Origin: Zygnema cylindricum
Taxonomy: Eukaryota; Streptophyta; Zygnematophyceae; Zygnematales; Zygnemataceae
Assembly (NCBI GenBank): GCA_037447655.1
Contig: JBBHKE010002555.1
Span: 64,001-128,000 of the forward strand
Reading direction: 5' to 3'
DNA length: 64,000 nucleotides
In this document: positions 1-64,000 of the stretch, in pieces
Numbering within the stretch: the first letter of the stretch is position 1
How the letters are laid out: each line of letters starts with the position of its first letter
Program-made: the position numbers and the translations under genes
Notes under the pieces: generated by a model
What the model was told of the DNA's origin: nothing
The model's database searches: none
Seen by the model: the letters and a program-made list of their open reading frames with translations, nothing else

Positions 1-129
1 TTTAGTGACCGCAACAAGTGTGGGAGTTGTATAGAGGAGTTAGAGGCAAATTACCTTTGCTTCTTTTGTGCATTATATCTTTTACAAGATTAAACATAGA
101 AAATACTAAAATAACCTTTAATTTTTGCT
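1..129 (-). repeat. Partial LTR, Copia family B-like
   Basis: This is the 5' end of an LTR read on the minus strand, cut by the window edge. It matches the family B LTR ends near 16970-17093 and 63508-63660, sharing the 'acttgttgcgg/gactgcaacaag' and 'aactcctct' blocks. It directly follows a polypurine run (minus strand AAGGGGAGA, 130-137) and the RNase H tail, as a 3' LTR should. Boundary estimated by alignment by eye. Confidence 0.6.
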
Positions 130-745
130 CTCCCCTTATTTTCTAGTCACTTTTCAATTAAAGACCACACCTCTCGTTGCAAAAAAAAAACTTAGGGGAA
201 GGCACAGGTTTGGTCATCATATCTGCTACCATTTCACTACCTGGTCTATATTCTAAACTTATTGTTCTGTCTTCTACCTTTTCCCTAACAAATCTTATCC
301 TAACGTTCATATGTTTTGCTTTAAAATGGTGTTTAGGATTGGCAGAAATGGCAATGGCTACCTGATTATCACAAAACTTTTTATGGACACCACTCTTAAG
401 ATAACCAAGCTCACCAAGCAAGGACTTGACCCACATTAATTCTTTTACATAAAAGCAAGAGGCCATGTACTCAGCCTCCATGGTGGACTGAGCAATGACC
501 TTTTCCTGCTTGATGCTCTAAGAAGAAGCCCCATCACCCACATACAGTACATATCCAGACGTGCATCTCCTCATAGGAGCATCCTTATAGCTGGCATCAC
601 TCCAAGTGGTGATGTTAGTAGTTTTCCCACCCAAATGCAACCATAGATCTCTAATCCCTATGAGATATTTGAGGACCCTCCTAGTGGCCTCGCTATCCTT
701 CTTAGTTGAAGCATTCAGACTCCTACTTAGTGTTGTTCTTTGGTC
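130..745 (-). pseudogene. Copia pol relic: RNase H tail
   Basis: Minus-strand remnant of the C-terminal end of a Ty1/Copia polyprotein. Visible motifs are WLHLGG and WSDASYKDAP, then MEAEYMAS, KELMWVKSLLGELG, FCDNQVAIAISANPKHH and VADMMTKP, which is the order of the Copia RNase H end. An in-frame TAG near 519 replaces the Trp of the usual SWSSKQ motif (here SS-stop-SIKQ). Upstream pol is missing beyond about 745. It is closely related to the tail of the element at 10956-13067. A dead fragment. Confidence 0.85.
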
Positions 746-769
746 TAAAATAGACCGCAGAAGCAACCC

Positions 770-1500
770 AAACTATCAAACAAAATGTTAAGCAAAGCTA
801 GGCCAATGAACAATCATTTGAAATGCATCCTCCATTTAACATACATGCATACACATCCGTACATAAAGTACTCCGGCACCTGTGCTTTCTTGTACGGTAC
901 CGGTTTTTGTGATGTGGCATGACCTGGCGCCACGTGGAGAGATAATATTTGTAAGCAGGAATTCCGAGGATTACAAGAGCAAATCCGGATAGGACATTTG
1001 TTGACTTTTTAGCCATGTCGTACAATGGTCGTACAAAAGGTACAGCGGCACCTGTACCTTTATGTACTTTACAGTCTTGTCATTCGTTCGTACTTTAGTA
1101 TTAGGGGGCTTAGAGAGGGGTTTTTAGGACTTGGAATATTTGTGGTAGGTAGCTGCCTCTCCCAGAGAGCACCTTGTATAAATGGCAAACTTTGGCCAGC
1201 CATAACTATCAATTCAGTTGACCAATTTCAGTGATTTTTGTTGCTGCGGACTCAAGGGAGTCCAGGCTATACAGGGGTGTAGTCGGTCAGAGATTTTGCC
1301 TGCCTGGGTGGCTGCATTTCCAAGGGAAAGTCAAAGTGGGGGAATGTGTCCAAATCTCATATTCTAACATTGCATTCTGTGGTGGAACTGAGCACACAGA
1401 AAGTCTTACTTCACAGGGGTGAAGCTTTAATGGGGTTCTGATTGTCAAGGGGTCAATCATTTGGGTTTATATCAAGTTGGAGTCGGCACTATCTAGATTA
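770..1500 (+). repeat. LTR-like block, plus orientation
   Basis: This segment aligns by eye with the family B LTR promoter region near 8080-8300. Shared features are a paired CGTACAA motif (1017-1035), a G-box core (CCACGTGG, about 930-937), the line 'ttagagaggggttt' and a TATA-like GTATAAATGG (1176-1185) after a 'ctctcccagag' block. The 3' part (1240-1500) keeps 'ctcaagggagtccaggctatacaggggtgtagt', compare 'agactagactacacaggggtgta' in family B. No primer site or gag follows, so it is a solo or truncated LTR. Confidence 0.5.
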
Positions 1501-1526
1501 GCTTCCTTTGGACCTGCGAATTCTGT

Positions 1527-2690
1527 GTGGCAATGGAGCCCATAGAATTTCAGGCTGTTTGGGCTCTGTTCATTCAACTCCTCCGTGACTCTTGGCAACC
1601 CGTTAACACGGTTAAGGCTGCGAGAGATAAGATCGCGATTTTGAAGCAACGTACCTCGGTGTTGGAGTACACGCAGCGGTTCTTAGAGTGCAAAGTTCAA
1701 ATACCTACGATGACGGAGGATGAAGCCGTGGATCGTTACGTGAAGGGGCTTAAGGCCTCCATTCGGAGGGATGTGGAGCAATGGCTTTCTCGGGAAAGTA
1801 CGACCCCTAGTCTCTCGGAAATCATTTAGTTTGCGGAACAGACCGATTCGTTACCCTACCATTATGGGTCGAACAGCAGCGGAGGAGGTCAACGAGACGA
1901 TGGTCCAACCCCCATGGAGCTCGGAGCAATTGATGAGGATAATGAAGTGGTCAATTTGCTTTGGAAGAAGAAGAAGACCACCAAGGCCAAGACCAATGAT
2001 TTATCCCCCGAGGAGTTCCAACGGAGGAAGGAAAACGACTTATGCTTCCAGTGCGATTCTCCGGATCATTTGGCCCGAGAATGCCCAAACACGAGAGGTC
2101 ATAGGAGGGGCAAGCTTAACGTCATGAGGTTAGCTGGTGAAGGGGGAGACCCTCTAATATTTCAAGATCGAATCGGATTGAGCGCTGCTAGCTTCATAGT
2201 GGACTCCGACGCATTCGGGAACTTCATCAATAAGGTGAATGTGAAAAAGGTGAAACTCCTTCTGGTGGTGCTAAAGGATTGTCAGTCGGTGCAATTGGCC
2301 GACGGAAGTTCCCAATCCATTACTCATCGTACTCCGAGATTACGCGTCGGAGTTGGGAAGTTCCAATGGTATGACACCCTTCATGTATCACCTCTTGGAG
2401 ACCATGAGGTAATTTTAAGGAACCCGTGGCTACAAAAATGGAATCCGACGATTGACTGGAGAAGTGGTTACATGAGAGTGAAGAAGGGTGAAGAAGATTT
2501 TGAGGTAAAAGCGGGAGCGGCTAGTAAAGGGAACGAAAGAGGGACTCCTACTTTCGGACTTACACCTAAAGAGGGCACTCAAGAAAGAGGAGACAAGTGG
2601 TTTGGCGGTCGTCGAACGTATGGAGGAGTTGAAGGCGGGGATTTTGGAGGAATGGAGGAAGAAAGATCCCGACTTCGACTCAAAAGAAGG
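1527..2690 (+). pseudogene. Gypsy gag with zinc knuckle and protease relic
   Basis: Gag begins with a retrotransposon-gag block (LRDSWQPVNTVKAARDKI, then RTSVLEYTQRFLECKVQIP) typical of plant Gypsy elements. An in-frame TAG at 1827-1829 interrupts it between SLSEII and FAEQTDSL. The same frame then continues with PMELGAI and a CCHC knuckle, CFQCDSPDHLAREC (about 2044-2085). The aspartic protease is recognisable at FIVDSDAFGNFIN (about 2190-2230), but the catalytic Asp-Ser-Gly is Asp-Ser-Asp. The frame ends with TGA near 2691, and pol continues in another frame. Confidence 0.85.
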
Positions 2691-4306
2691 TGACGACACC
2701 GGAAAGACTTCCGTAGAGGCCCCGAAAGTTGTAACAAAAATTCTCGAGGAGTATGTAGATGTCTTTCCCCCGAATCTCCTAGAAGGCTTACCTCCGAAGC
2801 ACGAAGTGGACCACAAGATAGAGCTTGTCCCCAGAGCGATACCCTTGGCTCATCAGATTTATAAGATTAGTTACACCAAATTGGACCAACTCCAAAAGCA
2901 ACTTGCGGAGTTGGTCGAAGCCGGAGCAATTGAACTAAGCAAGTCACGGTACTGAGCCCGCGTTCTCTTCGTAAATAATAAGGATGGAGGTTTTCGTATG
3001 TGTGTGGATTACTGAGCGCTAAACAAGTTAACTGTGAAAAATGCGTACCCTCTACGGAGGATAGGCGAATTGTTGGATCGACTGCGAGGCGCTAAATATT
3101 TTTCAAAATTAGACCTGCAAAGCGGTTATCACCAAATCAGAATTGCCGAGGAAGATGTGGAAAAGACGACATTTAGAACTCGGTACGGTCATTTCCAATT
3201 TCGGGTTATGCCGTTCGGATTGACCAACGCACCATCAACTTTTATGCATTTAATGAATTCCATCTTTCAACGATATTTGGACGCGTTGTAATCGTCTTTC
3301 TAGACGACATCTTGGTGTATAGCCAAACGCTAGAGGATCATATGGAGCATCTACGGACGGTCCTACAAGTCCTTAGGGAGAACAAGTAGTACGCAAAAAG
3401 GAGTAAATGTTATTTTTTGAAAGAGAAAATTGAGTTTTTGAGACATGTGGTGAGCCGGGATGGGATCGCAATGGATCCGAACAAAACTAAGGCAGTGAAG
3501 GAGTGGCCGCAGCCGTCGAACATTCCGAAGGTATGGAGCTTTCTCAGATTATGCTCCTACTATCGTCGTTTTGTCGAAGGTTTCACAAAAATTGTTGCAC
3601 CACTCACGGACTTACTTAAGAATGACGTACCTTATTAGTGGAAAACGGCGCATGGGGCAGCCTTTGACACGCTAAAGGAGCGGTTGGTTACCGCCCCTGT
3701 GTTAACTGTTCCTGACTCGGAGTTACCTTAGACGATAATAACCGATGCCAGAGATATGGCTATTGGAACGATCCTTATGCAGGATCAAGGAAAAAGCCTT
3801 CAACCCATTGCCTACGAATGTCGAAAACTGAAGGCAGCGGAGCTTAACTGGGCCACCCATGAAAAGGAGACAATTGCAATTATTAATGCATTGGAAGTTT
3901 GGAAATGTTACATTCAAAGGAAACGGATCACGATCATCACCGATCACCATGCCCTACAATATCTTCAGACAAAGCTGAAGTTGTCTAAGAAACAGGTGCG
4001 ATGGATGACGTTTCTTCAAACCTTCGGGCCGGAGTTAACTATTGAGTACAAACCAAGCAAGTCAAACCGGGCGGATGCGCAATCGAGAAGACCCAAAGTA
4101 GCTGCGCTGGTGACGGAGCAACGTTTGCAAGCATCTCAGGATAGAAACGAAAGCGCTGCGATAAAGGACGTCGCAGCGTCGGACTCAGCCCATGATCTGA
4201 AACTCAGTGCAATGACCAATACGGTACAAGTGGACGACCACTGGTTAAGGAGGATCAAAGCCGCATACGACGAAGATGAGGTAATCAAGGAACTAATTAA
4301 ACGGAA
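2602..4306 (+). pseudogene. Gypsy reverse transcriptase and RNase H relic
   Basis: Pol segment in several frames. RT motifs seen are LPPKHEVDHKIEL (about 2790), [16 protein letters not shown] (about 3037), [15 protein letters not shown] and [22 protein letters not shown] (about 3297-3323) follows a one-base frameshift. RNase H motifs are ITDARDMAIGTILMQ, ATHEKETIAIINALEVWK, ITDHHALQYL and IEYKPSKSNRADAQSR (to about 4090). Stops fall inside conserved motifs: VDY-stop-ALN for the usual VDYRALN, and SRY-stop-ARVLFV. The ORF continues to a TGA near 4311. Confidence 0.88.
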
Positions 4307-4309
4307 TGT

Positions 4310-5660
4310 ATGAGTTCGAACCGCCAACAGTATGTGGCGGTACAGACCGTGTCAAACAAACAGACTTTACGTTCCGACAAACTAGGAGTTACGTCATACA
4401 TATTTAAGATGATTCATGACGAGCCGCTCAGTGGACACTTCGGGCAAGATAAAACAATTGCATGTGTCGCTGAGGCGAACTATTGGCCGAACATCATCAA
4501 GGACATTGCGGAGTATGTCCGGAGATGTGACTCTTGTATCAGACATATATCGGAATCGGGTCACCAAGGTCTGCTACACCCCCTTCCGATACCATCTATT
4601 CCTTGGGAGGCGATTTCGATGGACTTCATCGTTGCTCTTCCATTTACTCGCGAAGGCTATGACTCCATCTTTGTTGTCGTGGATTATTTGACGAAAATGG
4701 CCCATTTCCTACCCACAAAAACCACAGCCACAGTGCGCGATGTGGCAGTTTTATTCTTTCGGGAGATATTCCGCCATCACGGACTCCCGAATGGATCGTC
4801 AACGACCGTGATCGAAAATTTGTGAGCCACTTTTGGAGAAGTCTGTTTGAGGTGTGTGGAACGCATTTGGCCATGTCCACAGCTTATCACCCTCAGACCG
4901 ATGGTCCGACCAAAAGGGTGAATCGGACTTTGGAATAGGCCTTGCGGGCTTATGTATCGGTGCACTAAACGGATTGGGTGAACCATTTGACGGCAATTGA
5001 GGTGACGTACAACACTGCGGTGCACACGTCCACGAATGCTACGCCATTTTCCTTCAAAGGACGACAACCCACCCTTCTCCAAAATTTATTGATTGCGGAA
5101 TGCCCTACACCCGCAGCTCTAGATTTTGCCAAAATGCTGCACGAGAATCTGGAAAAGGCGGCGAAGGCGCTCCAGCTTGCAAAGGATTGTCAAAAGTCGC
5201 AGGCCGACGCACACCGGAATGACATTATATTCAATGTGGGTGATAAAGTTCGCCTTAATATGGCAAACATGTTGTTAGCGGATGCCCTCTCAATGAAATT
5301 CGCACCAAAATTTACACGCCCGTTCATTGTTCTTTCACGAGTGGGAGATGTGGCCTATAAGTTAGATATACCGAATAATTGGCATATCCACAATGTCTTC
5401 CATGTTTCCCTCCCCAAACCGTTTCGCGACCCCGATTCGATTTTTCCTAATCGGCGCTCGAATACCCCTTTACCGCCCATTCAGGGTACATCGGACGAAT
5501 ATGAGGTGGAGGATATCCTTCAGTCGCGTCGCTCTAGCAATCCTAACTACACCCAATATTTGGTGCGTTGGAAGGGCTACGGCGTTGGAAGGGCTACGAC
5601 TCTTCGGTGGACGAGGAGGATTTGCATTCCCCTGAATTGTTGCGCCGGTTTACGCTGAGT
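4310..5660 (+). pseudogene. Gypsy integrase and chromodomain relic
   Basis: Integrase has an HHCC zinc-binding part (GHFGQDKT, then RRCDSCIRHI, about 4430-4545) and the catalytic core (AISMDFIVALP, VVVDYLTKMAHFLP, FREIFRHHGLP). A frameshift near 4790 moves the second catalytic Asp (NDRDRKF) and STAYHPQTDG into another frame. The tail has VGDKVRLN and a GPFxV-like block (TRPFIVLSRVGDVAYKLDIP). It ends in a chromodomain, EVEDILQSRR, then YTQYLVRWKGY (about 5506-5580). A near-perfect 16-bp direct duplication (gcgttggaagggctac, 5565-5600) shifts the chromodomain frame. Confidence 0.88.
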
Positions 5661-5870
5661 GCGGACACTGAGCTTAACCAGAGGGGCAATCGCAGCGGAC
5701 GCGATAAAAGAACGAATCGCAATATCGCAACCATCGTGATCATATTGGGCACGCGGCAAAGAAACGTAGCTGCGATGTTAACGTACCGGAGCACTATGGT
5801 TGCGCAGCCACCGAAACGCAGCATAATTGCGGTACCGACAGAGAATCGTAGCGCCATCCATGCGCTGACA

Positions 5871-6206
5871 GGAAATTGCAACGGCGTAGTTGTGTTTCAC
5901 CACGTTGGTGACGACGAACCCTTGGTTTTGTCGTAGCAACACATGTTACTAAATGTTGGACTTTGCGATACCCTTGCACGCTTTGACGCTTGGAAGACTC
6001 CAATCGCGAAACCTTTAACCCTCTTTGTTAAAGCCGCCATCAACCCTCGCGACCAACCCAGTCAAGACAGTTTGGAGAGCGTTTCGCTCTGCACGACCAG
6101 CTTAACTTCAATTCATGAATTACCGAAATTTTCTTGCACGACAACATCCATGGCATCGTCGTCCCCTCCACCACTAAAACGGAGGAGACTTGTACAGGTA
6201 GGGCAG
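5871..6206. other. No gene; possible 3' flank of the Gypsy relic
   Basis: GC-richer sequence following the chromodomain. Short ORFs here have no recognisable motif. It may be degraded 3' untranslated or LTR sequence of the chromovirus, but no matching 5' copy was found. Confidence 0.4.
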
Positions 6207-6507
6207 TGAAATTTTGTGGTCTCCATTGACCCACAGAATGAGCAGCCTATGTAAAGCCTCTAGGATAATATTTTCCCCTTCTAATTTCCCGCTGAATAAG
6301 CGCCACACAGGCACGCAAACATTCTGACCACTATCACCCTTGTGAGGACAAGACTCCCCTGAGTCAAACGCAAAAAGAATCACTGAATTTGCTCCCGTGA
6401 GCAGTAAGTTATGGCTGGTCAAAGATGACCTTTATAGTTACAAGCTCTTTTAGAGAGAGAGGTACCTAAATATTACTAAGTCTCGGTCTGCCTACTCACG
6501 ACTGAAA
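6207..6507 (-). repeat. Copia family A LTR fragment
   Basis: Starts with TGAAATTTTGTGGTCTCC, the same terminus as the family A LTRs at 10051 and 15373. It runs colinear with them through the 'gacctttatagttacaagctc' TATA region and 'gtctcggtctgcctactcacgact'. It ends abruptly where a second, related LTR begins. Read on the minus strand this is the 3' third of the LTR (R-U5). Confidence 0.85.
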
Positions 6508-6508
6508 C

Positions 6509-6714
6509 TCTGAGACCTCCATAAGTCCTCAGAGTAGACAGCTTCCAAGAAGCCTCTAGGATAATCCTGACCCTTTTGTGTTTCAGCAAAAATAACTGCC
6601 ACACTGGCAGACAAAAACCCTGAACACCTGCACCCCTTTGAAGGCAAGACTCCACGTCCACAAGTCCCAAAAACAGACGGTCACACCGTCAATAAAAACG
6701 ACTTTGTGTTTTCC
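6509..6714 (-). repeat. Second related LTR fragment
   Basis: Begins TGAAACTCTGAGACCTCC and follows the same layout as the family A terminus ('aagcctctaggataat', 'cacacaggcac'-like, 'gacaagactcc'), but is clearly more divergent, so it belongs to a sister family. It is truncated by the assembly gap at 6715. Confidence 0.6.
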
Positions 6715-6724
6715 NNNNNNNNNN
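6715..6724. other. Assembly gap (10 N)
   Basis: Ten undetermined bases. A short run of N of this size is usually a placeholder, so the real distance and even the join between the flanks are uncertain. Confidence 0.99.
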
Positions 6725-7372
6725 CTGTTTGACTACTTGTACCTTGCCGTTTTCATGTTGTTTGCGTTTTATCGTAAGACGCGCGTCGGCTTTAGCTTGC
6801 CTGTTGAAACTTACTCTTTTATGCTCGCCTGCTGGTCGCACTCGCGGCTGTAGGGCCTTACCGAGAAAACCGTCGAATACGGTTTTACGGTTGTCTAACT
6901 GTGCACCGTCCAGGTTCACCTAGGGTTACTTCTTTCCCTGTTTCGGTACCGCAGCCGCCCTTCTAACAACCCCTATCAACTGAGGTGTACCAATCAGATC
7001 GCACAAAAATTACACAAAAAGTATAGAGGCCGCCATGAAATCTGTACACTTTTGGTACGGATCCAGTAAAAACGATGTACCATTCACATTCGACGCCATG
7101 GCTTTGTCCCTTTCTTCATTGGGATCCACTTGGACCTGCCACGTGTCAATCTGTTGGCATTTTGGCATAAGCTGCCAAAAGAGCCATTCCGGGATGTCGG
7201 CGCTCACGCTGGTCGTCCGCTCGTATTTTCTCATTCAAAGTTGTCCGTTCGATTTCGGCTGCGCGCAGAATGCTATTTTGCGTTTGTTGTACTTTTGCCG
7301 TTCCATGTTCATCAGTTTGTCGATACAATTCTGTAAGTTACCATAAAATTCTTGTTCGGTTAACCGGCCAAC
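6725..7372. other. No gene recognised
   Basis: Unique-looking sequence with small overlapping ORFs of 60-100 codons on both strands and no motif. The 7100-7260 part has the 'tggtcgtccgctcgtatt' style seen in nearby LTR U3 regions, so it may be ancient LTR material, but this is not established. Confidence 0.3.
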
Positions 7373-7641
7373 GTTTATGTGTTGCGCTGTCCGTGATAAA
7401 TTGCAGTTAAACAGAGACGGAACAGATTCTTATACGTGGCATGCCACGCTATATAAAGTAAATAATATAATACAGTATCTTATAAAGTACTTTTGTATGC
7501 ATACTATATATTTTTTAAGTTATCGCCGATATGGAATTTGTTGGTCTCAGACCGATACATCGCGACCTCTAACCTTTCGATAACCGATAACTATCGGTAT
7601 CAGTGTTATCACGATAAATTTTTTACCGATACACAACACTA
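7373..7641 (-). mobile_element. Fragment of a TAGTGTTG-ended inverted-repeat element
   Basis: The right end, accgatacacaacacta, is the same terminus as the element at 49342-51313. The body ('ggcatgccacgctatataa', 'aacagattcttatacgtgg', 'ttatcgccgatat') is the reverse complement of 50538-50815. It is rich in CGATAA-type short palindromes. No coding capacity. Confidence 0.6.
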
Positions 7642-7686
7642 CTAATTTTATATATTTCAAAATCGATTGATGCGCACTGTACGTAG

Positions 7687-7940
7687 CATAGATCAAAAGT
7701 AGGTGAAAGTAGGCTCATACATTATGCCTATTGTATGCAAAACATACAATATGACCTTAAGACCCATATTGTATTTGGACCTATTCGGACCAATTAAAAC
7801 ATTTGGACCAAAAATTGGACGAATTAAAACATTCGGACCAAAAAGTTTTACTTACACCGTCAGATTTGGACGATCGGACGGTCTCTGATCAAAGTAGTGA
7901 TTTAAAAAGCTCATTTAACATCGGACAACTCCTATTCAAG
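7687..7940. mobile_element. Truncated hAT-like MITE
   Basis: Starts CATAGATCAAAAGTAGGTGAAA and continues with 'gcctattgtatgcaaaacatacaatatgaccttaagacccatattgtat'. This matches the right end of the intact copy at 24928-25473 in reverse complement. The other terminus is missing. It contains a short tandem 'ggaccaattaaaacatt' repeat (about 7788-7850). Confidence 0.65.
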
Positions 7941-7944
7941 CCAC

Positions 7945-8468
7945 CATTGCGGAATAGTCGCTTTGGCCTCTTTTGGTCGTTATGTCACCTAATGTCACGT
8001 GGCACCACATCATTCGAGTACAGGAATTGAAAGAAACCCGGAGACAAGTCCAAAACTGACGTGCATCCCCTCCATGGCTATGTCGTACAATGGCCATACA
8101 AAAAGTACATCGGCAACAGTATCTTCTTCTACTATACAATCACTTGATTAGATCCGTATATCAATAGTAAAGGGTTTAGAGAGGGGTTTAGGACTTAGTG
8201 TTTCTGGTAGATAGGCGCCTCTCTCCCAGAGTGCTTATATAAAAACTAGCATCTTTGCCACTTGATAATTAATTGCCTTTTTGGGCGTTTTTAGAGATTT
8301 CTTCTCCTGTGGGCTCGCGGAAGTGTAGACTACAGAGGGTGTTAAACTTAATATAATTGGTTTGCCAAGGTGGCAGTGGTTTATACACAAAGAAGACCAT
8401 TGAAAATTCATTAGAGGCTTCATATACGAAGGAGAATTTTATAATACAATGGGGGACACATAATTACA
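7945..8468 (+). repeat. Copia family B LTR, 5'-truncated, plus orientation
   Basis: Aligns with the reverse complement of the family B LTR at 9814-10050 and 16263-16640. It carries the G-box core (GTCACGTGGC, 7994-8003), a CGTACAA motif near 8083 and a TATA box TATATAAAA (8236-8244). It ends in ...AATTACA directly before the primer site. Most of U3 is missing. Confidence 0.8.
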
Positions 8469-8483
8469 GGATATGGGCCCACC
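8469..8483 (+). other. Half-tRNA primer-binding site (diverged)
   Basis: GGATATGGGCCCACC lies directly after the LTR end. It differs by one base from the site in the intact element at 15358-15372 and is complementary to the anticodon arm of initiator tRNA-Met. It includes the gag ATG. Confidence 0.75.
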
Positions 8484-8630
8484 TTCTAGGGTGCCGATTT
8501 TCAATAGAACAAGATTGATCTACTACGAAACGATGATGACAAGTGCTTTGTGTGAGTAGCGATATCGGGGGATACTAAGTTCAAAAGTGACACGTCTATC
8601 CCCGCGGATTCTTCCAAGGCTAGAAGGAAT
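8484..8630 (+). pseudogene. Copia family B gag start, plus-strand fragment
   Basis: Encodes the gag N-terminus (PPSRVPIFN, then YYETMMTSAL-like) and is homologous in inverted orientation to 9640-9798. The match ends at about 8630, where minus-strand gag sequence from the interior begins, so this is the + arm of a fold-back junction. Confidence 0.7.
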
Positions 8631-8639
8631 ATAAATAAC

Positions 8640-9798
8640 TGCTTCTTTCAACACATATGCATTCAAGCACCTTAGTCTATGATCCAACCCTCTTTTTAAG
8701 CTTCTCGAACAGCTTGATTGCGCATTTTTGCTTTCGTGGTATCTGCGTCTCCACCAACTTCTCATTGATAAGAAGTTCTCAATCCTCTTCATCTGAAGCC
8801 TCCTCTTCTCCTAACTCCCATTTCACATGTGTTGTCACAAGTGCCTTTTTCTTGGCTTCGAGGATCCACCAATTTGATTCTCCTTGAGCCTCATCTTCGT
8901 TAACTTGGTGCAATCCGCCATGTAGTGACTAGTTTTCATGCAAAAATGACAATCCTTTTGGTGTACTAGATCCTCAAGGTTGATTACCCCCTCCACCAAA
9001 ATTTCCATAAGGTTTCTTAGGGTCTTTGCTCCACCGATATGTCCCGTCTGCCAGGGCTGGTAAACTATTTCCTCCTCTCTAGATCTCAATGGTGTTCTCT
9101 CGAACAAGGATCATTTTGACAACTAAGTTCCAGAACCACAAGCTGTTGTCTAATCCTGCACTCGGTTAACCATATTCTCATAGTCATCTTGTTATTTCAT
9201 GATCTGGGTGTTGACCTTTACTTTCATGGTTCACATCCAACCAGCACTTTCCAACTCCATATACAACGAGGTTAGATCAGTGCTGTAGTCTAACATCTTT
9301 CCCCCTTTGTAAGAGTATGCATTTAGTTTTTGCTCAGCCAGTTGTTGCTCTTGAATAGTTCCACTCGTGAAAATATCTTCCAGAGTTGCCCACAGATCTG
9401 CAGCCGCAACTATGTCAAGATGAGATGTTACCAAACCCTGAGTGAGATGTCTCAAGATGAAGTGTCTTGCCCCCATGTTGTTGTATTCCCATGTGAGACT
9501 ATCATTCTCCTCTGTCTCAAAAACTGATGACTCTATCACCACAACAATAGGAGTAATGGGCTCCTTCCCCTTCTCCTTTTCTCCCTCCAAAACATTGTTT
9601 TCCTCTACACGTGCTTCCTTCGTTGGACCCAAAGTTGTTCCAATAAATCTGACCCCAACAAACACTGGAGAAATCTCTGGGGATGGACGTCTCACGTGTC
9701 CACTTACTATCCCCTAATACCGCTTTTCACACAATGCACCTGTCATCATCGTTTCCCAATAGGTAAATCTTGTTCCATTCAAAATGAGCACCGTAGAG
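8640..9798 (-). pseudogene. Copia family B gag and protease-start relic
   Basis: Minus-strand Copia gag. Recognisable blocks are LWATLEDIFTSGTIQEQQLAEQKLNAY-like sequence with YKGGKM (about 9270-9390) and a zinc knuckle CHFCMKTSHYMADC (about 8912-8953). Near 8650-8690 is the 'agactaaggtgcttgaatgcatatgtg' counterpart of the protease IDSGASMHMCK site of the intact element. Integrase and RT are absent. Frames are broken (a GVINLEDL insertion-like block precedes the knuckle). It starts at the primer site at 9799-9813. Confidence 0.8.
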
Positions 9799-9813
9799 TG
9801 TGGGCCCATAACC
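9799..9813 (-). other. Half-tRNA primer-binding site, family B
   Basis: Minus-strand GGTTATGGGCCCACA lies between the family B LTR terminus (TGTAATTC..., from 9814) and gag. It is the same internal initiator tRNA-Met site as in family A, with the last base changed. Confidence 0.8.
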
Positions 9814-10050
9814 TGTAATTCTTTGTCATTATTATATTATAGAATTCCCCGTTATGTATCAAGCCTCTAGTTAATTTTCAATGGCCTTGTTTATTTAGGA
9901 ACAAGTGCCAACTTGGCTAACAAATAAAATCAATGAGTACACCCCTGTGTAGTCTAGTCTCCCTTGAGCCCACAGGAGAAGAAATCTATGAAAACCCCTA
10001 AAAAGCCGATTAATTATCAAGTGGCAAAGATGCTAGTATTTATACGCTTT
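9814..10050 (-). repeat. Family B LTR, proximal part (R-U5), split by element A
   Basis: From TGTAATTC at 9814 up to the insertion point of the family A element. The TATA box (minus GTATAAATA, about 10037-10046) sits one or two bases from that point. The rest of the same LTR resumes at 16263. Confidence 0.8.
10046..10050. repeat. Target-site duplication GCTTT, left copy
   Basis: GCTTT immediately precedes the element A LTR terminus TGAAATT. The identical pentamer follows the other end at 16263-16267. A 5-bp duplication is the norm for Copia integrases. Confidence 0.9.
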
Positions 10051-10942
10051 TGAAATTATGTGGTCTGCATTGACCCACAGAATGAGCAGCCTATGTAAAG
10101 TCTCTAGGATAATATTTGCCCCTTCTACTTTCCCGCTGAATAAGCGCCGCACAGGCACACAAATATTCTGACCACTCTCACCCCTGTGAGGACAAGACTC
10201 CCTTGAGTCAAACGCAAAAAGAATCACTGAATTTGCTCACCTGAGCAGTAAGTTATGGTTGGTCAAAGATGACCTTTATAGTTACAAGCTCTCTTAGAGA
10301 GAGAGAGGTACCTAAATATTACTAAGTCTCGGTCTGCCTACTCACGACTACCTAGTATTAAACCCTAGTCCAATAGGAACACTATAAAGTACAAGAAGGT
10401 ACAATGGGCGATGTACTTATTGTACGACCATTGTACGACAAGGTCTACATGGTGACACCTGTCAAATCGGAAGCCATGGTTCCTCCTCCCATCTTCTCCG
10501 GTATCAAATAATGTGGCGCCACGTGGCACCGCGTGACGCTATCTCTGTATGCCGCCAAAAATCTCACTTCGCGTGGTGGCTATAATGCCGGCCGTCCGAT
10601 CAAAACATATTTTACACGGTTCAGATTCGCGTACATGCAAAAATTGCTCCTTTTAGTTAGTCTGCTTTTAATTAGCTGTTTCGTTAATGTTTATATATTT
10701 ATGAAACCCGTCACAAATATCGTTTCGTAACGCCTTAATGGTTAAGGCGTTTGGCTATATAGGTTCTAGAGTTCACAGGTTCAAATCTAGACTTAGGCAT
10801 CATTTTAGTAAAATACCCTTTACTTCAAAAACTGCCACTTTTTAAATATGGCGGCAGCCATGGCGCGCCTTTGATCCTCACTCTCTTTCTTTAAAACAAA
10901 ACTAAAATAGGGAAGTGAACTATTAGTTACCTTTTTTCAACA
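10051..10942 (-). repeat. Element A 3' LTR
   Basis: 892 bp, starting on the plus strand with TGAAATTATGTGG and ending ...TTCAACA. It contains a G-box GCCACGTGGC (10518-10527), two CGTACAA motifs in reverse orientation (10420-10440) and a tRNA-like antisense module (10727-10800). It is the partner of 15373-16262. Confidence 0.95.
10727..10800 (+). other. tRNA-like module within LTR (copy 1)
   Basis: On the strand opposite to the element, CGCCTTAATGGTTAAGGCGT resembles a tRNA D-arm/A-box. GGTTCAAATCT, about 30 bases later, matches a B-box. The spacing and D-arm resemble a eukaryotic tRNA-Arg type, but acceptor and anticodon stems do not close convincingly, so it is tRNA-derived or tRNA-like rather than a functional tRNA gene. 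Confidence 0.5.
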
Positions 10943-10950
10943 CTCCCCTT
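10943..10950 (-). other. Polypurine tract of element A
   Basis: Minus-strand AAGGGGAG directly abuts the 3' LTR start TGTTGAAAA and follows the pol stop codon by a few bases. This is the expected plus-strand DNA synthesis primer. Confidence 0.85.
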
Positions 10951-10955
10951 AATTC

Positions 10956-13067
10956 CTAGTCACTTTTCAATTTTAATCCACAGTTTTCTCTGCAATAAAT
11001 CAACTTAGGGGAAGGCAACTCTTTTGTCATCATGTCTGCAATAATTTCTCTATCAGTTTTATGAACCAGTTTAATAATTTTGTTTTCTACCTTCTCTCTG
11101 ACAAATCTTAGTCTAATATCCATATGCTTAGCTTTGAAGTGATGTTTCGGATTAGCTGCAATAGAGATAGCAGCTTGATTATCACAAAAAACATTTTGAG
11201 TTCCACACTTCATGAACCCAAGTTCTTCAAGAAGAGATTTAACCCACATTAATTCTTTGGTGGCAGCACAAGAAGCCATGTATTCAGCCTCCATAGTGGA
11301 CTGAGCAACTACTTTTTGTTGCTTGCTACTCCAACAACATGCACCGGATCCAATTTGCAACACATATCTAGTCGTACACCTCCTTAAAGGCACATCTCCA
11401 TAACTGGCATCACTCCAAGTGGTGATGTCAGTGTGCTCCCTTCCCAAATGCAACCATAATTCCCTTGTCCCCACCAGATACCTCATCACCCTTTTGGCAG
11501 CCTCCCAATCTCTCTTTCTTGGTTCATTTAGATTTCTACTAAGGACACCTACAGCTGCAGCTATACCTGGATGGGTACAGTTCATAAAATAAATTAAACT
11601 GCCTACAATCTGCCAATAAGGGATATTTTCCATAAATTTTCTTTCTATCTCGTCCATCTCATCATTAATGATGAATATTCCTCCCTCTTTACTCCCCTCA
11701 CTCACTTTCTTCAAATCCATGGGAGTAGTACATCCGTTTGCTTTTTCCATTTGAAATTTTTCTAGCATATTATCGATTGCTTCTTTTTGAGTGAGTCTAA
11801 TAATTCTATTCCCTCTATCTCTCTCCATCTGAATTCCCAAAATGTACTTTGCTTCCCCAAGATCTTTCATATCAAAACTCCTTCTAAGATCCCGTTTTAG
11901 TTTGTTAATTTTATCCAAGGACTTGCTTAAGACCAACAAATCATCCACATAAATAGCAATAAATATCACTTCATTCTCATCCTCAAATAAATATATAGAG
12001 TGATCTGAACTAATTCTGATATACCCCAAACCGGTCAGAAATTTGTCGAGCTTTATATTCCACTGTCGCGGGGCTTGCTTAAGCCTATAGAGTGATTTTA
12101 TCAGTTTGCAAACTTTGTTTTCTTCCCCACTTTCCACGAATCCTTCCGGTTGCCTCATGTAAATTTCTTCTTCCAACTCTCCGTGCAAAAAGGCAGTTTT
12201 ATTATCCATCTGGTGGATTTCCATATCCTCCGCTGCGGCTATACTTAAAAGGATTCTAATAGAAGGAAATCTGACTACTGGTGCAAAGGTTTCTTCGTAG
12301 TCTATCCCCTCTTTCTCTGTATAACCTTTTGCAACTAACCTAGCTTTGTACCTCTTAATGGTATTATCTGGGTTTAATTTAAGTTTAAACACCCACTTAC
12401 ATCCGATCGGTTTTCGGTCCGGTGGAAATTCTACCAACTCCCATGTTTTGGCTTCCATGATAGAGGCCATTTCTTCATTTAAAGCTGTGATCCACCGGCT
12501 ACTTTCTGGAGTGTTTATGGCCTCTAAGTATGTTTGAGGTTCATCGGGGTGAGACATCTTTGTGAGTTGGTTATTTACATGTCTTTCTTGAAGTCGTTTA
12601 CTACTTCTTCTTCCCCCTTCAAAATCGGACGCCGGTATGGAAGGCATCCTTGGGTTTTGTTTTGGGAGATTTTTAGCTCCCCTATCTTCCAATTCCGGTG
12701 TCTCATCAAGTTCCTCATCGGTTTCCACTTTGTATTGTGGCGTTGCCTCGGATGTTGTCCTTTCCTCCTTCTCCTTTGGTAGATCTGCAGATTTTTCTTT
12801 TTCTCCCTCTTCCTTCTCTTCATTTTCAAAGTCAAAGTCAGAAAACTGATCCGTTTCAAATCTGATTTTGACTTCCTTATTATATTTGAATGGATCAATG
12901 GACTTCTCTTCATTCATCACCACTATGTGTTTTACCAGAATTATATCTCTCTTTTTCAAGTCATACACTCGGTATCTTTTTGTGCTCTCATCATATCCTA
13001 CAAGATATCTTGGTTTCCCTCTTCCCTCTAACTTCCATTTAGTCTTATCGGAATCCAAACTGTAGAC
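10956..13067 (-). CDS. Element A pol, C-terminal part: RT and RNase H
   Basis: About 700 codons on the minus strand, in the same frame as the upstream part and separated from it only by a TAA. It begins with the late integrase/GKGYR-type region (YLVGYDESTKRYRVYDL), then an acidic linker. RT follows: GCKWVFKLK, KARLVAKGYTEKEGIDYEE, TFAPVVRF, HQMDNKTAFLHGELEEEIYM and the catalytic IYVDDLLVLS (about 11935-11965). It ends with Copia RNase H: WSDASYGD, MEAEYMAS, CDNQAAISIAANPKHH and ADMMTKELPSPK. All catalytic motifs look intact. Expressed only if the stop at 13068-13070 is bypassed. Confidence 0.93.
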   Translation of the reverse strand, partial: VYSLDSDKTKWKLEGRGKPRYLVGYDESTKRYRVYDLKKRDIILVKHIVVMNEEKSIDPFKYNKEVKIRFETDQFSDFDFENEEKEEGEKEKSADLPKEKEERTTSEATPQYKVETDEELDETPELEDRGAKNLPKQNPRMPSIPASDFEGGRRSSKRLQERHVNNQLTKMSHPDEPQTYLEAINTPESSRWITALNEEMASIMEAKTWELVEFPPDRKPIGCKWVFKLKLNPDNTIKRYKARLVAKGYTEKEGIDYEETFAPVVRFPSIRILLSIAAAEDMEIHQMDNKTAFLHGELEEEIYMRQPEGFVESGEENKVCKLIKSLYRLKQAPRQWNIKLDKFLTGLGYIRISSDHSIYLFEDENEVIFIAIYVDDLLVLSKSLDKINKLKRDLRRSFDMKDLGEAKYILGIQMERDRGNRIIRLTQKEAIDNMLEKFQMEKANGCTTPMDLKKVSEGSKEGGIFIINDEMDEIERKFMENIPYWQIVGSLIYFMNCTHPGIAAAVGVLSRNLNEPRKRDWEAAKRVMRYLVGTRELWLHLGREHTDITTWSDASYGDVPLRRCTTRYVLQIGSGACCWSSKQQKVVAQSTMEAEYMASCAATKELMWVKSLLEELGFMKCGTQNVFCDNQAAISIAANPKHHFKAKHMDIRLRFVREKVENKIIKLVHKTDREIIADMMTKELPSPKLIYCRENCGLKLKSD

Positions 13068-15131
13068 TTAACTTCCGAACACTCTCAAACTAGACAAATC
13101 AGGCTTTCTTCCTGTCCACCTCTCATACAGAGTTTCCTCCTTATTTGTTGAAGTTAGGACTCTATTTTTGATGAAATTAGCATAGTTTATAGACTCAGCC
13201 CAAAACTGCAACCCTATCTTTTTGTCACTTAACATACTTCTGGACATATCTCCTAAAGTTATATTCACTCTTTCTGCTACTCCATTTTGTTCCGGATTAT
13301 AGGGAACAGTTTTCTCATGATGAATTCCTTCTTCTTTAAGATATTCTTCAAAATCCCTTGAGGTGTATTCTTTCCCATTATCACTTCTTATCTCTTTTAT
13401 TGAGGTTTCATGTAGCTTTTCACTCCATACTTTATACTCTTTGAAACATCTTAATACTTCTGACTTATGTCTGAGAAAGTATACCTTCGTGTATCTAGAC
13501 CAATCATCTGTGATAGTTAACATCCATCTCTTCCCCCCTTGTGAAGCATACCTAGCAGGTCCCCAAACATCAGTGTGAACTAGATCTAATACTTTCTCTC
13601 TCCTAAATGTGGTTGCCTTTGGAAATGGAAGTCTATGAATCTTCCCTTGGGCACATCCACTACAATCATCAAAGGTCTCATCATCTTCAAAAGTAATACC
13701 CTCCACTATTCCCTTTTTCTTCATTTTCTTTAATCTATCTAGATGCACATGCCCCAACCTTTTATGCCAAAGCATCATCTCACTTGCACACGAGTAGAGA
13801 ACACTCTTTTCATTGCAAAGTACAATTCTGAACATTCCTTGACTGCCCTTCTCAGCTATGAAATAAACCTCATTATCAAAGCTTGCTGTGAAGATTCTTT
13901 TCCTAGTTCCTGTTTCAAACTCTTTTTCATCTAGGACAGCTGTTGAGACTAGGTTCTTGCTAAGCTGTGGAATATAAAGAACGTCTGAGAGTGTTAGAAT
14001 TGAGGCCTTTCCATCAACTAGAACCTTGAAGTGAACAGTTCCAACAAGACTTGTGGTTTCTGCTCTACCATCTCTGTACTCTATCTCAACTGTTGGGATC
14101 TTTCTCAGTTTAGTGAACCACCGCTTGTCTTTGCACATATGCATTGAAGCCCCTGAGTCTATGATCCACCCATCCTTTGGTGGATCCCTCTTACCTTCGA
14201 AAGCACACTTTTGTCTCCGTGGAATGTCGACATGCTTTTCAATGTTTTTCGGATTAAGGAGAAGCTCCTCAAGCTCCTCTTCAGGTTTAGTGTTTTCTTC
14301 CACTTCCTCATCAAGAACTTGAGTCAGGAAAGCCTTTTTCTTTCCTCCGTCCTTTGTGGTTCCTTGACCATTTTTCAGTCGAAGATCTGCAAGTTTGACA
14401 CAATCTGCCATATAGTGTCCCGATTTCTTGCAGAAGTGACATAATCCTCCTCGAGAAGTTCCTCTCCCCTGTCTATCAAATCTGCTACCTCCTTGTCCTC
14501 TTCCACCAAAGTTTCGATAGGGATCTTTCCCTCTCTCCTCATCACGCTTCCGCCAATCAGCTCCTGCAGACAATGCTTGAACACTTAGACTCCCTCTCCT
14601 AAGCTCTATGGTGCTTTCTTTCACTAAAATCATTCCCACAGTGTCATCCCAATTCCAATTGCTATCTCCCATGTCCTGCAATCGGTTAATGATATTCTCA
14701 TACACTTCAGGTAGTTTCATCATTAATGTGTTCACTCTTTGTCTCTCAGACCATGAGTTACCTCCACTATCAAACTCTCCAAACAATGCTCCTAAATCAT
14801 TGCAATAATTATCCATACTTCCTCCCTTATAAGTATAAGCTGGAATCTTATTTTCTGCGAACTGTTGTTGCTGCAATGATCCACTCTTATATTTGTTAAC
14901 TAGTGATATCCAAATCTGAGATGAAGATTTGACATGCATAAGGGGAATGGCAATGCCCTTTGCAACACTTTTAAGAATTAAGAGCTTAGCAACCTTGTCT
15001 TTGTAGTTCCACTTTTCATACTCTGATCTTTCGGTCTGAACCCTTGTAGTTATTGCAAGTGGTGTTGCTGCCGGTATCGCCTTCGGCAATGGTGTTACTT
15101 GAGTTGCAACTCCTTCCTTTTCTCCTTCCAT
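13068..15131 (-). CDS. Element A gag, protease and integrase
   Basis: 687 codons on the minus strand. Gag (SVAKGIAIPLMHVKSSSQIW, then YKGGSMDNYCNDL) is followed by a CCHC knuckle CHFCKKSGHYMADC (about 14405-14446). The protease is IIDSGASMHMCKDK (about 14135-14175). The integrase has WHKRLGHVHLDRLKK, CSGCAQGKIHRLPFPK, HTDVWGPARYASQGGKRW, IRSDNGKEYTSRDFEEYL and YNPEQNGVAERVN, which give the DD(35)E core. The frame ends at TAA (13068-13070) inside the conserved VFGS-x-VYSLD segment, clearly a mutation because the same frame continues for another 700 codons. Confidence 0.93.
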   Translation of the reverse strand: MEGEKEGVATQVTPLPKAIPAATPLAITTRVQTERSEYEKWNYKDKVAKLLILKSVAKGIAIPLMHVKSSSQIWISLVNKYKSGSLQQQQFAENKIPAYTYKGGSMDNYCNDLGALFGEFDSGGNSWSERQRVNTLMMKLPEVYENIINRLQDMGDSNWNWDDTVGMILVKESTIELRRGSLSVQALSAGADWRKRDEERGKDPYRNFGGRGQGGSRFDRQGRGTSRGGLCHFCKKSGHYMADCVKLADLRLKNGQGTTKDGGKKKAFLTQVLDEEVEENTKPEEELEELLLNPKNIEKHVDIPRRQKCAFEGKRDPPKDGWIIDSGASMHMCKDKRWFTKLRKIPTVEIEYRDGRAETTSLVGTVHFKVLVDGKASILTLSDVLYIPQLSKNLVSTAVLDEKEFETGTRKRIFTASFDNEVYFIAEKGSQGMFRIVLCNEKSVLYSCASEMMLWHKRLGHVHLDRLKKMKKKGIVEGITFEDDETFDDCSGCAQGKIHRLPFPKATTFRREKVLDLVHTDVWGPARYASQGGKRWMLTITDDWSRYTKVYFLRHKSEVLRCFKEYKVWSEKLHETSIKEIRSDNGKEYTSRDFEEYLKEEGIHHEKTVPYNPEQNGVAERVNITLGDMSRSMLSDKKIGLQFWAESINYANFIKNRVLTSTNKEETLYERWTGRKPDLSSLRVFGS

Positions 15132-15161
15132 GACAATCTCTTCTCCTTCCTCATCTTCATA

Positions 15162-15368
15162 TTAGGTGATGGTGGCAGCTGTTGTACCAACTGTAGAGGC
15201 GGAGGTGCCAGAAAAACGTGTCCCTCCAAACCCCAGTGGAGGTGGGCATCGAATTTGTCCAGACACTATGCCCCATAGATGCTTCTCAAATAGTTCTCCC
15301 TCCATCATCATTTCCCAATAAAGCAAGTCTGATCCATCAAATATGGGCACCCTAGAGGGTGGGCCCAT
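15162..15368 (-). CDS. Element A gag N-terminus
   Basis: Starts at the ATG inside the primer-binding site (MGPPSRVPIFDG), then SDLLYWEMMMEGELFEKHLWG. It ends at an in-frame TAA (15162-15164) after TTAATIT, and the same frame goes on with YEDEEGEEIVMEG into the 687-codon part. In the sister copy at 61637-61948 this junction is open (TIITNNDEEREE), so the stop is secondary. An upstream in-frame ATG at 15392 lies within the LTR and is not needed. Confidence 0.8.
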   Translation of the reverse strand: MGPPSRVPIFDGSDLLYWEMMMEGELFEKHLWGIVSGQIRCPPPLGFGGTRFSGTSASTVGTTAATIT

Positions 15369-15372
15369 AACC
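15358..15372 (-). other. Half-tRNA primer-binding site containing the gag start codon
   Basis: Minus-strand GGTTATGGGCCCACC begins directly after the LTR terminus AATTTCA. It is not complementary to a tRNA 3' end. It is complementary over all 15 bases to the anticodon stem-loop of plant-type initiator tRNA-Met as I recall it (GGTGGGCCCATAACC). Internal priming by a half-tRNA is known from Drosophila copia and yeast Ty5. The ATG of gag is part of the site and pairs with the CAU anticodon. Confidence 0.85.
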
Positions 15373-15595
15373 TGAAATTCTGTGGTCTCCATTGACCCAC
15401 AGAATGAGCAGCCTATGTAAAGCCTCTAGGATAATATTTGCCCCTTCTAATTTCCCGCTGAATAAGCGCCGCCCAGGCACACAAATATTCTGACCACTCT
15501 CACCCCTCTGAGAACAAGACTCCCTTGAGTCAAACGCAAAAAGAATCACTGAATTTGCTCACCTGAGCAGTAAGTTATGGCTGGCCAAAGATGAC

Positions 15596-15604
15596 CTTTA
15601 TAGT
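15596..15604 (-). promoter_or_regulatory. Candidate TATA box of element A
   Basis: Minus-strand CTATAAAGG lies about 230 bases before the end of the LTR. The same motif is present at the equivalent place in the 3' LTR (about 10274-10282) and in the fragment at 6207-6507. Transcription would start roughly 25-35 bases further along the minus strand. Confidence 0.5.
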
Positions 15605-16049
15605 TACAAGCTCTCTTAGAGAGAGAGGTACCTAAATATTACTAAGTCTCGGTCTGCCTACTCACGACTATCTACTATTAAACCCTAGTCCAATAGGAAC
15701 ACTATAAAGTACAAGAAGGTATAATGGGCGATGTACTTATTGTACGACCATTGTACGACAAGGTCTACAAGGTGACACGTATCATATCGGAAGCCATGGT
15801 TCCTCCTCCCATCTTCTCCGGTATCAAATAATGTGGCGCCACGTGGCACCGCGTGACGCTATCTCCGTATGCCGCCAAAAAGCTCACTTCGTGTGGCGGC
15901 TATAATGTCGGCCGTCCGATCAAAACATATTTTACACGGTTCAGATTCGCGTACATGCAGAAATTGCTCCTTTTGGTTAGTCTGTTGTTAATTAGTTGTT
16001 TCGTTAATATTTAGATATTTATGAATCCCGTCACGTGTATCGTTTCGTA

Positions 16050-16125
16050 ACACCTTAATGGTTAAGGGGTTAGGCAATAGAGAGCCTAGAGGTCACAGGT
16101 TCAAATCTAGACCTAGACTTCATTT
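16050..16125 (+). other. tRNA-like module within LTR (copy 2)
   Basis: CACCTTAATGGTTAAGGGGT, then GGTTCAAATCTAGACC: the same arrangement as at 10727-10800 in the other LTR of this element. The A-box- and B-box-like blocks are conserved while the sequence between them differs. Confidence 0.5.
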
Positions 16126-16262
16126 TAGTAAAATTCCCTTAACTGCAAAAAAAGCCACTTTCTAAATATGGCGGCAGCCATGGCGCGCCTTTGATCCTTA
16201 CTCTCTTTCTTTAAAAAAAAACTAAAATAGGGAAGTGAACTATGAATTACCTCTTTTCAACA

Positions 16263-17093
16263 GCTTTCTCAGAGAGAGGCGGCTATCTACCAAAGAATTC
16301 TAAGTTCTAAAACCCCTCTCTAAACCCCATAGCACTGGAGTATGGAACCAATCAGAAGACTATACTGTACAAGAAGGTACTTCGGGCGATGTTCTTCATA
16401 TACAGACTATACAGTACAGGAAGGTACCTTGGGCGATATACTTGATGTACAACCACTGTATGACATGGCGATAGAGGCGACGCCTGTCACTCATCGACTT
16501 GTATCTTTTTGCAAATTCTAGTAGCCTCTAGCACGATGCCACGTGGCGTTCGGTGTCGTGACGACCGCAAACAGCCAAGGCGACCATTCTGGGATGGCGG
16601 CGTGATTATGATCCATCTGATGTTAACCGGATTTTAATACAAGTCGTCGAAATAAATGTTGTAACATTCGTTTCGTGTGGTATTTAATCTACAACTAACT
16701 CTATGGTCTGCTAGTCAATCCGTTTTATCAGTTTAATTGAATTACTTTTGAGTTCATGTTGAAATATGTATCACACCATATATATCTCAACACATGTCCT
16801 AGTTTATAGGATACGGCTTACGGCTCCGGCTTCTCTATTGGACAGTAGGTACTAGGATCAAATCCTAATTTCGGCAGCCTTTTTGGTAAAGACTAACTTA
16901 GTTTGTTTCCTGTGTCTCCTAGGTCAGTATAGGCAGCCATGGCTCTTACTCTCTCTTCAGTATTCAGTGACTGCAACAAGTATGGGGACTTGAGAGTTGA
17001 GTGAGAGGCAGGCTACCATTACTATCGTACAGTTTTTATTTTGATCTATTCAGACCCAGAAAATACTCAAAAACTTCAGATTTCATTGTCACA
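16263..17093 (-). repeat. Family B LTR, distal part (U3)
   Basis: Continuation of the LTR interrupted by element A; with 9814-10050 it makes about 1,063 bp. The first five bases repeat the GCTTT target site. It has a G-box GCCACGTGGC (16538-16547) and a CGTACAA-like pair (16443-16465). The outer end reads TGTGACAATG on the minus strand and resembles the LTR starts at 1-129 and 63508. The outer boundary is good to about two bases. Confidence 0.75.
16798..16880 (+). other. tRNA-like module in family B LTR
   Basis: 'ctagtttataggatacggc' (A-box-like) is followed by GGATCAAATCC (perfect B-box form) about 40 bases later, antisense to the LTR and about 200-290 bases from its 5' end, as in family A. 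The family B LTR at 63508-64000 has the matching pair in inverse orientation (about 63705-63785). Confidence 0.4.
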
Positions 17094-17095
17094 CA

Positions 17096-19200
17096 GAGTA
17101 ATAACTATATTAGCACTAATTATAAAGAGTAGTAACTTTTATTATACTTATTATTTATTCAAATAATCATACTAGTACTAGTTATGCATACTAGTAAATG
17201 TGCTACTACTATTTATTTAGACTATTTACTATACTGATACTGATTATACATTATAAAATCTGTACTAATATTAATAGTACAACATAACAATTGTACAACT
17301 ACTAATTATACAAACTAAAAATTGAGTTAGTATTAACTATAAAGACAAATATCTGTAAAAAACTTGATTTTATAGTAATTGTCTTGATACTAATTTTACA
17401 TTACTAAAAACTGTCCTAATACTAATTATGTAGTGCTAGTAACTGCACTAACACTGATTACATGGACTTATAACTGTACTAACAGTATTTATACACACTA
17501 ATAACTGTGTTAATATTTAGTATACAAACTAGAAACTGTACTTATAGTGATTGTACAAACGTTCAAACTGCTAACTGCAGTAATACTAATTATACACTAA
17601 AACTAATTATACAGACAACTAGGTGAACCAATACTGATTATACAAACTACTAACTGTAAAACAATAATAATTCATTTTAACAACTGTAATAAAACTTATT
17701 ATACAAACTATCTGTACTCATACTAATGTTACAGAGTAATAACCGGACAAATAGTAATTACACTTAACTAATACTGATTTTACGTACTAATAACTAGACT
17801 AAAACTAATTTTACAATTAGTATTACTACAATAGTACAACTATTAGTCTGTATAATCAATATGTATAATCAATTTAAGCTGTATAATCAATATAAGTACA
17901 GTTATGAGTCTGTATAATCAGTATTGGTACACTTATTAATCGGTATAATCAGGATTAATATAGTTACAGGTCTGTATAGCTATTGTTAATACAGTTATAG
18001 TGTTAATACAATTATTAGTAATGTTTAATTAGTGTTAGGACAGTTATTAGCAATGTATCTTTTTTATGAGTATTAATACTAATTATTTAATACCTTTACT
18101 AACGCTAACTATACAAACTAATAACTGAAAAAATGCATATTATACAAAATGTACTAATACTAATTGCATGAACTAATAATGTTCTAATGTTAATTTTACA
18201 AACAAAAAATTGATCCGATATTAATTGTAAAGAGTTATCTGTACTAATAACTTTGCTTTCACTAATTATACATACTAAAACTATTGTGATAGAACTATAG
18301 TGATAAAAATTGTACAGACTAATAACTGTACTATTACTAGATTACAGACTAATAATTGTGTTATCAATAATTATACAAATTTACTAATTATATATTACTC
18401 AAACTTGGAGTACTACTATAAAATTGCCAATAATTGTACTTAGACTAATTATACACACTAATAACTAATTATACAGACTAATAAATGTAGTAACACTAAT
18501 TATTTATTCCAATAATTTATTCGAATAACTGTACTACCACTAATTATAAAAACTACAAATTGTACTAATACTAATTATATATACTAATAAGCGTACCAGT
18601 ATGAGTTATATATACAAATAATTGTGCTTATACTGACTACACAAACTAATTACTGTACTAATACTGATTCTACATGCTTATAAATATACTTATACTATTT
18701 ATACTAATAATAGAGACCAAAAACCGAGTTGATACTAATTATACGGACGAATAATTGTAGTTGCAATGATTATATAATGATTGCCCTGAGACTAATTATA
18801 CATAAGTAAAAATTATCCTAATACTAATTATACAGTACTAGAAGTGCACTAATATTAAATAGACTAATAACTGTGTTCACGCTAATTATAGAAACTAAAA
18901 TTTGTTAAGACTAATTATACGAACTAATAACTGTTCTAATACTAATTATACAAACACTAATTATTTAGAGTAATGATTTTGTTAATACCAATTATACAAA
19001 CTAATAACAATACAAATACTCCTTATACATTACTAATAACTATAGTAACTCAAATCATATAGACAAATTGTACTAATACCAATAACACAGACTAAAAACT
19101 GTAGCAATACTAATTATACACACTTATAACTGTTCTAATACTAATTTTACAATAACTTTCTTAATACTTATTCTATACTAAAAACTGAACTGAAACTTAG
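17096..19200. repeat. Degenerate AT-rich tandem array with inverted segment
   Basis: About 2.1 kb made almost wholly of variants of 'actaataactgtactaatactaattataca', an approximately 30-bp unit. Many units are visible (17100-17820 and 18060-19190), each diverged by several bases and small indels. From about 17826 to 18055 the units read as the reverse complement ('gtataatcaatataagtacagttatgagtct'). No coding capacity. It begins exactly where the family B LTR ends. Confidence 0.85.
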
Positions 19201-19234
19201 TCTTTTTTTTGGGGCGCCCAAGGTTTTTTTTTTG

Positions 19235-19688
19235 GGCATGTTAAGTTCCTCCGGGGTTATTTTCGGTATGTACAAACGCTTGCGTGGCAGTACAGTTTGA
19301 TTTGGGAAGGCTTCGTACATATCATGTCCGGAAAGCGTTTCCTTTTCGTACGAACAACTGGCTCATATCAGAACACGCTACACCGCCAATCGCAATTAGC
19401 GTATTGAACGCTAATTGGGTCCCGCTTTTTTTTTCTCAAATAATATTATCCATACTATTTAAAAAATACCCTAATTCTTAATTAGAGTAAACGATTTCTT
19501 TCAAAATTTTCAAATTTTTAATTAGCGAAAATCACTGTTATTATTCCTATACCCTAAAGAATCCTGTACGCTAATAGCGATTGGTGGTGTAGTTGACGTA
19601 GGCTAGCGTCACGTGCCAGTTCACGGAGGACAAAAAAATACCGTTTTCATACCATACCCTTTTCCCCTTTTTCAAGTGTGAACCACGC
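19235..19688. mobile_element. Single arm of inverted-repeat element X
   Basis: 'gggcatgttaagttcctcc...' to '...caagtgtgaaccacgc' matches the right arm of the element at 23191-26225 (gtacaaacgcttgcgtggcagtac; tcatatcagaacacgcta; gacgtaggctagcgtcacgtg). It carries a nested TA-type MITE (19381-19589). Confidence 0.7.
19381..19589. mobile_element. TA-target MITE copy 1 (209 bp)
   Basis: Terminal inverted repeats CACCGCCAATCG...CGATTGGTGGTG are bordered by TA on both sides (19379-19380, 19590-19591). The paralogous unoccupied site at 23291-23292 (cacgc-TA-gttgacg read in reverse) shows that TA was duplicated. This is the Tc1/mariner (Stowaway-like) target preference. No ORF; non-autonomous. Confidence 0.85.
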
Positions 19689-19785
19689 GTATGGTAGCAA
19701 AGACTATTTGTAGATTTGCAGAATTGTAATAGTCTACTACGTGGTACCAATGAAATATGCCACTCAAATAGAAAGTAGGCTACTA

Positions 19786-20323
19786 CACCGCGCATCGTTA
19801 TTAGTGTCAAAGTTTAAATAGTGTGTAATTAAATATACCGTCATTGACGCTAATTAAGAATTTGAAAATTAAAAAAAAAAGGTTTATTCTAATTTCGGAG
19901 TTAACTCTAATTTGGAACAGCAAAAATGGAAAATTTTCTGTACGATTGTATACATTATCATATGTATCCGTACAAAATATAAAAAATCGTACACCGTAGT
20001 GTAATTAAAATATCCGTACATGACAGACTTATTTACATGTCAGACTAATCCCGTTTTTTTAGCGCACGTTCCTATGCGAACGCGTCCGATTTAATTCATT
20101 TTTTGTAAAATTTTCACTTGAAAAGGTACATTTATGTACGGTCTGACATCGACCGTACACCACGCTATTTAGATCTTATTGAACTTTAGTTCTTTACGCT
20201 ATTTTGTACGGTACCTCAATTAACGTCAAGGAAAAATTAAAATCATGTATCCTATTTGAGGAAAAAAATCAAAATTTTAAGAACCCAAATTAGTGACTTC
20301 GACACTAATAACGATGCGCGGTG
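19786..20323. mobile_element. TA-target MITE, longer variant (538 bp)
   Basis: TIRs CACCGCGCATCGTTATTAGTGTC and its inverse at 20301-20323, bordered by TA (19784-19785, 20324-20325). It is related in TIR to the 209-216-bp copies, but the interior carries several GTAC-rich segments ('ggtacatttatgtacggtctgac'). No coding capacity. Confidence 0.75.
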
Positions 20324-20459
20324 TACATCCATACGTTTAACGAAACCGCCTAATGGAACATAGACGTAAGTGGTACAGCGTAGTACGGAGAGGTCCGGAT
20401 TTTTGTAAACAACCTCCCTTTTCGTCTGACAGAACTTCACCCTTACAATGTTGATACTA

Positions 20460-20669
20460 CACCGCCAATCGTTATTAGCGTTGTGTACGCTAATTCCGTC
20501 CCGCTTTTTTTTTTATTTATTCTCAAATAGAATTATCCACACTATTTAAAAAAACCCTAATTCCTAATTGGAACAGACGATTTCTTCGAAAATTTTCAAA
20601 TTCCCAATTAGCGTAAACCACGCTAATTATTCGCTAAAAAAACTTACACGCTAATAACGATTGGCGGTG
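20460..20669. mobile_element. TA-target MITE copy 2 (210 bp)
   Basis: CACCGCCAATCGTTATTAGCGT at the left and its inverse at the right, with TA on each side (20458-20459, 20670-20671). The interior is like 19381-19589 ('gtcccgc', T-run, 'gattcctaattgg'-type blocks). Confidence 0.85.
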
Positions 20670-20712
20670 TACTGTACACTACACCGTGAATCGTTATTAG
20701 ACTAAAGAAATT

Positions 20713-21044
20713 AGGGAATTGATAATCGCAGAGACGATTTTTGCTGCGCGCAGGTAGTTGTCAGAAATTGTACATTTGAAGTACAGTTTTGTACAAGCTA
20801 CGTACCTCCGAGGTAAGATTTGACGGTCAATCCATCGAACAACTTTGACTGGCGGAATATTGTAACGGCGGTTAAAAAATTGTCGCGCTTGCGAACGTCG
20901 ACCGTCATAAAAAAAAAAAACAATTAACACGGCCGGCGCAGGTTTACTGTAACAAACCTGCGGCAGCCACATATAAATATAATGGCTGCGCGCAGGTAGT
21001 TATCACGCGAACGTGAGCTCCAGAGCACACACCGACATTTGACT
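20713..21044 (+). repeat. Left arm of long inverted repeat
   Basis: About 330 bp from 'agggaattgataatcgcagagacg' to 'ccgacatttgac', with a highly similar reverse complement at 21600-21930. Within the arm GCTGCGCGCAGGTAGTT occurs twice (near 20743 and 20985). Confidence 0.9.
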
Positions 21045-21599
21045 TAGCCGCAAAATATCGTTTTAGTTTCATCGATATTTATACTCGGGTACGCTTTTTA
21101 TCCGTACCCGCTGCCAATTCATGATAGAATCCGTTATTTACAAGTACAGAAAATACAAACCGGCCGTTAACATTCGGCTCTGCCCGAAGCGACGTCAATA
21201 GCCGGCTGCAGTTGCAAGTCAGCGCGCCTCCACAGACCACACGTGCCGTCACGAGATTGCGAACCCGTGCGCCGCCTTCGGAAATCGAATCTTAGAGGCA
21301 GTCGACGAAATGACAACTCAAATGAACCGTCCGATTAAAGTCCTCGGAATGCTTTCGCCGTCATCGATCTTCGAGAGCGATTGCCGACAAAGCGTTATCC
21401 ACCGTCGGATGAAGGGCAACCTGGATGTGATTTGAACGATGCGCAATAGATAAAATGCGGCGTGGCAAGTAATGGTTGGACCGCAAGAGACATCCAAGAA
21501 TATTTCTGGCCGTCCGATCGACGTTTCCCGCCCATCTTAAATCAAACGTCTAATGTACACATGCGACGCGACAGGGCACGATCCTTACGGATCGCTGAA

Positions 21600-21930
21600 A
21601 GTCAAATGTCGGTGTGTGCTCTGGAGCTCACGTTCACGTGACAACTACCTGCGCGCAGCCATTATATTTATATGTGGCTGCCGCAGTTTTGTTACAGTAA
21701 ATCTGTGCCGGCCGTGTTAATTTTTTTTTTTTTTTATGACGGTCGACGTTCGCAAGCGCGATAGTTTTTTAACCGCCGTTACAGTATTCCGCCAGTCAAA
21801 GTTGTTCGACGGATTGACCGTCAAATCTTACCTCGAAGGTACGTAGCTTGTACGAAACTGTACTTCAAATGTACAATTTGTGACAACTACCTGCGCGCAG
21901 CAAAAATCGTCTCTGCGATTAGCAATTCCC
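21600..21930 (-). repeat. Right arm of long inverted repeat
   Basis: Reverse complement of 20713-21044 with only scattered mismatches (for example 'gtgagctccagagcacacaccgacatttgac' against 21601-21640). The spacer is about 555 bp and encodes nothing recognisable. A transcript would form a stem of over 300 bp. Confidence 0.9.
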
Positions 21931-22483
21931 AGAAATTATTAGTATCAATAATAAATTAGTGTCATTGATTCTAATTTTTGTATCAATACCATCGTCAAAA
22001 AAATGTTTAATTGTAATTTATCCTTAACGCTGATTTAGGTGTACAGGATCCGCCATCATGACATACACGTTAAAATAGGTATAAGTACAAAATCTGACAA
22101 TCCGTACCACGTCTCGTCCTTCCATTGAAATGAATCCACAATTCTAATTTAAGTTTGCGGATGAACAATCATTACCCCGTTCATACTTATACACTAAAAT
22201 AGGTACCAGTTTATTTTAAGCGCAGTTCTTTATGTAACCGACATAAGTAAACAACAATTTCCGTACAATTTTCGTTAACGAAGTACAATGATGTACGAAC
22301 AACCGCCCTCCGTACACCACACTATTCAGTAAATGTGTACGGTGACACCATTGACGCTAATTCACAAGAACCGTAATTAACGTCACGGATAAATTAAAAT
22401 CAGTCACTGTATTTCGGGTATCAATGTCAAAATTTTGGGGCGCTGATATAGAGTACATAAGTCTAATAACGATTCGCGGTGTA

Positions 22484-23190
22484 GTTTAATGTCGGTTCGT
22501 ATAATATTGTCTTCGCGGTACAAAATTGTAGGCCGACGTTTCATTTCAACCTTAAACTCACGTACGTTGGCCTACGTTGTAAATTTGACTGCCGGTGAGG
22601 TCGCGTTGGTTAACTCAATTTACAGCGAATCGACGGCGGTTGTCGTTTGTAAACTCAAGTAAACAAATCGACGGCGGCCGGTTGCGAAGTGTGACGGCCG
22701 GCTTCGAACCGTTATCGACGGTTCGTGTTCGTTAAGTCAATAGACGGCGGTTCGTGGCAGGTTGTGTACCGTACGATTCCGTACTGCGGACGGACAACGC
22801 GAAAACAGTGACAGACACACCGCCTATATAAGGGTTTCCTCGAAAACGACCAAAGGTCTAAAATGTAAAGATAGTGATTTCGCAAATTTCGTACTTTTTA
22901 CTGTGGAATGTACAAAAATGTACAAAAAGAGTTGACCTTAGAAAATCCTTCAAAAATCAAAAAAAGGTACGGAAGACATTCGGTATTAGTACGAAGAGTC
23001 TAAGACAGTTGTCCTGAATTATACGGGGACGTATAATAATGTACCCTAAAAACAGTAAAATCCCGCATAAATAGCCCTAAAATGCACGGAAATGTACGAA
23101 AATGCCAATAAATGTACGAAAAATGCAACGCAGTTGTCATTAAGAATCAGGAAATGTACGGCAGCCTACTGTAAAAAATATAAAATAAAT
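22484..23190. other. No gene; GC-richer spacer
   Basis: Contains reiterated 'cgacggcgg' motifs (22620-22770) and a TATA-like 'cctatataaggg' near 22820, followed by GTAC-rich short repeats ('aatgtacgaaaatg') that recur at 26400-26490. No ORF with a motif. Confidence 0.4.
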
Positions 23191-23434
23191 TGCGTGGTTC
23201 ACACTTGAAAAATGGGAAAACGGTATGGTATGGAAACGGTACTTTTTTTTGTCCACCGTGAACTAGCACGTGACGCTAGCCTACGTCAACTAGCGTGTCG
23301 TGATACGAGCCACTTGTCCGTACGAAAAGTAAACGCTTTGCGGACATGATATGTACGAAGCCTTCCAAACCAAAATGTACTGCCACGCAAGCGCAAGCGT
23401 TTGTACAGAGCGAAAATAACCGCGAAGGAACTTA

Positions 23435-24193
23435 CGGTGGAATTCCATTAGGCCGTCCCAGTAAATGTACGTAAAATTCTACTGGCAGCGTTTACTGGAA
23501 GACTATTCCATTTTGTCGGACAAGTAACAAACCTTCCTCAATTATGATTAGCGCCACGTAGGTTAGAGTCCAGATTTGAAAATCTTAAATAAATTCTTCA
23601 AACGTAAAGTCAGAACGAAATATCTGTACGGCCGGAGGTAGTTAATGATTCGTACGTAAAGTCTGCGGCCAGATTTTTGATTTTGAAAACGGAAATCAAA
23701 ATTTCGAAACGGAATGGCAAAAACACGCGGCAAACTTTGAAGGTCGCGGCAAACTTTGAATGTCTGTGGATGTCAGATGGAGCGTGCGAAAAAAAAATCG
23801 GCTCACTTGCATACAGCGTGGCAGGCGGCACATGGACCGTACGACGATGGCACATGGTCTATACGACGTGTAGACCTGTGATCGCTTGTTCAAAGCAGAT
23901 ATTATTTTTATTTTTCACGTGTACCAATGGCACACGTCTAGTATCGTACAACTCTCCTCGCGAGGAGACTATCGTGACACTGGATGATGTGCGCGATTGC
24001 TTCGCGGATATGAAAAAGTGGAATATCTAACAGCCAGGAATTACGCCTACATCATTGGAGCTTCCCGACAGTTTTCCAGTAACGATTTTTAGTCTGACAA
24101 AAAATTAATTAAGGTACGGCGTTGTACGAATATGTACGAACCTGTACGACGTCCAGTAACGAACTACACTTTTCTTCTAATGGAATTCCACCC
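23435..24193. mobile_element. PIF/Harbinger-like non-autonomous element
   Basis: 759 bp with TIRs CGGTGGAATTCCATTAG and CTAATGGAATTCCACCC, flanked by TTA (23432-23434, 24194-24196). The homologous arm at 24880-24900 shows the empty site (ggaacTTAgaacatgcc in reverse), proving a 3-bp TTA duplication, the hallmark of PIF/Harbinger transposons. A 117-codon ORF inside (23677-24030) has no recognisable motif. Confidence 0.8.
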
Positions 24194-24493
24194 TTAGAAC
24201 ATGCCCTTTTTTACTTTTTTTCCATCGGTGTTTTTTTGTTTTTTTAACATTACGTGTTCTCTTATCTGATTGTTCCTCTAGTTTCTCATAAGTTTGCGAC
24301 GGAATGAATTCTTGTACGGTTTCATCCTATGTTGTCCTCGCACCTATTTTACTGTAATCATATTCACCGCGTGCGAAACAAACGCTTATTAGAGTCACGA
24401 ATGAACTTAAGTGAAAGTACACATACCCGTACATTTCGACGGTTTTCACTCGTACCTATTTTAGTGTATAATTATGCACGATGTAATGATTGT

Positions 24494-24646
24494 TGCGTGG
24501 TTCACACTTGAAAAATGGGAAAACGGATGTCATAAATTTTGGGATCCGTACGCCAAATTTCATAAAATGACAAAAAACGCGGCGGTGACGGTTATGGCAG
24601 TTGGTTTGACCGTTTTGGAGCGTAGCTGCGGACAAAAGACACAGTT
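24494..24646 (+). repeat. Inverted repeat Y, left copy
   Basis: Begins with the same TGCGTGGTTCACACTTG terminus as element X and then diverges ('gatgtcataaattttgggatccgtacgcc'). It pairs with 26225-26377 as reverse complement over about 153 bp. Confidence 0.85.
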
Positions 24647-24927
24647 CTATGCGTCAAAACTCGACAGCTGCGTATACCAAACGGCAACTGCCGCCCGCCA
24701 TCGGACATCATGTTCGGAATGCACTTTTTCGTTTTTGAAGAATTTCGAAAACGAAGCGCACGGACGTGAACCGTACAAGAATTCATTCCGTCGCAAACTT
24801 ATGAAAAACTAGAGGACCAATCAGACAAGAGAACAAGTAATGTTAAAAAAAAATAAAACACTGATGGAAAAAAAGAAAAAAGGGCATGTTCTAAGTTCCT
24901 TCGCGGTTATTTTCGCTCTGTACAAAC

Positions 24928-25473
24928 CATAGTTCAAAAGTAGGCGTTTTTATGGTAGGTCTTTGGTAGGCGTACAAAACTTGGCACTAAACTCGCGTAG
25001 AGTAGGCATATTGTATGGGTGTGTGCTGTGGACACTCTTGTACGGACGTACGAATATGACGTATGATCATAGTTTAGCGCACGCCGACGGACGAAATTTT
25101 TTAGCGAACTAAAACACGCGGACGTTCAAATTTGCAGACGCTAATATGACAGATAGCCCTTTCGTAAGTTGTGTTATGGGCTTTTCATGTGATCTTGTTA
25201 GATCGCTACTTTGATCATCGACCGTCCGATCATCTGAATCTGACGGTTTAAAAAAGTTTTACCTCAAAACTCAGAGAAATTATTTTTTTTGTCCGATATT
25301 TTTTCAAAATTTAGACACGACGTTTAATTCTCTATCGATCGATGTGCAACTCAACCTTGTACCATTTTTTTTCATTTTTCGACCAATACAATATGGGTCT
25401 TAAGGGCATATTGTATGTTTTGCATACAATAGGCATATTATATGGGCCTACTTTTACCTACTTTTGAACTATG
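24928..25473. mobile_element. hAT-like MITE with 8-bp target duplication
   Basis: 546 bp. TIRs CATAGTTCAAAAGTAGG and CCTACTTTTGAACTATG, flanked by GTACAAAC at 24920-24927 and 25474-25481. The unoccupied paralogous sites (19268-19276 and the reverse of about 23399-23406) read GTACAAAC once. The 8-bp duplication suggests the hAT superfamily. No transposase. Confidence 0.85.
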
Positions 25474-25583
25474 GTACAAACGCTTGCGTGGCAGTACATT
25501 TTGGTTTGGAAGGCTTCGTACATATCATGTCCGCAAAGCGTTTACTTTTCGTACGGACAAGTGGCTCGTATCACGACACGCTA

Positions 25584-26123
25584 CATCGCCAATCGTTATT
25601 AGCGTGGGAGTTTGATTAGCGTATAATAACAACTACAGTGGTGTACGCTATTTAAGAATTTGAAAATTTTGGAAAAAATCATACATTCTAATTGTTTGAT
25701 TATGGTGATTTGGATCTTTGAAAAAAAAAATGGCGGTCGCAAACATGCTTACACTAATATAGGTCTTCGTTCAAAATCTGACAAATCGTACACAAATCGT
25801 ACATTCACACGGTCGAAACGCGGCTGTTAGACGAATATATGGGAACGGGATTTTTTACGACCTGGTTTTTTTTCCTTTTTAGAAAGCACATTCTCATGCG
25901 TCTACGGTTACTAAAACTAATTTATTGTAATTTTTAACTTAAAAAGGTACATTTATGTACGTTCTGACACTGACCGTACACAACTCTATTTAAGAGACAA
26001 CGTACTGAAAATAACCCTAAATAGAATATAGAAAAAAATAGAATGAACTACACTAATGGAGAATAAAAAAAAAAAATAGCGGGACGGAATTAGTGTACAC
26101 AACGCTAATAACGATTGGCGGTG
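25584..26123. mobile_element. TA-target MITE, composite copy (540 bp)
   Basis: TIRs CATCGCCAATCGTTATTAGCGT and the inverse of CACCGCCAATCGTTATTAGCGT, flanked by TA (25582-25583, 26124-26125). The ends match the 210-bp family in opposite orientation to 19381-19589. About 330 bp of the interior matches the GTAC-rich longer variant, so it looks recombinant. Confidence 0.75.
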
Positions 26124-26224
26124 TAGTTGACGTAGGCTAGCGTCACGTGCCAGTTCACGACGGACAAAAAAAAGTACCGTTTCCATACCATACCGTTTTC
26201 CCATTTTTCAAGTGTGAACCACGC

Positions 26225-26377
26225 AACTGCGTCTTTTGTCCGCCGCTACGCTCCAAAACGGTCAAACCAGCTGCCCCATCCGTCACCGCCGCGTTTTTTG
26301 TCATTTTTTGAAATTTGGCGTACGGATCCCAAAATTTATGACATCCGTTTTCCCATTTTTCAAGTGTGAACCACACA
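26225..26377 (-). repeat. Inverted repeat Y, right copy
   Basis: Reverse complement of 24494-24646, starting exactly at the outer end of element X and ending ...GTGAACCACACA. See the left copy. Confidence 0.85.
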
Positions 26378-27600
26378 AATAACCGTAAAAGGTACAAGAA
26401 AACAAGGACACTGTATGAAAATGTACGAAAAAATCTAAAACAGTTGAATTAAAAATACGGAATGTACGAAAATGTACTCTAAAAAGTAAAAACCCTCAAA
26501 TCCCGTGAAACAGTGTGAACTTCCTTATTAATGGGCGGTGGAGTTATAGGGCCAGCCAACCGACCAGCGTACGGAGCTAGGTGACAAACTTTGGCCGACC
26601 GCTTGCGCGAAACAGAATGAAAATAAATTGTCGGTTATGACTTTTCTTGCGACAGTTTGCGACAGGTCTCGACCCTCGTTCAATACTCGTCGCCGTAGCG
26701 ACAGACTGCAAAATGTTTTTTTGGTCCTTTTGGTTTAAAATATTTTTCGGATGGTCAGATTCAGCTTCAAATATGTTGTCGGTGGTGGTGATTTCAAGCA
26801 TGTATTACGCATCAAACGGGAATAAAAATAAGCTGACAGTTTTTCGGCTGACTATGTGCTACACTTGAAGAGCTGAAATGCTTCGCTTTCTCCCCTGTTC
26901 TATTCCTCTTTCGATATCGATTTCCCCTTGCGAGGCTTCTGCTTCGATTTCCCATGCTTTACAGAGAAGGCGTAGGCAGGTTTCTGCCCAGAATTACCTT
27001 TAACTGATTCTTTTGTCGCCGGATACGTGTCACGATCTCGATTCACTTTCTTGTGTTTGTTGACACATCGGTTCTTGTTTTCGATGTTCGCATTAACGGA
27101 TTCGATCGAACCTAAAAAACTGCAAAACACTGCATAAAGGTTTTTTTTTCAGCCTTTCCACTTGTTTGCCATTAAGTGTAGGTTTGGCTGTTTGGGTTTA
27201 AAAAAAATACAAAATATAGCGTTGACAGACGCAGATATTTCACCGCACAAAATTCCGCGTTACTGAAACGAATTAGAATGTGGTTTTCCAACATATTTTT
27301 GTTATGATTTTTGTCTTTCTGTTCAATTCTACAAAATTAGAAGCCATTTTAAAAATCTGGACAAGCCTTGGATTTTAAATAATCTAATTTTTATAATGCA
27401 ATATATCATGCATGGTAATTTTTGTGTAATGTAATATTTTTCCTTTGCTTTTTACCATTAATTGTAATCAGAATCCAGGAATCTCGCCACATTAATTCAC
27501 TTACAACGACGTTAATCAGTCAATGTTTCTCTTTTATTTATCATTAAAATCTGAAGTGACACAAATTTTAGAAGAGCACGATTGTAATTTTTTGTTGGTG
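26378..27600. other. Intergenic, no gene recognised
   Basis: 26400-26520 repeats the GTAC-rich 'aatgtacgaaaatgtac' text of 22900-23160. ORFs at 26647-26868 (+) and 26900-27130 (-, basic, Lys-rich) show no conserved motif. The stretch up to 27600 should hold the promoter of the following gene, but no convincing TATA box was found. Confidence 0.35.
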
Positions 27601-27689
27601 TTTTATACAGGACAAATTATTACTCAAAAATTAAAACCTAACTTGCTCAGAAATTTTGGTGTTTTGCAGTGATTAAGCTGACCATCAAA

Positions 27690-27827
27690 CAGAAAAAGGA
27701 AAGAAAGAGGGGAGAAGAGGGAGAGAGAGGAAGGAGGAGAGTGAGAAGAAAAAACATAGGAAAGAGGAGAGGGAGCAAGAAAGGGACCTAAAGCGGGAGA
27801 GGAAGAGAGAGGACGTTCTTCTTTAAA
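27690..27827 (+). other. Purine-rich 5' leader
   Basis: An almost pure A/G run (gaaagaaagaggggagaagag...) directly before the start codon. 'tgttttgcag' ending near 27669 looks like a splice acceptor, so the leader may be the second exon of the 5' UTR. Not proven. Confidence 0.35.
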
Positions 27828-28296
27828 ATGGCCATGGTTGGAGACTCCTGCAAACAAATTATTCGATTCGTTACCGTCTTCCTTATGCTCGCTGGTTTCC
27901 CTCGGGAAGTATTTGCTGTCGTGCCTCCTTCCCCAAAATATCCTCCGGCCTTTAGACAAAAGCTCCCAATAGGCAACGTGGCAAATCGATCATCAGGTGT
28001 GACACGAATAAAGCCGGCAGCATACAATTCAGGATGCACAGATCCTGTTTCCTGGCAAATGTTTACAGGAAGGGATTCCCCTGGGAATGATATAATAGGG
28101 TGGAAAATAACGAACTACCCCGGGGATGAAGGATATAAATTTTGTGCGAATGAATGCGCCAACGATTGCAGATGCAAAGGCTTCAATCTGTCGCCTAAAG
28201 TAAACTCCATCGAATAGTGTTGGTTGAAATTTTACGTCGAAGTGGGATCTCGGTTGGTAGTAAACAATGGTTTGGATTTGTTTGTGAAAAAAGCAG
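27828..28296 (+). CDS. Exon 1: signal peptide and PAN domain 1
   Basis: The signal peptide hydrophobic core [14 protein letters not shown] is followed by likely cleavage after REVFA. A Pro-rich spacer leads to an apple-like domain with the pattern C...[11 protein letters not shown]...........[22 protein letters not shown] at 28215-28217 stands where the paralogous exons read CAG (FGQCWLK). Past it the frame stays open for 26 codons ([19 protein letters not shown]) to a GT donor at 28297. The conserved post-stop sequence and the phase-1 donor show that the true exon runs through. Confidence 0.85.
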
Positions 28297-31200
28297 GTTA
28301 GCCTCTAGCATCTAAACCCGAGTTTTTCATTCTTGATAGGATCCAAACTATATGGGAGTGCACACAAACTGAAAATCACTCAATGGGGAAGCTTTATAAA
28401 CTCATATATAGGACATCAACAAATCACATCACATTCAATGGTCATATACACTCATATTATGTGGAGTCTTTTTTCATACATTGTCGTTCAAATGAGTCAC
28501 TCATTCAGAAGCTGGCGAATTAACTTAGCCGCAAATTGAATCTAACTCAATTTGAACGTAACACAAAAATTGAACCGCAAAACGACAATCTTGGATGCAA
28601 CGTAAACTTGACGTAAACAAAACAAAACGAAACCAACGGTGTACACGAAACGAAACGTACACGCAGAAAAGTACCACCGAAATATAATCAAATAAAATGA
28701 GTGACGTCACGCGCGACTGAGCGTACCCGCACTATTTAAGAATGAACATAAACAAATTTGTTAGGTTCAATGTTGAAAATAGGCGGTCCGCAGATTTTGG
28801 CAATGTTTTGGTTCGCGTGGCGCGATTCGATTTCGAGTTTGATTTCGCGATTTGCATCGCAAAATTGACATTTACATGGTTTTAAGAGTTTTTGCCTGGC
28901 AAATGGATTTTTAAAATTGAATTGGCACTGACAGTGACATTGACATTGACATTGAAATTGAAATTGACATTGACATTGAAATCGCAAAAAGACACATTTC
29001 AATGTTGAAAATAGGCGGTCCGCAGATTTTGGCAATGTTTTGGTTCGCGTGGCGCGATTCGATTTTGAGTATGGTCTCGCGATTTGCATCGCAAAGTTGA
29101 CATTGACATTGAAACTGTCATTGATATTGACATTGACATTGACATTGAGATTGGCACTGACAGTGACATTGACATTGACATTAAAATTGACATTGACATT
29201 GACATTGACATTGAAATTGAAATTGACATTGACATTGACATTGACATTGACATTGACATTGAAATTGATTCCGCACATTACGCAACCTAATAATTCGTTT
29301 CACGTTAAGATTTATCCGTCAACCTGTATAGTTTGTACACATGACAATTGTCACCATTGGTGACGGTGACGTTTTCAATCGTGCAATTTAAACAAATAAC
29401 GTAAAAGTGCGATTTTTGTTGCTTTTGGAGGCGAAGACTAAAAACAAGGCGCTACGTCTGATGGCGCAACTTCCCGCAATGCTAAAAGCAGGCTCTGATG
29501 GAGTCCACAGTCACTGTTCATGATTGTCCGCGTACTAGTCCTTAAGTCGACAATAAGAACCCAAAACTTACAATTTGTGTCTTGTTGAGTAGCGCTAGAG
29601 GTTTACACGACAATTTACAAACAAATCAAGGTTTTTTTGACAGAGCTAAGTTGGTTGTGTGAACGCCTGACCATGAAAAACCAGTGAAAAGGAGTCCAAA
29701 TTGTACACTTTGTTTGGAAACTCGAATTTGGTACATGGATACCCTGAACTCGGTATATTTACTTTTTCTTTTAGTTTTTGTATGTTTTTATTTGGCATTG
29801 TTTCACACTCTAGGTTATGGTGTTATGATGCTGGCTAAATTTTATTTTTGTGTTCACAAACTCTTAACGGTTCAAGATTTTGTGCTTGTTGTCTTTGCTT
29901 GGAGATCTACTCACCTTATACTTGGTACATAAAGATAGTTAGCCGACGCTGATTTTACAGCCCCGTTTTTTTGCCATGAATGCTTGCAACGCCCCATGGT
30001 TTTTAAGTGTTTTCTTTTTACAAGTTTTTGCCCTATGGGTTTTCCACTGTGAATACTCACAACAGCCTAACAACTGTCAACGGTGCTATTTTTTGACAGT
30101 TCTAGTCTTACATAGTGTTCAGTTAGAAAAAAAATCTATCTATGGCTGAAATGATTAGTTTTTTGTTTTTTGCATTGTTTTGATAACAATGTGACATATA
30201 CTAATGGTCAAAAGTCGTAAATTGATTAAAAAATCCAAATATCTCCATTTTCTCTGAAAGAAGATGCTTTTTTTCATCTCCGTTCTTCAATCGAATTCCT
30301 CACTAGCGAATGTTGTGCTCTGTTGTAAGAAGAGAATCCAACTAGATGTCTTTTCCTTTCTTCTACAATTAAGCTGACGCACACACATTGACAAGATTAA
30401 AACAATTGTCAAAGGGTGTTTTGAGGGAATTGCTATACATTTGTTGTACCAATAAACTATTGCTCAAGACTATATGATATAAAACTTACTATGCAGTGTT
30501 GAAAGCATGAAGTAATCTGTTATCAAGAACTAACTTCCCATAAACATTGGTGTGTATGATTCAGTATGCACAGAAAACGTTGCTTGGCAGAAGTTTGCAA
30601 AGAAGGATTCGCCTGGGAATGACATCCAAGGGTGGATAATTTCAAGCCTTAGCTTAGGCGATGCGTGGAACTACTGTGCTGGTGTATGCGGCAAAGATTG
30701 CAATTGCAGAGGTTTCAATTTGTCACCTTCATTCGGACAGTGTTGGCTCAAGTATTCCATTGACGTGGAATCTAAGCTGACAGATACCGCTGATTGGGAT
30801 TTGTATGTCAGACCTCGTAAGCCTCTAAACCCTAATTTCTCATTCCATCATGTACAAATGTGCCCGTTCTTGTTTTGCTTGTCACATGATTAATTTTTGC
30901 TATTTGTACTGTTTTGGTCATGCTGTCTTGCGTCTTCATGGTCAACCAGATATGTTCAATCGAATTTTTCTTATTGTGTCCACTGCCCAATGGAGATTGC
31001 TTTTGAGAGATTTTGTACTTATACAAAAATCTCATTTCCGAGCTTGCGTTGCTCTGCACTATCTTCAAATTTGATGTGGGACGCCTCAGTTAATCTCGTA
31101 CTATCGGTTCGGACCTTGGCTATGACATTGCCATGATTTTTTGATGTTTACGAAAACCAATGTCATGTTGTTGAATGAGGTCATATGAGAACATTTTTCC

Positions 31201-34200
31201 ATCGAAAGCACAAAAACGTACATTCAACAGTTTCTTGCTTGTTAGGAGACCTGGAAAACCTTTAGGGAGGATAATTTTTGATTACCAACCATATTAACCA
31301 AACTAGCTGTATAACTATCAGATTTGGCGTTTCCGATATTAAATGTCAGGGTTTTGGACATGTGGGCGATTATGCCTAATCTTTGTAGGGTTTGTTAACA
31401 TCCCAGACTACTCCAAAAAGCAGGTTCTCTTAAGGATTATAAAATTTGAAGGTCGAGCTTGTGACCTATTGTGAATCAACGACCTTTTAGAAATTTGGCT
31501 ACTCCACATGTCCACATGTACATGTGGATAGATGGGCATTCATTTAACAATTCATTAAAAAATAGAGAAAAGCTGGTCTTTTCATGTTCCATAGGATCTA
31601 TTGGTTTTTTTTAGTATGTTAATGTAACTCTTTTCATAAACATATGGCAGTATGCTGGCTGCTAAAATATTCCTCTTATTAACAAACTGACACGTTTAAC
31701 TCAATAATTGCCCAAATTACTCAAAAGTGGAGTTAGGAATGAACCTAAAAGATGGGAATGATTTCTCTCTGTAGCATTTCTGGAGGTCCACATGGTCTTG
31801 TGATGGATGCCATGCATTTATTATTGTTCGATGTGGACCAACTGTATCTTCTCAAAGAAGTGCACAAAGTGCTTAACGTATTTTCAAGTATAGTTAATGT
31901 TTAGTTAATGTTTTGCTCTCGCTGTTGAGTACACCAAGAATTGTTTTGAGGGTTAGTGATAACATTGCAACGCGGGTGTGTTGTCTCTCCTCCCACTTCC
32001 TCTACTACCTCCACCTCTCCCTCCCCTTCTCCCGCTCTATGTACAGTAGGATTGGATGTGAGTCCATGGACATCTCCGAGCTCAGGACCACTTTCAGTAA
32101 TTCCCTCCCTTTCCTACAATACCTGGTCGGCTCAAACATCCGTGATGAACAAGGAGCTCTTATTCAGCTATACTATTGTAATGCTTTGACATTGACATTG
32201 ATCATCCTAACAATTCCGTCAACGTTAACATTATATCCGTCAACCGGTATAGTTGGTGCACATCACCATTACGTTTTCAATCGTGCTATGTAAAAAAAAT
32301 AACTAAAAAGTACGATTCTTGTTTTTTCTGGTAGCTAAGACTAAAAAAGGCGCACGCTGCAATTTTAAATGTTTTCTGTGAACGGAGCTACGTGCGACGG
32401 GTGCACCCTCACAACAATGGAAAATATAGGCTTCTTTTTTGGAGTCCACAGTCACCCTTGATGACTGTCCGCGTTTCAGTCCTTATGCCTACCACAGGAA
32501 TCCAAAACCTACATGCTTTTTCTTGTTGAGTAGCTCTAGAAGTCCAAATTCACGACAAGTTTCAAACAAGTCAGCTTTTTCTCGACAGTATGTCGGTTGG
32601 CATGTCCGCCTGACCATGAAAAACGAGTCAATGTGAAGCCAAATTGTAAATTCTGTTTGGAAACCTTTATATTCGGTACATGGATGCCTTTAACTTGGTA
32701 GATTTACTGTTATTTCCAATGTATTTATGCTTTTATATGGCATTGTTTGATACTCTAGGTTATGGTGTTTTAATCTTTGCTAACTTTTCTTTTTGCGAAT
32801 TTTTTTTCCTAACCCTTCTCATTCCAAAACAGTTTAAGATTGTGTAATTGTTGTCTTTCTTTGGAGCCCATATGTTTATTCTACTCACCTTCTATTTGGT
32901 ATACAAAAATAGTCAGCTAAGGTGATTATCTTAGCCACTTCTTTTGTCATGAATGCTTGACTTTCAAAACTTTAGAAAAGGGTGCATTTTGAAGGTTGAC
33001 GAACAAAATATTTTGCCGGTTTTTATTTTTGTTGTTGTATCAGTATTGGAGGTTTCCCGACGCTCTTTGGTGTTTTAAGTTTTTTCAAACTATTACCAAG
33101 AACTGACTTGTCAAAAACATTGGGGTCTATGATTCAGTTTGCACACAAAACGTCGCTTGGCAGAAGCTTGTACGAAAAGATTCGCCTGGCTATGATATAC
33201 AAGTGTTTACAATTTCAGGCCTTAGCTTGGGCGATGCATGGAACTACTGTGCGGGTTTATGCGGCAAAGATTGCAGTTGCAAAGGCTTCAATTTGTCGCC
33301 TATATTTGGACAGTGTTGGCTCAAGTATTTCATTGAAGTGGAATCTAAACTGACAGATACCTCACATTGGGATTTGTATGTCAGACCTCGTAAGCCTCTA
33401 AACCCTAATTTCTCATTCAATCATGTACATGTGTACCAGTTCTTGTTTTCCATGTCACATGATGAATTCCTGCTATTTGTAATATCTTGGCCCCGTCAAC
33501 TAAATTTGTTCAATCAAATATTCTTTGTTGTTTCCATTGCCCAATGGAGATTATTTAACTGATGGCTTTTGAGAGATTTTGTACTTTTACAAAAATCTCA
33601 TTTCCGAGCTTTCGTTGCTCTGCACCTACTTCAGATTTGATATGAGATGCCTCAGTCAATCTCGTGCTTTCGGTTCTGACCTTGGCTATTGACATCGTCA
33701 TGGTTTTTTGATTTTTACAAAAACCAATGTCATGTTGTTGAATGAGGTCATAAGAGAGCATTTTTGTATCGAAAGTACAAAAGAGCACATTCAACAGTTT
33801 CTCGCTTGTTAGGAGACCTGGAAACCCTTTAAGGAGAATCATTTTTGATAACCAACCTTTTAAAAAAGTTAACTGTATTAATATCAGTTTTGGTGTGTCC
33901 GATAAGAAATTTCAGGTTTTTGGCGATTATGCCGAATCTTTGTAGGATTTGTCAGCATTCCAGACTGCACAAAAAAAAAGTTCTCTTAAGGATTAGAAAA
34001 GCCGAAGGTCGAGCTTGTGACCTATTGTGAGCCGACGATCTTTTAGAAATTTGGCTACTCCACTTGTCGTCATGTACATGTGGATAGATGAGCATTATTC
34101 TAACATTTCATTTAGAAACGAGGGAGAAGCTGGTCTTTACATGTTCCATAGGATCTCTTCGTTTTGTTGATATGTGAATGGAACTTTTTCCGTAATCATA

Positions 34201-37200
34201 TGGCAGTATGCTGGTTGCCAAAGTATTTCTCTTATTAACAAATTGACACTTTCAACTCGATTTTTGTCCAAATTACTCAACATGTGAGTTCGGAATGTAC
34301 CTAAAAGGTGGGAATGCTTTCTCTCTGTAGCATTAGTAGAGGTCCACATGATCTTGTGATGGATTCCATGCATATTTTATTGTTGAATGTGGACTAACTG
34401 TACCTTCTTAACAGAGTGGCACAAAGCGCTTAACGTGTTTTCAAGTACAGTTAATGTTTTGGTGTTGGTGTTGAAGTGCACCAAGAATTGCTCTGAGGGT
34501 TACTGGTATTATTGCAATGCCGGTTTGTTGTCTCTCCTCCCACTTCCTCAACCTCTGCCTCTCCCTCCCCCTCTCTATCTCTATGTACAGTTGCAGTGGA
34601 TGTGAGTCCATGGACATCTCCGAGCTCAGGACCATTTTTAGTAATTTCCTCCCTTTCCTTCAATGCCTGGTCGGCGGAAAACAACCGTGATGTGCAAGGA
34701 ACTCGTATTCGACTATACAATTGTAATTCTTGAACTTTTTTCTCCTGTTTTGACAATACTTTATTATAGATTTTAACGCAATCACACATTTAACTTTTCT
34801 CCCTTATGTTGACATTTCCTTTGTTACTAGTTATGTACAATTGAAGTGTTTGAACTTTTTATCCCTTTCTTGGATTCCTTTTGTTATAGGATTTTCTTAA
34901 TTGCAATGTATGTTCATTGTTTTTCTTATGTTGGCATTTCCTTTGATAATGGTTTAACATTTCTTTTGTTATATACATTTCAGAATATCTATTTCTTATG
35001 TTGACATTCCTTTGCATTTAGTTATGCACAATTTTTACATTTGATTTTTTAATTCGTATGATGACATTTCTTTCTTATTAGCTATTAACCATTGTAATAT
35101 TTGATCTTTTATCTCTTGTTTGTGAATTAATTTTATTTATATATTGCATGGGTCCGGTTTATGTACATTTTTCATCGACATTCTATTTGTTGACAAGTTC
35201 TTCCTTTTTTTCTTTCGATATAACAGTTTTTGGTTCTTCTAAGACAACATTGTGCAGTGTAAGTTGTATTTTTAGTTCTTCCATTTTCTCTCGACAACCA
35301 TTTTTGATTTTCTGCTGTTTGACATTCCTGTTTGAGATCGTTTTTCTTTCTTCTGTTTCGTTTTTATTGGGGTGTTTGTGATGAACACTGTCCATTTTTC
35401 CTTTTTTTTTTAATATTTTTTTTTGGCTTCTCTCTTCTTTGGACAGATCCCAATGGTTTTGATAACAATGTCGGAGGACTTTGGAGCGTCGTTGCTTATA
35501 ACGGCTATTATTATTTTCAACAGAACACGGGGAAATGTCTTTCGGTTTCGTCCAGTGATTTGGGATCAGAGGTGATTCTTTCAAGTAAGTGTTTTATGTA
35601 TTTTTCAATGTTCAAGTATTTTCCAAAGTATTTTTCCTAGTCCATGTAAATTTATTATTTATTTTTGGCTTTGTTCAATCGCAGTCAATATAGAAATTTT
35701 GGATTTCCCTTCCTTTATTTTATTTTGTCGCCTCATGAAAATGTTTATTAGGGATCTACTTTATTGAACGTATCTGGTCGTGTTCGACACAACAATTTGT
35801 CACACATTTGAAGCTCCTTTTTTTTTGTAAATGATAAAGCCATCAATGTCCTTATTAAGGGGAGGTAAAATTAGGGTCTGGATGATAAAAACGAGTATGG
35901 ATAAGCTTAAAATATCTAAGATGAATAATTTTAGTCAAAACGTATTTTTTTTCCCGTCTGAACTACCACCCTGCTCTTCACCTCTACCTCAACCTCTAGG
36001 TTTACCTGTACCGGCCCATCTCTCACTTAGTGAATTTAGCTCCGCGATTTGTGCCTACATTTAAATTTCCTTGACTTTTAGACCCTTCGGTAATACTCTC
36101 TATTTTTTTCAATCGTTTTCAAGTAACTGCCGGCGAACCCATAAGTAGTTTTTTTCCTTGAGATCTGGTTCATATGTACTAACTTATGTTTCATGTGCAC
36201 TAACGTATCTTGTCTGGTTACCATTTAAAAAAAATTAAACCTTTTTACTATCTTCAATTATCTTTCCATGACTACACAACTGCTCAAGCAATTAGTTTAA
36301 CCATTTAACTCTATCATCAATTGACTCATTTGTTCAAAATTTAAAGTAATAAATCCTAATGTTTAATAGCTATCTTTTCCTTCTCCATCGGCAAACCAGT
36401 TATCTCACAAACATCAATTTCACACCTAAATCACCGTAAATCTTCACCATATCCTTTCCTTTCCCATTCTTTTGCGTAGCAATAATATAAAAGGGCACTT
36501 TGCACCTAAATCTCATAGTAAATATCTCCCGCTTTCATTCTTCTTTTTTCAGATTGCAATCGTGACGATAGCCAACTTTGGGCACCGATTTATTCTACTA
36601 CAGAGACAGAATCTGGAACCCAATGGCAAAATAAAATGTCAGGGAATTGTATTGATGGACAAGGTGGCGGAATTGGAGATTGCGTAATACAGTGGACATG
36701 CAAATCGGCCAATGATGGGAGTATTTGCAATCAACTATGGTTACCCCAAGCCAAATCTTCAGCAAATGCTGATTCTTGTGTGTAACCATTTAAACTCCCG
36801 AGGACATTACCATTTTAAACCTTAAAAATCCTAAAAAACATGCCATCTACAAGTGTTTTTCCATCTTTGACTTTTTGAGCTTGCTTATTGGTTACTCTAT
36901 TTTTTTAACACTATCTAGGAGCCTCTCTTTTGTTGAAAACGCTTACATTACTTTTTTTGTATGTCTTTCGAATGTCTTTAAATACAGCTGAAAACCCTTC
37001 AATCAAAGTTTCTTTTTTTACAGTTGTGGAACATTCTATTTCTTATATTGTTTTTTTCCATTTTTTAATGAACAGCGCCCTCGGGTCTCTCTGAATCAAA
37101 AGATCCTATTGCAATAACCGCAACTTTGAATGTTTTTTCTCGACATTACAGTCAAATTACAAATCTTCCAGCTTCCGTCGATTGGTCGTCGTATTTTGGA

Positions 37201-40200
37201 CCAGTAAAGGACCAAAGCACATGCGGTAAATGGCTTAAATCCTCACTATTTTTTGTTCCTTGTAATGCATTTTTTATAGTTGCTTACTTTTAGGATACTT
37301 TGTGTGAATTGGCGTATCGGCCGGGTTCGTGCCAATATGTTTAGTTTGAGTTTCGTAAGATTGGCAGTATTTAATTTTTTTCTTGCGTAGGTAATGGTAC
37401 CGTGTGTCAGTCCAAAGCACGTTCTCTTTAGGTGGAACGTGTTTTGGTGGGCGTAACGTGTTTGTCCCGTAGTTTGTTCTCGATGTTCGTATGTTCTTTG
37501 TGAGTAGTGGAGAACATCCATGAGAGAGTTAATGCCTTGTACAGTTAGGTAGTGAGTTAGCAGTCTGGTTGCATAGTGAGAAGAATTCCAAGTCCAAAAG
37601 AACCTTTTTGATGTAAAAGGAACGTAAATAAGCACAGAAGTTATTTACGCAGGCGGAAGCATATAATTTATCATCATCACAGAAGCAAAGGAGGTCGGTT
37701 GATATGAATATATTCAACCGGAAAGTTTTCCTTACAACAGAGATTCACAAGTTAGAAAAAGTAATAAATATTTGATGCTCAAATTTTAGGTTTTATGGAC
37801 ACCTTTTTTTTGAAAAAATGTGCAAATCATCCGTATCAAGAATTCATTTTTTTTTGTGGTTGATTGTCGGTATTGACGTGCATAAAAAAAAGGGAGTGTC
37901 TGAATTTTATCTTTAAGTCAACTAAACTTTGTAATTTCACACCAGATATGTCATTAACACCGTCAATACAATCTAGAACTTCAAACATCAAAATTGCCAC
38001 TTTGAATTGTGAGCCACATAACTAAGAGAAAATTGTCAATCTGATCTTATCAATTTGGAAGCTTTGGTGTACAAACACATACTTGTTTATACCCCCTTGT
38101 GCCCTTTTTTCACAGGTGCATGTTCGATTTTTGCGGTTGTTGCTGCAATTGAAGGAGCATACAACATTTGGTTGGGTAAAAGTGTGAATCCCATCTTATT
38201 TTCGGAACAACAAATTTTAGATTGTTTTGGTTCTTGCCAAGGAGGTTGGGCCGAAGATAATCTTAATTGGTTGGCTTTAGAATCTGGAGGTCTCGCGACA
38301 CAAAATGATTATGGAGTTTACGAAGGTCAAAAATCCGGAGGTTGTAAGGTAGGATTTTTGTGTTTTTTTTCAGTTTTAGTTTCATTAATGCATTAAGTTG
38401 TTGGGTGAGTTTTCACTTTTTTGGTTTTTTATTTTTTCAAGGAATAGAAAGTTGTTTTGAGTATCTTGTCAGATAGGTCAGATTAGGTTCAGTAATAGGA
38501 AGCTGTATTGTGAGAAATTTCTGTGGGTTTACATGTATCTTTTTAGCTAGGCGCCATCCAAATAGTGGAGGTTTAGATGTTGCGTTGCCCGGTGAAAGAA
38601 ACGAGATACAATTCAGCATGTAAAAGACAAGCCAGGTGGAAAAAATAAAGTTAAAGACAGCTCCACTTGGTATAGCCTGTTTCTCAATTTATTTGGGAAA
38701 GAGACAAGTCACGTGAAAAAAAAACACGTGAAGAAAGACAATGAGTTACAAGATGCGACTCTTTTTATGTCATCTAGGCAGTAGACGAACGAGGTGAAAA
38801 AAATAGGCACACGATAGGACGCCACATGTAATAACCTATTTTCCTTTCGTTTTGTCATTTTGGAAATAGGCAAGCCAAGTGAAGGAAAAAGAGTTCCGAG
38901 AAATGATCTGACGTGTTATAACCTGTAATTTATTTGTCTTCGGCATCTGGGAAACATAAAACCCGGGTGAAAAACACAGGAAGGCACGAAGTAACATTCG
39001 AAATGTTAAAATTTTTTTCTTAGTCATCTAAAAAGTAAACAAGGGAGGTGGAAAATCCATTCATAGCTATAAAATATCCTTATACAAATTATAACTAGTT
39101 TTTTTATTTGTCGTAACTATTCTTGGAAACAGGCATACCTACCAAAAGAGGTGGACGTTACACGGTACGAGCTGACTACGGCCCAATCTGATTCCACACT
39201 AATGTCGGTATTAAGTCGCCAGCCGGCCGTCACAGCCATGGTGTTGACGGACGCGTTCATGGCATGGAAAGGGGTAAGAGGGAGAGGGAGAGGAGGAGGG
39301 GGAGGGGGAAAGGGAGGGGGAAAGGGAGGGGGAGGGGGAGGGGAAGGGGGAGTGAGAAGGGGAGGGCGAGTGAAAGGGTGAGGGAAAGGAAGGGAGGGAG
39401 GGAGGGAGGGAGAGGGAGAGGGTGAGGGAGGGAGGGAGGGAGGGGAGAAAGAGGGAGAGGGTGAGGGAGAGATAGCGGGAGGGTGGGAGGAGAGAGAGAT
39501 GGAGAGGTAGTGAGAGAGATAGCGGGAGAGGGAGAGGGAGGGGGAGAGGGATGGTCAGGGAGGGAGGGGGGTGGGAGAGGGAGGGGGGGAGGGGGGGAGG
39601 GGGAGGGGGAGGGGGAGGGGGAGGGGGAGGGGGAGGGTGAGGGGGAGGGGGAGGGGGAGGGAGAGGGAAAGAGGGAGGGGGAGGGAGAGGGAGAGAGGGA
39701 GGGCGAGAGAGAGGGCGAGGGCGAGGGCGAGGGCGAGGGCGAGGGCGAGGGCGAGGGCGAGGGCGAGGGCGAGGGCGAGGGAGAGGGCGAGGGAGAGGGA
39801 GGGGGGTGGGAGAGGGAGGGAGGAGGGAGGGAGAGGGAGGGAGGAGGGAGGGAGAGGGTGGGAGGGGGGGAGAGAGGGTGGGAGGGGGAGGGGGAGGGGG
39901 ATTGAGGGGGAGGGCGATGGAGAGGGAATGGAAGAGGGAGAGGGTGGAGGAGATAGTGGGAGAGGTAGAAAGAGATCTAGAAGGGGAAGGAGTAGGAGAA
40001 GTCGTAGGAGAAGGGGAATGAGGAGGTGAAGGAGAAAGATTTTGGCAAGGAGAAGGAGAAGGAGAAGGAGAATGAGACTGTGAAGGAGAATGAGGAGTAG
40101 GAGAAGGAGAATGAGAAGGAGGAGGAGGGCAGGACAGACTGGTTGTGATTGTGGTTGTTATTGTTGTATTTTTGTTGTTGGTGTTTTTATTATCCTTATT

Positions 40201-43200
40201 GGTTTTATTATCTACATCGTTATTGATATCCTGTTGTTACAATTATTGTTATTTCTATCATCACTATTATTGTGATTATCATTATCATTATTGTCATCTT
40301 TTAACTTCTTCTTGCTTTTTTTTTTCTTTTGTTTTGTATAGTGGAATATCTTCACAGATTCTCGAAATGATTGTCAAATTGATTCACAGTTGAACCATTT
40401 CGTGACGCTGGTTGGATACGGTACAGAAAATGGTGTTCCATATTGGATTATTCGCAATTCATTTGGATCTGGTTGGGGTCAAAACGGGTATGGGCGAATT
40501 AAAAGAGGAATATGTGGAGTTAATTCCCTTCCATCTTCATACCCAGTTATCGCAGGCAAGCTTCGTGATCTATTTGTGAAAAATAATACATTTTCGTGTG
40601 AAGAATTTTTCCAAAATTGTAATCGCTATTATTAGTATTGTAATCGTGATTAATATTATTGTTAGAATCCTTCTTATTGTTATTATTGTTTTTATTGTTT
40701 TTATTGTTGTTATTGTTGTTATTATTACTAGCGTTTATATTATTATAGCTATTATTGTTATTGTTATGGTTATTGTGGTATTGTTATCATTATGATTCTT
40801 GTGAATATTGTTGTTATTGTTATTTCTGTTATTTTTGTTGTTATTGCTAGTATTACTATAATTACTATAATTACTATCACTACCTTCTTCAGTATTGGGT
40901 GCTATCAGTACAATTATTGTGATTATTATGACTTTTTACTATGTTTTTTATTTATTACAATTACTGTTTGCTATCGTTATTATCATCTATTATTACTATT
41001 GTTGTTGTCCTTACTTTTAACTTTGATGCTCTTCTTATTTTAGAACTATCTGTTTTTTTACTACTCTTTTGATCATTATTTCTAACTGTTATTGTTTGTT
41101 ACAAGTCTACATTGTCGGCATGTTTTAGTGATACTTTCGTTGTTTACTATCAATTTAAGTTTTTCAAAAAAGCTTGTTGTCAATAAATGAAGAACCGGAA
41201 TTCTATGTTTTTCGGATTCATAATGTGACATTTTAATCCAAGACTTAGGCCCTCTTTCTCTCACACTACCTCTCGCTCTCCCCCCCTCCCTCTTTCTACT
41301 CTCTTCCTTCCTCACTTTCTCTTTCTCCTTTCTCCTTGCCCCTTCCTCTCCCTCCCCTCCCTTTCCTGCCTTCTTCTCTCTCTTCCTTTCCCTTTTTCCC
41401 TTCGTCCTTTCAATATAACTTAGAGTTTTTTTTTTTCTTTGGTGCAGCTCCTGACAACAAAGCATGTAATGCCAAAATCAATCCGTGTGGATCGGGAACA
41501 TGTGTTCCCTCTTCCCTTCCCTTCCCAAATTCTTACACGTGTAGATGTACGGCTAAGGGCTACATTACTGTGAAAAATTCCGACAAAACCGAAACGTGTG
41601 CCCTTCGTAAGTATTTTGCATCTTTAAATTCATTTACATGTGAGCTTTGTATATGTATATGATATATATTTTAGCTGTGGGCGTTTCATTCTTTTTTTAA
41701 CCTTGTTTGTCATTTATGCCAACGCCCATTTATGTTTCATCTTTTAGCCTTTCACTTCTATTGAAACTTTGGGTATCCTTATTCCTGAACCGTTGTACAC
41801 ATTTTATATCGATACTTGTACGTCACTTATGTTTAATTTAAGTTTATACATTTATGTTCTAACTTTGTATGCCATTTGTACCAAATGTTGGTATATCATT
41901 TATATTTGAGATTTGGGCAAACGTTTACGATAAACCTTTGAAACATTTTTATTTGAACTGTGTAAATCATTTATATGTAAGCACTGTACGTTAAATTGAG
42001 GATTATTAAACGTTCCACATTTACTATTCCTCGGTGTTTTTTTTTTCGATATTTGTCAAATCATTTTTTTAGAGCTATGTATTCCTTCTAAACATAAACT
42101 CAGTCTTGGACGTTAGTTTTCTCATCAGTACATCTACTTCTAGAAATAGTGTCAAATTACCTTACTTTTTAAGCTTGATTATTCTTTCCACTCTAACCCT
42201 CCTATAAGAAACATAAATGAAGTAGTAGAATGTATGTAATTATTTTACTTTTTTTGTTTTCCAATGCTAAATGAAATGTCATCGTTGTTTGTAGAAAACC
42301 ATTTTTTGTAGTTTGTTTTTGTTTTCTTTGTTTTCGGTTCTTGTTTTTAAATGTTGTTATCGTCTCTAAACAAATTTTGTTTCATTTGTTGGTTATCCTT
42401 GTTTTTTCTTTGCAGTCGATGTGTGCTCTTCCACCGGGTATAATCTGTGCGGTGCCGGATCTTGTGTCAATGATGGCAATGGGTATTACCATTGTGTTTG
42501 TTTGCGTGGGTATATAATGTCTATTAACAACAGAGGAAAACCCATTTGTGCCCCACGTGAGTACTTTTCAAAACCACGTATGATTCCATTTATTGCATAT
42601 CTTTTTCTCACATATATACTTAAGAACAATGATAAAAACTAATAAGTCTAGTTTAAGCAGTCAAAGTCCTAGTCAAAGATGAATCAATAAAATCCTGAAG
42701 TTAAATTTTCATTTTCTTTTTTTAGTTCGCATTCAGGCCTTAATTCTCGAGTATTTTCTTGTTATACGTTTTCGCTCTCGTCTTCTTAAGACCTTTGTGA
42801 AAGAACATGGTTGGTACTGATGTGTTTGTGAGGAGCGTTGACAAAAAAAGGATATTTCTAATTTCAACGTAAATTTTTGCAGCGGTGGATGCTAGTTCGA
42901 CTGTACCACAAACGTACACAGTAGTTCCGGGCGACAGTTGTTATGTTATTTCTTATTCTTTCGGATTAACTATTCCACAGCTTCTAAATCAAAATACGAA
43001 CATACGCGGGGTAAGTATTTATTTTCTTGAAGTTTCTACGCCTCTCATGACTAATACATTCCTAGACTATCATTTAGAACTTAACTCTGTTGTTAGCTAA
43101 TCCCTCCTATGTACATTTTTTTCCATTTGATGTGCACTTTACACTAACCCATGTGTTGTAGTGAAAGGCTTCACCTCATTCATTTAAAAACTCGTTACCT

Positions 43201-46200
43201 TGATTCTTTTTTAATGTGGATGTTGTTGATAACAGTTAGTTGATGAGCAATTATATGTAGATCGGATTAATCTTGTCTTTCCGGATTTGCTAGTTGGGAA
43301 GTTTTGTAAATCCGAATTTGTCTTCAATAAGAAATAGGATCACAACTTAAAAGAAAAAGGAAGTGCAACCCAACCACTTTTTATCCATGTTTGTTGTTGG
43401 GAATTTTCCGCAACACGCTAATTTTTTGGTTCCAATCTCTACGATGTGTACATAACTTCCAAATATAGTATTGTTACATTAATTGACTATTTTTTTCAAT
43501 TTATTAAATGCCACTTTTTTTATTGTTTCTATGTAGAATCTCTGCAATAACTTACGGAGCGGAGATGTTTTAAAAGTTGCAAATCCCGGGGCAAGCTCTT
43601 GCAAAGTTCTGTACAGCATTCAAATTGTAAGTATAGCTCACAAGATTCACAAACATTTATTTATATAACATCGTTATACCCATAATTTGTAAATTTAACA
43701 TCATGGGTATTTATTGCAGTTTTAACTTTGCTTTTTGAGCACAAAAAAACAAGTACACAAAAAAGCTTATCGTGGAAACGCAACGTATATTTAATCTACT
43801 TTTTCGAATTGAAACAAGTATTTTTCTTTTTTTTATTATTTATTTATCCTTTTTTTTTTTGAATGGCTTACGTGATTGAGGGTGGGAAATCTCAGATTTT
43901 TATGCTCCCTCACTTTCTGTTGAATTTCATGTCCTTTTGTGTTCCCCTTGTTTAAGTGGTATTTTTGTCTTGAATTTCCTTTCTATTCAGGGAGATACTT
44001 GTCCCAAAATTGAAGCAGCATTTAATCTCAAGGCAAACTCTCTCTATTCATTGAATCCTGGACTTAGTTGTTCACTCGGGTTTTCAGGGGGCTTTCCTTT
44101 GGGAATTCAACCCGGGCAACAGGTAAAGAAAAGTAAAAAACACATAAAAAAACAAAAAGGAAGTCAAAAGACAATCTACTAAACAAAAAATAAAGTGTGG
44201 AAGGAAAGCTTTCAGAATGATATCATTTCTAGGGAAAATATCCTTCCAAAACATTAGAAATATCATTATAAAAAATAAAACCCTCGTGAAAGCTCGGATA
44301 AAAAAAACTAGTGCAAATCCTAACTCTATGTCCGAAAGATCTACAAATCCTAAAACTGAAAAAGCCCCGATGAAATAAACTACAGTCCTTTCAAATAGGG
44401 AGTTGAGTCGGCGGGAATCCGTCCACCTTAAGTAGCAGGGATGAACTAACAATATAAATGGGAAATCTGATGTGCATGTCAAATTATGTAGGAGGAGCTT
44501 ACATTTTTTTTTTCTTTTTCATGAAAATATTGGTCCATAGAAAATGAACTGCATTTTGACCTCATAATATTATCATGTAATTTAATCCATAATAAAATGT
44601 TTGACCGATCTTTATGTTCTATTCTTTGTACACCTTAGAATGATCCAATTACTAATGCTTAATCACAATGCAATTTTTTTATGTGTTTGAGCCTTATACA
44701 ACTACACCGCCAATCGTTATTAGCGTGTAAGTTTTTTTAGCGTATACGAATAATTAGCGTGGTTTACGCTAATTGGGAATTTGAAAAATTTCGAAGAAAT
44801 CGTCTATTCTAATTAGAAATTAGGGTTTTTTTTAAATAATGTGGATAATTCTATTTGAGAATAAAAAAAAAAAAAGCGGGACGGAATTAGCGTACACAAC
44901 GCTAATAAAGATTGGCGGTGTAGAGAACGAAATTCTCACTTTATGCCACAAATCCTTTTTATTTCGGCATTGTAGAATGTTAAGAAAAAAACGGAAAGAT
45001 CTCCTAGATAATGACGCTTGGGTGAACTTTTTGTTAACATTTAGACCCCTTTATAATGCAAGTTTCATGTTTTTGTACGCCTACTTGAAAGGTTCAAAAA
45101 ATGTACGGCTGTAAATGTAATTTCTTGAAATTCTAAGAACGGAAATGTGTTAAATTGTGCAGATTTGCATTCAAAAAGGGACTCCAGATCCGACCAAAGT
45201 ATGTAATCAAGTCGCTTACGTGCAAGAAAGTGATAGAAGGAGTAGTTCTCCATGCGATTCGATTCGGGCAAGAACGACAAAAATCTCTCGACTCGACTTT
45301 TTTGAAATCAACCGAGGCATCAACTGTGGAAAGTTTTATGTGGGACAAACGGTAAAGACAACATGGAAATGTTTTTTACACATTTCGACATAAAGTGCAA
45401 ATAATAAAAACTTGAGTAAACGAGACACCTGTTACAAATTTATGTATAAGAACTCTTGTGGCTCCATGATTTTACTTTCTATAATTTTTTGTTTCGTATT
45501 TTTCTTTTGAGATGCTTTTATCAAATCAGATCAAAAAGAGAAAAGAAAGAGAGGTAGAGGGAGGGGAGGAAGGGAGGGAGGTAGGGAAGAGAGGGAGAGA
45601 AGGAGATAGCTGGCGAGGGAGAGCGAGGGAGAGGGAGAGGGAGAGAGAGGGAGAGGGAGGGAGAGGGAGAGGAAGGGAGAAGAGAGGGAGAGGGAGAGGG
45701 AGAGGGAGAGGGAAAGGGAAAGGGAGAGAGGGAGCGGAATGGAGAGGGGAGGAAAAGTGGGAGAGAGGAGGAGAGGGGGAGACAGAAAGAAAGGGGAGGC
45801 AGAGGCAGAGAGGAGGGAGAGGGAGGGAATGGAAGGAGCCGAGGGAGAGGAGGCAGACGAAGAGAGGGAGGCGGAGGTAGAAGCAGTTGGCTCATGCAGA
45901 GACAGTGGCAGCGTGGGAAGGGGGGGATGGGGAGGGGAAGGGGAAAGGGCTTGTGAGATGGTGAAGGAAAGGTTGAGGAAGAGAGGAAGACGGGGAAGGA
46001 AGAGGACGAGGGGGAGGGGGAGGAGCAGCGCTGCCTAACTGAAATTTCATTGTTTCCTTTTTGTTAATTTTTGCAGGTATGTGTGGCCTCTCAGAGCGTC
46101 CCTCCCTCAGCTTGTAAGCCGCACTACAAGTGGAAAAGAACTGACACGTGTAATTCTGTAATATCCGCGTTTTGCGGATCGAGATCACGTTCGTCGTGGA

Positions 46201-46328
46201 AAGCTTGTATGGGGAAAAACGCCGGGTCATGTGTAAAAGGTGGATCTGATTGGGCCATCGGAAGAATTATATGCCCTAAATCTTGTAAAAATAATAAGGG
46301 AAATCAAGTGGCAGGGTGTGTTAAATAG
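27828..46328 (+). CDS. Secreted PAN-lectin-papain-EGF-LysM chimeric protease
   Basis: 16 exons: 27828-28296, 30565-30816, 33138-33389, 35447-35584, 36553-36777, 37076-37225, 38116-38348, 39133-39273, 40342-40555, 41448-41606, 42416-42556, 42883-43010, 43537-43626, 43991-44122, 45163-45351 and 46077-46328. All are GT-AG except one GC donor (40556), and every phase fits. They total 3,165 nt, about 1,054 residues. Order: signal peptide (1-30), PAN/apple (70-155, 157-240, 241-324), ricin-type trefoil (325-445), C1A protease (about 480-690), EGF-like (692-744, 745-791), LysM (about 800-975), Cys-rich tail. The likely role is an extracellular or vacuolar cysteine protease tethered to glycans. Codon 130 is TAG (28215-28217), so as given the full product cannot be made. 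The start ATG has A at -3 and G at +4. The gene model is my inference from splice signals, without transcripts. Confidence 0.85.
28297..30564 (+). other. Intron 1 with duplicated block
   Basis: Contains two copies of 'caatgttgaaaataggcggtccgcagattttggcaatg' (28769-28857 and 29001-29097), each followed by a hexanucleotide (GACATT) tract. The remainder holds no gene. The region from about 29245 onward is the first copy of a tandem duplication. Confidence 0.6.
28925..29270 (+). repeat. (GACATT)n microsatellite in intron 1
   Basis: Long runs of gacatt with gaaatt variants, densest at 29100-29268. Long ORFs on both strands here (Asn-Val, Asp-Ile or Ser-Met alternations) are artefacts of the hexamer. 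Confidence 0.95.
29245..32186 (+). repeat. Tandem duplication unit 1 (PAN exon 2)
   Basis: Starts at the end of the (GACATT) tract and ends before 'ttgacattgacattgatca' at 32187. It matches unit 2 in order: 'atccgtcaacc.gtatag', 'cgcctgaccatgaaaaa', the PAN exon, 'tgttgtctctcctccc'. About 2.9 kb. Confidence 0.75.
30565..30816 (+). CDS. Exon 2: PAN domain 2
   Basis: 252 nt, phase 1 at both ends. [20 protein letters not shown], then [33 protein letters not shown] and DWDLYVRP. Six or more Cys in an apple-like spacing. About 80% identical in protein to exon 3. Confidence 0.88.
32187..34735 (+). repeat. Tandem duplication unit 2 (PAN exon 3)
   Basis: Second copy of the 2.5-2.9-kb unit, ending near 'ctatacaattgtaattcttgaac'. 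Exon and flanking intron sequence were duplicated together, which is why even the intron text (for example 'gcatttctggaggtccacatg' against 'gcattagtagaggtccacatg') is shared. Confidence 0.75.
33138..33389 (+). CDS. Exon 3: PAN domain 3
   Basis: 252 nt, phase 1-1. [66 protein letters not shown]. The same length and boundaries as exon 2. Open throughout. Confidence 0.88.
35447..35584 (+). CDS. Exon 4: ricin-type lectin, first part
   Basis: 138 nt, phase 1-1. The motif [20 protein letters not shown] resembles the start of a beta-trefoil lectin subdomain (CLxV followed by a polar turn). The acceptor is preceded by a strong T-run. Confidence 0.7.
36553..36777 (+). CDS. Exon 5: ricin-type lectin, second part
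   Basis: 225 nt, phase 1-1. It reads [11 protein letters not shown], then [20 protein letters not shown] and NQLWLPQ. Two Q-L-W and one I-Q-W match the (QxW) signature of ricin B-type trefoils. With exon 4 this gives about 120 residues, a nearly complete trefoil. Such domains usually bind galactose or GalNAc; binding here is inference. Confidence 0.75.
37076..37225 (+). CDS. Exon 6: start of papain-like domain
   Basis: 150 nt, phase 1-1. [20 protein letters not shown] leads into CG. This is the mature N-terminus of C1A proteases (LPxSVDWRxxGxVTPVKDQGxCG) with the oxyanion-hole Gln (residue about 492). The usual I29 inhibitor propeptide (ERFNIN/GNFD) is absent; only about 38 linker residues precede it. 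Confidence 0.88.
38116..38348 (+). CDS. Exon 7: catalytic Cys segment of papain domain
   Basis: 233 nt, phase 1 to 0. [20 protein letters not shown], then [18 protein letters not shown] and [15 protein letters not shown]. The catalytic Cys (residue about 498, codon 38121-38123) is kept, but the CWAF of papains is CSIF, losing the conserved Trp. SEQQ-DC and CxGG blocks are typical for C1A. Confidence 0.9.
39133..39273 (+). CDS. Exon 8: middle segment of papain domain
   Basis: 141 nt, phase 0-0, flanked by AG (39131-39132) and GT (39274). [20 protein letters not shown], then [19 protein letters not shown] corresponds to the papain block (VxIxxYxxVPxxDExxLxxAVAxQPVSVAI). It also corresponds to the length missing between exons 7 and 9. 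The donor is followed at once by the G-rich tract. Confidence 0.8.
39274..40130 (+). repeat. Polypurine/G-rich microsatellite in intron 8
   Basis: About 850 nt of almost uninterrupted purines with many G runs of 3-8 (ggggga, gggaga, gggcga units). It contains a perfect (GAGGGC)n stretch at about 39714-39780. It is transcribed on the sense strand. Long Gly/Glu/Arg ORFs here are artefacts. Confidence 0.95.
40140..40320 (+). repeat. (TTATTG)-type pyrimidine-rich repeat in intron 8
   Basis: Degenerate 'gttattgttgtatttttgttg' and 'ttatcattattgtcatc' repeats, resumed in intron 9 at 40610-41050. Confidence 0.8.
40342..40555 (+). CDS. Exon 9: catalytic His/Asn segment of papain domain
   Basis: 214 nt, phase 0 to 1. 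[20 protein letters not shown], then [20 protein letters not shown] and [12 protein letters not shown]. Catalytic His is residue about 639 (40396-40398) and Asn about 659 (40456-40458). NSWG is NSFG here. The exon must end at 40555 to keep phase 1 for exon 10, giving the donor AG|GCAAGC. Confidence 0.9.
40556..41447 (+). other. Intron 9, probable GC-AG type
   Basis: Begins GCAAGC after exon-final AG, matching the strict consensus of GC-AG introns. No GT donor nearby gives the needed phase. The interior is (TTATTG)-type repeats followed by a CT-rich run before the acceptor. Confidence 0.65.
41448..41606 (+). CDS. Exon 10: EGF-like domain 1
   Basis: 159 nt, phase 1-1. [17 protein letters not shown], then [15 protein letters not shown] and ETCAL give six Cys in EGF order (C..C..C....C.C....C). 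Confidence 0.85.
42416..42556 (+). CDS. Exon 11: EGF-like domain 2
   Basis: 141 nt, phase 1-1. [44 protein letters not shown]. Six Cys with EGF spacing. Similar in layout to exon 10, so probably a duplicate. Confidence 0.85.
42883..43010 (+). CDS. Exon 12: LysM 1, first half
   Basis: 128 nt, phase 1 to 0. [20 protein letters not shown], then [12 protein letters not shown]. The YTVVPGDSC start and the N-xN loop are classic LysM. Confidence 0.9.
43537..43626 (+). CDS. Exon 13: LysM 1 second half, LysM 2 start
   Basis: 90 nt, phase 0-0. [18 protein letters not shown] closes LysM 1 (the usual L..G..L.V). CKVLYSIQI is the first strand of LysM 2. Confidence 0.85.
43991..44122 (+). CDS. Exon 14: LysM 2
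   Basis: 132 nt, phase 0-0. [20 protein letters not shown], then LNPGLSC and LGIQPGQQ. This is the LysM core (GDTC..I...F......L..LNPG..C). Confidence 0.9.
44705..44920. mobile_element. TA-target MITE copy 3 in intron 14 (216 bp)
   Basis: CACCGCCAATCGTTATTAGCGT at the left and its inverse at the right, bordered by TA (44703-44704, 44921-44922). It is in the same orientation class as 25584-26123 and nearly identical in interior to the 20460-20669 copy reversed. It lies inside the host gene but away from splice sites. Confidence 0.9.
45163..45351 (+). CDS. Exon 15: LysM 2 end and LysM 3
   Basis: 189 nt, phase 0-0. ICIQKGT closes LysM 2. [20 protein letters not shown] is followed by [18 protein letters not shown]. 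The IN.GINC....VGQ.VC ending is typical of plant-type LysM with Cys; the first strand is more diverged. Confidence 0.8.
45535..46020 (+). repeat. Polypurine (GGGAGA)n tract in intron 15
   Basis: About 485 nt of A/G-only sequence on the sense strand, very like the intron 8 tract. The ORFs on both strands here are low-complexity artefacts. Confidence 0.95.
46077..46328 (+). CDS. Exon 16: Cys-rich C-terminal tail and stop
   Basis: 252 nt with TAG at 46326-46328. [13 protein letters not shown] completes LysM 3. The following about 70 residues contain eight Cys ([40 protein letters not shown]) and no family I can name; a disulfide-rich secreted tail. Confidence 0.85.
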   Translation, partial: VCVASQSVPPSACKPHYKWKRTDTCNSVISAFCGSRSRSSWKACMGKNAGSCVKGGSDWAIGRIICPKSCKNNKGNQVAGCVK

Positions 46329-48135
46329 TATTTAGTTTGTGTGTCTAGCGTGGACTTAGACAATTGATGACTGACAGATAAAATGGGATTTAGGTGGACT
46401 AAAGGTAAGGATATGGTCGTCTATTACGGTGATTTTCAGTTCCCATGCGGCCGTTCAACGGATTTTTCAAGACTGAACTGAAGGGAGGTCGGCGACCATA
46501 TGTTGAACTCTAAGTGCAATTATAGAAGATGGCCATTTTTGAAGGTAGACATTTATGAGGACCAAAGGAAGTGGAATGGCAATCGATAATGCCGGTGAAA
46601 TCATCTCAAGTGCCATAAATGGCACCCTTGAAAACTTATCTAGCACACATTTTATTAATAGATATTTGACATTGCATCCTGAAATACCTTTGCATTGATC
46701 GGCGCATCCTGGGAAAACTTGTTTGCTTTTTTTCTCCTAAAGAAAGTCCTGAAAAATAAAATAATGCATCTTGGATTTTGTTTGATGCTTGAATTTCGAT
46801 TTCAGATGTGTTATGTTTGGGTTTTGTTTTTATTCATGTTTGAATTTTGATGTCCGATGCTCGATGCTTGAATTTTTTTGCCTTCATTTATTTTTTTATT
46901 TTTTTATTTTTTCCTCTTTCCTTTTTTTCTTTTCTTTTTTAATGTTTTAAGTTTGAATTATGATCCCCCAGATATTTCATGTTTTTTACGTTTGGGTTTT
47001 GGTGTCGGATTCATAATATATGAATTTTGATTTCAAAGGTTCTACGTTTTCATTTTAATGTCCAACATTTTACATTTAAGTCGTGATTTTTTTTTTAGTT
47101 TCGTGTAGAGTTATTCCTGATGGTATATATTTGAAATCTGGTGTCATTTGTTCAATTTACTGTACGTTTGCATTTATTTTTAGGTGATGTCAACGTCAAT
47201 GCTTGATTTCGAAGGTTTTAGCTTCAATTTTAGTTTGCTTACACACTAATTCTTGCTTTGTACTTACATCCTGTAACACTTTGCAATGTGTGGAATCAAT
47301 GTCACTGTCAATGAAACAATGTCGGTTCGTAGATGGTGCGGTTACGTTGGTCGTATGTTACGTCGCTCGTCTAATTTCATTTTGTTTCATTCATACGTTT
47401 TATGTGTACGTTCCGTTTCGGGTGATAAATGCCTCATGAGTTGTTGTACAGCCGAAAACCGACTCTACATCACTTGCGGATTTGGGGTTGACGTGCTACC
47501 TTGTATGTAAAATCCCAAAATAGGCGATAGAAATTTTTATCAAGAAGTTGGTCGTGAGTATGTTGGGTGTAGCTCACGGGGAGATCTATACCATGTACAC
47601 GATCCGGTTTGGCATATAATTATTGAATCTCGAAATGTGAATTTTCACGAGAATTTGAAATTTGTAATTAAAAGATCGGCAAAACTACGAAGGAAATTGG
47701 ATTTCTATGACAAAGTCAAAATATCCGATTTTCCGGACATTGAGTGCATTGATGACATTGAGGCTGATCTGGCTGTCAATGTCGAGAGGAAGAATCATCA
47801 ATTGGACATTGAAGAGGACATATAATATTGACATTGAATCACAACATTTTAATTCCCGAAAGTTTTCTGAATCTCGAAATTCCACAATTTCAAAATCAAG
47901 TTCGTTATGTCAAACCAGATTGGAAAAAAACAAAGAATTAAATCTAAATTTAAGCAGTACACGAGAATAAACGGAGAGGAAACCGGCTCTATTGTCTTCC
48001 GACAGAAAAAGAGGTAATGTTCAGAATTTGAATTGCGTCATTTTGCGAACTTAGAATGAAGATTTCCTCCTCTAGTAATCACTTTGTGAGAACTCCGCCG
48101 GTGACCCCCAATCTTATACCGAAGCAAGAAATTCA
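46329..48135. other. Intergenic, no gene recognised
   Basis: 46740-47220 is T-rich with degenerate 'gatgcttgaattttgatttc' repeats. 47620-47960 carries 'gacattga' and 'gaatctcgaaat' short repeats. 46755 'aataaaataatg' could serve as a polyadenylation signal of the preceding gene, a weak call. Confidence 0.35.
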
Positions 48136-48139
48136 CATG

Positions 48140-49325
48140 ATTGGGAGTCTGAATGGCAGCCGGTTTAAGAGATGGAATAAAAGTCCATAGTAGAGAAAAG
48201 AACATTTGAGGAAGTTAACTTACAGCAAAGGTAAAAGGCGTTTGACGCGTAGTGGGTTTTCAAGACAAAAACGAGTGCTTTTGGCGAGGTGATAAAATAC
48301 AATGCTAGATTATTGTGTAATGGTTTTCAGCAACATGAAAGAGTCGATTATACGGAGACATATGCACCCGTTGTGAAATTCAAATCTTTACGGATGATTG
48401 AGGCGATTGCAGGCAAAAGGAAACACATCCATCAGATGGGTGTAAAGACCGCATTCTCAAATGGTGAGTTTGAAGAAAAAGTATATATGAAAAATTCTAG
48501 AGGGGTTATGCCGAAGGAAAGAAAGGTATGGCGCTTGTGGTAAGTATCTCGGGTTATACGTTGTGTTAACCGATTTTGGCCTTGTACGAACTATTTCAAG
48601 TTCAGACGTCTACATTAAAAGGGAAGGAAAAGACTAAGATAATCTACTTAGTATACATAGACTATTTTTTGATGACTTCCGTCAAATTACAGAAAATCAA
48701 CAAATTGAAGGCTTACTTACGCCTACACATTAACGTAACGGACCTTGGAGACGTCTGTTACATTTTGGGGATTGAGGTTGTTGGATATCCTAATGGTGAT
48801 ATCAAGTTGAGCCAAGCTAATACTGCATAGAAATGTTAATGCGGTTTGGTATGATGGATGCAAAACCACTTTATACACCTTTGGATCCAAAGTGTCAATT
48901 AATGAAGGTTGGAGAATCGACACTTAACGTCTCATATCAAGAAGCCATCAGAAATACAATGTACTCCGCCGGATATTGCAGCTGCAGTTGTAAGTAGACA
49001 TTGTCATGAACCAAAAATATCTCATTAGGAGGTCATGAAGCGCATATTTCAATATTTGGCTGGTACGGTTGTAATTTGTTTGAGATTCAAATTGGAAAAA
49101 AACTTATATTGTATTAGTTAATGTGATTTGGATCAAAGAGGCAATTTTCTCGTTGGATAGTCGACATCCAAATATGTATTCGTATTCGGTGGTGATTTGG
49201 TTTGGTGGTGTTCGCATGTGTCACCAACATTTGAATTAAGTTCAACAAAAGCTGAGTATGTGGTGGCTCGCTATGCTGCCAAAGCATCAATTTGGTGAAC
49301 ACAAATTCTCGGTGAATTGAGATCC
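48140..49325 (+). pseudogene. Copia pol relic (third family), RT and RNase H
   Basis: Starts with an EMExKSIVEKRTFEEVNL-like segment and WVFKTKTS, then KYNARLLCNGFQQHERVDYT, YAPVVKFKSLRM and HQMGVKTAFSNGEFEEKVYM. Later come YIDYFLMTSVKLQKINKLK (YVDD lost to YIDY), DLGDVCYILGIEVVG, MKRIFQYLAGT and SSTKAEYVVA. Many stops and frameshifts; no LTRs recognised. Older than families A and B. Confidence 0.85.
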
Positions 49326-49966
49326 GATAGGTTGTTTTAATTAGTGTTGTGTATCGGTAAGGATTTAGCGATAACTGATATGGACCATTTTTCGAGTTCC
49401 CGATAATCGATATATTGGTACGATATATCGACATCGGTCTTATCGCCGATAAGTAACCGATAATATCCGGTACTTATTGGCGATAAAACCGATAACGATA
49501 ACTATCGGCGATAACAGTACGGGCCGTACAGATAAATGTACGGCATGTACACAACTGTACGTCTTATTCCCCGGACGCGCAACGGACCCCCTTCCTCCCG
49601 ATTTTGGTAAAAAATCGCAATTTTTCCTTCATTATTCCCAATTTAAAGGGGTTTTACTTTGGCTCCACGCCCCCATACCCTTCCTAAATGTCCTTTTGAC
49701 TGTTGCTTTCAACTTTAAAGCATTTTCAGTCCATTTTACAAGCGATCTGAGATTATGCCGAGCTAAATAAATGCATAAGTTGAAATTTGGACGTTTATGA
49801 GGTATTCTCGTAGATTCCGTATACATTAATTCGATACATGGCGTTATTTAAGACATATTTCATATTTTTTAGTCCTATTTCCAGTCCAGCTTAGAGGCAT
49901 TAACATACAAGTCTCCGATGCCTCAATTCACCAACATAATCAATTAAATGTCATAATGTTTAAAAT

Positions 49967-50215
49967 TGAATTCCCAAATTCTCAATACTTCACATCTTGC
50001 CAAATCACCAATTACTCATTCTGAAAATTGTAAAATTCCTAGCTTACCAATTCTATGTCTCCAAAATCTTCAATGTCAAAACCCTCAAGATTCAATTCTC
50101 AAATTCTGAATGCTTCGTATCAAGCCAAATCACCGATTTACATTCTGCAAATTTTAAGATTCTTAACTAACCAATTCTCAATCTCTAAAAATTTGCAATG
50201 TCAAAATTTTCAAAA
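49967..50215. repeat. Diverged tandem repeat, period about 123 bp
   Basis: 'caaattctcaatacttcacatcttgccaaatcacc' recurs as 'caaattctgaatgcttcgtatcaagccaaatcacc' 123 bases later, with the rest of the unit also shared. Low-complexity A/C-rich. No function visible. Confidence 0.75.
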
Positions 50216-50537
50216 TCCATTTCTAAATCATCAATGTTTCAAATTTCCAAAGCCACTCTATTCAAAATGTGAAAATTCTGCAAGTCCATTTCCACATCGA
50301 AAAGGGGGATAAATAGGTTCCTTGCGGCAATCAATAATCCTTTTGATTACGTATTATCTTTTGTTCTAGGTTTGTTAAGCGTTTAATTTCAGTGTCAATT
50401 TTGTCAATTTGTTGTTTCGTCCATTGCGTGTTGTTCGCATTATTAATTGTGTGGTACTTGGTATAACAGTAATAAGGGATCCAAATTGTTTGTAAATGGG
50501 TATTTAAGGGTTACGAATATAAAGTTATAAATTTGTA

Positions 50538-50815
50538 GTGTCGTGTACCGGTAAAACACTTATCGCGATAACACCGTTACCGATAGTTATCAGTTATCGA
50601 ACAGTCAGAGGTCCCGATATATCGGTCTGGGACGGCGATAACTTTTTAAAAATATATTACTTTTTAAAAATATAGTATGCATACAATAGTACTATATAAC
50701 ATACTATATTATATAATTTTCATTATATAGGGTGGAATGCCACGTATAAGAATCTGTTCCGCGTATCTATTTAACTGAAAATCTTTACGGACAGCGCTGC
50801 ACATAAACGTAGACA
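50538..50815 (+). mobile_element. Nested relative of 7373-7641
   Basis: Begins TAGTGTCGTGTACCGGTAAAAC, a variant of the outer terminus, and continues with the reverse complement of the 7373-7641 fragment ('ggaatgccacgtataagaatctgttcc'). It is a second element end nested in the larger one. Confidence 0.6.
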
Positions 50816-51313
50816 AATATAAGTTAATACTTTATTGTTATAAAACTATAATATCTAAACGAAAAAAATAATTTACATTGTAAAATTTCTGAATCAAACT
50901 TTTTCCAGAAAAAGAGGAACAGACTGAAAGAAGCAGACGAACACACCTGTCCATTTCCAGACGCCATATTTTGAAAATTTTGGCAGCATGAATTTTGAAA
51001 AGCCCCTTAAATTAGAAATAATGATGGAAAATTCGCGATTTTTTACCGGAATCGAGAATAAGGGGGTCCGCTGCGCGTCCGGGGAATACGACGTACAGTT
51101 GTGTGTATATGCCGTACATTTATCTGTACGGTCCATACAATTATCGCCGATAGTTATCGTTATCGGCATTATCGCCGATAAGTACCCGATATTATCGGCT
51201 ACTTATCGGCGATAAGATTGATGTCGATATATCGTACCAATGTATCGATTATCGGGAACCCGAAAAAAGGTCCATATTGGTTATCATTAAATCCTTACCG
51301 ATACACAACACTA

Positions 51314-52221
51314 TAAATTAGGTAGACGTCTGCGAAAGAATCACACTATTTGGAGTTGTATTTTAAAAGTTATAGCGATATGTCTATTTATGCGAGAGCG
51401 CGAGGTCAAAATAACAAATGAGTGTTCGTTGTAGCGGATAAATGGTCAAATTAGTATCGGAATATCCGGCGTACGTTTGACAAAGTAGTAATAGTCGTTT
51501 GGTTCCCATGATGTTTTGTTTCGTACAATTTTTAGTACGAAACGTCATAAGTCATATTTTGTAGGTTACGTAGGTAGTTTCGCGTGTGAAATTTGTGACG
51601 CGTGAACGTGTGAAGTCGTGCTTCAATTTGGGCGCAATTTTGCACTTAACTGTTACGTAGTGAAAGGTAGCGTTTGATTGGTTAGAAATGCTATGTAGTT
51701 GATCAAAGATTTCACACGTTTTTGCATTGGTCAGTCTCAGTCTTAGCTGATCAATGAATGACCCAGGTGAAACCTATTCAACGAAGCGTTGACTCTCGCA
51801 TGGCTGGTCCAAGGCGATGATGGATAAATAGTGAAGTCTAAATGAAGAGTATGCCTCTTTTCCTTTGGGAATTTTGGCGGAAATTTTGACTTATATTGGT
51901 CGTGAGAGAATAAACCCAAAATGGAGTAACTGCATTTTTGCATAAGAAATCTCTTAATAACTATTTAGTATTTTAGTAGTTAAAGAGTGGGAAATACTTA
52001 AGAGAGGAGAGAAAAGGAAATTAATTTTAAAAGAAGGGTTGAGCCAAGAGGGAAAGAGACCAACCTATATGTTATGCGGACAAAAAATCTAATTCTAGTT
52101 AAAAGTTTATCCTTAATGTGAGTGATTTCAATATGAATGTGTATTTTTCTAATGTGTGGAATAAGTGGTTGAAATTGGATGTAGTAATGGGATTTTCTAA
52201 GGGTTAGGGAATCTTGTTACA
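51314..52221 (+). repeat. Probable 5' LTR of second Gypsy relic
   Basis: Ends ...CTTGTTACA two bases before a primer site, as an LTR should. 'agagaataaaccc' near 51905 resembles an R-region signal. The 5' boundary is unknown and no 3' partner was recognised. Confidence 0.4.
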
Positions 52222-52223
52222 TA

Positions 52224-52235
52224 TGGTATCACAGC
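52224..52235 (+). other. tRNA-iMet 3'-end primer-binding site
   Basis: TGGTATCACAGC differs by one base from TGGTATCAGAGC, the standard primer site complementary to the 3' end of plant initiator tRNA-Met. Followed by 'tttgg' as is usual in plant LTR elements. Confidence 0.75.
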
Positions 52236-55200
52236 TTTGGTTAGAAGTTAGGGAGAAGTTTGCTCATCCGAAAATTGACTTCCGTGACCAGTAAGGGTGC
52301 TCTAACCCTAGTAGGTGGAACCACAATGTGAAATGGAAGAGGATTAGAGAGAAATAAAGTGACCACACAGCCAGCGGCCGGTGGTTAGATGTGGGGCGTG
52401 CTTAAGTCCTAAAGACTCAGGCGGGGTAGGCGGGGTAGGCAGTGTAGCCACTGCTTAATCTCACTCCAATTACCTAAAAGCCAAACAAACATGCCTTCTG
52501 CTAACGATGATCCATTTGTAGCGCGAGGGTTTGGAGCCATGAAGGGTGAGGATGTGAGGATTAAAAAGTAAGAGATCCTGATGAGTGGGAAATGGGTAAT
52601 TTGCTAATAGTGGAGAAGGAAAGTGGAGGACTTTACTTCTTCAAAGATCAAATGAGTCCAGAAATGACTCAAAAATTTTCAAACCCTAAATTGTTACCTT
52701 TGATTGCTTTCAATTTTGTTGTTACAAAATTTGAGGTTGAATCTTACCATTGAAAGGTTTCAATTTTACTGTTACAAAATTTGTGGGGAAATTTTTTTCT
52801 TTCTATGTGAATGTTTGGAAAACTGAAAATTTATATGAGAACTAACTTACTTTTGTTGTCTTATTGATTTCTCATATTTTGATATTATTCAAAGGATTTG
52901 CTAAGGAGAAGAAGTCTTGGTTTGGAGCAATTTGAGGACTGCAAATCCGCATCAAATTTCTTTGGGATAATAATATTCTATCTTTCCATTTGTTTGTTTT
53001 TATTTGCGAAAATGACAAATTTTGCATGGAAACGTGAAATGGAGAATGCTTTGAATGTGTTGAAGAAGCGTATTGTTATGAATGAAACAATTTTTGAATT
53101 GAAAAGTGAATTGAAGGATGTTAAGGAAAATAGGAATGTTTCAAATCACAAATGGGATGAGGTAATTAATCTAATTCACACCAGAATTGATGTTAATGAC
53201 CAAAGGGGTGAGAAAATAAAAAGAATGCCAATTTTAGAGAGGATGATCATGATAGTCCTAAGAAGATAAGATATCTGAAATTTTTTATTAGTGAAGCACC
53301 ATCTTTTAATAAAAGATAGATGAGTTCCATCTATGGATTTTTTCATATGAAGTATAATTTGGAATCTATAAATTGTGATCGTGATGATTAGACTTCTTTC
53401 GCGGTTATTTGTCTGAAGGGTGATGCTTAGATTTGGTTTTACACCTAGAGAAGGTCTAATTTAATTCCTCATAATGTTGCTTGGGAAACTTTTAAAACCA
53501 CGATCAAATCGCGTTTCTTCCCCGTCACTTATAAATCCAGAATGGAAGAAAAGTGGTTGAATTCTAAGCAGACACGATTTGTGAAGAATTATATCGTGGA
53601 ATATGACTCATCTAGTATTCATGTCATCGGTTTGATTGATAAAATGGTTAAGTTGCATTTCTTAAATTATCTGAATCCCATATTAAAATCATAACTAAAA
53701 CATCATAAATTTAATATTTCAAAAAGTTACAGAATAAGGCATTCGAACTAGAGGATCAGTCGGGGTATAATCAAAACTGAATTACTCTGGAGTAATTTCA
53801 ATGAAGTATCAAAATGGGGTGATGAGGAATTTGTAGAAGACGCTATGAATGCGGGTCTTGTGAATAGGCAAAATATCTTCAAGGGAAATCAAATGTGCAG
53901 ATAGAGTGTTAATACAGGAAACAAATTTCACAATAGAGGGGGATATATTAAAAGTTCTAAACCAAGCATTAGTGCTCAAGAACCTAATCTTACCATACCC
54001 ACATGCATTAACTGTCAAAAAAAAGAACATAGGGCATTTGAGTGTGCACAATTGAAGAAGATAAATTGTTATAACTGTAGAGAGGAGGGACATTTCAATA
54101 GAGAGTGCACAAAATCCAAAAAAAAAAGTTTATTTTTTAAATGCGAAGGTCCAGATCAGTACGCTAAGGACTGAACAAATAAATGTTCTCTCGAAACAGT
54201 CCATGTTAATGTATGGATAAAGGTTCTCTCAAAAGAGTTGATGTCAATAAAGGTCTCCAAGAGGGTATTGAATTATACCTAACTAAGCAGGAAGCCTAAG
54301 AGGTGGGAAACAGAAAAAACTAGCTGAAATTCCTCAGCTTAGTCAACCGGATCCATGGATTAGTGAGTTAACTTTGGAGGGCAAGCTTTTGAATGGAAAG
54401 GCTACGATAGCTAAATTTGTTATGATGCAAACTACACTTCATAGTTTGAACAATCCTTCTGATGAAACTCTTAACAACAGACCTAAGTTAGGATAGTTAA
54501 ATAACGAAGACACCTGATAGAGTTTGATCAGATTATAGTCTTTAGTGGAAGGGAAACCATTAAGAGTTATGATAGATTTAGATACTACCCATAGACTTAT
54601 TTCACATAAGTTTGTAGAGTAAAATAAAATTCCTTCTGTCATATGACAAAAACCTTTACATATTCAAGTGGGAAATGGTAATAAGTCCACATTAAATTTA
54701 CAAACTGACACAATAGATGTTAATATCGAGGGTCATAAAATGAAAGTTGCGTGTGAAATAATGAATTTGGGAAATGAGGAGCTAATACTGTGAAAGCCTT
54801 GGTTAACTCAACATAATCCTCAAAATAATTGGGAAAATAACACATTGAAAGTAAAGTCTGAAAATGGTTGGAAGGTTTTGCAAGCATTACCTTCAAAGAA
54901 ATTGCACAGCAAAAATATATAAAATATAACCAAATTGGGAGTGGAAGGTAAAATTTCAGCTAAACAATTTAAAAAACACTTAAAAGATTAAACAAATCAT
55001 GCTTTCTTGCTATTCGTAACTAGGCAGTTAAAGATGAGGGAGGGGGAAGAAAACACAAACATAGATGTCATTCCTAAATCAGACAGCATTAAAATTCTTG
55101 AAGCACTAAAATCTGATTATCTAACGGACATTAATACAACTGATACTGATGTTAAAGAATTGATTTTTGAATTTTGAGATGTTATCCCAAGTGGTTTACC

Positions 55201-56090
55201 CTCAAGAAAGCCACCTTCCACAGATGTGGAGCATGTTATTAACTTGGAACCTTAATGTAATTCTCATAACATAGGAATTTATAGGCACAATTTTTTTGAG
55301 CAGGAGAAGTTAAAGAAACAAATAAAGAAGCTTCTAGAGAAATGACATATTCAGCCTAGCAAATCACCATACGAAACACTAGTTCTCTTCGTCAAAAAGA
55401 AAGACGAAACGTTAAGAATGTGTGTCGACTATTCTAGTCTTAACAGGATTATGGTGAAGGATAAGTTTCCATTACCACTAATTTTTTTTATTTGATAGAT
55501 TGTTTAACAGGTACTAAAGTATTTTCGCTGATTGATATACGTAGTGGCTTCAATCAAGTGCCAATTAGGACAATTAAGCCTTAATGTGGGGAGTTTAAAG
55601 TCTTAATCACCACATATGCATTTGATAAAGGTCTACGTGCAGTCAAAAGTCACAAAGTTGGCAAACATTTTCATCCTATTGCATTTGAGTCTAGGAAATT
55701 CAATGATGCTGAAATTAATTATCCAGCTCGTGAAAAAGAGTTATTTGCAATTGCTTATGCATTGGTGAAATGACGTCGTTATTTGCATAATAAAGAATTC
55801 ACGGTTAATTGTGATAATAAAGCACTTTCTTATCTACAAAGATTAAGTGATGCATAAATGATGACAGGCAGACAAGTTAAATGGATGCAGAAATTAGCAT
55901 ATTTCAAATTTAACGTAATAAAGCACTTTCTTATCGACAAAGATTAAGTGATGCACAGATGATGACAGGCAGACAAGTTAAATGGATGTAAAAATTAGCA
56001 TATTTCAAATTTAACGTCAAACATATTTATGCTAAGACAAATGAAGTAGCATATCATTTAAGTAGATGTTTCAAAAAAAGTGTTGTTATG
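52236..56090 (+). pseudogene. Second Ty3/Gypsy relic, gag-pol
   Basis: Heavily decayed, plus strand. Gag (IRYLKFFIS, WKTFKTTIKSRFFP-like, KWLNSKQTRFVKNYI) is at about 53265-53690. Two zinc knuckles, CINCQKKEHRAFEC and CYNCREEGHFNREC, lie at 54010-54110. Protease trace VMIDLDTTHRLIS is near 54568. RT fragments [20 protein letters not shown] (about 55385-55440) and VFSLIDIRSGFNQVPI follow, then a large RT deletion. RNase H FHPIAFESRKFNDAEINYPA, EKELFAIAYALVK and GRQVKWMQKLAYFKFNV (to about 55915) ends the region. No integrase found. Confidence 0.85.
55816..56017 (+). repeat. 101-bp tandem duplication in RNase H
   Basis: 'aataaagcactttcttat.tacaaagattaagtgatgca...tttaacgt' occurs twice in tandem (55816-55916, 55917-56017) with about five differences. 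A post-insertional duplication in the dead Gypsy copy. Confidence 0.9.
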
Positions 56091-58585
56091 TTGCAACGTA
56101 TCGGGTGTGTGCTAACATAATAACAGTTGTATGCACACATGATATCCGTTGTATGCACGCAGGTATTTGGCAGGCGATCAATACTTTGGCATGCGCGCTT
56201 TGATTCATATTAGCGATTTACTTATTTTTGACATGTACACTATTCCCTTACACCTTCTTTTAAGAAAATACTTATTTTGTGCAATTTTTGGTTTATTTTG
56301 TAGGCACGCGATTTGAAAAGCGTACAGGCGATTTCATTTATACCTTTGGTTTCACATGTACCTCCGGTTTCACTTGTACCTTCGATTTTGTTGGTACTTT
56401 TTCACCTCAAGTGGACTTGTGCGACAGACTAACTAGCTGTACGATGAACGTTTTGTTGGCGCTCCCTCATTGGTGCGCATTTAAGTCATGAACCCATGTA
56501 TGTTCACGCATACATGTAGATAGGAAGGGTTTTCACCCTTGAACGTGGGATTTTGTTACGCGTACGCCAGACGAAGTTGGACGCCTATTGGCCAACATCT
56601 TAAGTATTTTTGTTCATGTAAAGGAGGCTAGACTTAGGCTAGTTTCACTTAAGGATAGCGTAACTCCTACTTAGGCTAATTTTGGACTTTGAAAAATTTA
56701 GTGTTTGGACAAGAATTACCTTGGCAATGGAGTTTCTCGCTTGCTCTCTCTCACCTATTGCCCACGTGTCTTTCTTCACCTTGTTGGCTAGTTTTAGAGG
56801 CTGGCAAAATATATATATATTAACTTTTGTTTGTCAGCCTATGTTTTTAATCCACAAGGCCTATGCCAATTCCTGAAGGTTTCCCTTCAACTTGTGTAAT
56901 CTTTAGGAGTGGTGGAATAGAGACCTTGGTGAAGGCATCCGAGACTGAGCTGCGCCTGCCTGGGGAACCGGACGGTTTGCTTTATCATGTTTGTCTTGCT
57001 TTGGTTGATGTGAAGAGTGTTGTGATTTGAAGCTTTACTACTCAGTAAATAGATCAATGAATGAGGGATTGGTACTTATATTTTTTTTGAGTTATTTCTA
57101 TATAAACACTTTAGTACAGATCTCTAATAGTAAGGCGGTTACTCAGGTATAAAAGAGTGTAATGTACTTCTTCGAGACATGCGGCGTTTGCAGGTGCGCA
57201 TCAAATGTATCCGGAGGAGAATGATCCAATACGGAATCCGAAGTTAACTAATTCAGTAACACACGAAAAATCGAACAGATTCAGGAATGAACGTTGGATA
57301 GGAATGGATTCGACGAACGCAATTCAAAATGGGACCACATTGGAACAATATTACTAGACGCGTGTCGTCCATCACGAAGAAATATCTTATATCTTACGGC
57401 GATTCGTAAATTCCGGAATACTCTTGCACGGACGCTAATTTAATCGTTTGATCCCGCGTACATTGACGGCGGAGGAAATCTGACGGGACCACATCAACGG
57501 CGGAGGAAATTTGACAGGACCACAGTTGACTAAGCAAGTCACGTCGCTTTGCGCAACCGACTTGCTACCAGGAGATTTCAAATTTGCGCGTACAGTTGGA
57601 CGGAATCACCAATTGCTGAATAAGCAAGTGGCACAATTTATGTACGCACCCTATTTGTAAATATCTGAAACAAATTTAATTTGTATGTAGTGAATTAATT
57701 TTAGTGTTACAATATTGAATTAGGATAAAAGTTATAATTAGGGTTTTGTTGTACTTTCAATATAGTAGACGTATTGTTGACATACAGCAGGTCTTTGTAC
57801 AGTTTTAGTTACACGTAGCTCTTTGATTAGTGTAGGGCTCGGTAGATAACTATGTGAGTAAATTAGATTCTTATGATCAAATCAAACCGCCAAACTATTT
57901 TTCTGCAACTTTGACATGTTGGTGTGATCACCTGATTGATGTTTTGATGTGAAATTTTGTAGGTATCTATGATATGCAATATCTGTTTATGTAGCTCACC
58001 CCTTCTGTGAATTCTGCGCATTCTATGGGAAGTCTACCTGTCTAGTTTTATTAGCAACCATTTGGGAAACTCTGGAGCCTATATCTTTTAGATCCCTTGG
58101 TGGTTTTGGTTCTAATTTTGGGAGGATACAGTGTCTAGAATATAATGCATACTTATGCAGTTTGAACTGTTTTTATTTATCGTGGAGTAATCTGTGCTGT
58201 CTGAAACATAGCTTTTTTTGAGGTAGTCTGTGGGTGTTTCCGTGAGTATCCATGGCTGATATAGGCTATGGACAACAAAAAGTGTCTTTTTGGTCAAATA
58301 TAAATTTCTGTTGTTTTTCTATGTGAATTATTTCTTTGCTTTGCTGCCTATTATAGATAACTCTTGTAAAGAATACGTAGAAAACAAGAGAGCCTAGTTG
58401 GTACCTCGCGGCTTAGTATTTTTGTCCAAAAGAAATTTTAAAAAATTAACTAAAAATATAAATTTTGTTTTATAAAAAGAAAAAAAAAACATTTTGTTTC
58501 TTATTATATTCAATTTCTCTCTTTTCATTCTAGTTTTATATCTTGCTGTCACCCTGTTTCCTTGCTGCAAAACTAAATCCATATT
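56091..58585. other. No gene recognised
   Basis: Short ORFs only (56279-56491, 56682-56876) without motifs. It includes a 31-bp tandem pair 'acggcggaggaaat.tgac.ggaccac' at 57466-57527 and a 'ggtataaaagag' TATA-like string near 57150. Probably old transposon 3' sequence. Confidence 0.4.
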
Positions 58586-58589
58586 TTGT

Positions 58590-59425
58590 GATTGATCTAG
58601 GGTTAACAATCAGATTTAGGGTTAATCTGCAGGTTAGGGTTTTTTTTGCAGATTTAGGGTTTTAGATTTAGGGTCTTATTCTTGAGATCTTGCCCTTCTA
58701 GTTTTTTGCGTTAGGTTTCTTGACTGCAAATCCAGTGTCCTAGCAGATTTGAGATTTAGCTTTATATTCTTTGTAACTAATGTTGCTTGTTTCCCATTTC
58801 TTTCTTTGGATTTTACGTGCGTATCTATCCGCCATCTTTTTCTCTTTTGTGTTTTTTCTTAAAAGGAATATAGACATTATTTTTATATATAAAAAAAAAT
58901 CCATCTTTCCATTTTCACTTTGTTGTCACCTATTTAAATTTTGTTTTATCTTTCCCCATGTCCAAATTCCATTTACCTTCCATTATAATTTCTTTCTTTT
59001 ATTTTTAAACGACAAAAAAAATAAAAAATCATATATATTGAAATAACTTAAAATCCCTTTCATTTACAATTTTTGTTGTTTTTTGTTTCAACTTCGGCCT
59101 GATTTACCTGTCAGTTTCAGTTTTACTTTTCAATTTGGGTTTTGGAAAAAAAAATTATAAGAAATTACATATCTAAAATTTATACATTTGAAAAAAAAAA
59201 TACTTTTGCTTGTTTTTTTCAATTATTTCTTTAGGTGTTTTCCTCCTACCTTATTTCTATTTTATTTCTTCGCTGCAGATATATGTCTTTATATTTTGTC
59301 AAATTAGGGTTTTTCTGCAGAAATTAGGGATTTTTGCAGAAATTAGGGTTTTTCAGCAGAAATAAGGGTTTTTCTGCCAGTTTTAGGGTTTCCGGCTGAA
59401 TTAGGGTGGCTGAAAACTTAAGGTT
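58590..59425 (+). repeat. Telobox-like TTTAGGG/TTAGGGTTT repeats
   Basis: Two clusters (58598-58675 and 59300-59445) of 'ttagggtttttctgcagaaa' units of about 20 bp, with TTTAGGG, TTAGGG and CTAGGG cores separated by 'ctgcag'. The first cluster includes 'cagatttagggttttagatttaggg'. Not a true telomere array (interspersed), but close to the plant telomere motif. Between them is T-rich spacer without genes. Confidence 0.7.
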
Positions 59426-59801
59426 CGCCGGAAACCTAGGGTTTGGGTAGCCCTTTCCCCGAATCCTAACTGATTTCAAAATTGATTTTCCTTTTCTATT
59501 TTTTATTCCCCTATTTTTCTTTTCCGTTCCCCTAATGTTTGGACATTCGGAGGCGCGGGCCCGTGCGGTGCGGAGGACATTAGGAGGAAACTCTTTTGGA
59601 GGATATTTTTTGAGTGGATTGTGGAGCGGGTTGCATTCTTACTAGCTCTGCAAAACCCGTCTTGATTCAAACAAGTGCGGTTCACCTTTAGTGCTCAATA
59701 GAGTATTAAAGGTGTTTGTAAGTATCCCTATGCCTTGCGGGTGCAAGAGCCTTTCGTAATAGTTAGGGCACTCATTTAAGGGATCGGTGTGGATTGTGCC
59801 C
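59426..59801. other. No gene recognised
   Basis: GC-richer piece with 'gcgcgggcccgtgcggtgcgg' (about 59552-59572). The family A relic begins abruptly at 59802. Confidence 0.35.
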
Positions 59802-62009
59802 TAAACTGCAATCCTATCCTTTTATCAGTTAGTATACTTCTGGACATATCTCTTAAAGTTTTATTTACTCTTTTTCCTACTCCATTTTAATTTGAATAAT
59901 AACGAACCGTTTTCTTATAATAGATTCCTTCTTCTTTGAGAAATTTTTCAAATTCCCTTGAGGTGTATTCTTTCCCATTATCACTTTTTATCTCTTTTAT
60001 TGAGGTTTGATATAATTTTTCACTCCATATTTTGTATTCGTTGAAACATCTTAGTACCTGTGACTTATGTCTAAGAAATTATACCTTAGTGTATCTAGAC
60101 CAATGAAATTATACCTTAGTGTATCTAGACCAATCATCTGTAAAGGTTAGCATCCATTTTTCCCCCCATGTGAAGCATACCTAGCTGGTCCCCAAACATC
60201 AGTGTGAACTAGATCTAATATTTTTTCTCTTCTAAATGTGGATGCCTTTGGGAATGGGAGTTTATGAATCTTCCCTTGGGCACATCCACTACAATCATAT
60301 GAGATCTCATCATCTCCAAACTCAATTCCATCCACTATTACTTTTTTATCATTTTTTTTAATCTATCTAGATGCACATGACCCAACCTTTTTTGCGAAAG
60401 CATCAAATCATTTTCAGACGAGTAGAGAACACTCTTTTCATAGCAAAGTACAACTCTGAACATTCTTTGACTACCTTTTTCAGCTATGAAATAAACCTCA
60501 TTATCAAAGCTAACTTTGAAGATTCCTATCTTAGTTCCTGTTTCGAACTTTTTTTCATCTAGAACAGCTATAAAAACTAGATTTTTCCTAAGCAATGGAA
60601 TATAAAGAACAATTAAGAGTGTTACAATTGTAGCCGTTCCATCAACTAAAAGTTTTAAATCAACCGATCCAACAAGACTTGTGGTTTTTACTCTACCATC
60701 TCCGTACTCTATCTCAACTGTTGGAGTTTCCCTCTATTTAGTAAACCACCTCTTATCCTTGCACATATGCATTGAGGCTCCCGAGTCTATAATCCACCCA
60801 TTTTCATGTGGATCCCTCTTACCTCCAAAAGCACACTTCTGTCTCCTTGGAATGTTGAAATGCTTCTCAGTGGTTTTCCGATTAAAGACAAACTCCTCAA
60901 GCTCCTCTTCTGGTTTGGTTAATTTATCTTGTTCTTCGTCATGAACCTGATTCAAAAAATCCTTTTTCTTTCCTCCATCTCTTGAGGAACCTTGTCAATC
61001 TTTTAGCTAAAGATCTCCAAGTTTGACATAATTTGCCATATAATGTCTCGGTTTCTTGTAGAGGTGACATAGTCCACCCCGAGGAGCTCGTTTCCCTTGT
61101 TGATCAAATCTGCCACCTCCTTGTCCTCTTCCTCCAAAGTTTCCATAGGGATCCTTTCCCTTTTCCTCATCACGCTTCCGCTAATCAGATCTGCAGCCAA
61201 TGCTTGAACACTTAGACTTCCTCACCTAAGTTCTATGGTACTCTCTTTCACTTAAATCATCCCCACTATATCATCCCATTTCGAATTGCTATCACCTAGA
61301 TCCTACAACCGATTAATGATATTCACATACTTTTCAGGTAGTTTCGTTATCAATGTAGTTACTCTTTGTCTCTCAGACCATGAGTTACCTATGCTCTCTA
61401 TTTCTCCAAATAATGCTCCTACGTTATTACAATAATTATTCATACTTCCTCTCTTGTAAGTATAAGTTAAAATCTTATTTTCAGCCAGTTTGTTGCTACT
61501 GCAATGACCACCTGTTATATTTGTTTAGAAGAGATACCCAAATATGAGAGAAAGATCAAACATGCATAAAGGAAATGGCAATACCCTTCACTACACTTTT
61601 GAGTATTAAGTGCTTAGCAACCTTTTCCTTATAGTTTCAATTTTCATATTCTGATCGGTCAGTCTGACTCCTTGTCACCATTGTTGGTGGTGATGCTGCC
61701 GATATCGTCCTTGACAATGGAGTCCCACGAGAAGCAACTTCTCTTTTTTCTCCTTCCATTATTATTTCCTCTCGTTCCTCGTCATTGTTCGTGATAATGG
61801 TTGATGTTCGGGTAGCTGTTGTGACGGATGTGGTGATGGAGGTGCCAAAAAAACGTGTTTCTCCAAACCTATGTGAAGGTGGGCATCGAATTTGTCCGAA
61901 CACTATGCCCCATAGGTGTTTTTCAAAAAGTTCACCATCCATCATCATTTTCCAATAAAGAAAGTATTATCCATTAAATATGGGCACCCTAGAGGGTTGG
62001 CCCATAACC
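59802..62009 (-). pseudogene. Truncated Copia family A copy: gag, protease, part of integrase
   Basis: Minus-strand sister of element A, colinear with 13205-15372. Visible: gag MMMDGELFEKHLWG (about 61948), knuckle counterpart near 61040-61080 (damaged), protease IIDSGASMHMCKDK (about 60740-60800), integrase LSQKRLGHVHLDRLKK and CSGCAQGKIHKLPFPKA (about 60210-60300), HTDVWGPARYASHGGK. Several stops. RT, RNase H and the 3' LTR are missing beyond 59802. A 30-bp tandem duplication (gaaattataccttagtgtatctagaccaat, about 60076-60135) breaks the integrase. The primer site reads GGTTATGGGCCAACC (61995-62009). Confidence 0.9.
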
Positions 62010-62897
62010 TAAAATTATGTGGTTTCCATTGACCCACAGAATTAGCAGCCTATGTATAGCCTCTAGGATAATATTTGCCCCTTCTACTTTCCCTCTGAAT
62101 AAGTGCCGCCCGCGCACACAAATATTTTAACCACCTTCACCTCTATGAGGAAAAGACTCCCTTGAGTTAAACGCAAAAAAATCAATAAATTTGCTCCGCT
62201 GAGCTGTAAGTTATGGCTGGCCAAAGATGGCCTATAAATACAAAAGGTCACCTTAAGAGATTTGTTCAAACATGCTAAGTTCCTAAACTCCTATTCACAG
62301 CTGCCTACTTTTGTACCCTAGACCAATCAAAAGAGTGTATAGTATAAGAAGGTAGAGTGGCTGATTGTAATTATTGTACGGCTATTGTACAACATAGCCT
62401 TTAGTTAACACTTCTTAGCTTGGGAGCCATCGTTCCTCCTCCCAACTTTTCCGGAGTCTAGTGATGTGGCGCCACGTGGCACAGTGTGCTGCAATATATG
62501 AAAGCCACCAAAAGGTTACTCGGGTTTGGCAGTGGCGACGACATTTGTGAGATCATATATTTTACACTGTAAGATTTCGCGTGCGCGAGCGCCGTTGTCT
62601 ATATGTGTCGTTTTGTCAATTTTCTTTGTTTTAGTGAAAGGGACGTTGCGTAAATCTTTAATTAGATGTCAAACCACATACGTGTATCATTTTGTTGACG
62701 CGTTAATAGATAAGGCGTATGATTATATCGGATTATGCAGACTTAGGTTCAAATCCGGTCAAGGGGAACATTTTGGACATCTATCAGTCTATTCTACCTG
62801 TTTGTTTTTGACAATGGGGGCAACCATGATGACTCTCTCTCTGTCTTCTTTGTAGAGTTTAAATTAAGAAGTGAATATTAAATACTTCTTTTCAACA
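62010..62897 (-). repeat. 5' LTR of truncated family A copy
   Basis: 888 bp, from TAAAATTATGTGG (mutated TGAAATT) to ...TTTCAACA. G-box GCCACGTGGC (62471-62480), CGTACAA-like pair (62371-62392) and a tRNA-like module are all present, although overall it is clearly diverged from element A. Confidence 0.9.
62695..62765 (+). other. tRNA-like module within LTR (copy 3)
   Basis: GACGCGTTAATAGATAAGGCGT (A-box-like D-arm) followed by GGTTCAAATCCGG (B-box) about 40 bases later. The best preserved B-box of the set, in the same antisense position as in element A although the surrounding LTR has diverged. Confidence 0.5.
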
Positions 62898-63242
62898 TAT
62901 ACCTTAAGGTGTTTGGATAAAGCTCTTCTTGTTTTATAGATCTAGCCCTTCAGTCTTGCCCCATTCTGAGCACGGTAGTGGTTTTGGTACTTCGGCTTCG
63001 TGCTAGATCTGACCACCAAGTTTTGCAAGTGACTTATTGTGTTTTCTTGTCTTGTGTGGTTTTGTTTGGCATCTTGCGCACCTTAGATAGGTCGTGTTGA
63101 ACTCCAATAGTCATAGTGGAATGTATTCTCATTGTTTATGCCCACAGATTGGGATAACCTACGTTATCAATTATGATATACTCGCCGCGGGACAGTTTTC
63201 TGTCCACGGCTGTTAGATCTTCAATCGATTGGTCATCTTAAG
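62898..63242. other. No gene recognised
   Basis: Spacer between the family A LTR and the family B tail. No motif seen. Confidence 0.35.
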
Positions 63243-63495
63243 AGTGGTGTCCAAAAAGTGGTTTGTGATAATCAAGGAGCCATTGCCATTTTTGCGAATC
63301 CTAAACACCACTTTAATGCGAAACATATAGACATTAGACTTAGCTTCGTTTAGGAGAAGGTAGAAGACAAAGTAATCAATTTAGAGTAAAGACCAAATCG
63401 TGAAATGGTAGCAAAATATGATGAAAAAACTTGTGCCTTCCCCTAAGCTAATTTTATCCAAAGAGAAGTGTGGTCTTAAATTGAAGTGTGACTAG
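63243..63495 (+). pseudogene. Copia family B RNase H tail relic
   Basis: Plus-strand text equivalent to CDNQGAIAIFANPKHHFNAK and HIDIRLSF, then EKVEDKVINLE, ending before a degenerate polypurine tract. Stops (for example in 'ttaggagaagg') and a frameshift near 63415 show decay. Close to the fragment at 130-480. Confidence 0.8.
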
Positions 63496-63507
63496 AAAAT
63501 AAAAAGA

Positions 63508-64000
63508 ATGTAGAAAATAAAGGTTGTTTTAGTATTTTTTAGGTTTTTACTTTTAAAGATAAAATGCAAAAAATAAGTAAAGGCAGCTTGCCTCCAACTC
63601 CTCTCTTCAACTCCCACACTTGTCGCAATCACTAAATGTTAGAGAGGGAGCTAGAGCCATGGTTGCTTATGCTGTCCAGAGAGAGACAAGTAGTAGTTTG
63701 GTAAGTTTACCAAAAAGGAACTTGACGAACCCAGGATTTGATCCTCATACCTGCCGTTAACTTTATCTTATTAGACTACGATCAATGATGAGGTTTATAA
63801 GGTTTGATAAGTATTTTAAGAGGTACACGTAGACAAATTCATTTAACGGTACGAATAGATTTTTAGTACATAGAAACAGTTCTAGTATAGTATAGTTTAC
63901 TATACTTCGCGAAAAGATACCGCGCATTTGTTTTGACGGCGGAAAAATAACGCGCATTTATTTTCAACGGTTAAAATTGAAAGTCGGTTTGATCAAACAG
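63508..64000 (+). repeat. Partial 3' LTR, Copia family B-like
   Basis: Starts near TGTAGAAAATAAAGG, matches 1-129 in reverse complement and includes 'ctccaactcctctcttcaactcccacacttgtcgc'. A tRNA-like pair (inverse of GGATCAAATCC at about 63732-63742) is present. Runs off the window. Confidence 0.65.

What the first reader, a model, noticed from the sequence alone, without database searches (positions are those of the whole stretch)
27828..46328. Unusual secreted protease: three PAN, ricin lectin, papain core, two EGF and three LysM domains in one chain
Seen: 16 exons joined by consistent phases give all modules in one frame, after a signal peptide. Known: LysM binds GlcNAc polymers, ricin-type trefoils bind galactose-type sugars, PAN domains bind proteins or sugars, and C1A enzymes cut proteins. 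Inference: a protease targeted to chitin-, peptidoglycan- or glycoprotein-containing surfaces, with possible roles in microbe defence, symbiosis or cell-wall remodelling. I know of LysM fused to chitinases and of papains with granulin tails, but not of this combination.
Basis: partly seen in the sequence, partly recalled or inferred. Interest (0 to 1): 0.88.

Follow-up and report, generated by a model that had tools for sequence, protein, structure and literature searches.

The report
Lectin-armed algal protease with premature stop
Seventeen predicted exons, probably from a streptophyte green alga, join into one frame for a papain-type protease carrying PAN, beta-trefoil, EGF and LysM modules; the protein is predicted to be secreted and would likely cut proteins on sugar-coated surfaces, but this copy has a stop codon in its first PAN module.

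Summary
The module string is real, with three corrections. (2) A missed exon, 34591-34722 (phase 1-1), completes the beta-trefoil: 17 exons, 1098 codons. A decayed copy of it lies at 32047-32177. (3) PAN2 and PAN3 come from a ~2.56-kb tandem duplication and stayed under protein-level constraint (dN/dS 0.29). The protease keeps the papain Gln/Cys/His/Asn set. Three unnamed relatives (43% identity) join trefoil-type sequence, protease, EGF pair and LysM in single chains; no relative with the PAN front was found. The C1A-EGF-EGF-LysM core recurs in 12 relatives, the 8 named ones all Zygnematophyceae, with changing fronts (none, trefoil, hevein-like, legume lectin, LRR). C1A+LysM in green algae is already in print, so this is a new variant of a known kind. 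Likely role (inferred): glycan-targeted extracellular proteolysis in wall remodelling, wounding or defence. Whether this copy is expressed, mis-sequenced or dead is open.

The parts
27828..28296 (+). E1: start codon, signal-peptide-like segment, linker, PAN1 (interrupted); leaves in phase 1
   Evidence: PAN_4 17.0 bits and PAN_2 16.0 bits on PAN1 alone, both below cut-off; signal peptide by eye
28215..28217 (+). In-frame TAG stop inside PAN1; both sister PAN copies have a sense codon in this column
30565..30816 (+). E2: PAN2, phase 1-1
32047..32177 (+). Decayed duplicate of the trefoil alpha exon inside intron 2, one base shorter than E4; including it would shift the frame of E3
   Evidence: tblastn of the window's own chain, 2.3e-07
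33138..33389 (+). E3: PAN3, phase 1-1, 80% identical in protein to PAN2
34591..34722 (+). E4: missed exon, alpha repeat of the beta-trefoil, phase 1-1
   Evidence: hit by relative P0002; ricin score rises 34.6 to 38.3 bits, profile start 40 to 22
35447..35584 (+). E5: trefoil beta repeat, start
36553..36777 (+). E6: trefoil beta end and gamma repeat; donor supported by relatives (SSPSGL junction)
37076..37225 (+). E7: linker and start of C1A, with oxyanion Gln
38116..38348 (+). E8: C1A with catalytic Cys (CGACSIF)
39133..39273 (+). E9: C1A, middle
40342..40555 (+). E10: C1A with catalytic His and Asn; donor is GC (GC-AG intron)
41448..41606 (+). E11: EGF-like 1, phase 1-1
42416..42556 (+). E12: EGF-like 2, phase 1-1
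42883..43010 (+). E13: LysM1, first part
43537..43626 (+). E14: LysM1 end and LysM2 start
   Evidence: not hit by tblastn
43991..44122 (+). E15: LysM2
45163..45351 (+). E16: LysM3 (too divergent for Pfam alone)
   Evidence: family HMM 21.5 bits; none at E<=1 in Pfam
46077..46328 (+). E17: end of LysM3 and Cys-rich C-terminal module, partly LysM-like; terminal TAG
   Evidence: family HMM 9.8 bits over 23 residues; shared with P0001-P0003
30514..34680 (+). Tandem duplication: two units, about 2.56 kb apart, each PAN exon + intron + trefoil alpha exon
   Evidence: families D4-D9 and D14; 85.0% identity over 1186 intron columns

Best explanation
The locus holds seventeen predicted exons that join in one frame into a papain-family (C1A) protease with three PAN modules and a beta-trefoil before the enzyme and two EGF-like and three to four LysM-type modules after it; the protein is predicted to be secreted, the modules would likely hold it on glycan-bearing surfaces, and the enzyme would likely cut proteins there, but this copy carries a stop codon in PAN1. 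Shown: exon phases, domains, catalytic Gln/Cys/His/Asn, the duplication, the stop, and single-chain relatives of the trefoil-to-LysM part. Inferred: secretion; LysM binding of GlcNAc-type polymers (chitin, chitooligosaccharides, peptidoglycan or the alga's own glycans); trefoil and PAN binding of other sugars or proteins; activity without the usual I29 propeptide, which was not found; a role in wall/matrix remodelling at wounding, sexual reproduction or microbe contact. The gene belongs to a streptophyte-algal family with a constant C1A-EGF-EGF-LysM core and changing fronts; the PAN front was probably functional until recently, since PAN2 and PAN3 stayed under constraint after they duplicated.
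Against: The TAG in PAN1 means that the sequence as held encodes only 129 residues before a stop. No transcript, and no relative with the PAN front: one search gave no hit at E<=0.01 among 6013 candidates (but it also missed the trefoil relatives P0001-P0003, so its reach was short), and E1-E3 had no tblastn support from relatives. PAN1 and PAN2 each score below Pfam's cut-offs alone. LysM3 and the C-terminal module fail Pfam alone at E<=1. No I29 propeptide was found, so the activation route is unknown. The Trp that usually follows the catalytic Cys (usual state recalled) is Ser here and in P0001-P0003. C1A sequence alone does not unite the window's group with the Closterium/Mesotaenium group. 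No sugar or protein target was tested.
Confidence: 0.6

Rival explanations
1. This copy is a young pseudogene or a null allele: the stop in PAN1 ends translation and the transcript would be degraded; functional paralogues or alleles would exist elsewhere in the genome.
For: In-frame TAG 28215-28217. The code is probably not reassigned: 45 Gln codons of the gene are CAA/CAG, and the only other TAG is the terminal one; two copia ORFs in the window run about 700 codons open, with one stop between them.
Against: It is the only lesion in the 17-exon chain; its splice sites, phases and catalytic residues are intact, and in the part of PAN1 after the stop synonymous differences per site still exceed replacement ones (few sites), so inactivation, if real, is recent.
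Confidence: 0.35
2. The TAG is a base-calling or assembly error, or is removed from the mRNA (an 18-nt GT...AG stretch, 28200-28217, ends exactly with the stop; or an unrecognised first exon replaces E1), so the gene is intact in life.
For: The stretch 28200-28217 begins GT, ends AG and is a multiple of three; everything downstream is intact. Two hydrophobic, ATG-holding ORFs in intron 1 (29663-29932 and 29943-30149) could in principle supply another signal peptide; they were seen but not tested.
Against: An 18-nt intron would be far below the size range known to me for plants; the introns of this gene span 298-2321 nt in the 16-exon model. No alternative first exon was demonstrated, and T-rich introns readily give hydrophobic ORFs. 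The rest of the assembly could not be reached, and no reads are held.
Confidence: 0.35
3. Two neighbouring genes are being read as one: a PAN protein (E1-E3) and, separately, the trefoil-protease-LysM gene (E4-E17).
For: No relative found joins PAN to the protease; PAN exons lack support from relatives.
Against: All joints from E1 to E8 are in phase 1. The duplicated unit contains a PAN exon plus the trefoil alpha exon in the same spacing twice, so they were neighbours before the duplication. No stop closes E3 before its donor site. I saw no signal-peptide-like start just before E4 in the ORF list (by eye; not tested further).
Confidence: 0.15

Closest known systems
Peptidase_C1+LysM proteins of green algae (Chlamydomonas; Archaeplastida survey)
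   Same: Papain-family peptidase and LysM in one chain; reported as lost in angiosperms (PMC2728734 passages) and not kept in vascular plants (PMC6362431 section 12 part 1).
   Different: The text seen does not mention a PAN front or a trefoil+EGF2 arrangement with C1A; their sequences were not compared here, and the survey's supplementary table of architectures was not seen.
Volvox carteri pheromone-induced cysteine protease (VcPap-11; Amon et al. 1998)
   Same: C1A protease of an alga, induced by the sex pheromone (PMC2474614 passages). That it is also wound-induced and carries an extensin module and three chitin-binding repeats is recalled; the 1998 paper is not held.
   Different: No PAN, trefoil or EGF modules (recalled). 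Sequence not compared.
Zygnematophycean C1A-EGF-EGF-LysM proteins (Closterium, Mesotaenium) and unnamed assemblies P0001-P0003
   Same: Same core order; 46, 46, 46, 34 and 33% identity to the window over the core for the five relatives aligned, others near 30%; P0001-P0003 share trefoil-type sequence and the CSIF active-site motif.
   Different: Fronts differ: none named, hevein-like (weak), legume lectin, LRR+legume lectin. P0004 and P0010 lack the catalytic Cys, and P0010 also the His.
Oomycete lectin-fused secreted proteases (Saprolegnia)
   Same: Ricin-type lectin modules fused to secreted proteases (PMC3681718 passages).
   Different: Different lineage; no LysM-EGF tail mentioned in the passages seen.

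Membership tests
Papain family C1A | Peptidase_C1 domain with catalytic Cys-His-Asn and oxyanion Gln | tested here: met
   PF00112 8.3e-42; residues present
Papain precursors with I29 propeptide (cathepsin L/RD21 type) | Inhibitor_I29 propeptide before the enzyme | tested here: not met
   No I29 among the families listed at E<=10; the enzyme is preceded by the trefoil instead
Granulin-tailed papains (RD21 type) | C-terminal granulin domain | tested here: not met
   No granulin hit listed at E<=10; tail is EGF and LysM
Algal Peptidase_C1+LysM chains | C1 and LysM in one chain | tested here: met
   relatives in single ORFs
Algal Peptidase_C1+LysM chains | Common descent with the Chlamydomonas/Volvox proteins | not tested
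   no hit bearing those names was listed and their sequences were not fetched
Zygnematophycean C1A-EGF-EGF-LysM family (defined here) | Core order C1A, EGF, EGF, LysM with alignable sequence throughout | tested here: met
Zygnematophycean C1A-EGF-EGF-LysM family (defined here) | One clade on C1A sequence alone | tested here: inconclusive
   window+P0001-P0003 100/99; not united with the Closterium/Mesotaenium group, outer forks weakly supported
PAN/apple | PAN profile match | tested here: met
   PAN_4 34.1 bits and PAN_1 33.1 bits summed over three stretches of the chain (cut-offs 27 and 21.4); PAN2 alone 23.1/20.5 and PAN1 alone 17.0, below cut-off
Ricin-type beta-trefoil | Three trefoil repeats | tested here: met
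   38.3 bits (cut-off 29) with E4 included; three repeats and two QLW motifs by eye
EGF | EGF profile match | tested here: met
   PF00008 21.7 bits, cut-off 21.5, on the two-EGF piece, marginal; not listed for the full chain
LysM | LysM profile match | tested here: met
   63.4 bits on the full chain, 71.5 on the tail piece, cut-off 20.9; third and partial fourth with an HMM of relatives
Lectin/LysM receptor kinases | Kinase domain after the ectodomain | tested here: not met
   no kinase hit listed at E<=10

The most novel reading that the evidence does not exclude
Streptophyte algae keep a family of secreted proteases with a constant C1A-EGF-EGF-LysM core and swappable recognition fronts of the kinds that land plants carry on receptor kinases (PAN, legume lectin, LRR) plus trefoil and hevein-like lectins, with enzyme-dead members as possible decoys: a recognition system whose output is proteolysis instead of a kinase, and this locus is the first member seen with a PAN front.
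Probability: 0.3. Interest if true: 0.75.

Novelty: new variant of a known kind. Interest (0 to 1): 0.52.

Why it matters
It links a known but little-studied algal architecture (papain protease + LysM) to front modules that change from member to member, in the algal group closest to land plants. If the fronts set the target and the core cuts, these proteins would be a testable, pre-land-plant way of acting on microbes or on the alga's own wall, and dead-enzyme members would suggest decoy or scaffold roles. The locus also shows domain gain in progress: a PAN+trefoil exon unit duplicated, one trefoil exon decayed, and the first PAN interrupted.

Tried and rejected
Code reassignment (TAG as sense): rejected, since one internal TAG stands against 45 CAA/CAG codons and two copia ORFs are long and open. 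Inclusion of the decayed alpha exon copy: rejected, frame shift in E3. Donor choices for E6: of the GT sites around 36777 only the one after 36777 gives phase 1, and relatives fit the junction (by hand). Structure of the window's PAN3 (mean pLDDT 54) and of relative P0001 outside C1A (residues 1-183, with the trefoil, under 50): too weak to use; the fold search bears on the C1A part only. Search for relatives of the PAN+trefoil front: none at E<=0.01 among 6013 candidates of limited length; it did not recover P0001-P0003 either, so it is a weak negative. Paper searches, as listings: cysteine protease, LysM, Volvox: 1; Chara braunii, LysM: 8; papain, LysM, cysteine protease, algae: 3; Volvox, pheromone, chitin-binding, cysteine protease: 0; sex-inducing pheromone, wounding trigger: 5; PAN domain, LysM, ricin, cysteine protease: 0; Zygnematophyceae, LysM, peptidase: 15 listed of 908 holding at least two terms; PAN domain, papain, lectin, domain architecture: 1, oomycete; Closterium, cysteine protease, lectin: 2, titles unrelated. 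Prototheca passages (PMC7941945) name LysM and C1A proteins separately. Most subscription journals are not in that library.
Full report
Observation. The chain is not open: codon 130 is TAG (28215-28217), inside PAN1. In an alignment of the three PAN exons this column holds a sense codon in both other copies. The gene uses 34 CAA and 11 CAG codons, and its only other TAG is the terminal one, so a reassigned code is unlikely.

Missed exon. The exon 34591-34722 has AG and GT borders, phase 1-1, and extends the chain to 1098 codons. With it the Ricin_B_lectin match grows from 34.6 to 38.3 bits and starts at profile position 22 instead of 40, while the related RicinB_lectin_2 score falls slightly, from 29.7 to 28.2. 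P0002 hits this exon by tblastn. Of the 16 introns now, 15 are GT-AG and one, after E10, is GC-AG.

Duplication. PAN2 and PAN3 lie in two tandem units about 2.56 kb apart. The intron part between PAN and alpha exon is 85.0% identical over 1186 aligned columns. The first unit's alpha exon copy (32047-32177) is one base shorter and would shift the frame. Between PAN2 and PAN3 dS is 0.36 and dN 0.105 (ratio 0.29; Fisher p 0.0026 on rounded counts), so both copies were held to protein function after duplication. Between PAN1 and the others, synonymous differences per site also exceed replacement ones on both sides of the stop (0.40-0.56 against 0.28-0.32), though sites are few.

Enzyme. The C1A part matches Pfam at 8.3e-42 and solved plant papains (ervatamin B 1.1e-31; 174 solved sequences at E<=0.001). 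Gln, Cys, His and Asn are present. The residue after the catalytic Cys is Ser instead of the usual Trp, as in P0001-P0003. No I29 propeptide was listed.

Tail. Two EGF-like modules pass Pfam narrowly on the cut piece and are not listed for the full chain. Pfam lists two LysM stretches in the full chain and three in the tail piece, at E<=10. An HMM from ten LysM segments of relatives scores three in the window (24.6, 50.2, 21.5 bits) and a partial fourth (9.8 bits over 23 residues), in a search of four sequences. About the last 80 residues are shared with P0001-P0003.

Relatives. The whole-chain search gave 8 proteins at E<=0.001 among 3425 candidates, the core-profile search 35 at E<=1e-10 among 5477. 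I count 12 distinct relatives with the C1A-EGF-LysM type core: P0001-P0006 and P0009-P0014. The remaining rows are C1A proteins without this tail, LysM proteins without C1A, and a chimera (P0008). In P0013 the Pfam scan at E<=0.1 listed no LysM, and in P0014 LysM is below cut-off, so their LysM parts rest on the profile alignment. Eight of the 12 carry names, and all eight are Zygnematophyceae: seven Closterium and one Mesotaenium (class; that the label Mesen1 means Mesotaenium endlicherianum is recalled). Four are unnamed (P0001-P0003, P0010). From this I infer, without proof, that the window is from a streptophyte alga.

Fronts and dead enzymes. Pfam finds a trefoil in P0001 (29.0 bits, cut-off 25.6), a weak one in P0003 (15.2, below cut-off) and none in P0002, whose trefoil is seen by alignment only; a weak hevein match in P0002 (E 0.014, below cut-off); legume lectin in P0005 and P0011-P0014; LRR in P0005 and P0012; and no named front in P0004, P0006, P0009 and P0010. 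The automatic gene models behind these may err, and P0001-P0003 may be cut short at their starts. P0004 and P0010 have Ser in place of the catalytic Cys, P0010 also lacks the His, and P0003 has Ser for Asn. The patterns found no Cys motif in P0005 and P0009 and no Asn motif in P0006; by eye these residues are there.

Tree. On C1A alone the window joins P0001-P0003 with support 100/99, but this group is not united with the Closterium/Mesotaenium group (20 rows, P0005 left out, the P0006 row cut too wide). Common descent of the whole family rests on the shared core order and alignable EGF-LysM sequence, not on the C1A tree.

Literature. The passages read of PMC2728734 state that the peptidase domain with LysM in Chlamydomonas is peptidase_C1 and that peptidase+LysM was lost in angiosperms. 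PMC6362431, section 12 (part 1 of 2), reports C1A with LysM in Archaeplastida, not kept in vascular plants, and EGF with GNA or ricin-B lectins in chlorophytes and/or bryophytes. Passages of PMC2474614 mention VcPap-11 induced by the Volvox sex pheromone. Nine searches were seen as listings; of six papers I saw passages and of one of them also that section part. Nothing seen there described PAN with C1A and LysM.

Verdict. A multi-exon gene model whose trefoil-to-LysM chain is well supported by relatives; the PAN front is supported by phase, duplication and constraint but by no relative or transcript; the copy as sequenced is interrupted. New variant of a known kind, with function inferred.

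Noticed in passing
window 10959-15161 (-): Copia-type retrotransposon: gag, integrase and reverse transcriptase domains in two long ORFs separated by a stop.
   Followed up: partly
window 1830-5655 (+): Ty3/gypsy-type element in pieces: zinc knuckle, RNase H, H2C2 integrase, Tf2-1 SH3 and chromo domains.
   Followed up: partly
window 9234-9713 (-) and 60341-60733 (-): Further copia fragments (gag; Pol_BBD/pre-integrase).
   Followed up: no
window 39277-40128 and 45549-45828: Long purine-rich (GAGGGA-type) arrays inside introns of the gene.
   Followed up: no
window 28916-29268: Six-base TTGACA-type repeats (two arrays) in intron 1.
   Followed up: no
window 29663-29932 and 30149 (+), intron 1: Two hydrophobic ATG-holding ORFs (29663-29932, 29943-30149) that could be alternative signal-peptide exons or just T-rich intron sequence.
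   Followed up: no
P0005 (Closterium), 1336 aa: LRR, EGF-like, legume lectin, C1A, EGF and LysM predicted in one chain; its C1A start looks truncated, so the gene model needs checking (sequence).
   Followed up: partly
P0004 and P0010: Core family members with Ser for the catalytic Cys (P0010 also without the His): possible pseudoproteases.
   Followed up: partly
P0031 (Dictyostelium) and P0038 (unnamed): Other C1A proteins with extra domains (PF09478; PF01822) in the core-profile hits, recalled as carbohydrate-binding types.
   Followed up: no
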